Assembly (NCBI RefSeq): GCF_001905385.1
Contig: NZ_LIPF01000002.1
Coordinates: 682,001 to 746,000, forward strand
From: Streptomyces sp. CB02414
GTDB lineage: Bacteria; Actinomycetota; Actinomycetes; Streptomycetales; Streptomycetaceae
Length of the DNA stretch: 64,000 nt
Direction of reading: 5' to 3'
Below, in pieces: positions 1 through 64,000 of this stretch. The first letter of the stretch is position 1, and every line of letters starts with the position of its first letter. Below the pieces are notes generated by a model. That model had not been told where the DNA came from and did not search any database. It saw only the letters and a program-made list of their open reading frames with translations. A program made the position numbers and the translations under genes.

Positions 1-202
1 TATTGACGACTTCCAGCCACGGCCTGGCGGCGTCCGTCACCGTCGAACCTTCGGTGCGATAACGGACGGTCAGGGCGGTGGACTCCTCGTCCGACGGCCA
101 CCATCGATAGGCGGCCGCACCGGCGGCGGCCAGAAGGACCACCACAAACATAATGATAAGGGCGCTTCGCCCTTTACCAGATGATTTACTGCGATGGGAC
201 AC
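1..202 (-). CDS. partial membrane-anchored or secreted protein (N-terminus only)
   Basis: Reading leftward from a GTG at 202, the frame stays open to the window edge and gives about 67 residues. A short basic, Ser/Lys-rich head is followed by one hydrophobic segment (roughly residues 14-32, containing LIIMFVVVLLAAAGAAA) and then a polar, probably extracytoplasmic part with RWWPSDEE. This is a signal-anchor or uncleaved signal layout. The rest lies outside the window, so the family cannot be named. It is divergent from the GT2 gene at 540 and shares a promoter region with it. A link to surface polysaccharide is inferred from that neighbour only. Confidence 0.6.
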   Translation of the reverse strand, partial: MSHRSKSSGKGRSALIIMFVVVLLAAAGAAAYRWWPSDEESTALTVRYRTEGSTVTDAARPWLEVVN

Positions 203-539
203 GGAATACCCCAGATTCGACGGCCGACTGTCGTGCGAATCTTAGGCACACGCTCACCTCACCCTCACAACCAACCCCATCCGGTCACTGGAGTGACCTT
301 CATCACGCCGAAATAGCACAACCCCTGCCGTGATTGCCTGAATTGCTTGGGTTCACAAACCGATGAGGGATAACGGGGGACTAACGCCGTGTCCAATTTG
401 CGTCGGATACCCCCACAAGTAGTGACCTGCTCAAGCACTCAGCAGTCGGACATGCTTGCGGTATCTTCACAAGCGCCTTCGCACTGCCCACACGGAGTGG
501 GTGTGTCATCTCAAAAGAAAACAGGGTGGGGGGATCGCC
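203..539. promoter_or_regulatory. divergent promoter region with a 16-bp palindrome
   Basis: This 337-bp gap separates the partial gene (minus) from the GT2 gene (plus) and is less GC-rich than the flanking genes. It holds a perfect inverted repeat at 283-298 (GGTCACT, GG, AGTGACC), a good candidate operator. No complete -35/-10 pair stands out. A frame open across 389-574 has no family resemblance and is not called as a gene. Confidence 0.4.
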
Positions 540-1733
540 TTGTCCGTCATCGACACGGGCCACGACCGGGCTGAGTCGCAGCCGGCGGCCCGGAGCCGTC
601 ACCGAAGAGGCCGCGGTGGGGACGTCCGCGCAGCCCCCACCACGACCACGATGGTCTACGAGACCGTCGTCCTCGTTCCCGCGAGGAACGAGGAGGTCGG
701 CGTCTTCACCTCTCTCGAGTCCCTGTCCCAGCAGACCCGCCGGCCCGACCTGATCGTCGTGGTGGTCAACAACTCCACCGACCGCACCGAGGACTACGCG
801 CTCCAGTTCGCCGAGGACGAGAGCACGCCGCCGACCGTCGTGCTGAACTTCCCGGACAACCCCCACAAGAAGGCGGGCGCCCTCAACTACGGTCTGAGCT
901 GGCTCAGGCAGGCCGTCGGCGGCCGTCTCAACGGCCGCGTGGGCCACATCCTCGTCATGGACGCCGACACCGAACTGCACTCCCGGTTCATCGAGCGCGC
1001 CCGCAACGTCATCTCGTCCGATCCCGAGATCGGCGGTGTCAGCGCGGCCTGCTTCGGCCGTACCGACCTGTGGCGCAGCCCCTGGCAGCGGTTCCTGCTC
1101 GGCATGCAGATCATCGAGTACGGCCGGGCGGCCAACTCGCGCTTCCGCAAGGACGTCCACACCATGTCGGGCGCCGGCTCCTTCTACCGTGCCGAGGCAC
1201 TGCAGGGCCTCATCGACTGGCGCGGCGAGGTGTTCTGGGAGGACCACCGCAACCTCGTCGAGGACTACGAGACCACGCTGGCCCTCAAGGAGTCCGGCTG
1301 GAAGGTCACGGCCAATCAGCTGTGCATCGCGTACACCGACCTCATGCCCACCCTGCGCGAGCTGATCCAGCAGCGCGAGCGGTGGAGCCGGGGCACCGTG
1401 GACGCACTGCGCCGCCGTGGCTGGACCAAGTTCACCTGGCACTCCATCATCACGATGGTCCTGGGCCTGTTCGGCTTCTCGTACATCTTCATCTGGGGCG
1501 CCCGGCAGCTCGTCGCCGCGGCCCAGTACAGCCTGAGCACCCACCCGCTGCTGTGGGCCCTGCTCGCCTTCTGGATCATCTATCCCGCGCTGCGGGTACG
1601 GACCCTGGGCTGGAAGGCGATGCTCGTCGAGGCCCTGCTCATCCCCGAGCTGGTCTACACCGTCGTACGGGCCTACTGGCTCGTGTCGTCCATCCTCAAG
1701 TCCTACGTGACGCGTGTGTCCGCCTGGAAGTAG
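540..1733 (+). CDS. processive family 2 glycosyltransferase (cellulose/hyaluronan synthase-like)
   Basis: A 397-residue membrane GT2 enzyme that should transfer sugar from a nucleotide sugar to a growing polysaccharide at the inner face of the membrane. A GT-A domain opens with VLVPARNEE. It carries the nucleotide-binding Asp in NNSTDRTED, the metal-binding MDADTE, a VEDYE segment with the likely base, and the QQRERW (QxxRW) motif of processive synthases. At least three hydrophobic helices follow in the last 120 residues. The TTG at 540 is chosen because a GGGGGG run lies about 8 nt upstream. The frame stays open to a TTG at 456, and ATG 651 is a shorter alternative. A small membrane protein follows 4 nt after the stop. 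The polymer made cannot be told from sequence. Confidence 0.85.
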   Translation: MSVIDTGHDRAESQPAARSRHRRGRGGDVRAAPTTTTMVYETVVLVPARNEEVGVFTSLESLSQQTRRPDLIVVVVNNSTDRTEDYALQFAEDESTPPTVVLNFPDNPHKKAGALNYGLSWLRQAVGGRLNGRVGHILVMDADTELHSRFIERARNVISSDPEIGGVSAACFGRTDLWRSPWQRFLLGMQIIEYGRAANSRFRKDVHTMSGAGSFYRAEALQGLIDWRGEVFWEDHRNLVEDYETTLALKESGWKVTANQLCIAYTDLMPTLRELIQQRERWSRGTVDALRRRGWTKFTWHSIITMVLGLFGFSYIFIWGARQLVAAAQYSLSTHPLLWALLAFWIIYPALRVRTLGWKAMLVEALLIPELVYTVVRAYWLVSSILKSYVTRVSAWK

Positions 1734-1737
1734 AAGA

Positions 1738-1944
1738 ATGAACACCCTCAGAGGCCTCGGAGCCTGCGCGGTCCTCGCCGGCATCGCCTACACCGTCACG
1801 AAGGTCACCCAGGTCGAGATCGTCGTCCTCGGCTTCACGTGCCTGGCCGTCACCCTCACCCTGCTGGGCTGGATACTCTCCGTCAAGCGGAGCCGGCACG
1901 ACCGCCGGGCGGCCGGCGGCGGCAGGCGGGCACGCCGCTCCTGA
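1738..1944 (+). CDS. small two-helix membrane protein
   Basis: A 68-residue protein starting at ATG 1738, 4 nt after the glycosyltransferase stop, so the two are almost certainly co-transcribed. Two hydrophobic stretches (about residues 8-20 and 28-46) surround a short turn. The tail is very basic (KRSRHDRR through the final RRARRS), which points to an Nin-Cin hairpin. No family is recognised. It may be an accessory subunit of the synthase, as small membrane partners are common for processive GT2 enzymes, but this is inference from position. Confidence 0.7.
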   Translation: MNTLRGLGACAVLAGIAYTVTKVTQVEIVVLGFTCLAVTLTLLGWILSVKRSRHDRRAAGGGRRARRS

Positions 1945-1966
1945 CCGCACGCCGCACACGTACGAA

Positions 1967-2007
1967 CGCCGGGGGCGCCGCACAGATCCTGTGCGGCGCC
2001 CCCGGCG
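1967..2007. terminator. bidirectional terminator hairpin, 19-bp perfect stem
   Basis: Arms at 1967-1985 and 1989-2007 are perfectly complementary around a 3-nt loop (ATC). It lies between the convergent membrane protein (stop 1944) and deacetylase (stop 2035). There is no T-tract, as is usual for Streptomyces terminators. Confidence 0.8.
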
Positions 2008-2034
2008 TCGTCGTGCGGACGGCCCCAAGGCCGC

Positions 2035-3537
2035 TCAGGTGTAGTGCGCCATCGCCTCCTGCACCGTCAGCACCTCGATGCCCCGCTTGTCGATCTCGCG
2101 CATCAGGCGTTCGAGGCCCTCGGTGCTCAGCTCCGTGTTCTGCGTGGGAACACCCTGGACGATCCGGTGCAGGCACAGGATGAGCCAGTCGCCGCCGCTC
2201 GCACAGCGGTCCAGCGCGCCACCCTTCTCGATCACGTCGGCGAGCGTCTCGCCGCCGATCTCCTTCCCGTCGTTGATCCCGGTCAGCGCCTTGAGCCGGT
2301 ACGGCATCGCCGGGGCGAAGCTCTCGGTCGTCTCGGAGATGATGGAACGCGCGGTGGTGAAGTGCCGGGCGGCCAGCAGGTCGACGGGCACACCGTCGCG
2401 GGTCTTGCCGAACGCCCCGTGCGGATAGGCGAAGTGCTCACTGGTGAAACCCCGGCCGACCAGCCACTCGCGCAGCTTGCGGAAGTCGTCGTCGACCTCC
2501 TCCGCGGAGAGTTTCGGGTAGCTCGCCTCATGGGCCTTGAGCGAGTAGGCGTGTCCGGCCATCTCCCAGCCGGACGAGTCCTGCAGGGAACGCATCTGTC
2601 CGATGCTCATGAAGGGCTCGGTGTCGATCGCGTCGGCGATGTTGTAGAGCGTGCCGGGCATCTGGTACCGGTCCATGACCGGGCGGGCGAAATCGTGCAC
2701 CGACCCGTGCGAGTCGTCGAAGGTGATCGAGACGACGCCCTTGGGGAAGACGTCCGTGGTGTCCGGCACCACCTCGACGGCCTGGAGGCGGTAGGTGACC
2801 GGCCCCTTCGCGTCGTCGTACACAGCGAACGACATGTCGGTGAAGCCGGACCGGTCCGACGGCTCACCGCGCGACGACAGCTCGTAGTCGCCGGCCGCCC
2901 CGGTGACGTCCGCCCACTGCAGGTGGACGGTGACCCACTCCCCCGACTGCACGTAGTTGGTGCCCTTGGCCGCGTGGTAGTGGAAGACCCAGCTGAAGTT
3001 GTCCGCCAGCTTCCCGCTGCCCAGGTAGAACTCCATCCGCTCCAGGTGGGCCACGTCCTCCACCTGGAAGACGAGACGGAGCATCTTCCCCTTGAGGCTC
3101 ATCGGTTCCATGCCGGTACGGCGTACGAAGGACTGGACACCGTCGCCGCGCGTGGTGACCCGGCAGGACCGGTCACCTCGGGTGAAGACCTCGGCGTCGG
3201 AGTCGGAGGAGGCGGTGCCCTCACCGCCGGCCGACCACTCGTGCCCCTCCTGGAACTGCTCGCTCCAGGTCGCCCGCCGGTACTGCGGGCGGCGCCCGGT
3301 CGGGGCGTACGTCGGCGGGGTCAGGTTCTTGGCGCTCCCGCCCACACCGAGGTCGACGGCCCTGGTGCCGCTCTCCGCCGACGCGGGCAGGATCAGGTCC
3401 CTGCCCGCCACGCCCGCGGCCACGCCGCCGGCCGTCAGCAGACCTCCGAGCCCCAGCAGGCCGAGGGCCGAACGGCGGCCCACTTTCGCCCTGGAATCTC
3501 TGTCGGCGGTCGCCGAATGCTTTCTCGCTCTGCTCAT
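2035..3537 (-). CDS. Tat-exported polysaccharide deacetylase (NodB/CE4 family)
   Basis: A 500-residue secreted protein. The N-terminus carries a twin-arginine signal (GRRSALGLLGLG, about residues 20-45) followed by an Ala-rich region. Residues about 60-260 look like a beta-rich non-catalytic domain. The C-terminal half is a NodB homology domain with motif 1 ITFDDSHG (metal and base Asp), a His pair in GHAYSLKAH, and FAYPHG. It should remove N- or O-acetyl groups from an extracellular polysaccharide. The start is ATG 3537, with a GGGGG run just upstream. The frame is open further to a TTG at 3597, but that would bury the signal peptide. It is convergent to the GT2 pair, which makes a shared polymer plausible. 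Confidence 0.85.
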   Translation of the reverse strand: MSRARKHSATADRDSRAKVGRRSALGLLGLGGLLTAGGVAAGVAGRDLILPASAESGTRAVDLGVGGSAKNLTPPTYAPTGRRPQYRRATWSEQFQEGHEWSAGGEGTASSDSDAEVFTRGDRSCRVTTRGDGVQSFVRRTGMEPMSLKGKMLRLVFQVEDVAHLERMEFYLGSGKLADNFSWVFHYHAAKGTNYVQSGEWVTVHLQWADVTGAAGDYELSSRGEPSDRSGFTDMSFAVYDDAKGPVTYRLQAVEVVPDTTDVFPKGVVSITFDDSHGSVHDFARPVMDRYQMPGTLYNIADAIDTEPFMSIGQMRSLQDSSGWEMAGHAYSLKAHEASYPKLSAEEVDDDFRKLREWLVGRGFTSEHFAYPHGAFGKTRDGVPVDLLAARHFTTARSIISETTESFAPAMPYRLKALTGINDGKEIGGETLADVIEKGGALDRCASGGDWLILCLHRIVQGVPTQNTELSTEGLERLMREIDKRGIEVLTVQEAMAHYT

Positions 3538-3701
3538 AGTGCCCCCAGCTCGGATCGGACCCGGCCGCGCGCGACACACCGGACGGCCGCCCCCCAAGGG
3601 CGCGTCCGGTGTCCAGTAAAGAAGTCGTGGCGGCCCGACGGCCTCGCCGTCCCGTCGGCGGGATTCCGGCGGACGGCACGGACGAGACGACGTCGAACGG
3701 G

Positions 3702-3707
3702 AGTCTA
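3702..3707 (-). promoter_or_regulatory. candidate -10 (TAGACT) for the deacetylase gene
   Basis: Read on the minus strand, TAGACT is an ideal Streptomyces vegetative -10 hexamer. It would give a leader of roughly 155 nt before ATG 3537. No convincing -35 is present. Confidence 0.3.
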
Positions 3708-3732
3708 GCGGGGCCCCTTGTGCATCATGCGT

Positions 3733-4587
3733 TCAGCAGCAGCCGTTCCCCGGCAGCGTCCGCCTGTTCCGCGCCTCGCGGTTGCGCGCCGCCAGCAGCT
3801 CGTCCGCCGGGTAGCCGACCTCCTCCAGGGTCAGCCCGTGGGGCCGCACCACGTGCACGGCGGAATCCCTCACGCCGGCCGCCAGCACCTTGGCCGGCCA
3901 GTCGGGCGTGCGGTGGCCGTCCCCGACGAAGAGCAGGGCGCCGATGAGCGAGCGCACCATGTTGTGGCAGAAGGCGTCGGCACGGACGGCGGCGGTGATG
4001 ATCCCGTCGTCGCCCCGGACCAGGCTCAGCTCCTGGAGGGTCCGGATGGTCGTGGCCCCCTCCCGCTTCTTGCAGTAGGCGGCGAAGTCGTGCTCCCCCA
4101 GCAGCCCGCGGGCGGCCTCGTTCATGGCGTCCACGTCGAGCGGCCAGTCGTGCCACAGGACGTGCCCGCGCAGCAACGGGTCGACACCGCCGGGGTTGTC
4201 GGTGACGCGGTAGGCGTAGCGCCGCCAGACGGCGGAGAACCGGGCGTTGAAGCCGCTCGGCGCCTCCCGGAGCGCCCAGACCCGCACGTCCCTGGGCAGC
4301 CGCCCCGCGAGCCGCTTGAGCAGCTTCACGTGGTGCTCGGCCCACACCTCGTGCGGCAGATCGACGTGTGCGACCTGCCCCCGCGCGTGCACGCCCGCGT
4401 CGGTCCGCCCGGCCACGGTCAGGTCGTACGTCCGCCCGGACCGCGTGACCGTCCGCAGCGCCTCCTCGATCTCCCCCTGCACGGTCCGCCGCCCGCCGGC
4501 CTGCTTGGCCCACCCGGAGAACTCGGACCCGTCGTAGGAAAGATCCAGCCGCACCCGCACGAACCCGGGCTCTACTTCGTCACTCAC
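3733..4587 (-). CDS. truA: tRNA pseudouridine synthase A
   Basis: A 284-residue TruA, which isomerises U38-U40 in the anticodon arm of tRNAs. The catalytic motif [14 protein letters not shown] is intact, with its Asp nucleophile near residue 62. The N-terminal strand [19 protein letters not shown] and the later RRYAYRV and DFAAYCKK segments are also typical. It is the last gene of the ribosomal supercluster, downstream of rplQ across a 167-bp gap that holds a repeat. The distance to the deacetylase (195 bp) suggests that gene is a separate unit. Confidence 0.95.
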
Positions 4588-4660
4588 CCAGAAATCCTCT
4601 CACCAACGAAAAAGCGGGCCCGCCCCTCGAAAGGAACGGACCCGCAACGCCCTGAAGGGG

Positions 4661-4742
4661 CGCGGGACTGTGCTCGACTAGCGGCTCCGCCGCGCGGGCG
4701 CGAGCAACCACGACGAAAGCCGCAGCCGCGACCACACAGCCC
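4661..4742. repeat. Streptomyces-type intergenic repeat, long variant
   Basis: The sequence runs GGGGCGCGGGACTGTGC, an insert with GCGGCTCCGCCGCG, then GCGCGAGCAACCACGACG and GCCGCAGCCGCG. I recall this block as a dispersed noncoding repeat of Streptomyces genomes. A shorter relative lies at 5373-5412, so the two bracket rplQ. Confidence 0.5.
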
Positions 4743-4754
4743 CCGGCAGAACGC

Positions 4755-5258
4755 TTACGCGTCCTTGGACTCCTCGGCGGGAGCCTCGTCGGCCTTGGTC
4801 GTGTCGACCTTGGCCACGGACCCCTCGGCGGAGCCCTCGGCGTCCTTGGCGGCGCGCTTGGTGGCTGCCTCGGCCTCGCCGGTCGCCTCCTGCGCCACGG
4901 TCAGCGCCTCGACCAGCTCGATGACGGCCATGGGCGCGTTGTCGCCACGGCGGTTACCGATCTTGGTGATCCGGGTGTAGCCACCGGGACGGTTCTCGTA
5001 GCGCGGGCCGATCTCGGTGAAGAGCGTGTGGACGACGCTCTTGTCCGTGATCACCTGGAGCACCTGACGGCGGTTGTGAAGGTCGCCCTTCTTCGCCTTG
5101 GTGACCAGACGCTCGGCGTACGGACGCAGCTTGCGCGCCTTCGCCTCGGTGGTGGTGATCCGGCCGTGCTCGAAGAGGCTCTTCGCGAGGTTCGCGAGGA
5201 GCAGCTTCTCGTGCGCGGCGCTGCCGCCCAGACGGGCACCCTTGGTGGGCTTCGGCAT
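4755..5258 (-). CDS. rplQ: 50S ribosomal protein L17
   Basis: A 167-residue L17 of the large subunit. The conserved N-terminal domain is complete ([12 protein letters not shown], then [19 protein letters not shown] and the [16 protein letters not shown] end). About 45 further residues form an Ala/Glu/Lys-rich, probably disordered tail, as in other actinobacteria. The start at 5258 has AGGAG about 7 nt upstream. It follows rpoA after a 153-bp gap, which is wide for this pair. Confidence 0.97.
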
Positions 5259-5372
5259 GGTGTTTCTCCTAGGTGTCTGCCCCGGCCGTATCAGGTACCG
5301 GAGTCAGTATCCGAGCAGGCGGTCGCCTGTCGGAGATCCGGGGCACCTTTTCAAGCGCCCCGGAGGATCCGC

Positions 5373-5412
5373 GGGAACTGCGCGACCAGCCACGACGGGC
5401 CGGCAGCCGAAT
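5373..5412. repeat. Streptomyces-type intergenic repeat, short variant
   Basis: GCGGGAACTGCGCGACCAGCCACGACG followed by GGCAGCCG matches the ends of the copy at 4661-4742 but lacks its GC-rich insert. It runs up to the stop codon of rpoA. Confidence 0.45.
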
Positions 5413-6434
5413 CAGTACTGCTCGGTCTCCACGAAACCGGCGTCAGCATCGTCGTCGGCACCGAACGCGTCGGCCGCAGCGGTCGGGTCGAATCCGGGCG
5501 GGCTGTCCTTCAGGGCCAGGCCCATGCCGGCCAGCTTCGCCTTGACCTCGTCGATGGACTTCGCACCGAAGTTGCGGATGTCCAGCAGGTCGGCCTCGGA
5601 GCGAGCGACCAGCTCACCCACGGAGTGGATGCCCTCGCGCTTGAGGCAGTTGTACGACCGAACGGTGAGCTCCAGCTCCTCGATCGGCAGCGCCAGGTCG
5701 GCGGCGAGCGCGGCGTCCGTCGGGGACGGGCCCATGTCGATGCCCTCGGCGTCGATGTTCAGCTCGCGGGCGAGACCGAACAGCTCGACCAGCGTCTTAC
5801 CGGCGGAGGCCATGGCGTCGCGCGGACGCATCGCCTGCTTGGTCTCGACGTCGACGATCAGCTTGTCGAAGTCGGTGCGCTGCTCGACACGCGTGGCCTC
5901 GACCTTGTACGTGACCTTGAGAACCGGCGAGTAGATCGAGTCGACCGGGATACGCCCGATCTCCTGACCGACCTGCTTGTTCTGCACGGCGGAGACGTAG
6001 CCGCGACCGCGCTCGACGGTCAGCTCCATCTCCAGCTTGCCCTTGCCGTTGAGCGTGGCGAGGACGAGGTCGGGGTTGTGCACCTCGACACCGGCCGGGG
6101 GCGCGATGTCGGCGGCGGTGACCAGACCCGGGCCCTGCTTGCGCAGGTACATCACGACCGGCTCGTCGTGCTCCGAGGAGACGACCAGCTGCTTGATGTT
6201 GAGGATCAGGTCGGTGACGTCCTCCTTGACGCCCGGCACGGTGGTGAACTCGTGCAGGACGCCGTCGATGCGGATGCTGGTGACAGCAGCGCCGGGGATC
6301 GACGACAGGAGGGTGCGGCGGAGGGAGTTGCCGAGGGTGTAGCCGAAGCCCGGCTCCAGCGGCTCGATGACGAACCGGGAGCGGAACTCGTCGACGACCT
6401 CTTCGGTCAACGAGGGACGCTGAGCGATCAGCAT
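5412..6434 (-). CDS. rpoA: DNA-directed RNA polymerase subunit alpha
   Basis: A 340-residue alpha subunit that forms the assembly dimer of RNA polymerase. The N-terminal domain has the [20 protein letters not shown] signature. The C-terminal domain (about residues 245-315) holds the helix-hairpin-helix region that contacts UP elements and activators ([27 protein letters not shown]), and an acidic tail follows. ATG 6434 has AAGGA upstream. rpsD, which separates rpsK and rpoA in mycobacteria, is absent here. Confidence 0.98.
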
Positions 6435-6494
6435 GTGGTGATCCTTCAGTCAGGGGCGCCCGCTATTTGACGCCCGACTAGTACTGCAAGGGTA

Positions 6495-6528
6495 CGGGCG
6501 ATACGACCCGAAAGAGCCGTACCGCCCG
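6495..6528 (-). promoter_or_regulatory. hairpin in the rpsK-rpoA gap
   Basis: The arms at 6495-6505 and 6518-6528 pair over 11 bp with one G-U pair in the minus-strand RNA, around a 12-nt loop. It sits about 60 nt upstream of the rpoA start. It could attenuate, stabilise or process the message. Confidence 0.35.
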
Positions 6529-6557
6529 AAAACCCTGGTGAAGCAGGTGAAGCGAGA

Positions 6558-6962
6558 TCAGACGCGACGACGCTTCGGCGGACGGCAGCCGTTGTGCGGG
6601 GTGGGCGTGACGTCCTGGATGGAACCGACCTCGAGGCCGGTCGCCTGCAGGGAGCGGATGGCGGTCTCACGACCGGAACCCGGGCCCTTGACGAAGACGT
6701 CGACCTTGCGCATGCCGTGCTCCTGCGCGCGGCGGGCAGCCGACTCGGCGGCCATCTGCGCGGCGAACGGCGTGGACTTCCGGGAGCCCTTGAAGCCGAC
6801 GTGGCCGGCGGAGGCCCAGGAGATCACGTTGCCGGTCGGGTCCGTGATGGACACGATCGTGTTGTTGAACGTGCTCTTGATGTGCGCGTGGCCGTGAGCG
6901 ACGTTCTTCTTTTCCTTGCGGCGCACCTTCTTGGTCGCGCCCTGACGTCCCTTGGGGGGCAT
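6558..6962 (-). CDS. rpsK: 30S ribosomal protein S11
   Basis: A 134-residue S11 of the 30S platform. The conserved core includes [29 protein letters not shown] and the C-terminal [18 protein letters not shown]. The basic N-terminal extension ([15 protein letters not shown]) is normal for actinobacteria. AGGAGAA precedes ATG 6962. It lies 66 bp after rpsM. Confidence 0.97.
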
Positions 6963-7028
6963 GTCGTTCTCCTACGGGAGGTGGTCGGTCCTACAGCGAA
7001 GACCGCTGGACGGCGAGTCCGCTGCGGA

Positions 7029-7409
7029 CTACTTCTTGCCCGGCTTCTTCTTGCCGGCGATGGCGCGACGCGGGCCCTTGCGGGTACGAGCGTTCGTGCT
7101 GGTGCGCTGACCGCGGACGGGCAGACCGCGACGGTGACGGAGACCCTGGTAGGTACCGATCTCGACCTTGCGGCGGATGTCGGCCTGGATCTCGCGACGG
7201 AGGTCACCCTCGGTCTTGATGTTGTTGTCGACGTACTCGCGGATCGCGACGAGCTGCTCCTCGGAGAGGTCCCGAACACGGGTGTTCGGGTCCACGCCGG
7301 TCGCGGCGAGCGTCTGCTGCGAGAGGGTCCGGCCGATGCCGAACACGTAGGTGAGGGCGATCTCCACGCGCTTTTCGCGCGGGATGTCAACACCGGAAAC
7401 GCGTGCCAT
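7029..7409 (-). CDS. rpsM: 30S ribosomal protein S13
   Basis: A 126-residue S13 of the 30S head, which bridges to the 50S subunit and contacts tRNA. It begins [14 protein letters not shown], has [12 protein letters not shown] (helix-two-turn-helix), and ends in the basic [15 protein letters not shown] region that reaches the P site. It is preceded by a 204-bp gap that separates it from rpmJ. Confidence 0.97.
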
Positions 7410-7553
7410 TCAATGGCTCCAGTTGATTGTCGGAGGTCTTCCACAGAACCGGATCCCGGCCGCCGGCACCTTCTCTGCGAAGGCTTGGTACGGCACGGGT
7501 CCCCGGCCTCCGAACCGGGGGTGTCAGGCGGTCTTCCGCCCGGGTCCTGCGTA

Positions 7554-7565
7554 TGAACATGTTCA
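7554..7565. promoter_or_regulatory. 12-bp perfect palindrome upstream of rpsM
   Basis: TGAACATGTTCA reads the same on both strands. It lies in the rpmJ-rpsM gap, about 150 bp before the rpsM start, and could be an operator or chance. Confidence 0.25.
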
Positions 7566-7613
7566 GCTCGCGTCGCGCGAAGTCATGCGAATCGCGGAGG
7601 GAACGGTCAGGCG

Positions 7614-7727
7614 TCAGCCCTGGCGCTGCTTGTGGCGCGGGTTGTCGCAGATGACCATGACCCGACCGTGACGGCGGATCACCCTGCACTTGTCGCAGAT
7701 CTTCTTGACGCTCGGCTTGACCTTCAT
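7614..7727 (-). CDS. rpmJ: 50S ribosomal protein L36, zinc-ribbon form
   Basis: A 37-residue L36: MKVKPSVKK, then ICDKC, a basic stretch, [13 protein letters not shown]. Cys11, Cys14, Cys27 and His32 form the zinc ribbon, so this is the C+ version and not the zinc-independent paralog that many streptomycetes carry elsewhere. It follows infA after 68 bp. It was found by reading the minus strand between infA and rpsM. Confidence 0.95.
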
Positions 7728-7795
7728 GGGTGTGAGGTTCTCCGGGTCAGTTGCCGGCGGACCCGCGCGCGGGGCGCACGGGACGTGGGCAAGAT

Positions 7796-8017
7796 CTACT
7801 TGTACCGGTAGACGATCCGGCCACGCGTCAGGTCGTACGGAGACAGCTCCACCACGACCCGGTCGTCAGGGAGGATGCGGATGTAGTGCATGCGCATCTT
7901 GCCGCTGATGTGTGCCAGGACCTGGTGGCCGTTCTGGAGCTCCACCTTGAACATGGCGTTCGGAAGAGACTCGACGACAGTGCCTTCGATCTCGATGGCA
8001 CCTTGCTTCTTGGCCAC
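7796..8017 (-). CDS. infA: translation initiation factor IF-1
   Basis: A 73-residue IF-1 that occupies the 30S A site during initiation. It is a single S1/OB fold: [22 protein letters not shown], then [17 protein letters not shown]-like IRILPDDRV and [11 protein letters not shown]. The GTG at 8017 is chosen because it begins the conserved (M)AKKQGAIE start. The open frame upstream carries no IF-1 similarity. A probable promoter lies about 90 bp upstream. Confidence 0.97.
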
Positions 8018-8107
8018 GCTTCGCCCTTCGAATCGACTACCTTGATCGACTCCCGTGCGTTGTAGCGTTCGCATGCGGACATGCGGGTGCACCAGAGCCG
8101 ACGAGTC

Positions 8108-8136
8108 AGTCTACGTCAGCGAACCCGGAAAGGCGA
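8108..8136 (-). promoter_or_regulatory. candidate infA promoter with TAGACT -10
   Basis: On the minus strand, TAGACT at 8113-8108 is an exact match to the Streptomyces vegetative -10. A weak TTCGCC-like -35 lies about 18 nt upstream. This would start a separate infA-rpmJ transcript downstream of map. Confidence 0.45.
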
Positions 8137-8167
8137 AACGGGGAAGTCTGCCCCGGATACCTGATCG

Positions 8168-9004
8168 TTATGCGAGGGGGTCCGGAGCAGCGGCGACGCC
8201 CAGCTCCGCCAGCTTCGCCCGGCCCCCGTCGACCGCCGTCAGGACCAGCGGGCCCTGCTCCGTCAGGGCCACCGAGTGCTCCCAGTGGGAGGACCAGGTG
8301 CCGTCCGTAGTGATGACGGTCCAGTCGTCTTCGAGGACCTCGGTGCGCGGGGTGCCGAGGGAGATCATCGGCTCGATGGCCAGGCAGAAGCCGGGGACCA
8401 GCTTGGGGCCCTTGCCGCGCTTGCGGTCGACGTAGTTCAGCAGGTGCGGGTCCATGTGCATCTCGGTGCCGATGCCGTGGCCGCCGTAGTCCTCGATGAT
8501 CCCGTACTTGCCGCCGCCGGGCTTCGGCTGGCGGCGGATGTACGTCTCGATGGCCCGGGAGACGTCGACCAGGCGGTTGCCCTGCTTCATCGCCGCGATG
8601 CCCGCCCACATCGACTCCTCCGTCACCCTGGAGAGCTCGACCAGCTCCGGGGAGTGGCCGGAGCCGACGAAGGCCGTGTAGGCGGCGTCGCCGTGCCAGC
8701 CGTCGATGATCGCGCCGCAGTCGATGGAGATGACGTCGCCGTCCTTGAGGACCACGTCGTCGGACGGGATGCCGTGGACGACGACCTCGTTCACGGAGGT
8801 GCAGATGGTCGCGGGGAAACCGCCGTAGCCCAGGAAGTTCGGCTTGGCGCCGTGGTCCGCGAGGACCTTGCGGGCGACCTGGTCCAGGTCCTTGGTCGTG
8901 GCGCCGGGCACGGCGGCCTCGCGCGTGGCCGCGTGGATGGCGGCGACGACCAGCCCCGCCTCACGCATCTTGGCGATCTGCTCGGGGCTCTTGATCTGCA
9001 CCAT
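8168..9004 (-). CDS. map: methionine aminopeptidase type I
   Basis: A 278-residue enzyme that removes the initiator Met from nascent proteins. The metal ligands of the pita-bread fold are in place: the Asp of SIDCGAIIDGWHGDAA, the His of GHGIGTEMH, the Glu of CLAIEPMI, and the Glu of SHWEHSVALT. It lacks the N-terminal zinc and SH3-binding extension of longer forms. ATG 9004 begins MVQIKSPEQIAKMREAG, the usual family start. The longer frame to 9109 is not supported. It is separated from adk by a hairpin (9113-9147). Confidence 0.97.
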   Translation of the reverse strand: MVQIKSPEQIAKMREAGLVVAAIHAATREAAVPGATTKDLDQVARKVLADHGAKPNFLGYGGFPATICTSVNEVVVHGIPSDDVVLKDGDVISIDCGAIIDGWHGDAAYTAFVGSGHSPELVELSRVTEESMWAGIAAMKQGNRLVDVSRAIETYIRRQPKPGGGKYGIIEDYGGHGIGTEMHMDPHLLNYVDRKRGKGPKLVPGFCLAIEPMISLGTPRTEVLEDDWTVITTDGTWSSHWEHSVALTEQGPLVLTAVDGGRAKLAELGVAAAPDPLA

Positions 9005-9112
9005 GGGAACTGCGGCCTTTCTGGACCGGTGAGGGCGGGTACACGTCCCGGAGACGGGGTTCCCGGGGACGCTTCCAACGATACGGGGCGGGCGCCACCC
9101 ACCCCACACAGC

Positions 9113-9147
9113 GCAGCCGCGGCCCCCGGGTGAGGGACCGCGGCTGC
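9113..9147 (-). terminator. hairpin between adk and map
   Basis: GCAGCCGCGG at 9113-9122 pairs perfectly with CCGCGGCTGC at 9138-9147 around a 15-nt loop. It lies just after the adk stop and is probably a partial terminator separating secY-adk from map. Confidence 0.5.
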
Positions 9148-9163
9148 AGCCAGGCTGAGAAGA

Positions 9164-9817
9164 CTACTGGTCGCGCTTGAGCGCCTCCAGCGCGCGGCCC
9201 GTGACCTCGTCCACCGGTCCCGTCGCCGCGATGGTGACGACCAGGCCCTGCGCCTTGTAGTAGTCGATGATCGGCTCGGTCTGCGTGTGGTAGACCTCCA
9301 GCCGCTTGCGGACCGTCTCCTCGGAGTCGTCGTCCCGCTGGTACAGCTCGCCGCCGCAGACGTCGCAGACGCCTTCCTGCTTCGGCGGCGTGTACGTCAC
9401 GTGGAAGACGTGCGCCGAGTCGTTGCGGCAGACGCGCCGGCCGGCGATCCGCTTGACGACCTCGTCCTCGGGAGCCTCCAGGTCCAGCACCGCGTCGAGC
9501 TTCATGTCCTCGGTCTCGAGCAGCTCGTCCAGCGCCTCGGCCTGCGACACGTTGCGCGGGAAACCGTCCAGCAGGAAGCCGCCCTCGGCGTCGGGCTGCT
9601 CCATGCGGTCCTTCGCCATGGCGATGGTGACCTCGTCGGGTACGAGGTTGCCGGCGTCCATGTAGGACTTCGCGAGCTTGCCCAGCTCGGTCTGCCGACT
9701 GATGTTGGCGCGGAACAGGTCGCCCGTGGAGATGTGCGGGATGTGCAGCGTCTCGGCAAGGCGGGTGGCCTGCGTACCCTTCCCAGCACCCGGAGGCCCG
9801 ACGAGGACGATTCGCAT
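9164..9817 (-). CDS. adk: adenylate kinase
   Basis: A 217-residue enzyme that interconverts AMP plus ATP with two ADP. It has the P-loop GPPGAGKGTQ, the AMP-binding ISTGDLFR, and GFPRNVSQA. The LID region (RRVC..., then CDVCGGELYQRDDD) carries Cys residues, so it is the zinc-binding, Gram-positive form. Its start codon shares one base with the secY stop (TGATG), so translation is coupled. Confidence 0.97.
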   Translation of the reverse strand: MRIVLVGPPGAGKGTQATRLAETLHIPHISTGDLFRANISRQTELGKLAKSYMDAGNLVPDEVTIAMAKDRMEQPDAEGGFLLDGFPRNVSQAEALDELLETEDMKLDAVLDLEAPEDEVVKRIAGRRVCRNDSAHVFHVTYTPPKQEGVCDVCGGELYQRDDDSEETVRKRLEVYHTQTEPIIDYYKAQGLVVTIAATGPVDEVTGRALEALKRDQ

Positions 9818-11130
9818 CAGCGGAGGAACCCTTCGTAATTGCGCTGCTGGAGCTGGCTCTCGATCTGCTTCACCGTCTCGAGGCCGACACCCACGATGAT
9901 CAGGATGCTGGTCCCGCCGAACGGGAAGTTCTGGTTTGCCCCGAAACCGGCCAACGCCATTGTCGGTACGAGAGAGATCAGGCCCAGATACAGCGAACCC
10001 GGCCAGGTGATCCGGTTGAGTACGTAGCTCAGATACTCAGCGGTCGGTCGGCCAGCCCGGATGCCCGGGATGAACCCACCATACTTCTTCATGTTGTCCG
10101 CGACTTCCTCGGGGTTGAACGAGATGGCCACGTAGAAGAAGGCGAAGAAGACGATCAGGAGGAAGTACAGGACGATGTGCGGCGCGGCCTCGGGGTCGGC
10201 GAGGTTCTTCTGGATCCAGGTGGCCCAGCCCGCGGTCGAGCCGGAGAACTGGACGATCAACGCCGGGATGTAGAGCAGCGACGAGGCGAAGATGACGGGG
10301 ATGATGCCCGCCTGGTTCACCTTGAGCGGGATGTACGTCGACGTACCGCCGTAGGAACGGCGGCCGATCATGCGCTTCGCGTACTGCACCGGGATGCGGC
10401 GCTGGGCCTGCTCGACGAAGACCACCAGGCCGACCATGACGAAGCCGACCAGCATGACGATGCCGAACTCGATCCAGCCGCCCGCCAGGTCGCCCTCCTG
10501 CTTGATGGCCCACAGGGCGGAGGGGAAGGTCGCGGCGATCGAGATGAACATCAGGATCGACATGCCGTTGCCGATGCCGCGGTCGGTGATCAGCTCACCG
10601 AGCCACATGACGACGGCCGTACCGGCGGTCATGGTGACGACCATGACGACGGTGGTGAAGATGGCCTGGTCGGGAACGATCTGGCCGGCGACGGTGCAGC
10701 CGGAGAACAGGGCGCCGCTGCGGGCGGTGGCGACGAGGCCGGTGCCCTGGAGGATGGCGAGGGCGATGGTCAGGTAGCGGGTGTACTGCGTGATCTTCGC
10801 CGTACCCGCCTGGCCCTCCTTCTTCAGGGCTTCCAGACGCGGGATCACCACGGTCAGCAGCTGCAGAATGATGCTCGCCGTGATGTACGGCATGATGCCG
10901 AGCGCGAAGACCGTGATCTGCAGCAGGGCGCCACCGCTGAACATGTTGACCAGGCCGAAGAGACCCTGGTTGCCGGACGCCTGGTCCACGCACTCCTGGA
11001 CGTTCTTGTAGTCGACGCCTGGAATGGGGATGTGGGTACCGAGCCGGTACACCACGATGATGCCGAGCGTGAAGAGCAGCTTCTTGCGCAGGTCGGGCGT
11101 CTTGAACGCCCGGGCGAACGCGGTGAGCAC
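9817..11130 (-). CDS. secY: preprotein translocase subunit SecY
   Basis: A 437-residue pore subunit of the SecYEG translocon with ten predicted membrane helices. Family landmarks are the N-terminal KTPDLRKKLLFTLGI, GTHIPIPGVD, the plug region, and the cytoplasmic loop with NPEEVADNMKKYGGFIPGIRAG. The GTG at 11130 is preceded by AGGAGG. The 241-bp leader carries a hairpin and a possible promoter, so secY-adk probably has its own transcript in addition to any readthrough from rplO. Confidence 0.97.
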   Translation of the reverse strand: MLTAFARAFKTPDLRKKLLFTLGIIVVYRLGTHIPIPGVDYKNVQECVDQASGNQGLFGLVNMFSGGALLQITVFALGIMPYITASIILQLLTVVIPRLEALKKEGQAGTAKITQYTRYLTIALAILQGTGLVATARSGALFSGCTVAGQIVPDQAIFTTVVMVVTMTAGTAVVMWLGELITDRGIGNGMSILMFISIAATFPSALWAIKQEGDLAGGWIEFGIVMLVGFVMVGLVVFVEQAQRRIPVQYAKRMIGRRSYGGTSTYIPLKVNQAGIIPVIFASSLLYIPALIVQFSGSTAGWATWIQKNLADPEAAPHIVLYFLLIVFFAFFYVAISFNPEEVADNMKKYGGFIPGIRAGRPTAEYLSYVLNRITWPGSLYLGLISLVPTMALAGFGANQNFPFGGTSILIIVGVGLETVKQIESQLQQRNYEGFLR

Positions 11131-11206
11131 GGTGCCTCCTGCGACCCCCGCGCTACTGCGTCAAGGGTGACGGTCTTGAGGTTCGACTGACGACAAAGTA
11201 AGTAAC

Positions 11207-11212
11207 GGTCAA
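11207..11212 (-). promoter_or_regulatory. candidate secY -35 element (TTGACC)
   Basis: On the minus strand TTGACC lies about 75 bp upstream of the secY GTG. The -10 position 17-18 nt downstream is poor (near CAGTCG), so this is tentative. Confidence 0.25.
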
Positions 11213-11299
11213 CTGCCGCTCAGGGTGCCTCATGTGACGCACCCGTGAAAGAGGGCAGCGCAGGCCACCTTACCGGCGGGAGTACTTCCCTTGGAACGA

Positions 11300-11339
11300 C
11301 CAACCGGGGATACCCCTTTTGTGGGGCATCCCCGGTTGG
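11300..11339 (-). terminator. hairpin between rplO and secY
   Basis: Arms at 11300-11316 and 11323-11339 pair over 17 bp with a single mismatch around a 6-nt T-rich loop. It lies 33 bp after the rplO stop. It is probably an attenuator or terminator of the spc operon. Confidence 0.65.
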
Positions 11340-11371
11340 GATCGCTCATGTCATCGACACGCCTGAGTAGT

Positions 11372-11827
11372 TCAGACGAGCTCGGTGACGGTACCGCCGG
11401 CGGCGGTGATCTTCTCCTTGGCGGAGCCGGAGACGGCGTCGACCGTCACCTGCAGCGCCACGGAGATCTCGCCCTGGCCGAGGACCTTGACGAGGCTGTT
11501 CTTGCGAACGGCACCCTTGGCCACCAGGCCCTCGACGGTGACCTCGCCACCCTCGGGGTACAGCGCGGCCAGCTTGTCGAGGTTCACGACCTGGAACTCG
11601 GTCTTGAACGGGTTCTTGAAGCCCTTCAGCTTCGGAAGACGCATGTGGAGGGGCATCTGGCCACCCTCGAAGCGCTCCGGAACCTGGTAACGGGCCTTCG
11701 TACCCTTCGTACCACGACCGGCCGTCTTACCCTTCGACGCCTCACCACGACCGACACGGGTCTTGGCGGTCTTGGCGCCGGGGGCCGGACGGAGGTTGTG
11801 GATCTTGAGCGGGTTCTGCTCCGCCAT
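11372..11827 (-). CDS. rplO: 50S ribosomal protein L15
   Basis: A 151-residue L15. The glycine-rich N-terminal tail ([30 protein letters not shown]) threads into 23S rRNA, and the C-terminal globular part includes [26 protein letters not shown]. It sits 2 bp after rpmD. It is the last gene before the secY hairpin. Confidence 0.97.
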
Positions 11828-11829
11828 GA

Positions 11830-12012
11830 TCAGTCGACCTCCTCGACCGTCACGAGGTGGCGGACGGTGTGCACCATGCCGCGGAACTCGGGGCGGTCCT
11901 CCTTGACGACCTGCGTGTTGATCCCCTTGAGACCAAGGGAACGCAGGGTGTCACGGTGGTTCTGCTTGCTGCCGATGTAGGACTTGACCTGCGTAATCTT
12001 GAGCTGCGCCAT
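11830..12012 (-). CDS. rpmD: 50S ribosomal protein L30
   Basis: A 60-residue L30: [18 protein letters not shown], then [11 protein letters not shown] and a short C-terminal strand. ATG 12012 lies 2 bp after the rpsE stop. The frame is open upstream inside rpsE but has no coding support there. Confidence 0.96.
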
Positions 12013-12014
12013 GA

Positions 12015-12620
12015 TTACGCACCCGCCCCGGCACGCGCACGGAGAAGAGCCGCGGGGGCGACGTCCTCGAGCGGCAGACCACGGCGGGCCGCGACCTCCT
12101 CGGGACGCTGCAGGCCCTTCAGGGCCTCCACGGTCGCGTGCACGATGTTGATCTGGTTGTCGGAGCCGAGCGACTTCGACAGGATGTCGTGGATGCCGGC
12201 GCACTCGAGCACGGCGCGCACCGGACCACCGGCGATAACACCGGTACCCGGGGACGCGGGCTTGAGCAGCACGACGCCGGCAGCCTTCTCACCCTGGATG
12301 GGGTGCGGGATGGTGCCCTGGATGCGGGGGACCTTGAAGAAGTGCTTCTTGGCCTCCTCAACGCCCTTGGCGATGGCGGCCGGCACCTCCTTGGCCTTGC
12401 CGTATCCGACACCCACGGTGCCGTCACCGTCGCCCACCACGACCAGCGCGGTGAAGCTGAAGCGACGACCACCCTTCACAACCTTGGCGACACGGTTGAT
12501 CGCGACGACGCGCTCAACGTAAGCGGTCTTCTCGGCGGCAGCTGCGCCGCCGTCACGGCCCTTCCGGTCCCGCCGCTCGCCGCCACCGGCACCGCCACCG
12601 CGGCGCTGGGGTCCAGCCAT
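12015..12620 (-). CDS. rpsE: 30S ribosomal protein S5
   Basis: A 201-residue S5, which takes part in decoding accuracy. The first 30 residues are a Gly/Arg-rich actinobacterial extension. The double-stranded RNA-binding domain follows ([21 protein letters not shown]), then the conserved [15 protein letters not shown] and [13 protein letters not shown] segments. It lies 41 bp after rplR. Confidence 0.97.
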
Positions 12621-12661
12621 TGGAATTACCTCTCTCTGTTTCCGCTAGCTACGGAACCGGC

Positions 12662-13045
12662 TCAGAACTTCAGACCGGCTTCGCGGGCGGCGTCCGCCAG
12701 AGCGGCGATGCGCCCGGCGTACTGGTTGCCACCGCGGTCGAACACGACGGCCTCGACACCCGCGGCCTTGGCGCGCTCGGCGACCAGGGCGCCGACCTGC
12801 TTGGCCTGCGCGGACTTGTCGGCCTCGCCGCCACGGATCGAGCTGTCCAGGGTGGACGCCGACGCAAGGGTGTGACCCTTGAGGTCGTCGATCACCTGGG
12901 CCACGATGTGGCGGTTCGAGCGAGTAACGACCAGACGGGGACGCTCCGCCGTACCCGAGAGATTCTTGCGAATCCGGATGTGACGGCGCTTGATCGCGGC
13001 GCGCTTGTAGGCGTCGCCCTTGAGGATCTTCTGCCCGTATGCCAT
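12662..13045 (-). CDS. rplR: 50S ribosomal protein L18
   Basis: A 127-residue L18 that binds 5S rRNA. It has the basic head [20 protein letters not shown], the [15 protein letters not shown] strand, and the C-terminal [24 protein letters not shown]. It is 3 bp from the rplF stop. Confidence 0.97.
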
Positions 13046-13048
13046 GGC

Positions 13049-13588
13049 TTACTTACCCGCCTTTCCGACCTTGCGGCGGATGACTTCGCCCTCGTACTTG
13101 ACGCCCTTGGCCTTGTACGGGTCGGGCTTGCGCAGCTTGCGGATGTTGGCCGCAACCTCGCCGACCTTCTGCTTGTCGATGCCCTCGACCGAGAAGCGGG
13201 TCGGGGACTCCACCTTGAAGGTGATGCCCTCGGGGGCCTCGACGGTGATCGGGTGGCTGTAGCCCAGGGAGAACTCCAGGTTCGAACCCTTGGCGACAAC
13301 GCGGTAACCGACACCGCTGATCTCGAGCTTCTTCACGTAACCCTGGGTCACGCCGGTGATCATGTTCGCCACCAGCGTGCGGGACAGGCCGTGCAGGGCC
13401 TTGCTCTGACGCTCGTCGTTGGGGCGGGTGACGCTCAGCACGCCGTCCTCACCCTTGGCGATGTCGATCGGCGCCACGACGGTGTGGGTCAGCGTGCCCT
13501 TGGGGCCCTTGACCGCGACCGTACGGCCGTCGATGGTGACGTCCACGCCGGCGGGAACCGCGATGGGGAGCTTGCCGATGCGCGACAT
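13049..13588 (-). CDS. rplF: 50S ribosomal protein L6
   Basis: A 179-residue L6 near the factor-binding site. It starts [17 protein letters not shown] and ends with the L6 signature [19 protein letters not shown], which contacts the sarcin-ricin loop. It is 24 bp downstream of rpsH. Confidence 0.98.
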
Positions 13589-13612
13589 AGCTGTTTCCTC
13601 CGTTCCCTTCCG

Positions 13613-14011
13613 CTACCAGACGTAGGCGAGGACTTCCCCACCCACGCCCTTCTTGCCGGCCTGCTTGTCGGTGAGGAGCCCGTGCGACGTGGAGATGATC
13701 GCCACGCCGAGGCCGCCCAGCACCTTGGGCAGGTTGGTGGACTTCGCGTACACCCGGAGACCGGGCTTGGAGATCCGCTTGATGCCCGCGATGGAGCGCT
13801 CACGGTTCGGGCCGAACTTCAGCTCGAGGACGAGGTTCTTGCCAACCTCGGCGTCCTCGGTCTTCCAGCCCGTGATGAAGCCCTCCTGCTGGAGGATCTC
13901 CGCGATGTGAGACTTGATCTTGGACGCCGGCATCGTCACGGAGTCGTGGTACGCCGAGTTCGCGTTCCGCAGACGCGTAAGCATGTCTGCGATCGGATCA
14001 GTCATGGTCAT
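13613..14011 (-). CDS. rpsH: 30S ribosomal protein S8
   Basis: A 132-residue S8, a primary binder of 16S rRNA helix 21 and in E. coli the translational repressor of the spc operon. The sequence starts [18 protein letters not shown] and ends [17 protein letters not shown] 14011 gives the family length; ATG 14005 is an alternative, and the frame is open to 14056 without support. A structured 200-bp gap precedes it. Confidence 0.97.
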
Positions 14012-14133
14012 GAATTGGCCTTCGGCCTCTCTCGCCGGGGTTTCCTGGTGCGCCATCCCTCTCCCCGATCCGAGACGGGACGGGTGCGGCGCGGTGGACC
14101 TACGGCGTAGTAAGTCGTACGGGCGCGGCAGAC

Positions 14134-14169
14134 GCCCAACCCCACAAGCCTAAGGCATGGGGGCTGGGC
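14134..14169 (-). promoter_or_regulatory. two-tier hairpin in the rpsN-rpsH gap
   Basis: GCCCAACCCC at 14134-14143 pairs with GGGGCTGGGC at 14160-14169 with one mismatch. An inner GCC/GGC pair flanks a TAA loop. It lies in the 211-bp space between rpsN and rpsH and could be an attenuator or a regulatory target. Nothing else was seen in that gap. Confidence 0.35.
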
Positions 14170-14222
14170 CTTCTGCCGACCCAGATGCTTACCGAGAGTC
14201 TGAATAACCCGGGATTACCGGA

Positions 14223-14408
14223 TTACCAGGAGCTCTTGGTCACGCCCGGCAGCTCGCCACGGTGAGCCATCTCACGAAGGCACACGCGGCACAGGCCGAA
14301 CTTGCGGTAGACGGAGTGCGGGCGGCCGCAGCGCTGGCAGCGGGTGTAGCCACGCACACCGAACTTGGGCTTGCGAGCAGCCTTAGCGATCAGAGCCTTC
14401 TTCGCCAT
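14223..14408 (-). CDS. rpsN: 30S ribosomal protein S14, zinc-binding type Z
   Basis: A 61-residue short S14. Two CxxC pairs ([10 protein letters not shown] and GLCRVC) form the zinc site, so this is the zinc-requiring form and not the long Cys-free paralog. ATG 14408 ([16 protein letters not shown]) is the standard start. It is 5 bp after rplE. The C-terminus [18 protein letters not shown] is conserved. Confidence 0.97.
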
Positions 14409-14413
14409 CTCGC

Positions 14414-14971
14414 TCACGCCTCCTTGAACGGGAAGCCGAGGTGACGAAGGAGCGCGCGGCCCTCAGCGTCGTTGGTCGCCGTGGTGACCACGGTGATGTC
14501 CATACCCCGGACGCGGTCGATCTTGTCCTGGTCGATCTCGTGGAACATGACCTGCTCCGTGAGACCGAAGGTGTAGTTGCCACGGCCGTCGAACTGCTTG
14601 GGGGACAGGCCGCGGAAGTCGCGGATGCGCGGCAGCGCGAGCGACAGGGTGCGGTCCAGGAACTCCCACATGCGGTCGCCACGGAGCGTGACGTGGGCAC
14701 CGATCGGCTGACCCTCACGCAGCTTGAACTGCGCGATGGACTTGCGGGCCTTGGTGACGGCCGGCTTCTGACCGGTGATCGTGGTGAGGTCCTTGATGGC
14801 ACCCTCGATCAGCTTGGAGTCGCGGGCGGCGTCGCCCACACCCATGTTGACCACGATCTTGACGAGGCCCGGAACCTGCATGACGTTCTCGTACGAGAAC
14901 TCCTCACGCAGCTTGCCGGCGATCTCCTCGCGGTACTTCGTCTTCAGACGCGGAGTGGTGGTGGTCGTCAT
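14414..14971 (-). CDS. rplE: 50S ribosomal protein L5
   Basis: A 185-residue L5 that binds 5S rRNA in the central protuberance and contacts S13. Signature segments are [37 protein letters not shown] and [17 protein letters not shown]. Its ATG shares one base with the rplX stop (TGATG). Confidence 0.98.
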
Positions 14972-15294
14972 CAGATGTCCTCACCCGTCCGCTTGGCAAC
15001 GCGGATCTTGTTGCCTTCGTCGTCGAAGCGGTAACCGACGCGGGTCACGACCTTGTTGCCGTCCTTCTCCACGACCAGCTGGACGTTGGAGACGTGGATC
15101 GGGGCCTCGGTGGTCACGATGCCGCCGGCCTGCGAACCGCGAGCGGTCGGCCCGGCCTTGGTGTGCTTCTTGACCCGGTTGACACCCTCGACCAGGACGC
15201 GGTCCTCGCGGGGGAAGGCCGCGATGACCTTGCCCTGCTTGCCCTTGTCCTTACCGGTGATGACCTGGACCAGGTCGCCCTTCTTGATCTTCAT
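14971..15294 (-). CDS. rplX: 50S ribosomal protein L24
   Basis: A 107-residue L24, an assembly initiator with a KOW motif ([20 protein letters not shown]). ATG 15294 is chosen over a GTG at 15300 because MKIKKGD is the conserved start and GGAGG then lies about 10 nt upstream. It starts 2 bp after the rplN stop. Confidence 0.96.
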
Positions 15295-15296
15295 GC

Positions 15297-15665
15297 TCAC
15301 AGCACCTCCGGCGCGAGGGAGATGATCTTCATGAACTTCTTCTCGCGCAGCTCACGGCCGACGGGGCCGAAGATACGGGTGCCGCGGGGGTCGCCGTCGT
15401 TCTTCAGAATGACGGCGGCGTTCTCGTCGAAGCGGATGTACGAGCCATCCGGACGGCGACGCTCCTTGACGGTGCGAACGATGACCGCCTTGATGACGTC
15501 ACCCTTCTTCACGTTGCCACCGGGGATCGCGTCCTTGACGGTGGCGACGATGACGTCACCGATGCCCGCGTAGCGGCGACCGGAGCCACCGAGCACACGG
15601 ATGCAAAGAATTTCCTTCGCACCAGTGTTGTCGGCGACGCGCAGTCGCGACTCCTGCTGGATCAC
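15297..15665 (-). CDS. rplN: 50S ribosomal protein L14
   Basis: A 122-residue L14 at the subunit interface. It starts from GTG 15665 with AGGAGA upstream: (M)[17 protein letters not shown]. The L14 signature around [19 protein letters not shown] and the [16 protein letters not shown] end are present. It is the first gene after the rpsQ-rplN gap and so the start of the spc segment. Confidence 0.98.
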
Positions 15666-15693
15666 GTCTATCTCCTGTTTGTCTGCCGGTTCC

Positions 15694-15725
15694 CGGCAGG
15701 GGCCTCAGTACGAGGACCCCTGCCG
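15694..15725 (-). terminator. hairpin between rpsQ and rplN
   Basis: CGGCAGGGG-CCTC pairs with GAGG-A-CCCCTGCCG around a 5-nt loop, with a single-base bulge. It lies in the 131-bp space between S10 and spc segments. It is probably a boundary element with partial readthrough. Confidence 0.5.
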
Positions 15726-15796
15726 AGCCTGGCGGAACTGACCTGCGTGGGTTTGCCCCGCAGGAATACCTTGCTCAATGAATTCCCTTACGGGAA

Positions 15797-16084
15797 TTAC
15801 TTGGCCTTCTCGAGGATCTCGACGACGCGCCAGCGCTTCGTCGCGGACAGCGGCCGGGTCTCCATGAGGAGGACGCGGTCGCCGACACCGGCGGCGTTCT
15901 GCTCGTCGTGCGCCTTGAGCTTCTCCGTACGGCGGATGACCTTGCCGTACAGCGCGTGCTTGACGCGGTCCTCGACGGCGACGACGACGGTCTTGTCCAT
16001 CTTGTCGCTGACGACCAGACCCTCGCGGGTCTTGCGGAAGCCGCGGGCGGCCTTCGTCTCTTCAGTCACGTTGCTCTCGCTCAT
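15797..16084 (-). CDS. rpsQ: 30S ribosomal protein S17
   Basis: A 95-residue S17 that binds 16S rRNA helices 7 and 11. It is an OB fold with [24 protein letters not shown] and [18 protein letters not shown]. The start overlaps the rpmC stop by one base (TGATG). Confidence 0.97.
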
Positions 16085-16308
16085 CAGGCGTTCTCCACCG
16101 TCTCGATGCCGAGCTCACGCTCACGCATGAGGGTGTAGATCCGGGCGATGTCCTTGCGGACCGCCTTGAGACGGCCGTGGTTCTCGAGCTGACCCGTGGC
16201 CGCCTGGAAGCGGAGGTTGAACAGCTCTTCCTTGGCCTCGCGGAGCTTCGCGAGAAGCTCCTCGTTGCCCAGCTCGCGCAGCTCGGACGCCTTGGTACCG
16301 GCCGACAT
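16084..16308 (-). CDS. rpmC: 50S ribosomal protein L29
   Basis: A 74-residue helical L29 near the polypeptide exit. The signature [33 protein letters not shown] is complete. ATG 16308 overlaps the rplP stop by one base. The in-frame GTG one codon upstream is less likely. Confidence 0.96.
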
Positions 16309-16727
16309 CACGCTTCACCTGCCTCGCGCTTGACGATCCGGCACTTCATCGGCAGCTTGTGGGCCGCACGAGTCAGCGCCTCACGGGCGATCTTCTCGTT
16401 GGGGTAGGACAGCTCGAACATGACCCGACCCGGGTGCACGTTCGCGATCCACCACTCCGGAGAACCCTTACCGGAACCCATGCGGGTCTCGGCCGGCTTC
16501 TTCGTGAGGGGGCGGTCCGGGTAGATGTTGATCCAGACCTTGCCGCCACGCTTGATGTGGCGGGTCATCGCGATACGGGCCGCCTCGATCTGGCGGTTGG
16601 TCACGTACGCCGGCGTGAGGGCCTGGATGCCGTACTCGCCGAACGCAACCTGCGTACCGCCCTTGGCCAGACCACGGCGCTTCGGGTGGTGCTGCTTGCG
16701 GTGCTTGACCCTACGGGGGATCAGCAT
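16308..16727 (-). CDS. rplP: 50S ribosomal protein L16
   Basis: A 139-residue L16 that helps position A-site tRNA. It begins [19 protein letters not shown], followed by [26 protein letters not shown] and [13 protein letters not shown]. It is 5 bp after rpsC. Confidence 0.98.
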
Positions 16728-16732
16728 GACGG

Positions 16733-17563
16733 TCAGGCCTCCGTTCCGGTGCTCTCAGCCGGAGCGGCAGCGGCGGGCGCCTCGGCCTTGGGGGCCTCGG
16801 CGGCCGGAGCCGACTGCTGCTGCGGCTTGCGCCCGCGACGCTCGCCACCGCGGCCACCACGGGCCGGGCGGTCGTTGCCACCACGGGCCGGGCGGTTGCC
16901 CGCACGGGCGGCGGCGTTCTCGGCGCGGACCTCGGCGATGTTCTTGACGTCGCCCTTGTAGATCCAGACCTTCACACCGATGCGGCCGAAGGTCGTCTTG
17001 GCCTCGAAGAAGCCGTAGTCCACGTTCGCGCGGAGCGTGTGCAGGGGCACACGGCCCTCGCGGTAGAACTCCGAGCGGGACATCTCGGCGCCACCGAGGC
17101 GGCCACCGCACTGGATCTTGATGCCCTTGGCGCCGGCCTTCATCGCCGACTGCATGCTCTTGCGCATGGCACGGCGGAAGGAGACGCGGGAGGAGAGCTG
17201 CTCGGCAACGGCCTGGGCAACCAGCTGAGCGTCCGTCTCGGGGTTCTTGACCTCGAGGATGTTCAGCTGGACCTGCTTGCCGGTGAGCTTCTCGAGGTCA
17301 CCGCGGATGCGGTCGGCCTCGGCGCCGCGGCGGCCGATGACGATGCCCGGACGAGCGGTGTGGATGTCCACCCGCACGCGGTCACGGGTGCGCTCGATCT
17401 CGACCTTGGAGATGCCGGCGCGCTCCATGCCGGACGTCATCATCCGACGGATGGCGACGTCTTCCTTGACGTAGTCCTTGTACAGCTTGTCGGCGTACCA
17501 ACGCGACTTGAAGTCGGTCGTGACACCGAGCCGGAACCCGTGCGGGTTTACCTTCTGGCCCAT
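16733..17563 (-). CDS. rpsC: 30S ribosomal protein S3
   Basis: A 276-residue S3 at the mRNA entry. The KH domain ([15 protein letters not shown]) and the C-terminal S3 domain ([32 protein letters not shown]) are intact. A 60-residue tail carries two ARGG..RPARGG repeats and then an Ala/Glu-rich end, as in other streptomycetes. The start overlaps the rplV stop by one base. Confidence 0.98.
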
Positions 17564-17910
17564 TACCGGGTTCCTTCCTTGCTGCTGACGACCACGGTGA
17601 TGTGGCTGGTCCGCTTGCGGATCCGGTAGGCGCGGCCCTGGGCGCGCGGACGGAACCGCTTCAGGGTCGGGCCCTCGTCGACGTAGGCCTCGGAAATGAA
17701 GAGGCTGTCGGCGTCGGTGTGGTCGTAGTTGTGCGCGGCGTTGGCGATGGCGCTGTCCAGCACCTTGCCGACCGGCACGCTCGCGGCCTGCGGGGCGAAA
17801 CGCAGGACCGCCTGAGCCTCCGTGGCATCCATGCCACGGATGAGGTCCACCACGCGGCGGGCCTTCATGGGCGTGACGCGGATGTACCGCGCCTGGGCCC
17901 TGGCTTCCAT
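17563..17910 (-). CDS. rplV: 50S ribosomal protein L22
   Basis: A 115-residue L22 lining the exit tunnel. ATG 17910 ([26 protein letters not shown]) is chosen because GAAGGGA lies about 7 nt upstream. An upstream ATG at 17940 would add ten residues. The tunnel hairpin region [24 protein letters not shown] is conserved. Confidence 0.96.
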
Positions 17911-17952
17911 GGTTGTCCCTTCAGTGTTTGTCATGGTCATTCCACCCCGCTG

Positions 17953-18234
17953 TTAGCGGCGCTTCGACTTCCGGTCGTCCTTGACGTGACCCCGGAAGGT
18001 GCGCGTCGGCGAGAACTCGCCGAGCTTGTGGCCGACCATGGACTCGGTGACAAACACCGGGATGTGGGTCTTGCCGTTGTGCACCGCGATCGTGTGGCCG
18101 AGCATGGCCGGGACGATCATCGAGCGACGGGACCAGGTCTTGATGACGTTCTTGGTGCCCGCTTCGTTCTGGACGTCCACCTTCTTGATCAGGTGGTCGT
18201 CGACGAAGGGCCCCTTCTTCAAGCTACGAGGCAT
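17953..18234 (-). CDS. rpsS: 30S ribosomal protein S19
   Basis: A 93-residue S19 of the 30S head. It starts [19 protein letters not shown], and [30 protein letters not shown] leads to the basic C-terminus. It is 12 bp after rplB. Confidence 0.98.
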
Positions 18235-18246
18235 CTCAACCCGTCC

Positions 18247-19083
18247 TTAGCGCTTCTTGTTCGTCTTGCGGCGGCGGACGATGTACTTGTTCGACGCCTT
18301 CTTGGGCGAACGAGTACGGCCTTCCTTCTTGCCCCACGGGGACACGGGGTGACGACCACCGGAGGTCCGGCCCTCACCACCACCGTGCGGGTGGTCCACC
18401 GGGTTCATGACCACACCACGGACGGTCGGGCGAACGCCCAGCCACCGCTTGCGGCCCGCCTTGCCCCAGTTGATGTTCGACTGCTCGGCGTTGCCGACCT
18501 CGCCGACGGTGGCGCGGCAGCGCACGTCGACCAGGCGGATCTCTCCGGACGGCATGCGCAGGTGGGCCATCTGGCCCTCCTTCGCGAGCAGCTGCACGGA
18601 GGCACCGGCGGAGCGGGCGAACTTGGCACCGCCACCGGGACGGAGCTCGATCGCGTGGATCGTGGTACCGACCGGGATGTTGCGGAGGGCCAGGTTGTTG
18701 CCCGGCTTGATGTCGGCCCCGGGACCGTTCTCGACGCGGTCACCCTGCTGCAGGTTGCGCGGGGCGAGGATGTAGCGCTTCTCGCCGTCGGCGTAGTGCA
18801 GCAGCGCGATGCGCGCGGTGCGGTTGGGGTCGTACTCGATGTGCGCGACCTTCGCCGGCACGCCGTCCTTGTCGTGACGACGGAAGTCGATCACGCGGTA
18901 GGCGCGCTTGTGTCCGCCACCCTGGTGGCGAACGGTCACACGACCGGCGTTGTTACGGCCGCCCTTGCTGTGCAGCGGGCGGACCAGCGACTTCTCCGGC
19001 GTGGACCGCGTGACCTCGACGAAGTCGGCGACGGAGGAGCCACGGCGGCCCGGCGTCGTCGGCTTGTACTTGCGGATTCCCAT
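18247..19083 (-). CDS. rplB: 50S ribosomal protein L2
   Basis: A 278-residue L2 next to the peptidyl transferase centre. It begins [15 protein letters not shown] and keeps the region [14 protein letters not shown], whose His is essential for peptidyl transfer in E. coli. The usual [22 protein letters not shown] core is present. It is 41 bp after rplW. Confidence 0.98.
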
Positions 19084-19124
19084 TTCTCAGTCCTCGTCCG
19101 ATATTCGGACGATCCGGACCTCCG

Positions 19125-19544
19125 TCAGGAGGTCGGACCGCCGAAGATGTCGATACGGTCGCCCTCGGCAAGGGTCACGATCGCGCGCTTGCTGTCGGCA
19201 CGCTTGCCGAAGCCCGTGCGGGTCCGCTTGCGCTTGCCCTGGCGGTTGATCGTGTTGACCCCGGTGACCTTGACCGAGAAGACCGCCTGGACGGCCTCCT
19301 TGATCTCGGTCTTGTTGGAGCCCGGCGCGACGATGAACGTGTACTTGTTCTCGTCGAGGAGCGCGTAGCTCTTCTCGGACACGACCGGCTTCAGCAGCAC
19401 GTCACGGGGGTCCGTGAACGACTTGCTGACCGGGGTGACGACGGTGTTCTTGCCTTCGGCGGCGTGCCGACGCGCCTTCTTGACGCGCGCTTCCTTGGCC
19501 TTCTTCGCGGCCTTGGAGGCGATGGCGGGGTGACGGATGGCCAT
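19125..19544 (-). CDS. rplW: 50S ribosomal protein L23
   Basis: A 139-residue L23 at the tunnel exit, the docking site for trigger factor and SRP. The L23 fold starts near residue 45 ([26 protein letters not shown]). The 40-residue basic, Ala-rich leader is an actinobacterial extension. Its ATG overlaps the rplD stop by one base. Confidence 0.97.
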
Positions 19545-20200
19545 CAGGCCTCGCTCCCTTCGGTGTCATTGGCCTTCGGGCCGGACACGAAGGACTCGAA
19601 GGCGGCCTGGGTGAAGACCACGTCGTCCGAGACGAGAACGTCGTACGTGTTCAGCTGGCCCGGCTCCAGGATGTGGATCTGGGGCAGGTTGCGGGCGGAC
19701 AGCCACGCGGCCTCGTCGGCGCGGTCGACGACCAGGAGCAGGTTCTTGCGCTCCGAGATCTTGCCGAACAGCGTTCGGGCGGCCTTCGTCGACGGGCTCT
19801 CGCCCTCGACGACGCCGGAGACGACGTGGATGCGGTTGTGACGGGCCCGGTCGGTGAGGGCGTGACGCAGGGCGGCAGCCTTCATCTTCTTCGGGGTGCG
19901 CTGCGAGTAGTCGCGCGGCACGGGACCGTGCACGACGCCACCACCGGCGAACTGCGGCGCACGGGTCGAGCCCTGACGGGCGCGGCCGGTGCCCTTCTGG
20001 CGGTACGGCTTCTTGCCACCGCCGCGGACCTCGCCACGGGTCTTGGTCTTGTGCGTGCCCTGGCGGGCAGCGGCCAGCTGCGCGACGACGACCTGGTGGA
20101 TCAGCGGGATGCTGACCTTCTCAACGTCGAAGATCTCCGCGGGGAGCTCGACGGTGCCGGCCTTGTCGCCCGCCGGCGAAAGGATGTCAACAGTGCTCAT
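19544..20200 (-). CDS. rplD: 50S ribosomal protein L4
   Basis: A 218-residue L4. The tunnel loop ([25 protein letters not shown]) and [18 protein letters not shown] are typical. In E. coli L4 represses the S10 operon by binding its leader. The 500-bp leader upstream of rpsJ here would be the place to look for an equivalent. It lies 8 bp after rplC. Confidence 0.98.
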
Positions 20201-20208
20201 CGGTTACC

Positions 20209-20853
20209 TCAGGCCCCCTTGGCCGCGGTGCGGACCAGGACGAGGCCGCCGTTCGGACCGGGAACCGCGCCCTTGATGAGCAGCAGACCCTTCTCCGCGT
20301 CAACGGCGTGGACGGTCAGGTTCTGGGTGGTGACCCGCTCGTTGCCCATACGGCCGGCCATGCGGAGGCCCTTGAACACGCGGCCCGGGGTGGCGCAGCC
20401 ACCGATGGAACCGGGCGAGCGGTGCTTGCGCTGGGTGCCGTGTCCGGCGCCGAGGCCCTTGAAGTTGTGACGCTTCATGACACCGGCGAAGCCCTTGCCC
20501 TTGCTCTTGCCGGTCACGTCGACCTTGATGCCGGCCTCGAAGACCTCGGCGGTGACTTCCTGGCCGAGCGTGTACTCGGCGGCGTCGGCCGTGCGGATCT
20601 CGACGAGGTGGCGGCGGGGGGTGACGTCGGCCTTGGCGAAGTGGCCCTTGAGGGGCTTGTTCACCTTGCGCGGGTCGATCTCGCCGAACGCGATCTGGAC
20701 GGACTCGTAGCCGTCGACGTCGTTCGTGCGGACCTGGGTGACGACGTTGGGGCCGGCCTTGACGACGGTGACCGGAACAACACGGTTGTTCTCGTCCCAC
20801 ACCTGCGTCATGCCGAGCTTCTCGCCCAGGATGCCCTTGATCTGCTTGTTCAT
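20209..20853 (-). CDS. rplC: 50S ribosomal protein L3
   Basis: A 214-residue L3 that reaches the peptidyl transferase centre. It has [18 protein letters not shown], the [17 protein letters not shown] signature, and [16 protein letters not shown], which includes the Gln methylated in E. coli. ATG 20853 (MNKQIKG) is the normal start. The longer frame reaches back into rpsJ. Confidence 0.98.
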
Positions 20854-20869
20854 CTTCAGATCACCGGCC

Positions 20870-21178
20870 TCAGAGCTTGATCTCGATGTCGACACCGGCC
20901 GGGAGGTCGAGTCGCATCAGAGAGTCAACGGTCTTGGGGGTCGGGTCGAGGATGTCGATCAGGCGCTTGTGCGTGCGCATCTCGAAGTGCTCGCGCGAGT
21001 CCTTGTACTTGTGCGGCGACTTGATGACGCAGTACACGTTCTTCTCAGTGGGCAGCGGCACCGGGCCCGCGACCGACGCACCAGTGCGGGTCACCGTCTC
21101 GACGATCTTCTTCGCCGAGCTGTCGATGACCTCGTGGTCGTAGGCCTTGAGCCGGATGCGGATCTTCTGTCCCGCCAT
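20870..21178 (-). CDS. rpsJ: 30S ribosomal protein S10
   Basis: A 102-residue S10, first gene of the cluster and the NusG/NusB contact for antitermination. It is [21 protein letters not shown], then [38 protein letters not shown] 21178 matches the family start. Upstream lies a 521-bp regulatory gap and then the divergent ATPase-nuclease gene. tuf and fusA, which often lie close to rpsJ, are not in this window. Confidence 0.98.
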
Positions 21179-21699
21179 GGCTACTTCGTAGTCCTGTCTC
21201 TCGTAACGCTCTGGTACCCGGCGGTTCCTTGCAGTCCCGCTCCCCCTCCGACCCACGCGGTCGGGCGTGTCGCACTCCCGCTGACACAGATGTCCCTTGT
21301 TCGAACATCCCTGCTCTGGGAGGTGCGGGCCCTTCCGGTACCGCGGACCGGGGGCGAGAGGCCCACCGGGCGCCTGGCCGGTACCCCGCTGACACTTCCC
21401 GGAAGATTCCCGTACGTCCGCCCCTGATCAGGGACGACGAGTACTGTGGGACTCGCTTCCGGTCCTCCCGGCGGGAGGCGCGCAGCATCGGCACTCGACC
21501 GAGCAACCCCGTTAGTCTGCCATACGGGGCGGGATGCTGGCCAATCGGGCCGGAGAGAATACCCCGGGGGTGGCGGAGATCAAACCCGGGGCCTGCGGAC
21601 GCGTCCTCCTCCTTCGGGCGACCTCACCGGGTTGCGGCACGCGGTGCGGTGGGAGCAGGGCAGACTGCCCCCACGATCACAGCACAGAAGGGCCCGGTC
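21179..21699. promoter_or_regulatory. divergent leader of the S10 operon
   Basis: This 521-bp noncoding stretch lies between rpsJ (minus) and the ATPase-nuclease gene (plus). A candidate minus-strand promoter has TTGGCC at 21544-21539 and CAGACT at 21519-21514 with a 19-nt spacer. That would give a leader of over 300 nt, long enough for autogenous control. A perfect 10-bp palindrome, TGTTCGAACA, lies at 21298-21307. I do not see a protein-coding frame I would support. Confidence 0.45.
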
Positions 21700-23715
21700 A
21701 TGGTCAGGGTGCGGTTGGAGACCAGTCGTGAGCATGTCGCCGAGCTTGCTCGCCTGCGGGATCCGGTCGGCGCGGTCGAAGAGCTGGTGTGGAACGCCCT
21801 TGACGCAGACTGCGCACGCGTCGTCGTCACCCTGGAACGCAACGACCTCGGTGGTGTGGACCGCGTCCGGATCCAGGACGACGGCTACGGGATGTCCGCC
21901 AAGGACTGCGAGGAGTACTTCCGGCCCATCGGCTCGTCCTGGAAGAGGCGGGCGGAGGGCACGCCGGTCAGGAACCGCGCGCTGCACGGCAAGAACGGAC
22001 GGGGTCGGGTACGCGCTTTCGCCCTGGGTGCCTACGTCCGCTGGACCAGCGTGAGCGAGACGGCGCTGGGGAGACGACAACTCGTCATCGAGGCCGACAG
22101 GCGTTCCATGGACGAGTTCGACATCGGTGAGGCCGAGCCGACGACCGAACCCCGGGGCACGCTGTGCGAGGCATTCGGCGGCGAGGAACTGGACGTGCTC
22201 GCTGACGAGCGCGCCAGGTCCTCACTCACCGCGGCTTTCGCCACCTACCTGGAGAAGTACCCGGACGTGCGTATCGATTACGACGGCCGTGATCTCGACC
22301 CGGCGGCAGAGCAGCTGCACGCCGGCGACTACGTCCTCGATGCGTCCTCCGGCGGAGGCGGCGAGCCCGCGAGGCTCAGGGTCGTCGAGTGGCGCAGACC
22401 GGTCCCCCGCGCACTCTTTCTGTGCGACGCCGAAGGCATGTCCCGTGCCCAGCTCAAGCCGGGGATCCAGGCTCCTGGCTTCGAGTTCACAGCTCACCTG
22501 AGCTGGGGCGGCTTCGAGGACGTCGACTCCGAGCAGCTCGCCTTCACCGACTGGGCGCCTGATGGCCCTCTGACCGAGATGCTCGCGGCAGCCCGTGAAC
22601 AGTTGCGCACGCACTTCCGGGCCCGTGTCGACGAACGGCGACGCGAGCAGGTCGCCGAGTGGCGACGTGATGGCATCTACCCGTACGCCACCGACCCAGC
22701 CGACGAGAGGCAGCGGGCGGAGCGCGAGACCTTCGACGCCGTGGCCACCACTGTCTTCCGGCACCTGCCGAAATCCAAGGGCACGCGCAGAACAACCTTC
22801 GCACTCCTGCGATCCGTGCTCTCGCACGAACCCTCGGACGTGCTGCGGATCGCGGACGAGCTCTTCGCGCTCTCGAAGCAGGAGAGAGACGAGCTGATCC
22901 GGCTCCTGGAAAGGACCACCCTCTCGGCACTGATCAAGGCCTCGACCGCAGTGGCCGACCGCATCGACTTCCTCACTGCTCTGGAGCACCTCGTCTTCGC
23001 TCCCGAGACGAAGCCGCGGGTCAAGGAACGGGACGAACTCCACCGCATCCTGGAGGACCGCTGCTGGGTGTTCGGCGAGGAGTACGCACTGCACGTCAGT
23101 GATCGCAGCCTCCACGAGGTACTCGTCCAGCACTGCCGGCTGCTCGGCCGCGACGCTCCCGCACCAGGGCCCGTACTGCGCGAGGACGGGCGGCCCGGCC
23201 GGGTCGATCTCATGCTGTCCCGCGCCGCACGGCACCGGAAGGGAGAACGCCATCATCTGGTCGTCGAACTGAAACGCCCCGCCGTCGTTCTCGGCATGGC
23301 GGAGTTCAGCCAGATCAGCAGCTACGCGGAAGCGGTGATGTCCGACGACCGGTTCCGTGATCCGGCAGTGACCTGGGACTTCTGGCTCGTCGGCAACGCC
23401 ATGGACAACGCCCTGCGGCAGCTGGCCCACCAGACGGACCGCGTCCCTGGATGCGCAGTCTCCGCCCCCCGCTTCCGGATCATGGTGAAGACGTGGGGAG
23501 AGATCATCGAGGACTGTCAGGAGCGCCTGCGCTTCCACAGCGAGCAGTTGGAATACCAGTCCTCCACGGAGCACGCCATGGACTACCTGGTCCGCAACCA
23601 TGGCGACGCGGTGGCGGAGCTGGTGGGTGACGGGACGATTCCCGCTCCTCGGGACACCGGCGCCCACATCTCTCGAGTCGAGGCTCGAACGGACAATGGG
23701 ATCACGCCACCATGA
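21700..23715 (+). CDS. GHKL/Hsp90-type ATPase fused to a PD-(D/E)XK (Shedu/DUF4263-like) nuclease
   Basis: A 671-residue two-domain protein. Residues about 1-200 form a GHKL ATPase: the N box EELVWNALDADCARV (Glu28, Asn32), the G1 box QDDGYGM at 59-65, and a glycine-rich lid GKNGRGRVRAF at 97-107. A middle region (200-430) includes a charged helical part. Residues about 445-600 look like a PD-(D/E)XK nuclease: LHRILEDRCWVFGEEY opens it, then RVDLML with Asp503, VVELKRP with Glu523 and Lys525, and Gln538 in FSQISSYAEAV. That order is the DUF4263/Shedu pattern. ATG 21700 has GAAGGG 7 nt upstream. An immune (anti-phage) role is inferred from domains and from the remnant helicase behind it. DNA repair or a stress role is possible. 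Confidence 0.8.
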   Translation: MVRVRLETSREHVAELARLRDPVGAVEELVWNALDADCARVVVTLERNDLGGVDRVRIQDDGYGMSAKDCEEYFRPIGSSWKRRAEGTPVRNRALHGKNGRGRVRAFALGAYVRWTSVSETALGRRQLVIEADRRSMDEFDIGEAEPTTEPRGTLCEAFGGEELDVLADERARSSLTAAFATYLEKYPDVRIDYDGRDLDPAAEQLHAGDYVLDASSGGGGEPARLRVVEWRRPVPRALFLCDAEGMSRAQLKPGIQAPGFEFTAHLSWGGFEDVDSEQLAFTDWAPDGPLTEMLAAAREQLRTHFRARVDERRREQVAEWRRDGIYPYATDPADERQRAERETFDAVATTVFRHLPKSKGTRRTTFALLRSVLSHEPSDVLRIADELFALSKQERDELIRLLERTTLSALIKASTAVADRIDFLTALEHLVFAPETKPRVKERDELHRILEDRCWVFGEEYALHVSDRSLHEVLVQHCRLLGRDAPAPGPVLREDGRPGRVDLMLSRAARHRKGERHHLVVELKRPAVVLGMAEFSQISSYAEAVMSDDRFRDPAVTWDFWLVGNAMDNALRQLAHQTDRVPGCAVSAPRFRIMVKTWGEIIEDCQERLRFHSEQLEYQSSTEHAMDYLVRNHGDAVAELVGDGTIPAPRDTGAHISRVEARTDNGITPP

Positions 23716-24070
23716 CTGCCTGCGGAGCAGGCAACGTCACCCCCGAGGCGGAGAAGATGTCGGCGGCGAGCATGGCGTCACCGCGCGCCGCCATCCTGAT
23801 TCGCAGCGCCTCGGCCGCCAGCCGGTACAGCCCAGGGTCGGCGTCAAAGCCGCCCTCCGCTCCGGGGGCGGACTCGGCCAGCCCCGCCTCGTCGTCCTGG
23901 TAGAGGATCCTCTCGTCCACGGTGCCGTCGGGCCGACGGTAGGTGACCTGCGCCGCCGTCAGCCCGTACATCCGCACCGCGACGATCGTGACGTCGCCGT
24001 CGGTAACGATGCCCGACACGGTCCGCCCCGCCGTCAGATCACCGAGGCGGAGCCGACCCCGCAAAGGCAT
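23702..24070 (-). pseudogene. N-terminal remnant of a SNF2/DEAD-type helicase
   Basis: A 122-residue frame from ATG 24070; ATG 24088 or GTG 24124 are alternatives. The pattern LRLGDLTAGRTVSG, TIVAVRMYG, VTYRRPDGT, ILYQDDEAGL and then FDADPGLYRLAAEALRIRMA matches, from memory, the first 100 or so residues of large bacterial SNF2-type helicases with a DUF3883-like context. In those, a PLPHQ motif and the P-loop follow. Here the protein stops just after LPAPQ, before any helicase motif. Its 3' end overlaps the end of the ATPase-nuclease gene by 14 bp, tail to tail. A stand-alone small protein is possible, but a truncated gene fits better. Confidence 0.5.
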
Positions 24071-24196
24071 CCCCGTTTTCCCCCGCATCCCTTGATCCCG
24101 TCCGTGAAGGTGCGGTGAAGGCACCTTCTCCCGATGCCCATGATGCCGTAAGGGAAGAACGGGGTCACGGAGAGCACGGAACCCGCATCGTCTCGA

Positions 24197-24397
24197 TCAG
24201 TCGCGCATACCCACCGAGCCGAACGGCGCGACGAACGCGGCCCACGCTTCCGGCGTGAGCGCGAGCCGCGGGCCGGACGCTTTCTTGGAGTCGCGGACGT
24301 GGACCGTGGCGGGGGCGGGGGCGACTTCGATGCAGTCGCCGGGCTCGCCGCTGCTGCTGTAGCTGCTCTTGAACCAGTGGAGTTCAGCGGTGCTCAT
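24197..24397 (-). CDS. DUF397 protein (BldB/AbaA-OrfD-like)
   Basis: A 66-residue protein of the streptomycete-specific DUF397 family: LHWFKSSYSSSGEPGDCIEVA, a VHVRDSKK segment, and LTPEAWAAFV. Such proteins occur in dozens of copies per genome next to an XRE-DUF5753 regulator and act with it, either as partner or as a toxin-antitoxin-like pair. Its ATG overlaps the regulator stop by 4 bp (ATGA). The second copy at 37374 shares the layout. Confidence 0.9.
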   Translation of the reverse strand: MSTAELHWFKSSYSSSGEPGDCIEVAPAPATVHVRDSKKASGPRLALTPEAWAAFVAPFGSVGMRD

Positions 24398-25239
24398 AGT
24401 CTCCCCAGTGCTTGCTCGACGAAGGCCTGCGACTCCCGCGGCGTGAGAGCCTGCGCCCGGATCATGCCATAGCGCAGTTCGAGGATCCGGAGGTCCTTGG
24501 GGCTTGAGACCGGACGGCCGCTGAACGCCCCGTCGGAACGTCCCATCGCCGTGCCGTCGGCGAACTTCAGCACCTCGATCATGCCTTGCGATCCGGCATG
24601 CTCCTGCCTGTCGGTCGGCATGACCTGAAGCGTTACGTTCCTCAACTGCGCCACTTCCAGGATGTGTTCCAGCTGTCGACGCAGCACCATTTTCCCACCG
24701 TAGGGGCGTCCGAGCGTCACCTGTTCCTGGACGAAGCTGAGCGTGGGTGGGGGCTCCCTCCTGAGAACGGCCTGCCGCGCTACGCGGGCAGCAGTCTCCC
24801 GCTCCACAACGTCGTCGGCGAGCGCCGGCTGCGTCATCTCGAACAGCGTGCGCGCGTACTCCTCCGTCTGCAACAGCCCGTGGATGTTGTGGTTGCTGTA
24901 CAGCAGCATCTCCACCGACCGTTCCTCCAGTTCGGCCAGCTGCCGCACCTTCTTCGGATACCGCGCCTTGCGCATGTCCTCCATGAAGGCCCTCAGATGC
25001 CCCTGTGCCTTCAGTAACTGGTCCGCCCGGTCCAGGTACTCTGGCCGGGGAATCCGGGCCCCGCGTTCGATCTTGCGGACCATGTCCTCGCCGTACCCGA
25101 GGGACTCCGCCAGCTCGGACACGCTCACCCCGGCCGCCTCCCGGCAGACCCTGAGCAGGCGGCCCACCGCCTGGACCACTGGCTCGACCTCATCGCCCGG
25201 CTCGACGTCCCAGCCCGCCTCGTCGACACCCTTGTCCAC
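24394..25239 (-). CDS. XRE-family regulator with DUF5753 (WhiJ-like)
   Basis: A 281-residue regulator. The helix-turn-helix spans about residues 25-80 (LRVCREAAGVSVSELAESLGYGEDMVRKIERG). DUF5753 fills the rest (NIHGLLQTEEYARTLFE, VRRQLEHILEVAQLRNVTLQVMP, LRYGMIRAQALTPRES). GTG 25239 is preceded by GGAGGAGG. The frame is open to 25449, but that extension covers the divergent promoter. Translation is coupled to DUF397. The third member of the classic WhiJ-type trio, the ATPase at 25384, is broken. Confidence 0.9.
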   Translation of the reverse strand: MDKGVDEAGWDVEPGDEVEPVVQAVGRLLRVCREAAGVSVSELAESLGYGEDMVRKIERGARIPRPEYLDRADQLLKAQGHLRAFMEDMRKARYPKKVRQLAELEERSVEMLLYSNHNIHGLLQTEEYARTLFEMTQPALADDVVERETAARVARQAVLRREPPPTLSFVQEQVTLGRPYGGKMVLRRQLEHILEVAQLRNVTLQVMPTDRQEHAGSQGMIEVLKFADGTAMGRSDGAFSGRPVSSPKDLRILELRYGMIRAQALTPRESQAFVEQALGRL

Positions 25240-25383
25240 GGCTCCTCCTCCGGCGCGTACGCGTACTCGTACTCGTACAACGCCCGGGACAGCCGAGACA
25301 GCCGAGACAAAAGCCGGGTCAGTGACGGTACGTGCAGGCGTTGTCACCCATCCACCGAAGCAGGCTCCGCCACGCTGAGTGAC
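25240..25383. promoter_or_regulatory. divergent regulatory region of the first WhiJ-type module
   Basis: This 144-bp gap shares two blocks with the second module (38444-38601). One is a 25-nt identical stretch at 25367-25391, ending inside the ATPase start. The other is a CAGTGACGGTACGTGC-like element at 25320-25335, 49 bp before the GTG in both loci. They are candidate binding sites for the XRE proteins. Confidence 0.5.
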
Positions 25384-25815
25384 GTGAACCAAGAGATCAG
25401 TGAGCCTCCGCGCCGCCTCACCGGTCTCATCTGCAACTTCGGCCTCCAATTGTCACCGACACCTTGCGACGCCCGTCTCGCCCGGCTGCTGGCCACCGAG
25501 CAATTGCGCCTGTGGGGGCTGCCCACGCAACCCCGCGGAGCTCATCGTCGGGGAGCTCGCGGCCAACGCAGCCACCCATGGCCGCGTATCCGGCCGGGAC
25601 TTCCGGCTGCTGATGTACGTCGTCGGCGACACGCTCCGCATCGAGGGTGACCGACACGCGTGGTGACCTGCTCCCGTGCCCGCAGCAGACCGCGGCCGAC
25701 GCCGAGTCCGGCCGCGGCCTGCTGTTGGTGGACGCCCCGCCGACCGCTGGGGAGTCGTCCCCGGCCCGCCTCCGCGCAAAACCGTCTGGGCCGAGGTGGG
25801 GACCGGACCCGCCGG
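25384..25815 (+). pseudogene. frameshifted HATPase_c regulatory ATPase (AbaA-OrfA/RsfA-like)
   Basis: Compared with the intact copy at 38602-39033, the reading frame is broken three times. Near 25515-25550 two bases are missing after LWGLPTQP. Near 25647-25650 one base is inserted (CGCATCGAGGGTGACC against CGCATCGAGGTCACC). Near 25738-25745 one base is missing. Across the three frames the protein is otherwise recognisable: VNQ start, ARLARLLATEQLRLWGLP, ELIVGELAANAATHGRV (N box), then TDTRG, ESGRGLLLVD and RKTVWAE. GTG 25384 has the same upstream sequence as the intact copy. It is a decayed member of an anti-sigma-type ATPase family. Three lesions make sequencing error unlikely. Confidence 0.85.
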
Positions 25816-25845
25816 GAGACGACGCGCCAACCGGCGCCGTCTCAC

Positions 25846-26313
25846 CTACGACCGGCGCCCCCGTAGAGCCCGCCAGGCGCTCTCAATGGCATCTTCGGTC
25901 CGTAGCCACCAGCCTTCCAGTTTGTTCCGCACCGTCATGTACACCCACCGCCGCTTGAACCATGGCGGCAAATCATGGAACGGCACGAATGCCAACGTGT
26001 CCCTGATCGGGTGCTCGGCGATACCGCCGGGGCCCTCGGCGCGCAGGGCCGCGAACAGCTCGGGGGTCAACTCACCGTTGCGCCTGGCCGCAGTGCCCGC
26101 GGCGGTGTAGGCGAACCCTCGCTGAGCGGGGTCGGACAAGCGCATCGCCCTGATGATGCGGGGAGACGCCTGTTGCAACGAGCAGTGGAAGGCCAGTCCG
26201 ATCACGGCCGTGCCAAGGTGATCCGCTCCGCGTTCGAAGGCGGCGTCCACTTCGGCGGGCTCGTTGATGCCCAACAGGCCCTCGCCGCTCTCCCAGTCCC
26301 ACTCGGAGGCCAT
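25846..26313 (-). CDS. immunity-like helical protein A, downstream of RHS toxin
   Basis: A 155-residue protein starting at ATG 26313, 22 bp after the RHS toxin stop. It begins WDWESGEGLLGINEP and contains GTAVIGLAFHCSLQQASPRIIRAMRL and QRGFAYTAAGTAARRNGELTPELFAAL. It is rich in helices and reminiscent of HEAT-like immunity proteins. It is clearly paralogous to the protein at 31417-31884. Position right behind the variable toxin tip is the usual place for the cognate immunity gene, and that is the inferred role. No enzymatic motif is seen. The family name is not known to me. Confidence 0.65.
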   Translation of the reverse strand: MASEWDWESGEGLLGINEPAEVDAAFERGADHLGTAVIGLAFHCSLQQASPRIIRAMRLSDPAQRGFAYTAAGTAARRNGELTPELFAALRAEGPGGIAEHPIRDTLAFVPFHDLPPWFKRRWVYMTVRNKLEGWWLRTEDAIESAWRALRGRRS

Positions 26314-26335
26314 TACCGCCCCTTCTTTCCGTCTT

Positions 26336-29300
26336 TCACTTGTCACACTTGGGCGGCGGAAGCACCCGTTGCTTCTTGATGTTGTCGATCATTTTTGCCT
26401 TCTTGAGCTTGGTGAGATCACCCTGCGTGACGCTCTTCGACGGATAAGAAGACTGAACGTGCCCGTGGTAGAGCTCCTTGACAATATTGCCTTCCTTGTC
26501 GGTGATCGCCCGGTGCCGGTCCAGCACAACGATCTCGTTGTTCACATGGTCCACGCCGAGGCGCCGGGTGACGTCAGGGTTGTTCGGGTCCATGTCGATG
26601 GACCGGTCCAGCGCGGCTTGGCCGTTGCTGGGTGCACGGCTGACCTCGCCCTTGGCCGATGAGCTGGAGCCTGCGCCGTGCTTGCTGTACTCCGAGTCGT
26701 CGTAGACCCGTTCCGGGCCGGCGTCGTCCTCCAGGCCGAGCGGGTCGCTCCAGCGAAGCGGGTTGTCGACGTACGCTTGGTGGTTCGGAGCGGGAGCCAG
26801 GCCGAGCGGGTCGGGTGACAGGTAGCTCGCGCTGTCCGGGTCGTAGTAGCGCGACAGGTTGTAGTGCAGGCCGGTTTCCGCGTCGCGGTATTGCCCGGGG
26901 AAGGACAGCGGACACAGGCCGCCGTCGTCGGTCAGAGGCCTCCCCCACAGGCTGGTGGCGGACCGCCAGGCGATTGCGCCGTCCTCACAGACCAGCTCGC
27001 TGGGGGTACCGGCCAGGTCGGTGACGATCGCGTAGAACTGCCTGTCGACGTCCCCCTGGCCGTCGGTGCGCCACCGCCTCCGCAATTGGGCAGCCACCCG
27101 GTGGGTGCCCGGTTCCCAGTCCCAGGTGTCGGTCTCCACCAGCCCGTTCCGGAGCGTCTGCTGTTCCGCGAGGTTGGTGGAATCCCAGGTGAAGAGAATT
27201 TCGTCGGCGACCGCCCCGTTCTCGTCCAGCCGCGCCTTGGCGGTGCGTCGCCCGAGGACGTCGTAACGATAGCGCCATACACCACTGTCCGGCGTCTCGG
27301 CCTCAATGAGCCGGTCCTCGGCGTCCCAGGTGTACGTCCAGATCCTGCGCAGCCCGGACAGCGTTCGCCGGATCACTCGGGCCACGCGCCCCTGGGCGTC
27401 GTGCTCGTATGTGCTACGGCCCGCCGCCGTGGCCTTCGTGCCGGAGTGCCGCAGTGTGCCCTGCGCGTCCTGTCCACCAGGAGCGGGGTGAGTGGCGGCA
27501 GTGAGGTTGCCCAGCTCGTCGTAGGCGTACGTCTCGGTCCAGGTACTGGCCGACACGTGGGTGACACGGCCGACGCGGTCGAGGCCGAACCTGCGGGTGC
27601 CTCCCAGCCGGTCGGTGATCGCGGTGACGTGGCCGTCCCCGCGGTAGGCGTACGAGCGGACCTGGCGCACGTCGGCACCCCCCTGCGTGCCGGCACTGAT
27701 GGCCTGTTCGACGAGGCGGTGCCCGGCGTCCCAGGACTGTGTCAGCATCGCTGCCCCGGCCAGGCCGCGGGCGGTTTCCCGGCCGGCCGCGTCGTGGGTG
27801 AAGGTCAGCTCTCCGCCGTCGGTGACGAGCGACGTGGGCAGGCCCGCCGAGTCGTACGACCAGCGCGAAGTGGCGCCGGACGGCGTAGTGCGCCGTGTCC
27901 GTCGGCCCAGCAGGTCGTACTGGCTGGTGACCGTCCGACCGTCAACGGTCTCGGTGACGATCCTGCCCAGGGTGTCGTAGGTGTAGGCGACCCTACTGTT
28001 GGAATTCACGGCTTCGGTCAGGCGGCCGACGACGTCGTAGCTCAGGGAGGTGACGGCACCGTCGTCCGTCCGCGCCGTCAACACCCGCCCGGCGGTGTCG
28101 CGGGCGAGGTGAACCCTCTGCCCGGCGCCGTTGGTCCGTTCGATCTGGCGGCCGGTGGGATCGAGGACATAGCCGAGTGTGCGACCGTTGAAGTCCGTTT
28201 CGCCGATCAGACGGCCTGCCGTGTCGTACTGGTAACTCCATTCCTCGCCGAGCGGGTTGGTCACACCGACAATTCGCAGCTCCGCGTCATGTGTGAAGCG
28301 GTAACAGGTGCCGTCCGGGTCGGTCCGGGCACTCGGCAGGTCGAAAGCGCCGTACTCGAAGGCGGTGACGAAGCCACCAGCGTCGCGGTGCGAGGTGAGA
28401 TTGCCCTCGGCGTCGTACGACCATGTCTCCCGACCGCCGTCGGCGCGCTCCCGCCACAGCAGCCGACCTTCCGGATCCCACCCCTGCCTCACGCTTCCGC
28501 CGACCGGGTCGTCGATCCGCACGACACGACCGAACGCGTTCCGGTGTGCGGTGACGAAGCTCCCGCGCGGGTCAACGGCGCGCACCTGGAGCCCGGCGTC
28601 ATCCGTTTCGAAGCGGAACGTGTTGCCCAGCGCGTCGGTCTGCGCGACCCGGTGGCCACGGTCGTCGTAGGTATACGAACTCACCGCACCCAGCGGATCA
28701 GTGCTGGTGACGAGGTTGCCTCGATCGTCGTAGGCGCATTCCCAGCGCGCACCGTCCGCTTCCGTGATGGCGACGGGCAGCGCATCGTCGTACTCCAACT
28801 GAACGCTAGTCCCGTCCGGTCGGTCCATCCGGAGCGGCTGGCCGTGCGCGTCCAGCGTGAAACGGGTGGTGTTGCCCAACTCGTCGGTACGGGAGAGCAA
28901 CCGTCCGAACCGGTCCCACTCCGTGTGTGTGTTGTGACCGAGGGGATCGCACACAGTGACCAGTTGGTACAGCTCGTTGTACCTGTACGTCGTCGTGGCG
29001 CCGAGCGCGTCCGTGTAGTGCGTCTCGCGGTTGTCGGTGTCGTACTCAATCGTGCAGGAAAGGCTCCCGTCAGCGCCTTCACCACGAACACAGCGGTCCA
29101 GGGAGTCGTAGGTGAAGCGGTACCAATAGCCATTTCGATCGGTCCACGACGTGATGCGAGCACGGTCGTCGTACGAGAGCCTCAGTGGCCGCCCGCTCGA
29201 GTCGTGGATTTCGGTGAGGTTTCCTTCAGGGCTGTAGCCGAAGTCCCGTAGAAGCGTGCCCTCGGGGCCGTCCTCCGTGTTGCGCAGCCGGAGGCGGGTG

Positions 29301-30895
29301 ACACGTCCGTCGGATGTGTCAACGTGCACGTGTCGACCACCGGAGTCGCGCACCGCCACTGGGGTGCCGTCGGGGTCGCGAACGAAGTCGACGCGGTAGC
29401 CGTTGCGGTCGGTGATCGCGGCCAGGGGCAGTGTGAACACCTCGTCCTTCGCAGCCGACCGTGACTGAGGCGCGAAGTGACGAGTGATTCCCGTGATGGG
29501 ATCGGCGATGCGAAGAGGGGCACCCGGTGTGCCGTCCCAGTCCAGTGACCAGCGCGGGCCCTCCATCGGCATGACGGAGGTGCCCGGTCGAGGCACCGGG
29601 TAGAAGAGCAGCATGCCGTCCTCGGTGGCGAAGACGGCGCCTTCGTCGTCCAGCTCCAGGCGTTCGTCCAGGGTGGAGGCCCAAGACGGACCGAAGCAGC
29701 GCCCCCACTGGTACGTGGACAGGTAAGTGCGGCGCAAGGCCAGAGGGAGCAGGCCGGGAAGTTCGACATCGGTGTGCTCCATGAGCATTTCACCGGAGAC
29801 CATGTCGATCGGGTCGCCGTTCTTGCAACGGCCCTTGGATGGCTTCGCCTTGGCCGCGGCATCATCGGCTTCCCTGCGCAGCCCCTTACCAAGCCCCTTT
29901 GCCATGGCCTTAAGGCCACCCGCGCCCAGCGCCTTCGCCCCCCTTGCGAGACCACCTAGAGAGGTGAGCCCCTTCATACCGGGTATGCAGTCCAGCGCGG
30001 CGAACCCGACATCCCATAGTGACGCTTGGCCCTTGCTGTATTTGTTGAGCGTGTCGGCGAGGACGACGAGGGCCGCGACCAGGACGATCGCGCCCAGGAT
30101 CGGGCCGCCGATGATCATCGCGACGATGCCGACGACCGCGACGACGACCTTGCAGACGGCGACGATCTCGTCCCAGTTGTCGGTGAACCAGTCGCCGACC
30201 TCCTCCCACCAGGACCGGTTCTGGATGCCGGCGTCCGACGCCTCGTCGATCTTCGTCTTGGCCTCGCGGGCCGCGTCCTCGCGCATCTTGCGCGCGTCCT
30301 CGGCCATCTTCTTCGCCGCGTCCAGCGCGCTCTGCGCGTCGTCCACGGCCGACTGGGCGTTGGTCTGGGCAGTCCTGGCGTGCTGGACGTCGCGGGTGGC
30401 GGCGCGGACCTTCGCCTCGTCGGGCTTGTCGGCGTCCGACTTGCTGCCGGTCGGGTCGTCCTTGTACTTGTCGGCCTCCTTCGACGCCCGCGTCACCCAG
30501 GACTCGGCCGAGGACAGCCTCGACTGGGCGGAGGTGAGGTCGTCCCGGGCCTCCCGCGCCTTGCGCAGCGCCTTGTCGGCGAGGGTCTGCGCCCGCTCCA
30601 GCTTCGGCCAGAAGTCGGCGAGGGCGTCGCCGCACATGCCGTAGGACTTCTCGAGTTTCTTCAGGTTCTTCGGTACGCCCGAGAACTCCTCCTTGAAGAC
30701 GGCGGCCGACTTGCCCGCCCACTCCTCGAGCGCGCCCTCCCCCGCCATCCCCTTCACCAGACGCAACGCCTCGGACACGTCGTCGGCGAAGTCGTGCAGC
30801 GTCTTCGCGAGCGTGCGCACCCGCTGCGGATCACCGGGGGTCGGGTCCTTGTCCAGGTCCAGGACATGCCAGTCACTCGGCCTGTGGCCCGCCAT
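26336..30895 (-). CDS. WXG100-headed RHS-repeat polymorphic toxin
   Basis: A 1519-residue toxin. Residues 1-110 form a WXG100-like helical domain (EEWAGK with W59-A-G61), followed by a coiled coil (110-220) and a hydrophobic segment (243-285). DUF6531 starts near 357 (CKNGDPIDMVSGEM). Tens of YD/RHS repeats follow to the core RYYDPDSASYLSPDPLGL. The last 130 residues are the toxin tip (GQAALDRSIDM, RLGVDHVNNEIVVLDRH, ELYHGHV, LTKLKKAKMI), which from memory resembles polymorphic toxin type 17. No signal peptide is present. The WXG head suggests type VII or related export. ATG 30895 follows GGGGGTAACGGGG. The frame is open to 30949. Confidence 0.88.
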   Translation of the reverse strand: MAGHRPSDWHVLDLDKDPTPGDPQRVRTLAKTLHDFADDVSEALRLVKGMAGEGALEEWAGKSAAVFKEEFSGVPKNLKKLEKSYGMCGDALADFWPKLERAQTLADKALRKAREARDDLTSAQSRLSSAESWVTRASKEADKYKDDPTGSKSDADKPDEAKVRAATRDVQHARTAQTNAQSAVDDAQSALDAAKKMAEDARKMREDAAREAKTKIDEASDAGIQNRSWWEEVGDWFTDNWDEIVAVCKVVVAVVGIVAMIIGGPILGAIVLVAALVVLADTLNKYSKGQASLWDVGFAALDCIPGMKGLTSLGGLARGAKALGAGGLKAMAKGLGKGLRREADDAAAKAKPSKGRCKNGDPIDMVSGEMLMEHTDVELPGLLPLALRRTYLSTYQWGRCFGPSWASTLDERLELDDEGAVFATEDGMLLFYPVPRPGTSVMPMEGPRWSLDWDGTPGAPLRIADPITGITRHFAPQSRSAAKDEVFTLPLAAITDRNGYRVDFVRDPDGTPVAVRDSGGRHVHVDTSDGRVTRLRLRNTEDGPEGTLLRDFGYSPEGNLTEIHDSSGRPLRLSYDDRARITSWTDRNGYWYRFTYDSLDRCVRGEGADGSLSCTIEYDTDNRETHYTDALGATTTYRYNELYQLVTVCDPLGHNTHTEWDRFGRLLSRTDELGNTTRFTLDAHGQPLRMDRPDGTSVQLEYDDALPVAITEADGARWECAYDDRGNLVTSTDPLGAVSSYTYDDRGHRVAQTDALGNTFRFETDDAGLQVRAVDPRGSFVTAHRNAFGRVVRIDDPVGGSVRQGWDPEGRLLWRERADGGRETWSYDAEGNLTSHRDAGGFVTAFEYGAFDLPSARTDPDGTCYRFTHDAELRIVGVTNPLGEEWSYQYDTAGRLIGETDFNGRTLGYVLDPTGRQIERTNGAGQRVHLARDTAGRVLTARTDDGAVTSLSYDVVGRLTEAVNSNSRVAYTYDTLGRIVTETVDGRTVTSQYDLLGRRTRRTTPSGATSRWSYDSAGLPTSLVTDGGELTFTHDAAGRETARGLAGAAMLTQSWDAGHRLVEQAISAGTQGGADVRQVRSYAYRGDGHVTAITDRLGGTRRFGLDRVGRVTHVSASTWTETYAYDELGNLTAATHPAPGGQDAQGTLRHSGTKATAAGRSTYEHDAQGRVARVIRRTLSGLRRIWTYTWDAEDRLIEAETPDSGVWRYRYDVLGRRTAKARLDENGAVADEILFTWDSTNLAEQQTLRNGLVETDTWDWEPGTHRVAAQLRRRWRTDGQGDVDRQFYAIVTDLAGTPSELVCEDGAIAWRSATSLWGRPLTDDGGLCPLSFPGQYRDAETGLHYNLSRYYDPDSASYLSPDPLGLAPAPNHQAYVDNPLRWSDPLGLEDDAGPERVYDDSEYSKHGAGSSSSAKGEVSRAPSNGQAALDRSIDMDPNNPDVTRRLGVDHVNNEIVVLDRHRAITDKEGNIVKELYHGHVQSSYPSKSVTQGDLTKLKKAKMIDNIKKQRVLPPPKCDK

Positions 30896-31211
30896 CCCCG
30901 TTACCCCCGTCAGCTCACATGTCGCATCAGCAACCACCCGTACGCACATGTGAACTTACAAGGGGCGGCGGTTCGATGAAAGGCGCTCCCGTTCCTAGTT
31001 CGACTCACGGAGCACCGGTCTCAGCAGGCTCAGTCGTGCAGACCCGGGAGCGGCACCACACCGGGGAATGCCGTCACTGTGGCGCGGACGTCCATGTTTC
31101 CTCCCTGATCAGGTGCACGGGTGTTCATGTCCTCTCGGGCGGGCTCGGAGCCGGTCAGTGCCATACCTCGGGGATCAGGGCCGCCGCGACGTGATCGACT
31201 CCTACCATCCT
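30896..31211. promoter_or_regulatory. leader of the RHS toxin gene with spaced inverted repeat
   Basis: This 316-bp region upstream of the toxin has no gene I can support. TCACATGT at 30915-30922 and ACATGTGA at 30946-30953 form an 8-bp inverted repeat separated by 23 nt, placed 20-58 bp before the start. It could be an operator or an RNA hairpin that controls the toxin. Confidence 0.35.
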
Positions 31212-31373
31212 CTAGGGATCGAAGTGTCGGATCTCGAAGTGGAAGTGCTCGGAGAGGGTGGGGCGGTCCGAGGGGAAGCCATCGAGGTCCGTCGACGCAT
31301 AGGCACGGTCCGCGTCGTGGATGACGTCCACGATCCGGGCTCCGCCCGTGACCGCTCCGCACAGGTCACTCAA
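31212..31373 (-). CDS. possible small protein or 3' remnant, 53 residues
   Basis: A frame ending at the TAG at 31212 reads LSDLCGAVTGG, ARIVDVIHDADRAY, ASTDLDGFPSD and RPTLSEHFHFEIRHFDP, with a TTG at 31373 as the nearest start. The codon pattern is GC3-rich and the sequence reads like the tail of a folded domain. There is no convincing ribosome binding site. It lies between the immunity-like protein B and the RHS leader. It may be what is left of an older toxin tip or immunity gene. No family recognised. Confidence 0.35.
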   Translation of the reverse strand: MSDLCGAVTGGARIVDVIHDADRAYASTDLDGFPSDRPTLSEHFHFEIRHFDP

Positions 31374-31416
31374 GCAGTCCGAGACACCGTGCAGTGCGGG
31401 TGTGGAGGACGCGGGT

Positions 31417-31884
31417 TCATCGGCTGCTCACCGTCTTCCAGGCGTCGATCACCGCGTAGGTCGAGCTCAGTCGCCACGCGTCCAGCTTGTTCCGCACCGT
31501 TGAGACGACGCTCCAGCACTTCAGCCACGTCGGCAGTCGTCGGAACGGTACGAAGGTCAGGGTGTCGTCGATGGCGTTGATCGCGGCGCTCCTGCGACCC
31601 AGGCCTTCCGCCCGCAGTGCGGCGTACAGCTCCGGCGTCAGTGAGCCGTTGAGGCGAGCCGCCGTCCCTGCCGCGGTGAAGGCGAACCCTCGCTGGGCGA
31701 CATCCGGGAGTCGCGTCGCCCTGACGATCCGGGGCGACGCCTCCTCCAGCGAGCAGTTGAAGGCGAGCCCGATGGCAGCCGTGCCGAGGCTTATCTCTCC
31801 GCGCTCGAACGCGGCGTCCCATTCCTTCGGATCGTTCAGGGCCAGCAGGCGTTCTCCGGTCTGCCAATTCCAGTCGGGCGTCAA
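31417..31884 (-). CDS. immunity-like helical protein B, upstream of RHS toxin
   Basis: A 155-residue paralog of protein A at 25846 (shared GTAAIGLAFNCSLEEASPRI, QRGFAFTAAGTAARLNG, LTPELYAALRAEG and FVPF blocks). The start TTG 31884 is chosen because GGGAG lies 6 nt upstream; TTG 31890 is the alternative. It lies 33 bp after the SUKH gene. It may be an orphan immunity gene kept from an earlier toxin variant, or it may act with protein A. Biochemical role unknown. Confidence 0.65.
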   Translation of the reverse strand: MTPDWNWQTGERLLALNDPKEWDAAFERGEISLGTAAIGLAFNCSLEEASPRIVRATRLPDVAQRGFAFTAAGTAARLNGSLTPELYAALRAEGLGRRSAAINAIDDTLTFVPFRRLPTWLKCWSVVSTVRNKLDAWRLSSTYAVIDAWKTVSSR

Positions 31885-31917
31885 GGTCAACTCCCTGCTT
31901 CCAGCGCGTTCACTGCT

Positions 31918-32385
31918 TCATCTGCTCCAGGCAGTACGGACCGGGGCCCGATACCAGTCTTCTCCGTCGCTCGACAGGGCGCTGCGAACACAGGATTCGA
32001 GGGCTGGCGACACCAAGTACCGCTCGTCCGTCTCGTGGTCCCATACGAACACCCCTGCGCGATGAGGCCGGCAGGCGAAGGCGAACTGGTCTCCGCCGCC
32101 GCTGTCGCCGAAGAACAGGAGGGAATCGAAGGGCAGGTACAGCGACCGGAACTGATCGTCACCGCGGAAGGCGAGATTGTCGCTGAGGATCCGTTCCGCG
32201 GGCCAGACCACCTCGGTGCCGTACGTGTCCAGCAGCCCGTCGCTCTCCAGGAGGAACGCGGTGAGTTCGCCCGGGAGAGCGAGTCCCAGCAGTTGCTCGA
32301 GCCGTTGCAGGGCCTGGAGCTCCACAGGCTCGCGGGAGAGCGCCGACGGGAACTCCTCGATGATGTCGCGCCAGGTCGGTGTCAT
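31918..32385 (-). CDS. SMI1/KNR4 (SUKH) family protein, probable immunity
   Basis: A 155-residue SUKH protein. It begins MTPTWRDIIEEFPSAL, has LGLALPGELTAFLLESDGLLDTYGTEVVWPA, and LPFDSLLFFGDSGGGDQFAF, the typical SUKH core. SUKH proteins neutralise varied nuclease and other toxins of polymorphic systems. ATG 32385 overlaps the stop of the upstream 97-residue protein by 4 bp (ATGA), so they are translationally coupled. Its cognate toxin is not certain. The RHS tip 1 kb downstream is one candidate. Confidence 0.85.
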   Translation of the reverse strand: MTPTWRDIIEEFPSALSREPVELQALQRLEQLLGLALPGELTAFLLESDGLLDTYGTEVVWPAERILSDNLAFRGDDQFRSLYLPFDSLLFFGDSGGGDQFAFACRPHRAGVFVWDHETDERYLVSPALESCVRSALSSDGEDWYRAPVRTAWSR

Positions 32386-32675
32386 TCCGGCAGCGTCCAG
32401 AACGGTGAGTCCTTCGCCGGGGCCGGGTGGACCGGCGGGCGGGACTGGTGGTGGTGCTCGTCCGGGCCGTAATAGGCGGGCAGGGCCCAGAACTCCGGGT
32501 GCTCGTGGCACATGAGGTCCGGGTACGGATCGATTCGCGAGTTCGCGTACTGCCTGTTGATCCTGGCGACGGCCTCCGGGCGGGAGATGCCGCAGCTTTC
32601 GACGAGTACGTCCGCCATGTCCCGGAAGTACTCCAGCATGCCCTCGTCGAGGTCGAGTACGAACTCCTCGGTCAT
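32382..32675 (-). CDS. uncharacterised 97-residue acidic protein of the RHS locus
   Basis: Starts at ATG 32675. The first half looks helical and acidic (EEFVLDLDEGMLEYFRDMADVLVESC), followed by GISRPEAVARINRQY, which hints at a small helical fold. The end is Pro/His-rich (YYGPDEHHHQSRPPVHP). No family is recognised. It overlaps the SUKH gene by 4 bp and lies 26 bp after the next gene, so it belongs to the same operon. A chaperone, adaptor or immunity role is possible. Confidence 0.65.
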   Translation of the reverse strand: MTEEFVLDLDEGMLEYFRDMADVLVESCGISRPEAVARINRQYANSRIDPYPDLMCHEHPEFWALPAYYGPDEHHHQSRPPVHPAPAKDSPFWTLPE

Positions 32676-32700
32676 CGGAAAGCGCCCTGTTCCCCTCAGT

Positions 32701-33348
32701 TCAGCCCACGAACCGGAACGTGGACGTGATCGCGTCGAATATGTCGAAGAAGGAGTCGGCGAGGTCGAGGACCTGGCTGCTGCCCGCGACCAGGGCGACC
32801 TTGCCCTCCTGGCCGGGGACCGGGATGTACGTCTGCATCAGGACCGCGCGGACGGTGCGGTTCAGGGCGTCGCCGGGGACGGGGATGTCCTCGACGCCCT
32901 GGGTGCGGGCCGCCGGGCCCACGCCGGGGATGTCGACCGTCGTCACCTTGCGCCAGGAGTCGCCGGGCTTCCTCGCCTCCTTGACTGCGAGTTGGGCGGC
33001 GATGGCAGCCGGGTCGTTGGGGAGGGGGTCGCCGGAGGACGTGCGGCCGCCGACCAGGGAGACCGTGACCGAGCCCGTGATCGGGGTGTCGCCGCCGAAG
33101 CTCTCCGCCATGCAACCGCAGTACAGCGCGCCCGACTTCCACGCGTCGGACGCCGCCTTCTGAAGGAAGGTGACGTACGCGGAGCGGGAGGGAGCCAGTT
33201 CCGGGTACTGGCGGACGCGGTCGTCGACCATGCGGCGGATCGAGTCGTCCCGGGACTCCGGGCGTACGTCGAACTCCCACCAGGATTCCGGCACCTTGAT
33301 GCGGAAGCCGCCGCGCTCGACGGTCAGCGCCTCCGTGTAGCGAGCCAT
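32701..33348 (-). CDS. uncharacterised 215-residue protein, first gene of the RHS operon
   Basis: Starts at ATG 33348. The N-terminus MARYTEALTVERGGFRIKVPESWWEFDV leads into a mixed alpha/beta protein with YVTFLQKAASDAWKSGALYCGCMAESFGG and a C-terminal VLMQTYIPVPGQEGKVALVAGSS, LADSFFDIFDAIT part. There is no signal peptide or membrane helix. Similar proteins, as I recall, occur next to WXG/RHS genes in streptomycetes. A role in toxin loading or export is a guess from context. Function unknown. Confidence 0.65.
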   Translation of the reverse strand: MARYTEALTVERGGFRIKVPESWWEFDVRPESRDDSIRRMVDDRVRQYPELAPSRSAYVTFLQKAASDAWKSGALYCGCMAESFGGDTPITGSVTVSLVGGRTSSGDPLPNDPAAIAAQLAVKEARKPGDSWRKVTTVDIPGVGPAARTQGVEDIPVPGDALNRTVRAVLMQTYIPVPGQEGKVALVAGSSQVLDLADSFFDIFDAITSTFRFVG

Positions 33349-33446
33349 GGTGTACCCGGCCTCCCCGTTCGTCAGTTCGTCAGTAGCTCGTCAGTCGATC
33401 CGATGTTTCGACATCGTCCCACCGATCGCCTCACCGGGTCGCCGGG

Positions 33447-33779
33447 CTACCCCCGCTTCGCCACCGTCAGCAGCACCGCCGCGTCCTCCAGCGCCTCCAG
33501 GCTGTGGCGGGCCGGCGGGATCAGGAGGAGGTCGCCGGTCCGGCCCTCCCAGGACGTGTCGCCGCTGGTGAGGCGGACACGGCCACGAAGGACCTGGACG
33601 GTGGCCTCGCCGGGGTTCTCGTGCTCGGCCAGCGACGTGCCCGCGATCAGGGCCAGCAGGGTCTGGCGCAGGACGTGCTCGTGGCCGCCGTGGACCGTGG
33701 TGGCGCTGCGGCCGTTGGACGCGAACGCGGCCTGTTCGAGGTGTTCGCGGGCGAGTGCGTCGAGGGAGAGTTTGCGCAT
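33447..33779 (-). CDS. cupin-domain protein
   Basis: A 110-residue single cupin. HGGHEHVLRQTLLAL and SLAEHENPGEATVQVLRGRVRL match cupin motif 1. LLLIPPARHSLEALEDAAVLLTV matches motif 2. His and Glu metal ligands are present. The substrate cannot be told. ATG 33779 lies downstream of the gdhA terminator, so it is a separate unit. It may act in redox or sugar-related regulation, as small cupins often do. Confidence 0.8.
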   Translation of the reverse strand: MRKLSLDALAREHLEQAAFASNGRSATTVHGGHEHVLRQTLLALIAGTSLAEHENPGEATVQVLRGRVRLTSGDTSWEGRTGDLLLIPPARHSLEALEDAAVLLTVAKRG

Positions 33780-33798
33780 GGCGCAAGTTTCGCCGGGC

Positions 33799-33829
33799 GC
33801 CCCGGACGGCCGACAGGGCCGTCCGGGGC
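33799..33829 (-). terminator. gdhA terminator hairpin
   Basis: GCCCCGGACGGCC at 33799-33811 pairs perfectly (13 bp) with 33817-33829 around a 5-nt loop. It lies 18 bp after the gdhA stop. Confidence 0.75.
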
Positions 33830-33846
33830 AATACCGGTGACGTCCC

Positions 33847-35322
<1,476 letters not shown>

Positions 35323-35327
35323 TCAGT

Positions 35328-35344
35328 GTTACGCCCATGTAAAC
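35328..35344 (-). promoter_or_regulatory. GlnR-like box upstream of gdhA
   Basis: Plus-strand GTTAC, six bases, GTAAAC matches one a/b pair of the actinomycete GlnR consensus (gTnAC-n6-GnAAc) at nine of ten defined positions. The second pair of a full box is not evident. Confidence 0.4.
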
Positions 35345-35470
35345 GTCATGGCCAGCAGTCGGTGCCCCGCGCGACCACTATGTGAGACCGCGCTTTCGCA
35401 TATCGGGGGTTTTCGTGATGTATGAGACGAAGGTCACCTCCAAGATCACCCGGGTGGTTGGGGGTGCTCC

Positions 35471-35680
35471 TCACGCGTCGCCGTTCAGCATCGCGGCCGT
35501 CAGGACGTTTCCGGCGACGCCCCATCCTCCGTCCGGGACCTCGTCGACGAGGACGACGGTGGTGGGGCGGGCGCGCTCCCCGTAGATCTCCGCGTAGAGG
35601 TCGGTGGTGCGTTCGACGATCTTCCGCTTGTCCTCCGGGGTGAGGGTGCCCTCGGGGACCTTGAAGTGGGCGAAGGGCAT
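35471..35680 (-). CDS. 4-oxalocrotonate tautomerase family protein
   Basis: A 69-residue tautomerase monomer. Pro2 (MPFAHFKVPEGTL) is the catalytic N-terminal proline after Met removal. KRKIVERTTDLYAEIYGERARPTTVVLVDEVPDGGWGVAG matches the family pattern. It starts 1 bp after the SDR stop, so both form an operon downstream of the divergent MmyB-type regulator. From memory the pair corresponds to SCO4682-SCO4681. The physiological substrate is unknown. Confidence 0.9.
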   Translation of the reverse strand: MPFAHFKVPEGTLTPEDKRKIVERTTDLYAEIYGERARPTTVVLVDEVPDGGWGVAGNVLTAAMLNGDA

Positions 35681-35681
35681 C

Positions 35682-36443
35682 TCAGATCATCCCCCCGTTG
35701 GCACGCAGGATCTGGCCGTTCACCCAGTGACCGGCGGGGCTGGAGAGGAACGCGACCACCTCGGCGATGTCCTCCGGGGTGCCCAGCCGCTCCAGGGGCG
35801 GCGTCCTCGCGAGCTGGTCGATCTGTTCCTCCGTCTTGCCGGTGAGGAACAGGTCCGTGGCCGTGGGGCCGGGGGCGACCGTGTTAACGGTGATGTCCCG
35901 TCCGCGCAGCTCACGGGCGAGGATCAGGGTCATCGCCTCCACCGCGCCCTTGCTCGCCGCGTACGCCCCGTAGGCCGGGAACTGCGTGCCGACGACGGAC
36001 GTCGAGAACCCCACGAACGCGCCGCCCGCCCGCAGGCGCCGGGCCGCCTCCCGGGCGACCACGAAGGTGCCGCGGATGTTGGTGCGGTGCATGGCGTCCA
36101 GAGCGTCCAGGTCCAGGTCGGCGATGGGCGACAGGGTCATCCGGCCGGCCGAGTTCACGACGACGTCCACGCCGCCGTACTCCGCCTCCGCCCGGTCGAA
36201 CAGCGCGGCGATCTCCTTCTCCTCCGCCACGTCCGCCGCCACGGCGATCGCCCGTCCGCCGGACCCGGTGATCGCCGCCACCGTCTCCTCGGCGGAGGCG
36301 GCGTCGCTGGCGTAGTTCACGACGACGGCCAGGCCGTCCTCGGCGAGCTTGCGCGAGACCGCCCGGCCGATGCCGCGCGATCCGCCGGTGACGATCGCTA
36401 CGCGGGTGTCCGCCGCTGGGTTCTGATTCGTGTTCGTGGTCAT
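35682..36443 (-). CDS. short-chain dehydrogenase/reductase
   Basis: A 253-residue SDR. The cofactor motif TGGSRGIG is near residue 19, followed by VVNSAG, a catalytic Ser in STSVVG, and the YAASKGAVE catalytic Tyr/Lys. NTVAPGPTATD and GTPEDIAEVVAFL are classic. Basic residues after strand 2 are absent (VNYASDAAS), so the cofactor choice is unsure. It is divergent from the MmyB-type regulator, an arrangement in which the regulator normally controls the SDR. Confidence 0.95.
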   Translation of the reverse strand: MTTNTNQNPAADTRVAIVTGGSRGIGRAVSRKLAEDGLAVVVNYASDAASAEETVAAITGSGGRAIAVAADVAEEKEIAALFDRAEAEYGGVDVVVNSAGRMTLSPIADLDLDALDAMHRTNIRGTFVVAREAARRLRAGGAFVGFSTSVVGTQFPAYGAYAASKGAVEAMTLILARELRGRDITVNTVAPGPTATDLFLTGKTEEQIDQLARTPPLERLGTPEDIAEVVAFLSSPAGHWVNGQILRANGGMI

Positions 36444-36529
36444 GGGTTCACGATGCGCCCGCCCCGCTCGCGCAGCCAGGGGATGTCATCCCATGGGTCA
36501 CCGTCCCCGCCCGGCGCAGAATGGAGCGC

Positions 36530-37423
36530 ATGAGCGCTGTGAAGTACGCCGAGCTGGGAGCGTTCCTGCGGTCGCGGCGGGAGCGCATTCGGCCTTCCGA
36601 CGTCGGGCTTCCGGCCGGGCCGCGGCGCCGGGTGCCGGGGCTGCGGCGCGAGGAGGTCGCCCACCTCGCCGGGGCGTCCGTGGACTACTACAACGAGCTG
36701 GAGCGCGGGGCCGGGTCGCAGCCGTCGGAGCAGATGATCGCCGCGCTGGCGCGTGCGCTGCGGCTCTCCGCAGACGAGCGGGACTATCTGTACCGGCTCG
36801 CGGACCGGCCGGTGCCCGTGCAGGGCGGCGCTGCCTCGCACGTGCACCCCGGCATGCTCGACCTGCTCGGGCGGATGCCCGCCACTCCGGCGCAGGTGAT
36901 CACCGACCTGCACGTTACGCTCGTACAGAATCCGCTGGCGGTGGCGCTGCTCGGGGACCACTCCGGATTCCGGGGGCCCAGGGCCAGTTTCGTCCACCGG
37001 TGGTTCACCGAACCCGACGCCCGGCGCCTGTATCCGGAGGCCGACCACGAGGGCCAGTCCCGCTCCTTCGTCGCCGACCTGCGGGCCGCGGCGGCACGGA
37101 GGGACGCGAAGGACCCCGAGGTCGCATCGATGATCCGTACGCTGCTCGCCGTCTCCCCCGAGTTCGCCACGCTGTGGGCCGACCACGACGTGGCCTTCCG
37201 GCGGGAGGACCGCAAACGCCTCGTCCATCCCGCGCTCGGCGTGATCGAGGTCAACTGCCTCCATCTCTTCAGCGAGGACGGACGGCAACGACTGCTCTGG
37301 TTCACGCCGGCCGTGGGGACGGAGAGCGCGGGGTTGCTGGAGCTGTTGGCGGTGGTGGGGACGCAGGAGGTGGTCAGCCCTCCGAGGCGTACGGGAGGAA
37401 GTTCGCCCACGCGGTCGGGGTGA
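36530..37423 (+). CDS. XRE-family regulator, MmyB type
   Basis: A 297-residue regulator. The helix-turn-helix covers residues about 8-70 (LGAFLRSRRERI, RRRVPGLRREEVAHLAGASVDYYNELERG). The MmyB-like ligand-binding PAS fold follows (HPGMLDLLGRMPATPAQVITDLHVTLVQNPLA), and may bind a fatty-acid-like ligand as in known members. ATG 36530 has GGAG just upstream; ATG 36521 is the alternative. Its 3' end overlaps the convergent DUF397 gene by 50 bp. It likely controls the divergent SDR-tautomerase pair. Confidence 0.93.
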   Translation: MSAVKYAELGAFLRSRRERIRPSDVGLPAGPRRRVPGLRREEVAHLAGASVDYYNELERGAGSQPSEQMIAALARALRLSADERDYLYRLADRPVPVQGGAASHVHPGMLDLLGRMPATPAQVITDLHVTLVQNPLAVALLGDHSGFRGPRASFVHRWFTEPDARRLYPEADHEGQSRSFVADLRAAAARRDAKDPEVASMIRTLLAVSPEFATLWADHDVAFRREDRKRLVHPALGVIEVNCLHLFSEDGRQRLLWFTPAVGTESAGLLELLAVVGTQEVVSPPRRTGGSSPTRSG

Positions 37424-37571
37424 GGGCCAGGCGGGGGCCACCGCCTGGTACGTGCTTGGAGTCTCGGACGTGGATCGTGCCGGGGGTGGTCGCGATCTCG
37501 ACGCAGGACTCGCCGTTGGTGCCGCCGCTGTAGGTGCTCTTGAACCAGACCAGTTCGGCCTCGCGGATCAT
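37374..37571 (-). CDS. DUF397 protein, second copy
   Basis: A 65-residue DUF397 protein: LVWFKSTYSGGTNGESCVEIA, TIHVRDSKHVP, LALTPTAWANFL. ATG 37571 overlaps the XRE stop by 4 bp. Its last 50 bp are antisense to the end of the MmyB-type regulator gene. Belongs to the intact module that runs to 39033. Confidence 0.9.
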   Translation of the reverse strand: MIREAELVWFKSTYSGGTNGESCVEIATTPGTIHVRDSKHVPGGGPRLALTPTAWANFLPYASEG

Positions 37572-38443
37572 GTTTCTCCCAGCAGTTTCTCGATGAAGGT
37601 CAGCGACTCCCTAGGGGGGAGTGCCTGCGCCCGGATGGTTCCGTACTGCAACTCCAGGACGCGGAGTTGCCTCGGTTCAGAGACGGGACGTCCGTTGAAC
37701 AAGCCGTCGGCGCGCCCCACCGCTGTACCGTCCTGGAACTTCAACAACTCGATCCTGCCGTCGAGCCCTGGATGAGCGTCAACGTTGGTCGGCATGACTT
37801 GGAGCGTGACACTGGCCAACCTGCCAACCTCCAACAGACGTTCGAGCTGCCGTCGCCATCCCATTGTGCCCCCGATCTGCCGACGCAGGGGCGCCTCTTC
37901 CAACACGAAATGAATCGATGGAGCCGGATCGCGCTCGTACACCGATTGCCTGGCCAACCGGGCTGCCACCATGCGTTCGACATCGTCGGGTGAGTAGGGT
38001 GGCTGCGCAGCCTCGATCAGCACCCGTGCATGCTCCGGCGTCTGCAACAGCCCCGCGACGATGTTGCACTCGTACACCCCGATCTCGACGGCCTTCGCCT
38101 CCAGCTTCCCCAGCTCCCGCACCTTCTTCGGGTACCGGACCTTCTTCACGTCCTCCCAGGCCGCCGAGATCAGCCCGCCCGCGTCCAGCACCTCGTCGGC
38201 CCGGTCCAGGTACTCCTGCCGGGGAATCCGCTTCCCGCCCTCGATCTTGTAGACCATGTCCTCGCCGTACCCGACCGCCGCCCCGAACTCGGCGGCCCGC
38301 ATCCCCGCCGCCTCGCGGCGCAGCTTCAGCTGCCGACCGACGGTCGTGATGACGGCGATTCCCCACTCGTCGTCCGGGTCGACCTCCCAACCTGGCTCGT
38401 CCGCCTCGCTCTTGAGCCGCCCCGTGTCCGTCTCGACCGTCAT
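37568..38443 (-). CDS. XRE-family regulator with DUF5753 (WhiJ-like), second copy
   Basis: A 291-residue homolog of the protein at 24394. The helix-turn-helix is at about 32-85 (LKLRREAAGMRAAEFGAAVGYGEDMVYKIEGGKR), and DUF5753 holds NIVAGLLQTPEHARVLIEA, RQLERLLEVGRLASVTLQVMP and LQYGTIRAQALPPRES. The start is ATG 38443. Both XRE proteins conserve VGYGEDMV/LGYGEDMV recognition helices, so they may bind related sites. From memory it corresponds to SCO4678-SCO4679 surroundings in S. coelicolor. Confidence 0.92.
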   Translation of the reverse strand: MTVETDTGRLKSEADEPGWEVDPDDEWGIAVITTVGRQLKLRREAAGMRAAEFGAAVGYGEDMVYKIEGGKRIPRQEYLDRADEVLDAGGLISAAWEDVKKVRYPKKVRELGKLEAKAVEIGVYECNIVAGLLQTPEHARVLIEAAQPPYSPDDVERMVAARLARQSVYERDPAPSIHFVLEEAPLRRQIGGTMGWRRQLERLLEVGRLASVTLQVMPTNVDAHPGLDGRIELLKFQDGTAVGRADGLFNGRPVSEPRQLRVLELQYGTIRAQALPPRESLTFIEKLLGET

Positions 38444-38601
38444 GCCGTGCCTCTCCGTCGTACCCGTATCGGATGCACCAGCGCCCTACCCGTACCGACC
38501 GCCGCGACAGCCCCGGACACACCGGACAACAACCGGACAGTCACCGTACGTACCCGCTGAGTCACTTCTCACCGTACGCACGCACCGCCACGCTGAGTGA
38601 C
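38444..38601. promoter_or_regulatory. divergent regulatory region of the second WhiJ-type module
   Basis: It carries the 25-nt block identical to that of the first module (38585-38609) and CAGTCACCGTACGTAC at 38538-38553, the same distance from the ATPase GTG. An extra GCTGAGTCAC copy at 38556-38565 repeats the GCTGAGTGAC of the identical block. Confidence 0.5.
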
Positions 38602-39033
38602 GTGAACCAGAAATCCGCCGAACTCTCGACGTTCGTCCGCAACTTCAGCGTGCAGCTCTCCCCCACGCCGCGCGGCGCCCGCCTCGCCCGTCTGCTGGCG
38701 ACGGAACAGCTCCGCGCCTGGGGCCTCCCGCTCGACCCGGCCCGCCAGCTCGTCGCCGAACTGGCGAGCAACGCGGCGGCCCACGGACGCGTCCCCGGCC
38801 GCGACTTCCGGCTCACGCTCTACGTCGTCGGCGCGACCCTCCGCATCGAGGTCACCGACACCCGGGGCGAAGAACTCCCCCGCCCGCAGACACCCGCCCT
38901 CGACGCCGAAACCGGCCGTGGCCTGCTGCTCGTCGAGGCGCTGGCGCACCGCTGGGGAGTGACCGAGGAGCGCTTCCCGCGCAAGACCGTGTGGGCGGAA
39001 CTGCCCTGCACACCACCGGAACCCGCGTTCTGA
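38602..39033 (+). CDS. HATPase_c regulatory ATPase, anti-sigma-like (AbaA-OrfA/RsfA type)
   Basis: A 143-residue GHKL ATPase related to SpoIIAB/RsbW. The N box ELASNAAAHG has Glu53 and Asn57, the G1 box is DTRGEE at 86-91, and the G2 box GRGLLLVEALAHRWG is at 105-119. Such proteins bind sigma factors or anti-sigma antagonists. From memory the ortholog is SCO4677, reported to affect development and antibiotic production. It is divergent from the XRE gene. GTG 38602 is supported by the identical upstream block in the other module. Confidence 0.9.
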   Translation: MNQKSAELSTFVRNFSVQLSPTPRGARLARLLATEQLRAWGLPLDPARQLVAELASNAAAHGRVPGRDFRLTLYVVGATLRIEVTDTRGEELPRPQTPALDAETGRGLLLVEALAHRWGVTEERFPRKTVWAELPCTPPEPAF

Positions 39034-39121
39034 GGTTTCGGTGCCGCCGGTGCCCTACCAAGGAAAGAACCCGGGGAGAAAGCACCCCACCAAGCCCCGC
39101 CTTTCCACCCGAGGCGCGTAA

Positions 39122-39137
39122 TCACCCGGGCGGGTGA
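39122..39137. promoter_or_regulatory. 16-bp inverted repeat upstream of the winged-helix gene
   Basis: TCACCCGGGCGGGTGA has 6-bp perfect arms. It lies 147 bp before ATG 39284 and may be an operator. Confidence 0.25.
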
Positions 39138-39283
39138 ACATCACCGCCTGGGCTGGATTTCCGAACCCCCAACTCCCCTACGCTCAGCGCAAACGACCGC
39201 AGACATACAACGGCCCCCGCCGGGACTGCCATCCCAATACGAGGGCCTACCACCAAGGAAGCAAGGAAAAGGAAACCTTCCCG

Positions 39284-40159
39284 ATGGGTACCCAGAACCC
39301 TAACGCGCCCTCCCACGCCCAGTCAGCCCCTGCCGACAACCCGACCCGTACGCGTCACCACGGCGGCGGCATCACCCACGACAACACCCGCCACACCACC
39401 CGCTTCGTGGTGATCGGCAACCACCTGGCCCAGCACAAGGAGCTGTCGCTGCTGGCGATCGGCCTGAGCTGCCACCTCCAGTCGCTGCCCACGGGTGCGG
39501 GCGCCGACATCAAGTCCCTCACCGCGCGCTTCCCCGAGGGCGCCACCCGCATCGCCGCCGCCCTGCGCGAGCTGGAGGCCCACGGCTACCTGCGCCGCGA
39601 GCGCGTACGCACGTCCACCGGCCGGATCGTCACCCGTACCGTCTCCTGCAACCAGCCGAGGGCCGCCCGCCGGACGGAGTCCTCCACGACCTGCCCGGAC
39701 CGCCCCTCCCGCCCCCGCGAACCCCGCCCCCGCAAGGCGCTCCCCGCCGTACCGCAGCCCGACTGCAAGGTCCCCGCGCTCTTCCGGGCGGCCACCGATC
39801 TCCTCGCCGACCTGCGCCGACACGACTCCCGCCTGGTGCTCTCCGCCGCCGAGACCGCGCACCTGGCGCCCGGCGTCGCCGCCTGGCTGGAAAGGGACGT
39901 CCTCCCCGGCGCCGTACGCCGCGCCCTGACCGCCGACCTCCCGGACGAGCCCCTGCGCCGCCCGGCCGCCCTCCTGGCCCACCGCCTCACCGACCGGCTC
40001 CCGCCACCGGCGCCGTTCCGCGCGCCCTCTGCGACCGCGTCGCCGCCACCCCGCCACGAGCTGCGGAACTGCGACGGCTGCGACCGCGGCTTCCGCGCCA
40101 CCGGAACAGAGGACCGCTGCCGCGACTGCCGGACGCCGGCTGCCCGAACCCACATCTGA
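39284..40159 (+). CDS. winged-helix DNA-binding protein with C-terminal zinc ribbon
   Basis: A 291-residue protein. Residues about 40-125 form a helical and winged-helix region (NHLAQHKELSLLAIGLSCHLQSL, LTARFPEGATRIAAALRELEAHGYLRRERV, then a wing with TSTGRIVTRTVSC), like those of replication-initiator or MarR-type proteins. The middle is Arg/Pro-rich. A helical part follows, and the end has CDGCDRGF and CRDC, a probable zinc ribbon. ATG 39284 is preferred, with AAGGAAAAGGAAA upstream. The frame is open to 39134. Paralogs are common in streptomycetes. The target is unknown. Confidence 0.8.
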   Translation: MGTQNPNAPSHAQSAPADNPTRTRHHGGGITHDNTRHTTRFVVIGNHLAQHKELSLLAIGLSCHLQSLPTGAGADIKSLTARFPEGATRIAAALRELEAHGYLRRERVRTSTGRIVTRTVSCNQPRAARRTESSTTCPDRPSRPREPRPRKALPAVPQPDCKVPALFRAATDLLADLRRHDSRLVLSAAETAHLAPGVAAWLERDVLPGAVRRALTADLPDEPLRRPAALLAHRLTDRLPPPAPFRAPSATASPPPRHELRNCDGCDRGFRATGTEDRCRDCRTPAARTHI

Positions 40160-40202
40160 TCCCGACCCGCTCACCGAGTGAGCCGGGCCCGATCATGGCC
40201 GT

Positions 40203-41963
40203 ATGACACACACCTCACGGCGCAACGTACTGGCAGCCCTCGCGGCCTCGGCCGCCACGATCCCGCTCGGCGGCACGGCCGCCGCCTCCCCCTCGCGCTC
40301 CACCCCGCCGACGGCCTCGCCGGTCGCTCCGCTCGCCGCGCAGGCCACGTCGGCCGCGGCCCGCTCCTCGGTGACGCTCCCGCCGCTGAACCCCGCGTAC
40401 TTCAGCGGCCTCACGCTGGCGTCCTCGCTGACCGCCACCGTGCTGCCCGGCACCCCGGCCCGTACCGAGGTCACCTCCGGCGGCAGACGCGTCGCGCTGC
40501 TGACCCACGGGGCCCGCACCGTGCTGTTGCCGGGCCCGGAGCGGACGTTCACCGAGAACAAGAAGCCGTTCGTGGACGACTTCACGCGGACGCTGCCGGA
40601 CACGTCGCTGCCCGCCGGCGACCGCGCGTACTGGGGCACCTCGCCGGGCGGGGGGAGCTGGTCCACCCTCGGGCCGGTGGACACCGACTACTCGGTGGTG
40701 CCGGGCACCGGGATCATCTCCCTCACCACCGACTACGCCAGCCGCCACGCCAGCCTCCGGGACGGCGAGATCACCGACGTGGACGTACGGTCCGTCGCGC
40801 GGTTCGACAAGGTGCCGGCCGGCGACGCCTGCTCTTACGCCCTCTCGTTCGGCTACCAGAACACGCACAACAACTACCGGGCCCGGCTGTCCTTCACCAC
40901 CTCCGGCGCGGTGCAGCTCCGGGTGGAGAAGGAGGTCGACGACGCGGTCACCCAGCTCGCCCCCGCGGTGGCCCTCGCCTCCGGTGTCCCGGCGGGCACG
41001 GACTGGACGATACGGGTCCGCCGCGAGGGCACCCGGATCCGGGCCAAGGCGTGGCCCTCCGCGGGCACCGAGCCGTCCGCGTGGTCCTTCGACGTCACCG
41101 ACGCCACCTTCGGCAAGGGCCGCGTCGGCCTGCGCGTGCTGGCCAACCGAGGTTGTACGAACCTGCCGGTCACCCTGAGCGTCAGCCGGTTCCAGGTGGA
41201 CGCCGCGAACTGGGACCAGCCGCCGACCGTCACCCACTCCGACTGGGTGCGGGTGCTGCCCGAGCCCTTCGACGGCGTCTGGACACCGGAGCTGGAGGGT
41301 GTGGTCCGCGGCTGGTCCGGCTCCACGGTCCCGGACGTCCTGGCCCACGCCGCCATGTTCCTCGCCGGAGCGGCCCCCGTGACGGCCGGTGCCGGACCGG
41401 CCGAGGGCAAGCAGGTCATGGGGGAGGCGGGGTACGGCTACCTGGACCCGCACGGCTACCGCTACGAGGGCGCCGACTTCCACGAGTACATGAACACCGG
41501 CTGGACCTTCCCGGACGGCGCCCACACCGGCCCGTCCAGCAAGCAGAGCGGCAACCTCGACTGCTCCGGCTACACCCGCATGGTCTACGGCTACCACATG
41601 GGCGTACCGATGGCCGCGGGCCAGGACACCTCCGGCACCCGCCTTCCCCGCAGGTCCCGGGACATGGCCGACCACTCCCCCGGCGTGCGCGTCGCCCGCA
41701 CCGACGGCACGAAGCCGCCCGCGGCCGAGCAGCTCCAGCCCGGTGACCTCGTCCTGTTCAACGCCGACTCGGGCGACGACAACGAGGTGGCCACCACCGA
41801 CCACGTCGGCATCTACCTCGGCGCGGACACCGCCGGCGGGCGCCGCTTCCTGTCCAGCCGCAAGACGGTGAACGGGCCGACCATGTCCGACCTGGGCGGC
41901 AACTCGCTCCTCGACGGCTCCGGGACGTACGCGAGGACGCTGCACACGGTGCACCGGATCTGA
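40203..41963 (+). CDS. Tat-exported NlpC/P60-type hydrolase with lectin-like domain
   Basis: A 586-residue secreted protein. It has a twin-arginine signal (TSRRNVLAALAASAATIP, residues 4-21). Residues about 110-330 look like a concanavalin-type beta sandwich (CSYALSFGYQNTHNNYRARLSF, TDWTIRVRREGTRIRAKAW). The C-terminus is NlpC/P60-like with Cys454 in GNLDCSGYTRMVYG and His534 in TTDHVGIYLG, suited to cleaving peptidoglycan stem peptides or amides. The spacing and added YHEYMN-type region suggest a divergent subfamily. It starts 44 bp after the winged-helix gene. Confidence 0.85.
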   Translation: MTHTSRRNVLAALAASAATIPLGGTAAASPSRSTPPTASPVAPLAAQATSAAARSSVTLPPLNPAYFSGLTLASSLTATVLPGTPARTEVTSGGRRVALLTHGARTVLLPGPERTFTENKKPFVDDFTRTLPDTSLPAGDRAYWGTSPGGGSWSTLGPVDTDYSVVPGTGIISLTTDYASRHASLRDGEITDVDVRSVARFDKVPAGDACSYALSFGYQNTHNNYRARLSFTTSGAVQLRVEKEVDDAVTQLAPAVALASGVPAGTDWTIRVRREGTRIRAKAWPSAGTEPSAWSFDVTDATFGKGRVGLRVLANRGCTNLPVTLSVSRFQVDAANWDQPPTVTHSDWVRVLPEPFDGVWTPELEGVVRGWSGSTVPDVLAHAAMFLAGAAPVTAGAGPAEGKQVMGEAGYGYLDPHGYRYEGADFHEYMNTGWTFPDGAHTGPSSKQSGNLDCSGYTRMVYGYHMGVPMAAGQDTSGTRLPRRSRDMADHSPGVRVARTDGTKPPAAEQLQPGDLVLFNADSGDDNEVATTDHVGIYLGADTAGGRRFLSSRKTVNGPTMSDLGGNSLLDGSGTYARTLHTVHRI

Positions 41964-41996
41964 CGCGGCCCGCGCGCCCGGGGAAAACCGACCCGC

Positions 41997-42012
41997 ACTG
42001 GTCTGTACCAGC
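41997..42012. promoter_or_regulatory. DasR-like response element (dre)
   Basis: ACTGGTCTGTACCAGC matches the dre consensus ACTGGTCTAGACCAGT at 13 of 16 positions, with the mismatches in the centre and last base. It lies 39 bp before the LysR start, where a repressor would block transcription. Confidence 0.5.
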
Positions 42013-42050
42013 CTCTTGCCCTCGGTGACGAGGCGTCGCAAGCTCCCCAT

Positions 42051-42998
42051 ATGGAGCTGGAGTTGCGGCATCTCAAGACGGTCCGGGCCATCGCCGACGC
42101 CGGCAGCCTCACCAGGGCGGCGACGGTGCTCGGGCTCGCGCAGCCCGCGTTGAGCGCACAACTGAAGCGGATCGAACGGGCCTTGGGCGGGGCGCTGTTC
42201 GAGCGGGGCCGGCACGGAGTGCGGGCGACCGCGCTGGGAGAACTGGTGCTGGAGCGGAGCCGGATCGTGCTGCCCGCGGTGACCGAGTTGCAGCAGGAGG
42301 CGGCGCGGTTCGCGCGGGCGCCGCGGACGGCACGGCACCTGCGGCTGGGCGGGACGCACGGGCCCTTGCTGGGGGCGCTGGTGGACCGGCTGGCGGACGT
42401 GGCGCCGGACGCCCGGATGACGACCTGCACGTCGTGGTCGGAGCGGGAGCTGGCCGAGCAACTGGCGGAGGGGCGACTGGACTTCGCGCTCGCGGGGACG
42501 TGCGGTTCCGCCGAGCCGCCCGGCGCGGCGGGGCTGGTGTGGCGGGAGGTAGCCGTCGACCCGGTGTTCGTGATGGTGCCCGAGAGGCATCCGCTCGCCT
42601 CGCGCGCCGAGGTGGACCTGACCGAGCTGGCAGGCGAGGAGTGGGCCTGCGTGCCCGGCGACGGCTGCTTCGGCGACTGCTTCACCGCGTCGTGCGCCCG
42701 CGCCGGGTTCACGCCGCGCCGCATGTACGAGACGGACACCGCCTCGCTGGTGCACCTGGTGAAGGTGGGGCGGGCGGTCGGCCTGTGCCGGGCGACCTTC
42801 CCGACGACACCCGGCATCGTCACCCGGCCGCTCACCGGGACGCCGCTGGCCTGGCGGCACCTGCTGGGCTGGCACGCGGTGACCGGACGGCAGGACACCG
42901 CCGCGACCGTGCTGGCGCAGGCCCGCATGGCGCACGCGGGGGTGGCGGCGAGCAGCGACAGCTACACCGAGTGGATGGCGGCGCACCGGGTGCCCTGA
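42051..42998 (+). CDS. LysR-family transcriptional regulator
   Basis: A 315-residue regulator. The N-terminal winged helix covers residues 3-65 (LRHLKTVRAIADAGSLTRAATVLGLAQPALSAQLKRIER). The periplasmic-binding-type effector domain follows, with LVWREVAVDPVFVMVPERHPLA and a Cys-rich CVPGDGCFGDCFTASC stretch that is unusual and may be redox- or metal-related. ATG 42051 is the family start (MELELRHL). It is in the same direction as the NlpC gene, 87 bp after it, with a dre-like site between. Its target genes are not evident from context. Confidence 0.93.
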   Translation: MELELRHLKTVRAIADAGSLTRAATVLGLAQPALSAQLKRIERALGGALFERGRHGVRATALGELVLERSRIVLPAVTELQQEAARFARAPRTARHLRLGGTHGPLLGALVDRLADVAPDARMTTCTSWSERELAEQLAEGRLDFALAGTCGSAEPPGAAGLVWREVAVDPVFVMVPERHPLASRAEVDLTELAGEEWACVPGDGCFGDCFTASCARAGFTPRRMYETDTASLVHLVKVGRAVGLCRATFPTTPGIVTRPLTGTPLAWRHLLGWHAVTGRQDTAATVLAQARMAHAGVAASSDSYTEWMAAHRVP

Positions 42999-43030
42999 GG
43001 CCCCCGCCAGACCTTCCATAACGCCGGGGA

Positions 43031-43069
43031 GAGGGCCGACCGACGTCTTACGGCGGACGGTCGGCCCTC
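43031..43069. terminator. hairpin after the LysR gene
   Basis: GAGGGCCGACCG at 43031-43042 pairs perfectly with 43058-43069 around a 15-nt loop. It lies 32 bp after the LysR stop and 44 bp before the protease ATG, so it may also affect the protease leader. Confidence 0.55.
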
Positions 43070-43113
43070 CCTACGGTTTCGGCACCTCCCCACCGAAACC
43101 GAGGAGATCCCCC

Positions 43114-44490
43114 ATGCCCCACCGTCACCGACACACCAGAGCCGTGGGTGCCGCCGCCGTGGCAGCGGCCGCCCTGCTCGTGGCCGGGCTCAGCGGCTCC
43201 GCGAGCGCCGGGACGGCACCCGCCGACTCCGCCCCCACCGCGGCCGAGACCCTGCGCACCGACGCGGCGCCGCCCGCCCTGCTCCGGGCCATGGAGCGCG
43301 ACCTCGGTCTCGACCGGCAGCAGGCCGAGCGCCGTCTCGCCAACGAGGCCGACGCGGGCGCCACCGTGGGCCGGCTCCGTGCCGCGCTCGGCGCCGACTT
43401 CGCGGGCGCGTGGGTGCGGGGCGCCGAGTCCGGCACGCTGACCGTGGCGACGACCGACGCGGCCGACGTCGCCGCGATCGAGGCGAAGGGCGCCGTGGCG
43501 AAGGTCGTGCGGCACTCGCTCGCCGACCTCGACGCGGCCAAGTCCCGCATCGACCGGGCCGCCGCCGAGCGGGGCGGCGACGCCCGCGACGCGGCCGTCC
43601 GGTACGTCGACGTACGGACGAACACGGTCACCGTGCAGGCCACGCGGCCGTCCGCCGCCCGTGCCCTCGTCGACGCGGCCGGGGTCGGCGCCGGCGCCGT
43701 ACGCGTCGAGAAGGCGGCCGAGAAGCCGCGTCCGCTGTACGACCTGCGGGGCGGCGAGGCGTACTACATCAACAACAGCGGGCGCTGCTCGATCGGCTTC
43801 CCCGTGACCAAGGGCGGCCAGGAGGGCTTCGCCACGGCCGGTCACTGCGGACGGACCGGGGCGAGCACCACCGGGTACAACCGGGTGGCGCAGGGCACCT
43901 TCCAGGGTTCGATCTTCCCGGGCCGGGACATGGCGTGGGTGGCGGTCAACTCCAACTGGCGGGCGACCCCGTACGTCAGCGGCGCCGGCGGCCAGAACGT
44001 CCAGGTGACCGGGTCCACCCAGGCGCCGGTCGGGGCGTCGGTGTGCCGTTCCGGTTCCACCACCGGCTGGCACTGCGGCACCGTCCAGCAGCACAACACG
44101 AGCGTGACCTACCCCGAGGGCACCATCTCCGGCGTCACCCGCACGACGGTGTGCGCCGAGCCCGGCGACTCCGGCGGCTCGTACATCTCCGGCAGCCAGG
44201 CGCAGGGCGTCACCTCGGGCGGCTCCGGCGACTGCCGCACCGGCGGCACGACGTTCTTCCAGCCGATCAACCCGCTGCTCCAGAACTACGGGCTCACCCT
44301 GAAGACGACCGGTGACGACGGCGGCGAGGAGCCGCCGCCCGGTGAGGGCGGCACCTGGGCGGCCGGCAGCGTCTACCAGCCGGGCGACACGGTGACGTAC
44401 GGCGGTGCCACCTACCGCTGCATCCAGGGGCACCAGGCCCACGCGGGCTGGGAGCCGCCGAACGTTCCGGCGCTGTGGCAGCGCGTGTGA
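43114..44490 (+). CDS. streptogrisin-type secreted serine protease with chitin-binding domain
   Basis: A 458-residue preproprotease of the alpha-lytic family (S1/S1D). The signal peptide is residues 1-32 and the pro region runs to about 205. The mature domain carries His244 (TAGHC), Asp272 (GRDMAWV) and Ser353 (GDSGGS), with Cys pairs 225/245, 311/321 and 347/374. A Gly/Pro linker and a carbohydrate-binding module (TWAAGSVYQPGDTVTYGGATYRC, WEPPNVPALW) end it. This is the streptogrisin C layout, so it may be sprC, which is not certain. ATG 43114 follows GAGGAG. Confidence 0.93.
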   Translation: MPHRHRHTRAVGAAAVAAAALLVAGLSGSASAGTAPADSAPTAAETLRTDAAPPALLRAMERDLGLDRQQAERRLANEADAGATVGRLRAALGADFAGAWVRGAESGTLTVATTDAADVAAIEAKGAVAKVVRHSLADLDAAKSRIDRAAAERGGDARDAAVRYVDVRTNTVTVQATRPSAARALVDAAGVGAGAVRVEKAAEKPRPLYDLRGGEAYYINNSGRCSIGFPVTKGGQEGFATAGHCGRTGASTTGYNRVAQGTFQGSIFPGRDMAWVAVNSNWRATPYVSGAGGQNVQVTGSTQAPVGASVCRSGSTTGWHCGTVQQHNTSVTYPEGTISGVTRTTVCAEPGDSGGSYISGSQAQGVTSGGSGDCRTGGTTFFQPINPLLQNYGLTLKTTGDDGGEEPPPGEGGTWAAGSVYQPGDTVTYGGATYRCIQGHQAHAGWEPPNVPALWQRV

Positions 44491-44574
44491 ACGGCTGGAT
44501 GTACGGCTGAATGACCCACGGGGGACGGCCCCTGGGACGGCCCGCGGGGGGTACGGCCCACGGGGTGACGGGGA

Positions 44575-44611
44575 CGGGCCCGGGCGCGCGAAGGGAGAGC
44601 GCCCGGGCCCG
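44575..44611. terminator. bidirectional terminator hairpin
   Basis: CGGGCCCGGGCGC at 44575-44587 pairs perfectly (13 bp) with 44599-44611 around an 11-nt loop. It lies between the convergent protease and membrane-protein genes. Confidence 0.75.
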
Positions 44612-44642
44612 GTCGCGTCGGCGTACGGCCGACGGGGGTGGG

Positions 44643-45773
44643 TCAGGTGCGGGTGACCGTGCCGCACTCCTCCCCCTGCGTCTCTCTCATCTCCCCGCTG
44701 CGGTCGTACGGGTCGACGGACGGACCCGTCGCCCGCGTCCGGTCCTCGGGGAAGACGGGGTGCAGGTAGCCGTCGAACACCTCGCACGCGGTGTTGAACG
44801 TGTTGACCTTGTACTCCTCGATCGCGAGCTTGCCCGGCGTGGCGTACCAGCGGTCCGGGTCCAGCAGCAGCGTCGTGATCTCGCGGCGCACGATGGTGCG
44901 CTCGACGTGGTCGCCCCCGTCCGACCTCACCAGCGGGTACACGAAGGTGTAGTCGGCGTGCACCTTTATCTCGCCCGGCTTTCCCCCGGCCAGCGTCATG
45001 CGGCCGCGCACCTTGACCACGTCGCCCGCGAGCCGCACCTCGTCCGGATCGAACCGGCTGAACAGCCCCACGGGGTCGTACTCGCGCGACGGCTCGCGCA
45101 GCCCCCGCCGCTGGTCCGGCAGCAGGTCCTTCTGCGCCTCGGGGTCGAGCAGGTCCAGCGCCTTGTCGGGCCGTCCGCCCGCGATCACGTCCGGGTCGAG
45201 GTTGGCGGCGACCAGGAACTCCTTGGTGCGCCGCAGGGCCAGCTCCGCGTCGGCCTTGCTCATTCCGGCCACCGCCCTGGCCTCCGGCAGTTCGATGGCG
45301 TCGGCGCCGTCGGCCCAGCGCAGGGCGGGCGAGCCGCGGAACGGGTGCTCGCGCGTGGCCTGTTGCGACCCGGCGGGGTCCCCGGGCGCGCCGGTGGGCC
45401 GCGCCGTCTCGGCGGGCAGCGGCGCCGGAGAGGCGGCGGCCTCCGCCTCTCCGCCGGGGAGATGGTCCGTGACCAGCGAGGGCCTCAGGGCGATCACCGC
45501 GACCGCCGACAACGCCACCACGCCGACGACCGCGCCCCACCGGCGCCGACGGCCGCCGCCCTTCGGGCCGCCTTGCGGGGCACGCCAGGGCGCCGGCTCG
45601 TCCTGCTCACGCAGCCGCGCCGCCACCATCCGCGCCCGCGCCGACGGCTCCTTTGGCGCTGCGGCGCCACCGCCTTCGGCGGCGTCCCGCAGGAACGACT
45701 CCACCTGCTCGTCTGACAGGAAGGGCGGCTCGTCGGACGGGCCGGGACGTTCGGAGGACGGGACATCAGCCAT
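44643..45773 (-). CDS. single-pass membrane protein of unknown function
   Basis: A 376-residue protein. Residues 1-75 are cytoplasmic and acidic at first (FLSDEQVESFLRDAAEGG), then basic just before a single membrane helix at about 80-97 (WGAVVGVVALSAVAVIAL). The extracellular part contains a conserved-looking domain (ELPEARAVAGMSKADAELALRRTKEFLVAANLDPDVI, EVRLAGDVVKVRGRMTL, VHADYTFVYPLVR). No catalytic motif is seen. The layout recalls membrane-anchored regulators or T7SS-associated proteins. It lies 58 bp after the SUKH gene and could be in the same transcript. Confidence 0.75.
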   Translation of the reverse strand: MADVPSSERPGPSDEPPFLSDEQVESFLRDAAEGGGAAAPKEPSARARMVAARLREQDEPAPWRAPQGGPKGGGRRRRWGAVVGVVALSAVAVIALRPSLVTDHLPGGEAEAAASPAPLPAETARPTGAPGDPAGSQQATREHPFRGSPALRWADGADAIELPEARAVAGMSKADAELALRRTKEFLVAANLDPDVIAGGRPDKALDLLDPEAQKDLLPDQRRGLREPSREYDPVGLFSRFDPDEVRLAGDVVKVRGRMTLAGGKPGEIKVHADYTFVYPLVRSDGGDHVERTIVRREITTLLLDPDRWYATPGKLAIEEYKVNTFNTACEVFDGYLHPVFPEDRTRATGPSVDPYDRSGEMRETQGEECGTVTRT

Positions 45774-45831
45774 GTACTACCTCACATCGAAACGTGTGCC
45801 GATGCCGATCGGACGAGAGTCGACGAGAGTC

Positions 45832-46368
45832 TCAGAGCGGGTACGGGGTGTAGAACGGCGGCGTGCGACCGGTCGCCCCGAATCCTGCGAAGCCCTCGAA
45901 CGACTCGTCCGCCAGCAGCCGGTGGACGAACTCACTCATGGACATGTCGTAGCCGCGCGCGTGCTGGGCGTCGTCACGGGCCAGCACCGTCCAGGCGTCC
46001 GGCGACAGGGAGTCGTCCGCGAGCCAGAAGAACTCGTCGCCCCGTGCACTCGCCCCCCACTGGAGCAGCCCGGAACCCGCCCCCGGCTGGTACAGCCCCT
46101 GCGGCAGGTAGTACTCGGCCCCCGCCTCGTCCTCTGCGGCGATCTGCCGGTTCTCCTCGTGGATGTCGGCCACCTGCGAGTCCGTGCCGCCCCCGGAGGA
46201 GTAGACGGTGAGGTACTCCTGGAATTCTCCCCGGCCGAACGTCTCGCAGAACGCTTTGTAGTCGGCGGGCAGCTCGGTGCCGACGCGCCTCTCGATCACG
46301 GGCCAGTCGACGCTCACGCCGCGGTGATCGCGGCCGACCGCATCCGCCAGCCGGTTGACCCAATCCAT
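45832..46368 (-). CDS. SUKH-family immunity protein for the WapA-like toxin
   Basis: A 178-residue SUKH protein: WPVIERRVGTELPADYKAFCETFGRGEF, LLQWGASARGDEFFWL, and a C-terminal GYDMSMSEFVHRLLADES. It starts 20 bp after the toxin stop, and GGGGAG lies about 7 nt before ATG 46368. The longer frame to 46392 overlaps the toxin end. Position makes it the likely inhibitor of the endonuclease tip. Confidence 0.88.
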   Translation of the reverse strand: MDWVNRLADAVGRDHRGVSVDWPVIERRVGTELPADYKAFCETFGRGEFQEYLTVYSSGGGTDSQVADIHEENRQIAAEDEAGAEYYLPQGLYQPGAGSGLLQWGASARGDEFFWLADDSLSPDAWTVLARDDAQHARGYDMSMSEFVHRLLADESFEGFAGFGATGRTPPFYTPYPL

Positions 46369-46388
46369 TCGGCTGCTCCCCACTGTTG

Positions 46389-49300
46389 TCACGGCACGTT
46401 GTCGATCCGGGCGCTGCCGGCGCCCTTGAGATTACCGGCCCACTTCAGCGTCAGATAATCAGGCGCCTTGTTGTCCCCCGAATAGTGCGCGGTCACCTGG
46501 TAGAAGATGGTCTCCCCGGTCTGGACCCGCTTCTCGAGCGCGCTCTCGTACTTGCTCATCCTGGGTGTGTTGGCCCTGGCGTGGAGCGGGACCAGGTTGC
46601 GCAGGTCGTTGCCGTCGCCGCCCAGCTGCCGTGCCAGCAGGTGGCCGCGGTGCAGGCCGGCACTTCCCCGGTAGCCCTGGGGGATGTGGTTGTAGTCCAC
46701 CGGGTACTGGGTCGGCGAGCCGATGATCCGTGTGTCCTTGCTGTCGAGGACCCACTCGGACTCCACACCGAGGTGGCCGTCCACCTTCTCGGTGGACACA
46801 TAGTTGTAGTCGCCCTTGTTCAGACAGGCGACGACCCCCTGGGCGCGCCCCAGGCTGTCCAGCGGCAGGTAGTGCACCGCCGTGTTGCCCTTGCGGCAGT
46901 TCTCCCGCCGGACCGGGGAATCCGTCGCGGTGTCGAACTCGTAGTCGCTGCTCGGCGTGAGCCAGCGCGACTTGTCGTACTCGGCGGCGAAGCCGGGGGT
47001 GGTCGCCTCGTAGGGCGTGGGCGGAACGAGGTCCTTGACCGACGTGGTGAACGAGTCGTCGACGAACTTCTCGTGCTCCGGGTCCACCTCGGCCTTGCTC
47101 GGCGGCTTGGGCGCCTCCTTTCTCAGCGCATCGGCGATCATGTCCGCCCACGGGGGCGGGGGCGGGGGCGGCGGTGGCCCGGCGTCCACGCAGCCGTAGA
47201 CACACGGACCGAGCCCGCCGCCGGGGCCGTATCCACCGCCGCCACCACCGCCGGAGCCGAGGTAACCGATGCGGTAGCCGCCGCCCGGACTGACCTGGGA
47301 GCCGCGGTACGGGCCCGTGGAGTAATTGTTGTACGGCCGGATCGGGGCGAAGTGGGTCCTGGGCTTGTTCGTCAGGCTCCGGTACAGGTCGTACGCGTCC
47401 CAGGCCCAGCCGATCGGTCCGAGGGCCCGCTTGCCGGCGAACCTGAGTACCTTGCCGGGGTGCCGAGCGATCCAGCGGACGCCGGACTTGGCTGCCCGGC
47501 CCGCGGAGTTGGCGTAGCGCTCGGCCTCGTCGATGCCCTTGCTGATCCAGTCCGTGTCGACGCACACGCCCAGGAAGCAGGTGTCGTGCCCGCTGGGATC
47601 GGTGTTCAGCAGCGGACTGCCGCCGGCGTAGGTGTACCGGTTGGCGTTGACGGACGGGGCGGGGCTCAGCGTCCAGGAGTCCCGGGAGGAGAAGCCGCCG
47701 GCCGCCGGGTCGTACCAGCGGGCGTGCATGTTGACCTGCCCGGTGCCCGGGTCGGTGTACTCGCCCTGGTAGCCCAGCGGGCCCGTGCTGCCCGCGGAAC
47801 CCGTCACCTCGCCGAAGGGCGAGTAGCCCTTCGACCCGGCCACCGTGCCGGTCGCGGCGGTGAAGGCACCGACGATGTCGCCGTGCAGGTTGGACAGCAG
47901 GGCCGCCGCGTTCGTGCCGTCCGGGTGCGCCGTGGACAGGGCCTCGCCGGACGGGTCGCGGAAGACCGGTCCTGCGGCCGTGGCCACGGGGTCGTTGGAC
48001 TGGTCGGCGTACGTCAGCGACGCGTCGCCCTGTCGTACCAGGCGGCCCAGCGCGTCGTACCGGTACGCCGTGCCGTCCGCCGACACCATCCGGCCCAGCG
48101 CGTCGAACTGCGCCGAGTGAGTGCCACTCGCGTCGCTGCTGCCGGTGCGGGAGCCGCGCGCCGCATACGTGTACGTGACATCTCCGGCCGCCAGCAGGCG
48201 GTTGCGCGCGTCGTACGTCGCCGTCACGCCGCCCGCGCCGGTGCGGTTGCCCGCCGCGTCCCACGTGTACGCCGTCTCGGTGCCGTCGGCGGCGGTCCAG
48301 CCGGTCAGGCGGCCCGCCCAGTCGTAGCCGTAGGACTGGGAGCCCGCGCCCACCGTGCCGGTGGTGGTCTCACCGGTGAGGCGCGAGGCCGCGTCGTAGT
48401 CGTAGGCGGCGGACGCCGTCGTCGTACCGCCCGGCGCCTTCAGGGTGTCGGAGGTGACGCGGTCCAACGGGTCGTAGGTGTACACACGCGTCGCGCCCGT
48501 GCCGCCGTAGGCCACCGACGTCAGGCGCGAGGCCGTGTCGTAGTTGTACGTCCGGGTCGTCTTCGTCAGCGGGTCGGAGACCGTCCCCAGGCGGCCTGCC
48601 GCGTCGTAGCCGAAGGTGCCGTCGCCCGCCGCGTCCGTGCGGCCGGTCAGGCGGCTCTCCTCGTCGTAGGTGAAGGTGGCCGTGCCGGACGGGCCGTCGG
48701 CGGAGAGCAGGTTGCCGCGGTCGTCGTAGGTGTAGGTGTTCGTGCCGCCGGGCGCGCTCGCCGAGATGAGGTTGCCCGTGGCGTCGTAGCCGTAGGTGTC
48801 CGGGCTCGTCGCCGCCTCGGCGCCCGAACCGGTGGACCGGGTGACGCGGCCCAGCGCGTCGAAGGTCCGCTCGACCGTCACACCGCCCGGCTGGAGCTCC
48901 TTCACCGGCAGCCCGACCGCGTCGTACACGGTCGTCCAGGTGCGGTCCGCCGCGTCCGGGTGGGCCTCGGTGGCGGGTTCCAGCACCGACTCCAGTCTGT
49001 TCCGGCTGGTGAAGCCGTACCAGGTGGTGTTGTTCCTGCCGTCCGTGAGGCGGGTGCGGTTGCCCGCCGCGTCGTAGCCGTACGTCGTGGTGATCGACGT
49101 GTCGGCGTCGACCGGCTCGACCAGCTCGGTCAGGCGGCCCGCGGCGTCGAACGTCTGGTGGACCGTGTGGCCGAGGGCGTCGGTGACGGCGACGGGGTTG
49201 CCGGCCGCGTCGTAGGCGGAGGTCGTGGTGCGCAGGACCGTGCCCGCGCCGTCCTCGTCGCGGACCTGCGTCACGCGGCCCGCCGGGTCGTACGTGGTGC

Positions 49301-52300
49301 TCGTGGTGCGTCCCTGCGGGGTCGTCGCGGAGGTGGGCAGGCCGGTGGGGCCGTAGCCGTACGCCGTGACGCCGCCCGCGGTGTCCGTGATGGTGAGCGG
49401 GTCGCCCGCCGCGTTGTAGGTGCCGGTGGTGGTCAGGCCGGTCGGGCTCTTCGTCGAGCGCAGGTTGCCCGCGTCGTCGTAGGTGTACGTCGTGGTGAAC
49501 GCGCCTGGCGCCGGGCGGCGTTCGAGCACCGTCGAGGTGATCTGCCGGCCGAGGTCGTCGTAGGTGGCCTCGGTGCGGACGCCGGTCGGGCCGGTGGCGG
49601 ACAGCTGCTCGCCCAGCAGGTCGTAGGTGAACGTCGACACCGGGGCGGGGGCGCCCTCCTCGGGGGCGGGCAGCGTCACCCGGGCGAGGTTGCCGAGCTG
49701 GTCGTAGGCATAGGACGTGACCCGGCCCAGGGGGTCGGTCTCGCTCACCAGGTTGCCCGCCGCGTCGTACGCGCGGGTCGCCGTGCCGGGCAGCGCGGAC
49801 GTGGCCCGGGCCGGGGTGTAGTCGGGCAGGGTCGTGCTCGTGGCGCGGCCCGCGCGGTCGTACGCGGTGTGGGTGACGTGGCCGTTCGGGTCGCGGACGT
49901 CGGTGGTCTCGCCGAAGGCGTTGTAGCCGACGGTGGTGGCCGGGCGGACCGTCACCGCCTCGGTCTGCCGGGTCTCGGCGGTGACCGGGGCCTCGCGGGT
50001 GAGGACCGGGCGGCCGAGCACGTCGTAGGCGTGCTCGGTGGTGAACGCGGCGGGGTCGGCGCCGGTGGCGTTGCCGCGCGGGCCGGTGGTGGCGACCACC
50101 AGGCCGCGGTCGTCGACCTCGTAGGTGGTGACCAGGTCGGCGGTGCCGTTCTCCACGGTCTGCCGGGTCAGGTCGCCCGTGGTGTCGCGGTCGTAGGTGA
50201 CCTTCTCGGTGCGGGCGCCGCCCGCGCCCGTGCGGGTGACGGTCCGGACGGCGCCGCCGGCGTCGTAGGTGTAGGCGGTGCGCCGCGCCAGGCCGCCCGG
50301 GTCGAGGACCTCGGCGGTGACGCGTCCGGCGGCGTCCACCTCGTAGGCGGTGGTGACCGCGCCGTCGCCGGTGGTCTCGCGGACCAGGTGGCCGGCGGCG
50401 TCGTAGGAGCGGTCGCTGAGGACCAGGTCGCGGGTGGTGCCGTCCGGGTCGTGGAAACCGGTGAGGATCTCCTGGGCGGGCAGGCCGTCGTCGTAGTAGG
50501 TGTGGCGGGTGGTGCGGCCCATCGCGTCGGTGTGCTCGGCCAGACGGCCGGCCTGGTCGTACGCGTAGGAGTCGAGCACCACGTCGCGGGGATCGGAGGG
50601 ATCGCCGGGGTCGCCGGTGAAGTCGGTCAGCGTGACCGTGGCGAGGGAGCCCAGCGCCGTGTAGGTGTACCGGAAGGTCCGGTCGCCCGGCAGGGTGCGG
50701 CTGGTCTGCCGCCCCTGGATGTCGTAGGTGTAGGTCTCCTCCGCCCCCTCGGGGCCCGTGAGGACGGCGAGTCTGCCGTGCGTGTCGTAGGCGCGCTTCG
50801 TGGTGCGGGCGGTGTCGCCGCCGAGGAGGTCGGCGACGGACTCCGTCAGGACGCGGCCGTCGTCGTCGTAGGTGTAGGTGGTGCGGGCGCGGTGCTCGGT
50901 GCCGGTGACCCGGTTCGTGGTGACCGGGCCGGTGACCGTCAGCGGGCGGGACTCGCCGTCGTACGTGGTGGTCGTGGTGACGCCGTCCGGGTGCGCGTCG
51001 GAGACCGCCTTGGCGCCGGTCTCGCGGCCGAGGGCGTCGTAGGTGTACTCGGTGACGGCGCCGCGGGGGTCGGTAACCTTCGCCAGGTCGCCGGCCGCCG
51101 TGTACTGGCGCCGGGTGACCGCGCCCCGGGCGTCGGTGCTGGTGGCGAGCAGACCCGCCGGGACGGTGCCGCCGCCGACGGCGGTCTCGGTGCCATCGGT
51201 GAAGGTGAACGACTCAGTGCCGGCCGGGGTGGTGGTGGAGGTCCGGTCGCCGTGGGCGTCGTAGGCGTGGGTCGTCTTGTAGGTGTCGTCCGTCGCGCTC
51301 GCCGAGCGGGCGTCGCGGACGGCGGTGAGCTGGTCGTTGCGGGGGTCGAGCGGGTCGTCGGCGTTCAGGAAGTAGCTGTTGTACGAGGTGTGGCAGGTGC
51401 CGTCGTCACCGGTCTCGCGGCAGGTCGTCTGCGAGATCCGGTTGCCGCGTTCGTCGTTGCCGAACCGGGTTACCGAGCCGTCGGGGCCGGTGGTGGCCGC
51501 GAGGAAGCCGCCGGTGTCGTAGGCGAAGCGCGCGGTGTGGCCGAGCGCGTCCGTCTGGGCGATCAGGCGGTTGCCCTGCAGCGGGTCGTAGGTGTAGCCG
51601 GACTTCCCTTCGCCGGGGCCGGTGACGGTGACGGTGAGGGTGGTGGTCCCGGCGACGGCCGGCTGGTCGTCGGTGGCGGGGGCGCCCTCGGTGCCGGTGA
51701 CGGCGAGGTCGGAGAGCCGGTAGGTGCCGCCGTGGGCGTCCGTGTACGAGGACACCCGGTCGTGGACCGTGTCGTAGGCGACTTCGGCGTGCACCCGGCC
51801 GTCGGGCCGGGTGACCTTGGTGAGCTGCTGGGCGACGTCGGCGGCGGCGTGGTGCTCGGCGACGGTGCGGGCGCCCAGGGGGCGGGAGTAGACCGCGGCC
51901 TCGTCGATGTCGCCCGTGAAGTGGCCGACGGTGCCGGTGGTGGCGGGCCAGTTCTTCCAGTAGCCGGCGCCGAGGTAGACGAAGCGCTGGTCGTACTGGG
52001 TGATCTCGCCGCTGAGGCTGGCGGTCTTCTTGCCGTCGAGGTAGAGGGTCTGGGTGTTGCCGGCCGCGGTGAGCGCCGCGTGGTGCCAGGCGCCGTCGTT
52101 GACGGGGGCGGCGGAGGTCAGGGGCGCGGAGGTGCCGTTCCAGAACTCGCCGCGCAGCTTGCCGTCCGTGCCGACGTAAAGCGCAGGGGTGTACTTGCCG
52201 GTGGTGGCTTCTTCCAGGGTGTGGTCCTGGTAGCTGAGGAGGACACCGCTGCCGGTGGTGCGGAACCACAACTCGGCGGTCAGGTACGGGGTGTCGGAGA

Positions 52301-55300
52301 CCACCTGGTCCGGCAGTTGCACGTAGGACGTGCTGCCGTTGAAGGCGGCCGACGTGTCGGGGCTGCCCGCGAGCGCGCCGGCGCCGCCGAGCGTGACGTC
52401 GCGGTAGGTGGCGGCGTGCTCGTCGCGGTCGAGCGGCAGGTCGCTGGCCGCGTCGGTGGCGCCGTCCTTCTCGTCGAGGCGCCAGTAGGAGAACGGCCCG
52501 GCGTCGTGGACGACGGTGCGGTGGTGGGAACCGTCGCCGTAGCCGTAGGTGGTGCAGGCGCCGAGGGTGTCCTCGGGGCCGCAGACCAGCGTGAGCCGGT
52601 CGCCGTCGTACGTGTACTCCCAGGTCAGCGGGTCGGCGCCGGGGGTGGGCGGGTCGGTGCTGACGGTGGCGACGTGGCCGCCGGCCCAGGTCAGGTGCAG
52701 GGCTCGGCCGCCCGTGGCGGTGACGGTGGTGAGGTCGTCATTCGCGTCGTAGGTGAGGGACTGGGCGCGGCCCCGGTAGTCGGTGACCCCGGTGAGCCGG
52801 CCGCCGGCGTCGAAGACGTAGTCGGTCTGCTCCTTATCGGTGAGCCGCCAGCCGCCGCCGGTGGTGGCGGTGAGGGTGGAGAAGCTGCCGTACGGGGGCG
52901 CGTAGGTGCCGTCGGGATTCTTGCCGAAGCGGACCTGCCGGCCGGTGGGCAAGGTGGCGACCACGTTGCCGGTGCCGTCGTCGTCCGGCTCGATCCGCAT
53001 GTCGTAGCGGGTGGACCAGCCGGCACCGAAGGCGTTGTCGGCGCGCGGGTCACGGCTGTTGTAGGTGCGGGTGACGGTCAGGCCGGGGCCGACCGTGGCG
53101 ACGGTGGCGTCGGTGTCGGTCGTGGTGTAGTTGCCGATGCCGGGGTCGATCTCCCGGCCCGAGCCGCCGGGTCCCTGGCCGCCCAGGTGCGAGGTGACGG
53201 CGGGCTGCTCGACGGCGGTGGTGAAGGTGTAGAAGGGGCTGAGCGGGGTCGACAGGCCGTTCTCCCGTGCCTTGACCCGCCACAGGTACTGCTTGCCCCA
53301 GGTCAGCTTCCCGGCCGGGACGTTCCAGGTGCGCTTCCCGGTCCAGCCGGAGTTGACGCAGTCGGTGGGGGCCTTCTCAGTGCCGGCGCAGACCTCGAAC
53401 CAGTGCTCGATGCCGGCCCCGGATGGGTAGTGGTCGACGCTCTCCGAGCCGGTGAACAGCGCGGGGGTGAGGCTGCCGACCTGACCGCCCGGGGTCGGGT
53501 ACACGTTCGTGATGCGCGGGCCGACGTCCTGGGAGGTGACGGTCACCGTGGTCACGGGCACGCTCTCGCTGGAGAACCACTTCTGGTCCCGCAGCCGCTG
53601 CATATCGAAGTTGACCTTGTACTTGCCCGGCGGCAGCGGGGGTATCCGCGCGCTCAGCGTGGTGTCGTCGCCCGGAGTGAGGCGCTCGTTGAGGCGGGTG
53701 AACGCCGCCTGTCCCATCAGCGCGCCGGTGCTGTAGTTGCGCACGCGGGTGCCGAGGCGGACCTCGTTCCAGCCGAGCGGCTCCCAGGTGAAGTCGCCGA
53801 GATTTTTGACCTTGACGCTGACCTCGCCGCTCTGGCCGCCGGTCAGCGGGGCGGTCTGGGAGCCGACGGTGTACTGCGCTCCCCACGGGCTGTGGGTCAC
53901 GGACAGGTACGGCTTGTTGGAGGAGTTGGCGCTGCCGAACCGCTTCCAGGGGCCGCTGGTGTCGAAGTCGGCCCACAGGGCGAGGCCCTGGTTGGCAATC
54001 GAGCCGTTGACCCAGCCCTCGATGAGGTCGGTGCCCTTCTTGCCGAGGTCGAGGACGCGCCACTTGGAGCCGCCGCAGTTCTCGCCGTAGGCGAAGGAGT
54101 CGGAGGCGATCAGGTGATTGAAGCTGGGCGGGCGGTTGTCCCAGGTGACCGTGGTGGAGCTCCACGAGCCGGTCACCCGGTGGACGGTCATCTTCTGGGC
54201 GCTGCAGCTGGAGGACCAGACGTTGTACAGGCCGAGGTCGGCGTCGAGGATGTACCGGTTCTTGAGCCTGCTGGTGACGTTGTCGAACTTGAGGTAGCTG
54301 ATGGCGCGGCTGGTGCCGGCGTCGTAGCTGCCGACCTTGAGCTCGTCGTCGCCGGCGAAGTTGCTGTCCGGCCAGGAGTTCTGGACGAAGGAGTCGCCGT
54401 TGTCGTCGATGTCTTCGACGCTGGGGTCGACCTGGACGGGGTAGACGCGGTCCGGGGAATCCAGCCAGGCCTCGTCCAGCAGAACCTTCAGCGACCAGTG
54501 CCCGTCGCTCTCCACGAGCCGGTAGTCGACGTCGCCGGACAGGGCCGGGCCGCCGGTCTGCGCGTCGTGGCCCGAGTCCTCCATCCATCCCTTGGGGACG
54601 ACGGCCTGGACCTGGCCGGCCGTGTCCTTCAGCAGCACGGCTCCATGGGCGTCGAGCGACGGGGTGAGGCCGTCGAGGTGCAGCGGGAACGTCCACTCGG
54701 CGGGCGCGTCGGGCGAGTTGAGGACGATCGTCTCCTTGACCGCACCGTGCTCGGCCTCCAGGACGAGGTCGGAGTCCGGGCGGACGTCCGCGTAGTGCGC
54801 GCTGTCGTCGCGTACGTCGGCCTCGGCACCGGACGCGCCCGACAGGCCGAAGCCGACCTCGTGCCGTCCCTCGTCCACGCGCAGCGTGGCCAGTTGGGGG
54901 TCGTCGCCCCGTCGCGCCAGGGTGAGCCCGGTGTCGTCGGCGGCGGCGGCGAGTCGGTCGCTGCCGGCCTTCGCCCTCTCCGGGGCGCCCTTGGCGTCGG
55001 CCGCCGGGACGAGGGAGGTGTCGATCGGCTGCCAGGTGCCGTCCGCGTCCTGGAAGTGCACCTGCTCGGTGTAGACGCGGGTGGTGCGGGTGCCGTCGGT
55101 GTTGCGGAACTCCTTGGAGTTGACGGTGCGTTCGCCGGGCAGCTCGACGCCGGCGGCGGGGTCGTAACCGGTGGGTGCCTGCGGGTCCGCGTCCGTGGTG
55201 CGGGGGGCCAGGGCGGGCGTGCTGATCTTCGGCTCGACGGGGGTGAACGCGGCGCCCGGGTCGTGCAGGGCCAGCGCGTCCTCGTCCACCGCCAGGTCGG

Positions 55301-55553
55301 CGAGGTCGGCCTCGCCTCGCCCGTTGGCGTCGGTGCGTCCCGCGTTTACCTCGTGCTTCCGACCGGCCGCGGTGCCGGTGCGCTGCTCGGGCGGCGCGCT
55401 GTCGGCCCAGGGCGCGGCCTGGGCGGAGTGCACGAACGGCGTCAGCCCGGGCGGCGGCAGCAGGGTGGCGCCCAGCGCCAGCAGCAGGCTGCCGGACGTC
55501 AGGACGACGGCACGCGTGGCGCGCCCGGAGCGGTGGCGGGGGCGGCTGGGCAC
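46389..55553 (-). CDS. giant secreted WapA/RHS-repeat protein with DNA/RNA non-specific endonuclease tip
   Basis: A 3054-residue protein. A Sec signal peptide covers about residues 1-45 (ending HSAQA). A DNRLRE-like module lies near 385-490 (VQNSWPDSNF, TVTWDNRPP), followed by beta-sandwich segments to about 850. RHS/YD repeats begin near 850, are interrupted by a LamG-type lectin domain (about 1010-1235), and run to about 2600. The core ends RWYDPAAGGFSSRDSW. A Gly-rich and polyproline linker precedes the tip (about 2860-3054), which has HRGHLLARQLGG with the catalytic His near 2971 and NDLRNLVP. GTG 55553 has AGGAG 5 nt upstream. The frame opens at GTG 55589. The role is intercellular competition. 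Confidence 0.92.
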   Translation of the reverse strand: MPSRPRHRSGRATRAVVLTSGSLLLALGATLLPPPGLTPFVHSAQAAPWADSAPPEQRTGTAAGRKHEVNAGRTDANGRGEADLADLAVDEDALALHDPGAAFTPVEPKISTPALAPRTTDADPQAPTGYDPAAGVELPGERTVNSKEFRNTDGTRTTRVYTEQVHFQDADGTWQPIDTSLVPAADAKGAPERAKAGSDRLAAAADDTGLTLARRGDDPQLATLRVDEGRHEVGFGLSGASGAEADVRDDSAHYADVRPDSDLVLEAEHGAVKETIVLNSPDAPAEWTFPLHLDGLTPSLDAHGAVLLKDTAGQVQAVVPKGWMEDSGHDAQTGGPALSGDVDYRLVESDGHWSLKVLLDEAWLDSPDRVYPVQVDPSVEDIDDNGDSFVQNSWPDSNFAGDDELKVGSYDAGTSRAISYLKFDNVTSRLKNRYILDADLGLYNVWSSSCSAQKMTVHRVTGSWSSTTVTWDNRPPSFNHLIASDSFAYGENCGGSKWRVLDLGKKGTDLIEGWVNGSIANQGLALWADFDTSGPWKRFGSANSSNKPYLSVTHSPWGAQYTVGSQTAPLTGGQSGEVSVKVKNLGDFTWEPLGWNEVRLGTRVRNYSTGALMGQAAFTRLNERLTPGDDTTLSARIPPLPPGKYKVNFDMQRLRDQKWFSSESVPVTTVTVTSQDVGPRITNVYPTPGGQVGSLTPALFTGSESVDHYPSGAGIEHWFEVCAGTEKAPTDCVNSGWTGKRTWNVPAGKLTWGKQYLWRVKARENGLSTPLSPFYTFTTAVEQPAVTSHLGGQGPGGSGREIDPGIGNYTTTDTDATVATVGPGLTVTRTYNSRDPRADNAFGAGWSTRYDMRIEPDDDGTGNVVATLPTGRQVRFGKNPDGTYAPPYGSFSTLTATTGGGWRLTDKEQTDYVFDAGGRLTGVTDYRGRAQSLTYDANDDLTTVTATGGRALHLTWAGGHVATVSTDPPTPGADPLTWEYTYDGDRLTLVCGPEDTLGACTTYGYGDGSHHRTVVHDAGPFSYWRLDEKDGATDAASDLPLDRDEHAATYRDVTLGGAGALAGSPDTSAAFNGSTSYVQLPDQVVSDTPYLTAELWFRTTGSGVLLSYQDHTLEEATTGKYTPALYVGTDGKLRGEFWNGTSAPLTSAAPVNDGAWHHAALTAAGNTQTLYLDGKKTASLSGEITQYDQRFVYLGAGYWKNWPATTGTVGHFTGDIDEAAVYSRPLGARTVAEHHAAADVAQQLTKVTRPDGRVHAEVAYDTVHDRVSSYTDAHGGTYRLSDLAVTGTEGAPATDDQPAVAGTTTLTVTVTGPGEGKSGYTYDPLQGNRLIAQTDALGHTARFAYDTGGFLAATTGPDGSVTRFGNDERGNRISQTTCRETGDDGTCHTSYNSYFLNADDPLDPRNDQLTAVRDARSASATDDTYKTTHAYDAHGDRTSTTTPAGTESFTFTDGTETAVGGGTVPAGLLATSTDARGAVTRRQYTAAGDLAKVTDPRGAVTEYTYDALGRETGAKAVSDAHPDGVTTTTTYDGESRPLTVTGPVTTNRVTGTEHRARTTYTYDDDGRVLTESVADLLGGDTARTTKRAYDTHGRLAVLTGPEGAEETYTYDIQGRQTSRTLPGDRTFRYTYTALGSLATVTLTDFTGDPGDPSDPRDVVLDSYAYDQAGRLAEHTDAMGRTTRHTYYDDGLPAQEILTGFHDPDGTTRDLVLSDRSYDAAGHLVRETTGDGAVTTAYEVDAAGRVTAEVLDPGGLARRTAYTYDAGGAVRTVTRTGAGGARTEKVTYDRDTTGDLTRQTVENGTADLVTTYEVDDRGLVVATTGPRGNATGADPAAFTTEHAYDVLGRPVLTREAPVTAETRQTEAVTVRPATTVGYNAFGETTDVRDPNGHVTHTAYDRAGRATSTTLPDYTPARATSALPGTATRAYDAAGNLVSETDPLGRVTSYAYDQLGNLARVTLPAPEEGAPAPVSTFTYDLLGEQLSATGPTGVRTEATYDDLGRQITSTVLERRPAPGAFTTTYTYDDAGNLRSTKSPTGLTTTGTYNAAGDPLTITDTAGGVTAYGYGPTGLPTSATTPQGRTTSTTYDPAGRVTQVRDEDGAGTVLRTTTSAYDAAGNPVAVTDALGHTVHQTFDAAGRLTELVEPVDADTSITTTYGYDAAGNRTRLTDGRNNTTWYGFTSRNRLESVLEPATEAHPDAADRTWTTVYDAVGLPVKELQPGGVTVERTFDALGRVTRSTGSGAEAATSPDTYGYDATGNLISASAPGGTNTYTYDDRGNLLSADGPSGTATFTYDEESRLTGRTDAAGDGTFGYDAAGRLGTVSDPLTKTTRTYNYDTASRLTSVAYGGTGATRVYTYDPLDRVTSDTLKAPGGTTTASAAYDYDAASRLTGETTTGTVGAGSQSYGYDWAGRLTGWTAADGTETAYTWDAAGNRTGAGGVTATYDARNRLLAAGDVTYTYAARGSRTGSSDASGTHSAQFDALGRMVSADGTAYRYDALGRLVRQGDASLTYADQSNDPVATAAGPVFRDPSGEALSTAHPDGTNAAALLSNLHGDIVGAFTAATGTVAGSKGYSPFGEVTGSAGSTGPLGYQGEYTDPGTGQVNMHARWYDPAAGGFSSRDSWTLSPAPSVNANRYTYAGGSPLLNTDPSGHDTCFLGVCVDTDWISKGIDEAERYANSAGRAAKSGVRWIARHPGKVLRFAGKRALGPIGWAWDAYDLYRSLTNKPRTHFAPIRPYNNYSTGPYRGSQVSPGGGYRIGYLGSGGGGGGGYGPGGGLGPCVYGCVDAGPPPPPPPPPWADMIADALRKEAPKPPSKAEVDPEHEKFVDDSFTTSVKDLVPPTPYEATTPGFAAEYDKSRWLTPSSDYEFDTATDSPVRRENCRKGNTAVHYLPLDSLGRAQGVVACLNKGDYNYVSTEKVDGHLGVESEWVLDSKDTRIIGSPTQYPVDYNHIPQGYRGSAGLHRGHLLARQLGGDGNDLRNLVPLHARANTPRMSKYESALEKRVQTGETIFYQVTAHYSGDNKAPDYLTLKWAGNLKGAGSARIDNVP

Positions 55554-56009
55554 GGAACTCCTTGGAACCACAAGGCCGATCGCCCGCACGTGGGGCGATC
55601 GGCCGGAAGCAGGGGGCCGGGTGCGCTCGTACCGGAAGAGGCGGGAGGCACCCGGGCGGCGTACACGCTAGATGATCAGGCGGCCACTGAACCATGACCA
55701 TGACAACGGATTTATAACGACATCCCCCGACATGACCACCCTCCACAGGCCGGTCACAGGATCTCCAGAGGGGCCGCTACCCTCCCTGACCTGCGATAAA
55801 CAAATTCAGCCAGGGCTCAGCAAGCCACCGGATCCGCCCTCCGACCGTGATCAAGTCGAGACGATCACCTGGATAACCTGCGGCGTCATCGTGTGGAGCG
55901 GGCATTCCCCCACAGCGGTCCACACCTCCGTCACGAGGCCCGGGCGGCACTTTTGCGCCAATCGGAACCTCCGTACGGCCGCAGTGAAGTGAAGGGCAGT
56001 CAGGCAGTC
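55554..56009. promoter_or_regulatory. divergent region between the WapA-like and FG-GAP genes, with 12-bp hairpin
   Basis: GGCCGATCGCCC at 55574-55585 and GGGCGATCGGCC at 55593-55604 pair perfectly around a 7-nt loop, just before the ribosome binding site of the toxin gene on the minus strand. Further right, around 55700-55760, is an AT-rich patch (TATAAAT on the minus strand) likely to hold the promoters. No gene is supported here. Confidence 0.45.
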
Positions 56010-57566
56010 ATGGCCGAAGAGAAAGCGTCCAAGCGCCGTCCCCGGGTCTGGTACGCGGCCGTCGCACTGCTGGTCTGCGCGGCCGGTGCGGGCGCGGCCG
56101 TCCTCACCGCCGGGTCGGGCGGCGCCGCGGCACCGTACGACCTCAACGGCGACGGCAAGCCCGACCTGGTCGTCGGTCTGCCCGGCAACTCGGTCGGCGG
56201 CCACCCACGGGCCGGTTCGGTCGTGATCGCGAACGGCACCTCCACCGGGCCCGCGAGCACCTCGGTCCGCATCGACCAGGACTCCCCCGGCGTGGGCGGC
56301 GCCTCCGAGGCCGACGACGGCTTCGGCCAGTCCGTCGCCAGTTGCGACTTCGACGCGGACGGCTACGCGGACCTGGCGGTGTCCTCACCCCTGGAGATGA
56401 TGGGCACCACCGAGGGCGCCGGCATGCTCAGCGTGCACTACGGCGGCTCCGGGGGCATTTACAACGGGACCACCGAGACCTTCTCCGAGGACACCGCCGC
56501 CTACCCCGGAACGGTCGGCTGGGACGAGGTCTTCACCTACTCGCTCGCCGCCGGCGACGTGAACGGTGACGGCTACTGCGACCTGGCCGTCGGCCAGCCC
56601 CTCGACCTCGCTGGCGGCAAGTCCAACGCCGGCACCATCAAGCTCATGCACGGCACCGCCTCCGGCCTCAACGCCGCCGACACCGTCCAGCTCGACCAGA
56701 ACACGGCCAACGTGCCCGGCGCCCCCGAGGCCGAGGACCGCTTCGGGGAACGGATGGCGGTGGGCGACGTCAACGGCGACGGCATCGGTGACCTCGTGGT
56801 GGCGACCATCGGCGAGCAGATCTCCGGAAGTTCGGACCGCGGCTCGCTGCACGTGCTGTCCGGCCCCATCGACGACGCCCCGGCCGACAGCGACTACGTC
56901 GACTCGGGCAACGTCACCGGCATCGGCGAGTTCGCGGGCAGCGCCCTGGCGGTGGGCCACTTCGACGACGACGCGTACGCGGACGTGGCCGTCGGCGTGT
57001 CCGACGAGCAGGCCGGCGACAAGGGCGCCGCAGGCCGCCTCGCCGTCCTCTACGGCGACGCGCACGGACTGTCCGCCAACAGCCGCGTGAAGCTCTTCGA
57101 CCAGGACACCCCCGGGATCGCGGGCGCCCCCGAGACCGAGGACTACTTCGCCGGCTCCCTCGCCGCGGGCGACTTCGACGGGGACGGCGTGGACGACCTG
57201 GTGGTCGGCATGCGAAGTGAGGCCATCGGCTCGGCCAAGGGCTCGGGGGCGGCCCTGGTCCTCTTCGGCAACGCCACCGGGGGCATCACCACGAAGGGCG
57301 CGGTGTGGGTCGACCAGGACACGGCGGGTGTGCCCGGAGTCGTGTCCGAGGGCGACCATTTCGGCTGGACGGTCGGAGCCCTGGACACCGACGGCAACGG
57401 CCGGGTCGAGCCCCTGGTCGGCGCTCCCGGCAACAGCGCCGGCACGGTCACCGTGCTCAAGGTGAGGCCCGGCACGCTGGAGTCGGCCAAGGCCCTCGCC
57501 GAGGTCGACCTGGGGTGGGCGGCGGGCAGCGACGGTGACGCGTTCGGTGTCGCCCTGCCGCACTGA
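56010..57566 (+). CDS. FG-GAP repeat beta-propeller surface protein
   Basis: A 518-residue protein with a basic start, a membrane helix at about 15-40 (WYAAVALLVCAAGAGAAVLTAG, signal peptide or anchor), then seven FG-GAP repeats, each with a calcium loop: LNGDGKPDLVVG, DADGYADLAVS, VNGDGYCDLAVG, VNGDGIGDLVVA, DDDAYADVAVG, DGDGVDDLVVG and DTDGNGRVEPLVG. Seven blades give a complete integrin-alpha-type propeller. ATG 56010 is chosen because the hydrophobic segment starts soon after. The frame is open to 55893. No catalytic domain is attached, so binding or adhesion is likely. Confidence 0.9.
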   Translation: MAEEKASKRRPRVWYAAVALLVCAAGAGAAVLTAGSGGAAAPYDLNGDGKPDLVVGLPGNSVGGHPRAGSVVIANGTSTGPASTSVRIDQDSPGVGGASEADDGFGQSVASCDFDADGYADLAVSSPLEMMGTTEGAGMLSVHYGGSGGIYNGTTETFSEDTAAYPGTVGWDEVFTYSLAAGDVNGDGYCDLAVGQPLDLAGGKSNAGTIKLMHGTASGLNAADTVQLDQNTANVPGAPEAEDRFGERMAVGDVNGDGIGDLVVATIGEQISGSSDRGSLHVLSGPIDDAPADSDYVDSGNVTGIGEFAGSALAVGHFDDDAYADVAVGVSDEQAGDKGAAGRLAVLYGDAHGLSANSRVKLFDQDTPGIAGAPETEDYFAGSLAAGDFDGDGVDDLVVGMRSEAIGSAKGSGAALVLFGNATGGITTKGAVWVDQDTAGVPGVVSEGDHFGWTVGALDTDGNGRVEPLVGAPGNSAGTVTVLKVRPGTLESAKALAEVDLGWAAGSDGDAFGVALPH

Positions 57567-57584
57567 CCTGCCTGCGGCGCGGCG

Positions 57585-58244
57585 TCACGCCCGCAGATAC
57601 GCCAGCACCGCCAGCACCCTGCGATGCGTGTCGTCCGCCGGGGGCAGGTCGAGCTTGGTGAGGATGCTGCCGATGTGCTTGCCCACGGCCGCATCGGAGA
57701 CGACGAGCCGGCGGGCGATCGCGCCGTTCGATTTGCCCTCGGCGATCAGTGCCAGGACCTCCCGCTCGCGCGGGCTGAGCCGCTCCAGGGGGTCCCGGCG
57801 GCGGCGGAGCAACTGGCGTACCACTTCCGGGTCGACGACCGTGCCGCCGTCCGCCACGCCGACCAGCGCGTCGACGAACTCCTCGACCTGGCCGACACGG
57901 TCCTTGAGCAGGTAGCCGACACCCGTGCCGTCGCCGGAGTCCAGCAACTCGGCGGCGTAGGACCGCTGTACGTACTGGCTGAGTACGAGCACGGGCAGAC
58001 CGGGACGCCGCTCCCGCAGCTCCACCGCCGCGCGCAGGCCCTCGTCCTGGAAGCCGGGCGGCATGCGGACGTCCGTCACGACGGCGTCCGGAGCGTGTTC
58101 GCCGACGGCCGCGACCAGCGCCTCCGCGTCGCCCACGGACGCCACGACCTCGTGGCCGAAGCGGGCGAGCAGACCGGCCAGACCGTCCCGCAGCAGGACG
58201 CTGTCCTCGGCCAGTACTACGCGAAGCGTTCGGTCCACTCGCAA
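57585..58244 (-). CDS. NarL/LuxR-type response regulator
   Basis: A 219-residue response regulator. The receiver domain has acidic Glu13/Asp14 ([14 protein letters not shown]), phospho-acceptor Asp58 (VVTDVRMPP), and Lys in YLLKDRV. The C-terminal LuxR helix-turn-helix is [25 protein letters not shown] and later [15 protein letters not shown] 58244 has GGAG 5 nt upstream. GTG 58238 would be two codons shorter. It overlaps the kinase gene end by 28 bp. The partner kinase and divergent ABC genes suggest it controls that transporter. Confidence 0.95.
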
Positions 58245-59542
58245 GGAATCTCCACGCGCAACAGGGTCGGTCCGCCCGGCGGGCTGGACAGCGAGATTCT
58301 GCCATCCAGGACCGACACCCGGTCGGCGAGCCCGGTCAGGCCGCTGCCCCCACGAGTCCGCGCACCGGTACCGGCCTCCGTACCTGCCTCGGCACCGCCC
58401 CGGCCGTCGTCGTGGATCTCCAGGTGCAGTCGGCCGTCGCGGTGCCCGCCGGTCACCCGGGCCCGGTCGGCGCCACTGTGCCTGGCCACGTTGGCGAGGG
58501 CCTCGCAAACCACGAAGTAGGCGGCGGCCTCGACGGCCTGGGGCAGCCGGCCGGGCAGTTCCAGGCGCACGTCCACGGGGACGGCGGAGCGGTCGGCGGC
58601 GTCGTCGACGGCCGCCGTCAGGCCGTGGTCGGCGAGGACCTTGGGGTGGATGCCGTGGATCAGCTCGCGCAGTTCCTCCAGGGCCCTGCCCGCCTCCCCG
58701 TGGGCCTTGGCCAGCTGGTCGGCGAGCGGGCCGGGCGGCGCGTCGAGGCGGGCCAGGCCCAGTGTCATCGTCAGGGCGACCAGGCGCTGTTGGGCGCCGT
58801 CGTGCAGGTCGCGTTCGATCCGGCGGCGTTCGGCCTCGAAGGCGTCCACCAACCGGACGCGGGAGCGGGTGAGTTCGACGACGCGTGCGTCCAGGTCCGC
58901 CTCGCGCGGGCCGCCCAGGAGTACGCGGGTGAGGGCGGCGCGTGCGCCCGCCGCCAGGGCCAGCGCGTACGCGCCCAGGATGAGCAGCAGCAGCCCGAGG
59001 ACCGCCGCGCCGCACGCCGTCGGCCAGGTGGTGACCGTCCACAGCTTGAGCACCTTCGCCTCCTCGCCGTCGCCGACGGTGGCCATCAGGAGAGGGGTGG
59101 CGGCGGTGGCCAGCGGGAAGGTGAGGGCGGCGGTGACGAGGAGGGCGTCCAGCGGCCAGAGGACGGTGGCGAGCAGCAGGGCGTGGCCCAGGTCCCGCCA
59201 GGTCGCGGGCTCGCGCAGGCGGGTGGTGAGCCAGGGCCAGGGGCCGGTGGCGGCGGGCTGCCGCCGGGGCGGGCCGGGGGCGGGGGCGTCGTCGGCCAGG
59301 CGCAGCCGGAGCCTTTCCAGGCGGGCCACGGGCAGGCCCGCGAGGGCGGTGAGCACCAGCAGCGGGAGACCCACGACGACGACGGAGAGGACTCCCCCGA
59401 CGGTCACCAGGACCACCAGCCCCACCAGGGTCACGGCGCCGGTCACCGCACCGGTCAGCAGGTGGGCGACGGCGCGCCAGGGCCAAGCCGACAACAGGAA
59501 GCCGGGGGCGGACATGGCCTGCCACACGTTTCGAGGGCGCAT
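58217..59542 (-). CDS. sensor histidine kinase (HisKA_3, NarL partner)
   Basis: A 441-residue membrane kinase. The N-terminal half holds four hydrophobic regions (about 30-70, 120-155, 175-200) in the short Sensor-domain arrangement typical of Streptomyces. His247 in [15 protein letters not shown] is the phosphorylation site. The HATPase has the N box [13 protein letters not shown] and the G1 box IHDDGRGG, then [15 protein letters not shown] 59542 has GGTGAT upstream. The wide frame to 60313 is antisense to the ABC gene and not real. Confidence 0.95.
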
Positions 59543-59599
59543 GCGGATCACCGTAGGACCGCGGTGCGCGGCGGGGCCATCGGCCCAGGAGGAGTGATC

Positions 59600-59621
59600 G
59601 GGGTATGGCCTGCCATACCCC
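59600..59621. promoter_or_regulatory. 22-bp inverted repeat between the two-component and ABC genes
   Basis: GGGGTATGGC, CT, GCCATACCCC forms a perfect 10-bp arm palindrome, 58 bp from the kinase ATG and 86 bp from the ABC GTG. It is a strong candidate binding site for the response regulator controlling both units. Confidence 0.55.
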
Positions 59622-59707
59622 CGCTCTCGCCCCTGCCGCACTGCGCCGGTGACGCCCCGCGCGGTTGGCTGGAGGCACCGAGAAACCGAACGACGGGTGG
59701 GGTACGA

Positions 59708-60445
59708 GTGACCGACGACGCGATCCAGTTGCGCTCCGTGAGCAGGCGGTACGGGTCCGGCGACAGCGCCGTGACGGCCCTCGACGAGGTCTCCCTCGAC
59801 TTCCCGAGCGGCACCTTCACCGCCGTCATGGGCCCCTCCGGCTCGGGCAAGTCGACGCTGCTCCAGTGCGCCGCCGGCCTGGACCGGCCCACGTCGGGGT
59901 CGGTGGTCGTCGGCGGCACGGAGCTGACGGGGCTGAGCGAGCGGCGGCTGACACTGCTGCGCCGCGAGCGCATCGGCTTCGTCTTCCAGGCGTTCAACCT
60001 GCTGCCGTCCCTGACCGCCGCGCAGAACGTGGCGCTCCCCCTGCGCCTGGCCGGCCGCCGCCCCTCCCGGTCCCGGGTGCGCGAGGCGCTGGACCGGGTC
60101 GGCCTGGCCGACCGCGCCCGGCACCGGCCCACGGAGCTGTCGGGCGGCCAGCAGCAGCGGGTCGCACTGGCCCGCGCCCTGATCACCCGCCCCGAGGTGC
60201 TGTTCGCCGACGAGCCGACCGGCGCCCTGGACTCGCGGACCGGCCGCCAGGTACTGGCCCTGCTGCGCGGCATGGTCGACCGCGAGGGCCAGACGGTCGT
60301 CTTGGTCACGCACGATCCGGTGGCAGCGGCCTACGCCGATCGTGTGGTCTTCCTCGTGGACGGCCGGCCGGACGGCGAGCTGACCGGGGCGGGCGCCGAC
60401 GCCATCGCCACCCGCATGACCCGGCTGGAGGCCGCCCCGTGCTGA
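59708..60445 (+). CDS. ABC transporter ATP-binding protein (MacB/LolD-like)
   Basis: A 245-residue ATPase. It has Walker [10 protein letters not shown], a [16 protein letters not shown]-loop, signature [15 protein letters not shown], and Walker [13 protein letters not shown], with H-loop VLVTHDP. The GTG at 59708 (VTDDAIQL) is in register with the overlap to the permease: the two genes share 7 bp. Related systems extrude peptides or lipoproteins or sense cell-wall antibiotics. Confidence 0.96.
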
Positions 60446-62925
60446 CCGTCGCCCTCCACACCCTGCGCTCCCGCTGGACCACCTTCACCGGCAGCTTCGT
60501 CGCCCTGAGTCTGGGCGTCGCGCTGCTCACGGTGACGGGACTGGCACTCGCCTCCTCGTCGGCCGCGCCGGACCGGGCGCCGGAACGGTTCGCCGCCGCG
60601 CCCGTCGTGGTCCAAGGGCAGGACACGCTGCGGGTGCCGACGCCGGTCGGCGACCGTACGGAGAAGCTCGCCCGGCCGCGTGCCGTGCCCGCCGGGACGG
60701 TCGCCGTGCTGCGGCGGCTCGGGCGGGTCGTCGAGGACCGGTCCTTCCCGGTGCGTGTCGCGGGCGGGCCCGGAGAACGGACCGAGGACTGGCCTGGTGA
60801 CCTGGTGGGGCACCCGTGGTCCGTCGCCGCGTTCGCCCCGTACGAGATCGCCGCGGGCCGCGCGCCGCGCGCCGCCGGGGAGGTCGTCGTCAGCGGCGGC
60901 TGGGCCGCGCCCGGTGAACGGCTCCGTACGGACCGGGGCGTGGTCGAGGTCGTGGGCACCGTGCCCGACCGCGGCTTCGAGAACGCCGTCTTCTACACCG
61001 ACGCCCAGGCCGCCCGGCTCTCCCCGGTCAGCCTCCAACTCGTGGTCGAGGCGGACCCGTCAGCGGTGCGGGAGGCGGTGCGCGGCGACGCGGGCGTGCG
61101 GGTGCTGACCGGGGACGACCGCCGGGACGCCGACGCCCGTCCCGAGCGGGACCGCGAGGCGCTGACCGCGATGAACGCCCTGTTCGGCACGGCCGGTGGC
61201 GTCACCGCGTTCGTGTCGGTGTTCGTCGTGGCGTCCACCTTCGCCTTCGCGGTGGCGCAGCGGCGGCGGGAGTTCGGGCTGCTGCGCACCGCCGGGGCCA
61301 CGCCCGGGCAGGTGCGCCGGACGGTGCTGGCCGAGGGGCTGGCGGTGGGCGTCCTCGCGTCGGCGGCCGGCTGCGCGCTCGGGTCGTACGGCGCCCCGCA
61401 CCTGGCCGCATGGGTGGTCGACGAGGGCCTGGCACCGGCCTGGTTCACCATCGGCGACCACACGTGGCCGTACCACGCGGCCTTCTGGACGGGGCTGCTC
61501 GTCGCGCTGGGCGGCGTGGTCGCGGCGTCCTGGCGGGCCGGCCGGACCGCCCCCGCGCAAGCACTGCGCGAGGCGTCCATGGAAGCCCGGGGCATGACCC
61601 GGGGGCGGTGGCTGTGCGGCGTGGCCCTGCTGCTGACCGCGCTGGTGACGCTCACCGTCGCCCTCGTCGACAATCCCGGAGAGCTCCTGCACCGCAAGAC
61701 GTACGTGAGCCGCCCGATGCTGCTGATCAGCGCGGCGGCGCTGCTCGCCCCCGTCGTGGTGCGGCCTCTGACCCGGCTGCTGACCTGGCTGCCGGCCCGG
61801 CTCCCGGGGGCGGCGGGGATGCTGGTGCGGGAGAACGCCTCCGCCGGGGCGCGCCGTACGGCCGCCGTGGCGGCACCGGTACTGGTGACGGTCGCCCTCG
61901 CGGGTTCGCTCCTCGGCGCCACCGCGACACTGAACGAGGCCGGCGCCACCCAGGTGCGCGCCCGGACCGCCGCCGACTTCGTGGTCACGGCACCGGACGA
62001 CACCGGCTTCGACGCGGCTACGGTGAACCGGCTGCGCGCGGTGCCGGGAGCGGCCGCCGTCTCCCCGGCCTCCCCGACCGCCGTGTACATCCTGGAGGAG
62101 GACGTGGCCCTCATCGGCTCCGAAGCGCGTGCCGTCGCCGACCCCGCCGCGCTGGCGGCCACCACCCGGCTGCCGCTGGCGGCGGGGAAGGTGACCGACC
62201 TGGACGACGGCTCGATCATCGTCAACGAGGAGTGGGAGCGGCATTCGGTCGGCGAGCGCGTACGGGTGTGGCTCGGCGACGGCACGGAGAGGACGCTGCG
62301 CATCGCCGCCGTGATGCCCACCGGTACCGGCGACAACGGGGTCTACGTCACCTCCGCCAACGCGCCGGGCGCGCCGGTCGACCGGGTGGACGTCACCGTG
62401 GCGGCCGGCTCGGACGCCGATGCGGTGGCCGAGGCGCTGCGCGGGGCGGTGGGACCGGCCGGCGGTCAGGTGTCGGACCGGGTCGCATGGCTGGCGTCCG
62501 CGCACCCCGAGACCGGCACCACGACCCGGGCGGGCCTCCTCCTGGTCCTCGGCATCGCCCTGCTCTACACCGGGATCTCGCTGGTCAACACCATGGTGAT
62601 GGCCACCTCCGACCGGACGCGCGACCTGGCCGCACTGCGGCTGGCGGGTGCCACCAGGTGGCAGGTACTGCGGCTGACCGGCGCGGAGTCGCTGACGGTG
62701 GTGGCGGTCGGCGCGGTACTGGGACTGGTCGTGGCCGTCCTCAACCTCGCCGGGATGTGGGGCGCGCTGCGCCTGCTGTCCGTACACAGCACTCCCGACC
62801 TGCCGTGGACGGCGCTCGCTGGGGTGATCGGTACCTGCGCGGTACTGGCGGTGATCGCGTCGGTGCTGCCGGCGGCCCTGGCCCTGCGGCGCCGGGCGGT
62901 GCGACTGGCGGGAGCACGGGAGTGA
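60439..62925 (+). CDS. FtsX-family ABC transporter permease
   Basis: An 828-residue permease with duplicated FtsX/MacB_PCD halves. It has an N-terminal helix (LRSRWTTFTGSFVALSLGVALLTVTG), a large extracellular domain to about 235, a first FtsX core (FVSVFVVASTFAFAVAQRRREFGLLRTAGATPGQVR) and a second in the C-terminus (LYTGISLVNTMVMATSDRTRDLAALRLAGATRWQVLRL). GTG 60439 overlaps the ATPase stop region by 7 bp. The pair is controlled, by inference, by the divergent two-component system. The substrate is unknown; peptide antibiotic resistance or cell-wall stress is typical of this arrangement. Confidence 0.95.
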   Translation: MLTVALHTLRSRWTTFTGSFVALSLGVALLTVTGLALASSSAAPDRAPERFAAAPVVVQGQDTLRVPTPVGDRTEKLARPRAVPAGTVAVLRRLGRVVEDRSFPVRVAGGPGERTEDWPGDLVGHPWSVAAFAPYEIAAGRAPRAAGEVVVSGGWAAPGERLRTDRGVVEVVGTVPDRGFENAVFYTDAQAARLSPVSLQLVVEADPSAVREAVRGDAGVRVLTGDDRRDADARPERDREALTAMNALFGTAGGVTAFVSVFVVASTFAFAVAQRRREFGLLRTAGATPGQVRRTVLAEGLAVGVLASAAGCALGSYGAPHLAAWVVDEGLAPAWFTIGDHTWPYHAAFWTGLLVALGGVVAASWRAGRTAPAQALREASMEARGMTRGRWLCGVALLLTALVTLTVALVDNPGELLHRKTYVSRPMLLISAAALLAPVVVRPLTRLLTWLPARLPGAAGMLVRENASAGARRTAAVAAPVLVTVALAGSLLGATATLNEAGATQVRARTAADFVVTAPDDTGFDAATVNRLRAVPGAAAVSPASPTAVYILEEDVALIGSEARAVADPAALAATTRLPLAAGKVTDLDDGSIIVNEEWERHSVGERVRVWLGDGTERTLRIAAVMPTGTGDNGVYVTSANAPGAPVDRVDVTVAAGSDADAVAEALRGAVGPAGGQVSDRVAWLASAHPETGTTTRAGLLLVLGIALLYTGISLVNTMVMATSDRTRDLAALRLAGATRWQVLRLTGAESLTVVAVGAVLGLVVAVLNLAGMWGALRLLSVHSTPDLPWTALAGVIGTCAVLAVIASVLPAALALRRRAVRLAGARE

Positions 62926-62947
62926 CCTCGCACTCCCGCACGACGGC

Positions 62948-63835
62948 TCACTCCCCTTCGGCTCCGAACACCTCCGACGCCGACGAGGCCGTGATCGCCC
63001 GGGTGAACCAGACGTCCAGCACACCCATGTCGGTACACCCGGCGATCCTCGCCCGCTCTCCCTCGGACACCACAACACCCCGCCGCTCCAACAACAGCAG
63101 AATGGCATCGGCCCGCCCCTCGGCCCGCCCCTCGGCCCTGAGATTCTGCGCGGTCTCCGACTGGAAGAAGGAAAGGTCGGCGGCCATGATCTGCCTCCAG
63201 AGTTCCGCGGCCGGCGTCTTGCCGAGGCCTTGTTCCGTGAGCTCGATGAAGATGCTTGCCGTGTTCTCGTCGTCGGCCGACAGGCCCTTCAGGGCCGACG
63301 CCAGCGCTTTCAGTATGGCATCGGCGTCCGGGTCCCGGCGGTGCAGCGCCGCGGACAGCACGGTCAGCGGGATGTCCCGCGCCGCCTCGTCGGGGCTGTC
63401 GATCACGGGCAGCTGGTCCGGCCCGAGGACCAGTGGCCGCACGGTGAGCGAGGGCCACTGCGGTGGGCCGATGTCGACCTCCCTGGACGCCCAGGCAGCC
63501 GTACGCCGGTCGGCGCAGACGACCAGCAGGACCGGGGGCAGCCGGTACTTGGCGTGCAGGTGCGACAAGTAGTACGCCCAGCTCGCGGGCTTGTCGCGGT
63601 CCTGCTTTCCCTGCGACTCGACGGCGAGCAGGAAGCTGCCGTTGTCGCCGGTCTCCATGCGCAGCAGCGTGTCGACGCGCCGTTCCACCGGGCGGTTCTC
63701 GGTGAGGTCGGTGGTGAGCGGTACCGCGGAGACCGGTTCGGCGAAGGAGACGCCGAGCGCCTTGACGGCACGGGCGAAGAGCGCCGGATCCTCCTGGAAG
63801 ATCCGGTGCAGCGCCTCGTGGGATGAACTGACCAT
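62948..63835 (-). CDS. Rpn/YhgA-like PD-(D/E)XK nuclease family protein
   Basis: A 295-residue protein that starts MVSSSHEALHRIFQEDPALFARAVKALG. The nuclease core is ERRVDTLLRMETGDNGSFLLAVESQGKQDRDKPASWAYYLSHLHAKY, with the metal Asp in RRVDTLL and Glu-x-Gln in VESQ. A helical C-terminal half has AEGRAEGRADAILLLLERRG, like the tail of RpnA-type recombination-promoting nucleases. ATG 63835 is chosen. The frame opens to 63961. Convergent with the permease (22-bp gap). Such genes occur in multiple copies in streptomycetes. Mobile-element ancestry is likely. Confidence 0.85.
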   Translation of the reverse strand: MVSSSHEALHRIFQEDPALFARAVKALGVSFAEPVSAVPLTTDLTENRPVERRVDTLLRMETGDNGSFLLAVESQGKQDRDKPASWAYYLSHLHAKYRLPPVLLVVCADRRTAAWASREVDIGPPQWPSLTVRPLVLGPDQLPVIDSPDEAARDIPLTVLSAALHRRDPDADAILKALASALKGLSADDENTASIFIELTEQGLGKTPAAELWRQIMAADLSFFQSETAQNLRAEGRAEGRADAILLLLERRGVVVSEGERARIAGCTDMGVLDVWFTRAITASSASEVFGAEGE

Positions 63836-63950
63836 GCGGCGAATGTAGAAGAGCACCGGACATTGCCAGGTACATATGCCGATCGTTACCGCGGACGAGT
63901 GACAACTGGGCCGCCACCATTGACGCGCGCAGGCCTCCGGCAACGACGAA

Positions 63951-63982
63951 GGGGCCCGCACGACCGAAGTCGTGCGGGCCCC
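63951..63982. terminator. 14-bp perfect terminator hairpin
   Basis: GGGGCCCGCACGAC at 63951-63964 pairs perfectly with 63969-63982 around a CGAA loop. It probably ends a gene that lies to the right of the window. Bases 63836-63950 hold no supported gene. Confidence 0.75.
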
Positions 63983-64000
63983 TCCTCAGGCATCAGCCCA

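What the first reader, a model, noticed from the sequence alone, without database searches (positions are those of the whole stretch)
21700..23715. GHKL ATPase fused to a Shedu-like PD-(D/E)XK nuclease beside the S10 operon
The sequence shows a Bergerat-type ATP-binding site (Glu28/Asn32, QDDGYGM, glycine-rich lid) and a C-terminal nuclease core (Asp503, Glu523-x-Lys525, Gln538) preceded by an FGEEY-type entry helix. DUF4263/Shedu nucleases are anti-phage effectors that carry varied N-terminal sensors. A GHKL sensor would let ATP-driven dimer closing gate DNA cleavage. A truncated helicase remnant lies tail to tail with it, as in a decayed defence island. Defence function is inference. This is my best candidate for an under-described system in the window.
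Basis: partly seen in the sequence, partly recalled or inferred. Interest (0 to 1): 0.78.

Follow-up and report, generated by a model that had tools for sequence, protein, structure and literature searches.

The report
Standalone ATP-gated DNA-cutting defence nuclease
A Streptomyces-type gene encodes an ATPase joined to a DNA-cutting domain, a mobile and probably anti-phage enzyme whose layout was already described and tested in another bacterium, so it is a solid new member of a known kind rather than a new system.

Summary
Window 21700-23715 (+) encodes 671 aa with the named residues in place. The N-terminal half is a MutL/MORC/TRAP1-type GHKL ATPase with a transducer; residues 422-650 model as a PD-(D/E)XK nuclease. 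Catalytic residues of both halves are invariant in alignments of 22 and 33 rows; the gene is under purifying selection.

It is accessory and mobile: 26 of 392 same-genus genomes, 71 plasmid records, 35 of them covering at least 80%, 2 phage records, 40 viral-contig loci. Neighbours vary.

The architecture is not new: it matches paraMORC3 (2008) and VcSduA, a GHKL-Shedu fusion shown in 2025 to block phages. 'Shedu' is only partly supported: no SduA_C match in 22 of 22 members, suggestive profile comparison, structural Z 9.2 to SduA but 10.9 to NucS. The E-to-K spacing (496-519) differs from VcSduA's 530, so this may be an untested branch.

The S10 position reflects an expanded tuf-rpsJ interval: 42.9 kb here, 0.7-9.7 kb in 13 of 20 congeners. 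The helicase remnant is real but unshared. Defence function is inference.

The parts
21700..23715 (+). Whole gene: GHKL ATPase-PD-(D/E)XK nuclease, 671 aa, stop included
   Evidence: dN/dS 0.11-0.26
21700..22296 (+). GHKL (Bergerat) ATPase domain, about residues 1-199; E28/N32, D60-x-G62-x-G64, lid G97/G100/G102
   Evidence: Pfam; invariants; fold
22297..22554 (+). Transducer (S5-type) domain, about residues 200-285; boundary set by eye from the model
   Evidence: model; alignments with MutL/TRAP1/MORC are long enough to include it
22567..22998 (+). Helical linker between ATPase and nuclease, about residues 290-433; about 370-410 at lower confidence
   Evidence: model
23017..23550 (+). PD-(D/E)XK nuclease domain, about residues 440-617; E443, D503, E523-x-K525, Q538, Y542
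23702..24124 (-). Remnant of the N-terminus of an HmaA-type SNF2/DEAD helicase, convergent with and overlapping the end of the gene by 14 bp; considered not part of the system
   Evidence: no relative in other GHKL loci
20870..21178 (-). rpsJ (S10), first gene of the divergent S10 operon; neighbour only
21179..21590 (.). Upstream region of rpsJ kept in congeners; similarity to the window ends 371-427 bp upstream of rpsJ in 20 of 20 gene-less genomes, before the gene starts at 522 bp

Best explanation
It is a standalone DNA nuclease of the paraMORC3/VcSduA type. Two copies would dimerise through the GHKL domains. ATP binding would close the dimer like a clamp around DNA, and the transducer and helical linker would pass that movement to the two PD-(D/E)XK domains, which then cut invading DNA. 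With no methylase found beside it, self and non-self are probably told apart by the state of the DNA (ends, topology or a phage-specific feature), not by a protective mark. Shown here: the two folds (as models), intact invariant active sites, purifying selection, mobility, no fixed partner in the neighbourhoods opened. Inferred: dimer clamp, DNA cleavage, trigger, anti-phage function.
For: Folds and residues. Selection. Patchy distribution: 3 of 61 genomes and 26 of 392, the window's own included in both. Mobile carriers: 71 plasmid records, 40 typed conjugative, but 25 of the 71 are Campylobacter records, and the 21 of those listed match over the GHKL part only; 2 phage records; 40 viral-contig loci. 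Placement as cargo: among tail and baseplate genes of two Pasteurella phage records; behind virB11, one gene before a type IV coupling gene. Defence neighbours in some: dcm and LlaMI-type endonuclease plus drt2, type ISP enzyme, N-6 methylase, PADLOC matches among flanking ORFs (no control set). Published test of the same architecture: VcSduA E27A and K557A each abolish defence (PMC12137116, passages).
Against: No phage or enzyme assay exists for this protein. Several homologues have no recognisable defence neighbour (for example). Most of the Streptomyces homologues found in genome contigs (9 of 12) sit at one chromosomal site, which could also suit a housekeeping role. The E-to-K spacing differs from VcSduA, so transfer of its result is not assured. 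The structural match of the nuclease half is only moderately above the background stated by the tool (best Z 7 to 8 for models without a clear match).
Confidence: 0.68

Rival explanations
1. It is an orphaned restriction enzyme of the HgiDII/BbrUII type that cuts a specific site and works with an unlinked or lost methylase.
For: The GHKL part matches NCBIfam BbrUII/HgiDII at 9e-13. The same genome holds such a protein beside an ORF that reads as a cytosine methylase.
Against: The match is 47.6 bits against a cut-off of 550 and covers residues 26-120 only. The nuclease of the second protein is not recognisably the same: hhalign probability 2.8%, score 21 against 17 for the best of 30 shuffles. 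Three of four plasmid relatives of the second protein that were opened have an adjacent cytosine methylase; five neighbours of the window's gene were scanned and none matched one.
Confidence: 0.1
2. It is a DNA repair or topology factor, comparable to MutL or NucS/EndoMS, kept as an accessory repair enzyme.
For: Best structural scores of the nuclease domain are NucS/EndoMS, Z 10.9 and 10.8; the ATPase resembles MutL.
Against: Patchy presence, plasmid and phage carriage and decayed copies do not suit a repair role; the NucS match covers only 106 residues against 152 for SduA.
Confidence: 0.1
3. It serves the mobile element that carries it, for example in exclusion of competing phages or plasmids or in maintenance of replicon ends on linear plasmids.
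For: Cargo position in phage records and beside a transfer region; near a helicase on 5 of 10 Streptomyces plasmid loci opened.
Against: Also chromosomal in Streptomyces and on circular replicons, so not tied to linear ends. Exclusion of other elements is itself a form of defence and overlaps the main reading.
Confidence: 0.12

Closest known systems
VcSduA of Vibrio cholerae (GHKL N-terminal Shedu, type I-D), PMC12137116
   Same: Single gene; N-terminal GHKL with the catalytic Glu at 27 (28 here); C-terminal PD-(D/E)XK with catalytic Lys; acts without a partner; sparse (about 1.2% of genomes in that paper).
   Different: Published E27 and K557 give a spacing of 530; here 497, and 496-519 in the 47 distinct family rows. 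The VcSduA sequence was not in hand, so identity was not measured. Its nuclease is called DUF4263; no PF14082 match here.
paraMORC3 family, PMC2292703
   Same: GHKL plus S5 plus C-terminal restriction-fold domain with E-D-ExK; a subset standalone, without conserved neighbours; sporadic spread.
   Different: Described as prevalent in proteobacteria and Bacteroidetes; here an actinobacterial chromosomal clade and linear plasmids. Their alignment was not available for comparison.
Shedu SduA (B. cereus 8ti8/8ti9, E. coli 8ps4/8ps5)
   Same: Nuclease domain aligns over 143-152 residues at Z 7.6-9.2; a shared pattern of entry helix and W-FG in the profile comparisons.
   Different: N-terminal half here is a GHKL ATPase; 9-13% identical; not recognised by PF14082. 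In one search the active-site strands are not aligned in register (D503 strand against the VELK strand).
HgiDII/BbrUII restriction enzymes (NF050001)
   Same: GHKL ATPase followed by a nuclease.
   Different: Adjacent cytosine methylase in 3 of 4 plasmid relatives opened; the match to this protein is limited to the GHKL part.

Membership tests
GHKL ATPase superfamily | N-box Glu/Asn, DxGxG motif, glycine lid | tested here: met
   E28/N32, D60/G62/G64, G100/G102 invariant; HATPase_c_3 62.5 bits, cut-off 25
GHKL ATPase superfamily | Bergerat fold with transducer domain | tested here: met
   MutL, TRAP1, MORC, prob 1.00 in the 50 rows shown
GHKL ATPase superfamily | ATP-dependent dimerisation and hydrolysis | not testable with these tools
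   only a monomer model was made
PD-(D/E)XK nuclease superfamily | D, ExK, Q residues in the conserved order | tested here: met
   D503, E523, K525, Q538 invariant in 22 and 33 rows
PD-(D/E)XK nuclease superfamily | Core fold | tested here: met
   NucS Z 10.9, SduA 9.2, BspD6I 8.5, FokI 8.4; Foldseek alone best E 1.3e-3
Shedu (SduA) | Signature domain SduA_C/DUF4263 (PF14082) | tested here: not met
   no match in 22 of 22 members at E<=1; 0 matches in the window's whole genome
Shedu (SduA) | Nuclease domain specifically related to SduA | tested here: inconclusive
   hhalign with four chosen SduA_C sequences: prob 80%, score 39 against at most 18 for 30 column shuffles, 48 columns, active-site strands out of register; with all seven, prob 79%, 65 columns; Z 9.2 but NucS higher
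Shedu (SduA) | Anti-phage activity dependent on the nuclease | not testable with these tools
   needs a plating assay
paraMORC3 | GHKL + S5 + C-terminal domain with E-D-ExK | tested here: met
   E443, D503, E523, K525 invariant; folds. Sequence match to the original alignment was not tested
paraMORC3 | Standalone gene in the nuclease-bearing subset | tested here: met
   no constant partner in the 19 annotated neighbourhoods opened
HgiDII/BbrUII restriction enzyme (NF050001) | Full-length match over the curated cut-off | tested here: not met
   47.6 bits against 550, residues 26-120
HgiDII/BbrUII restriction enzyme (NF050001) | Adjacent cytosine methylase | tested here: not met
   five neighbouring window ORFs scanned with Pfam, none a methylase

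The most novel reading that the evidence does not exclude
The window's protein belongs to a separate branch of standalone GHKL-PD-(D/E)XK nucleases, neither Shedu proper nor VcSduA nor HgiDII. Its branch uses ATP-driven clamp closing to sense the physical state of DNA (for example free ends) instead of a methyl mark. In Streptomyces, whose chromosome ends are protein-capped (recalled, not tested here), this would let it attack uncapped incoming DNA and spare the host, and the tuf-rpsJ junction would be one of its preferred chromosomal homes.
Probability: 0.25. Interest if true: 0.6.

Novelty: new member of a known kind. Interest (0 to 1): 0.34.

Why it matters
It widens a recently validated anti-phage architecture to an actinobacterial chromosomal clade, linear plasmids and many viral contigs. 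It also poses a defined question: whether this branch, whose nuclease escapes the Shedu profile and whose spacing differs from VcSduA, does the same job. PADLOC gives it only a weak type II restriction match (17.9 bits), so surveys with that library would probably miss it. The variable tuf-rpsJ junction may be a useful place to look for cargo genes in Streptomyces.

Tried and rejected
Helicase-GHKL operon: rejected for the window. The HmaA-like ORF found no match at E<=1e-6 in 21 other GHKL loci (L004 and L005 hold only 1.5 kb of flank, others vary) and nothing better than 0.12 in these and 12 more. Among 41 genomes it matched its own and two from other genera of the order and class; the 16-kb and 18-kb stretches fetched around two of those three places held no GHKL relative at 1e-3.

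Fixed housekeeping partner: 9 of 12 genome-contig loci have the gene near rpsJ, six within 0.7 kb and three at 5.3-7.3 kb. The other three (L014-L016) show no S10 in the flank held. Of the 26 carriers, ten have an rpsJ place in the capped list: G000 and G284 adjacent; G307, G065 and G096 about 340-370 kb apart; G182, G161 and G198 far; G227 and G344 on other contigs. So the site is frequent, not obligatory. The two sets overlap: by coordinates and contig length L007, L008, L012 and L014 look like G284, G397, G103 and G032, so counts must not be added.

PF14082 search: negative. PDB sequence profile of the nuclease half: no nuclease match. Foldseek alone on the nuclease half: nothing at E<=0.001. 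The viral structure library gave topoisomerases, RIIA and HSP90-like proteins among the named rows of the 50 shown. VcSduA itself could not be compared: I found no copy of its sequence to use. The Mol Cell Shedu paper (PMC11805627) is not held.

Rows dropped. From the 22-row alignment: L004 (same coordinates and scores as L014), L009, L011, L016, L013 (match lacks the first 80 residues) and L018 (frameshifted), so the invariance counts exclude decayed copies; L011's core is intact apart from V to I. Of 40 viral loci, 34 were examined; four with a stop in the stretch taken and two duplicates were dropped, leaving 28; 25 entered the 33-row alignment, L068, L078 and L084 being left out as likely near-duplicates. 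For one search, four of seven SduA_C sequences were chosen after the seven-row alignment looked poor. The 392-genome survey counts matches at E<=1e-30, some partial or interrupted (G148, G198, G227, G329, G330, G397). The PADLOC and Pfam scan of neighbours used 128 of 153 candidate ORFs from 38 loci, chosen by length and codon-position G+C, not by annotation.

Papers: PMC2292703 outline, introduction parts 1-2 of 4 and passages; PMC12137116 passages; PMC9519451 and PMC6690266 passages; the rest search listings. Searches on print status: GHKL+Shedu, GHKL+anti-phage, DUF4263+ATPase, paraMORC3 (57), Streptomyces+Shedu, Shedu sensor domains, tuf1/rpsJ, Streptomyces hotspots, MORC+anti-phage. No paper on the tuf-rpsJ junction as a cargo site was seen in those listings; most subscription papers are not held.
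Full report
WHAT IS THERE. It lies in an 8.0-Mb genome. The 12 loci found in genome contigs are all Streptomyces (66-91% identity by best segment), and rpsJ is 100% identical in the nine that hold it, so the host is almost certainly Streptomyces (inference). dN/dS against nine Streptomyces homologues is 0.11-0.26, with synonymous differences of 0.44-0.59 per site. This is a maintained gene.

N-TERMINAL HALF. HATPase_c_3 matches residues 24-132 at 62.5 bits against a cut-off of 25. A profile of 22 family members finds MutL, PMS2, topoisomerase VI-B and MORC in the PDB. The full-length AF2 model (33-row alignment, pLDDT 84.6, pTM 0.54) matches TRAP1, MutL and MORC over roughly 310-440 alignment columns. 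So a transducer domain follows the ATPase, and then a long helical linker. The low pTM means that the arrangement of the halves is not reliable.

C-TERMINAL HALF. The separate model of residues 422-650 is confident (pLDDT 92.9, pTM 0.90). VIA-align gives Pyrococcus NucS Z 10.9 (106 residues, 2.2 A), EndoMS 10.8, E. coli SduA 9.2 (152 residues, 3.5 A), B. cereus SduA 8.9, BspD6I 8.5 and FokI 8.4. The tool notes that models without a clear match typically reach Z 7 to 8, so these values are moderate; what is persuasive is that nearly all top rows are PD-(D/E)XK enzymes and that the motif residues are invariant. Foldseek alone had no match below 1e-3. A specific tie to Shedu is plausible but not unique. 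Profile comparison with four SduA_C sequences from related genomes (chosen from seven) gave probability 80% and score 39, against at most 18 in 30 column shuffles, over 48 columns. That alignment covers the entry helix well, but sets the D503 strand against the VELK strand, so the active sites are not in register. With all seven the probability was 79% over 65 columns. No PF14082 match was seen in 22 of 22 members; HSDR_N_2 matched 18 of 22 (best 3e-6) and PDDEXK_9 two.

CONSERVATION. E28, N32, D60, G62, G64, K82, G100, G102, E443, D503, E523, K525, Q538 and Y542 are invariant in the 22-row alignment and in the 33-row alignment. The two share eight rows (47 distinct in all), and both leave out decayed copies. 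The acidic residue of the entry helix is E443; E460 of the FGEEY motif is D in 1 of 22 rows.

DISTRIBUTION. 3 of 61 genomes and 26 of 392 genomes of the genus at E<=1e-30 carry it, the window's own included. Plasmids: 71 records, 35 covering at least 80% of the protein; 25 are Campylobacter records, and the 21 of these listed match over the GHKL part only. Phages: 2 Pasteurella records. Viral contigs: 40 loci. Several copies are broken: L018 and L013, G148 and G330. In the tree of 47 rows the window protein falls in a clade of eight Streptomyces chromosomal rows (100/99), joined by one row from another family of the order (100/98) and then by Streptomyces plasmid rows. Elsewhere plasmid and viral rows are intermixed (L022 with L061, L026 with L064, L023 with L056 and L065), as expected for a mobile gene. 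The program warned of long branches and uneven composition, so deep branching should not be leaned on.

NEIGHBOURHOODS. In 19 annotated neighbourhoods there is no constant partner. Examples: beside an LlaMI-type endonuclease and dcm, with drt2 next to them, in Psychrobacter; directly behind a type ISP restriction enzyme in Phaeobacter; behind virB11 and one gene before a coupling-protein gene in Alisedimentitalea; among tail and baseplate genes in two Pasteurella phage records; downstream of an N-6 methylase in S. longwoodensis. Among 128 flanking ORFs from 38 loci, PADLOC matches were scattered: 37 families, 25 shown, 24 of these in a single member. They include dCTPase, PDC-S15, PDC-S20, PifA, PD-Lambda-5_B and methylases. 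No control set of random ORFs was run, so no enrichment is claimed.

THE S10 POSITION. In 9 of 12 genome-contig loci the gene is near rpsJ, within 0.7 kb in six and at 5.3-7.3 kb in three. Similarity to the window upstream of rpsJ ends at 371-427 bp in all 20 gene-less congeners examined, and at 407-415 bp in the nine carriers (one of which has a further piece); the gene starts at 522 bp. The 20 were taken from the genomes listed, favouring low handle numbers and well-assembled contigs; they are not a random sample. EF-Tu lies 0.7-9.7 kb from rpsJ in 13 of those 20 and was not found within about 12.7 kb in the other seven; in three carriers it appears at about 11-18 kb. In the window's genome it lies 42.9 kb away, just beyond the window's end. 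So the gene sits at one edge of an expanded tuf-rpsJ interval, which also holds an Rhs gene and the helicase remnant. Among 98 ORFs from the first 7 kb upstream of rpsJ in gene-less genomes, which include str-operon genes, PADLOC matched only 7 families. The site is variable, but I do not call it a defence island.

THE HELICASE. ORF 23702-24124 (-) is the N-terminus of a large helicase (PADLOC HmaA 1.9e-17, positions 2-99 of 1176). Relatives sit in open frames of 1187-1253 codons in two genomes of other genera. It overlaps the end of the gene by 14 bp. No relative was found in the stretches held of 33 other GHKL loci. Full-length helicases lie beside the gene, or one gene away (L034), in 5 of 10 Streptomyces plasmid loci opened. 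In L032, L033 and L034 they are 0.7-1.5 kb from a replicon end, in L036 7 kb and in L028 26 kb. Most look like terminal helicases (recalled class), so the adjacency may reflect location only; a functional link is not excluded.

A SECOND PROTEIN OF THIS KIND IN THE SAME GENOME. L006 (G000:C1 around 516931) encodes a GHKL-nuclease beside a divergent ORF that reads as a cytosine methylase (by eye from its PCQGF motif, recalled; not scanned). It matches NCBIfam BbrUII/HgiDII at 2.7e-75 along most of its length, though at 254 bits below the cut-off of 550. Its nuclease half is nearer to SduA_C than the window's (probability 83% over 96 columns). Its E-to-K spacing is 528. VcSduA's published residues E27 and K557 give 530, whereas the window's family has 496-519. 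On this single measure VcSduA resembles the second protein more than the window's family. This is weak evidence, since insertions are common, but it is a reason not to transfer VcSduA's result without a tree.

COMPARISON WITH WHAT IS KNOWN. Iyer and colleagues (PMC2292703; introduction parts 1-2 and passages read) defined paraMORC3 by GHKL, S5 and a C-terminal E-D-ExK domain, with a standalone subset of unclear function. PMC12137116 (passages read) showed that VcSduA, a GHKL-DUF4263 protein, protects against phages, that E27A and K557A abolish this, and that protection was similar at all multiplicities tested. Its authors model an entwined dimer with a clamp-like middle domain and hypothesise that the GHKL domain controls the nuclease. 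The window's gene has this anatomy. I file it as a standalone GHKL-PD-(D/E)XK nuclease of the paraMORC3 kind. I do not file it as Shedu, because the signature profile was tested and not met; it may still work like Shedu.

MECHANISM. Shown: folds (as models), intact active sites, selection, mobility, lack of a fixed partner where looked. Inferred: ATP-driven dimer closing, DNA cutting, defence. The lack of a methylase nearby argues for recognition of DNA state, not of a site. The title of the Cell 2025 paper, seen in a reference list, speaks of DNA end sensing by Shedu; that paper was not read.

VERDICT. Observation confirmed; interpretation partly supported; a new member of a known kind. The interest lies in the untested branch and in the junction it occupies.

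Noticed in passing
L006 (G000:C1:516931 region): A second GHKL-nuclease (BbrUII/HgiDII-like, 2.7e-75) with a divergent ORF that reads as a cytosine methylase in the same genome; probable restriction-modification pair.
   Followed up: partly
window 21179-64000 and G000:C12:746037: The tuf-rpsJ interval is 42.9 kb here but 0.7-9.7 kb in 13 of 20 congeners examined; a variable-size site between two ribosomal operons.
   Followed up: partly
L010:5059-9655, L011:5963-8917: RNA-repair-like genes (MJ1316, 2'-5' RNA ligase and poly(A) polymerase domains in both; RNA ligase and AAA_33 in L010) between rpsJ and the GHKL gene; the same domains occur in the gene-less set, two ORFs each.
   Followed up: no
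L013:6523-9860: Papain-fold glutamine-deamidase domain with a T7SS-type signal domain, and a second such domain in an ORF with Imm35, beside a GHKL gene whose match lacks its first 80 residues.
   Followed up: no
L028, L032, L033, L034, L036: GHKL gene beside or one gene from a DEAD/DEAH or 'helicase associated' protein on linear Streptomyces plasmids; 0.7-1.5 kb from a replicon end in L032-L034, 7 kb in L036, 26 kb in L028.
   Followed up: partly
window 26336-30949 and L099: Large Rhs-repeat gene in the window; an 81% identical stretch lies near rpsJ in a genome without the GHKL gene, so interval contents reshuffle.
   Followed up: no
window 46386-55697: Very long open frames on both strands (3103 and 3066 aa), not analysed.
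   Followed up: no
L026 and L064: A Salmonella plasmid-record copy and a viral-contig copy of the family are nearly identical.
   Followed up: no
L123: A relative of the second protein on an Agrobacterium plasmid lies between a DEAD/DEAH helicase and a nucleotidyltransferase-HEPN protein instead of a methylase.
   Followed up: no
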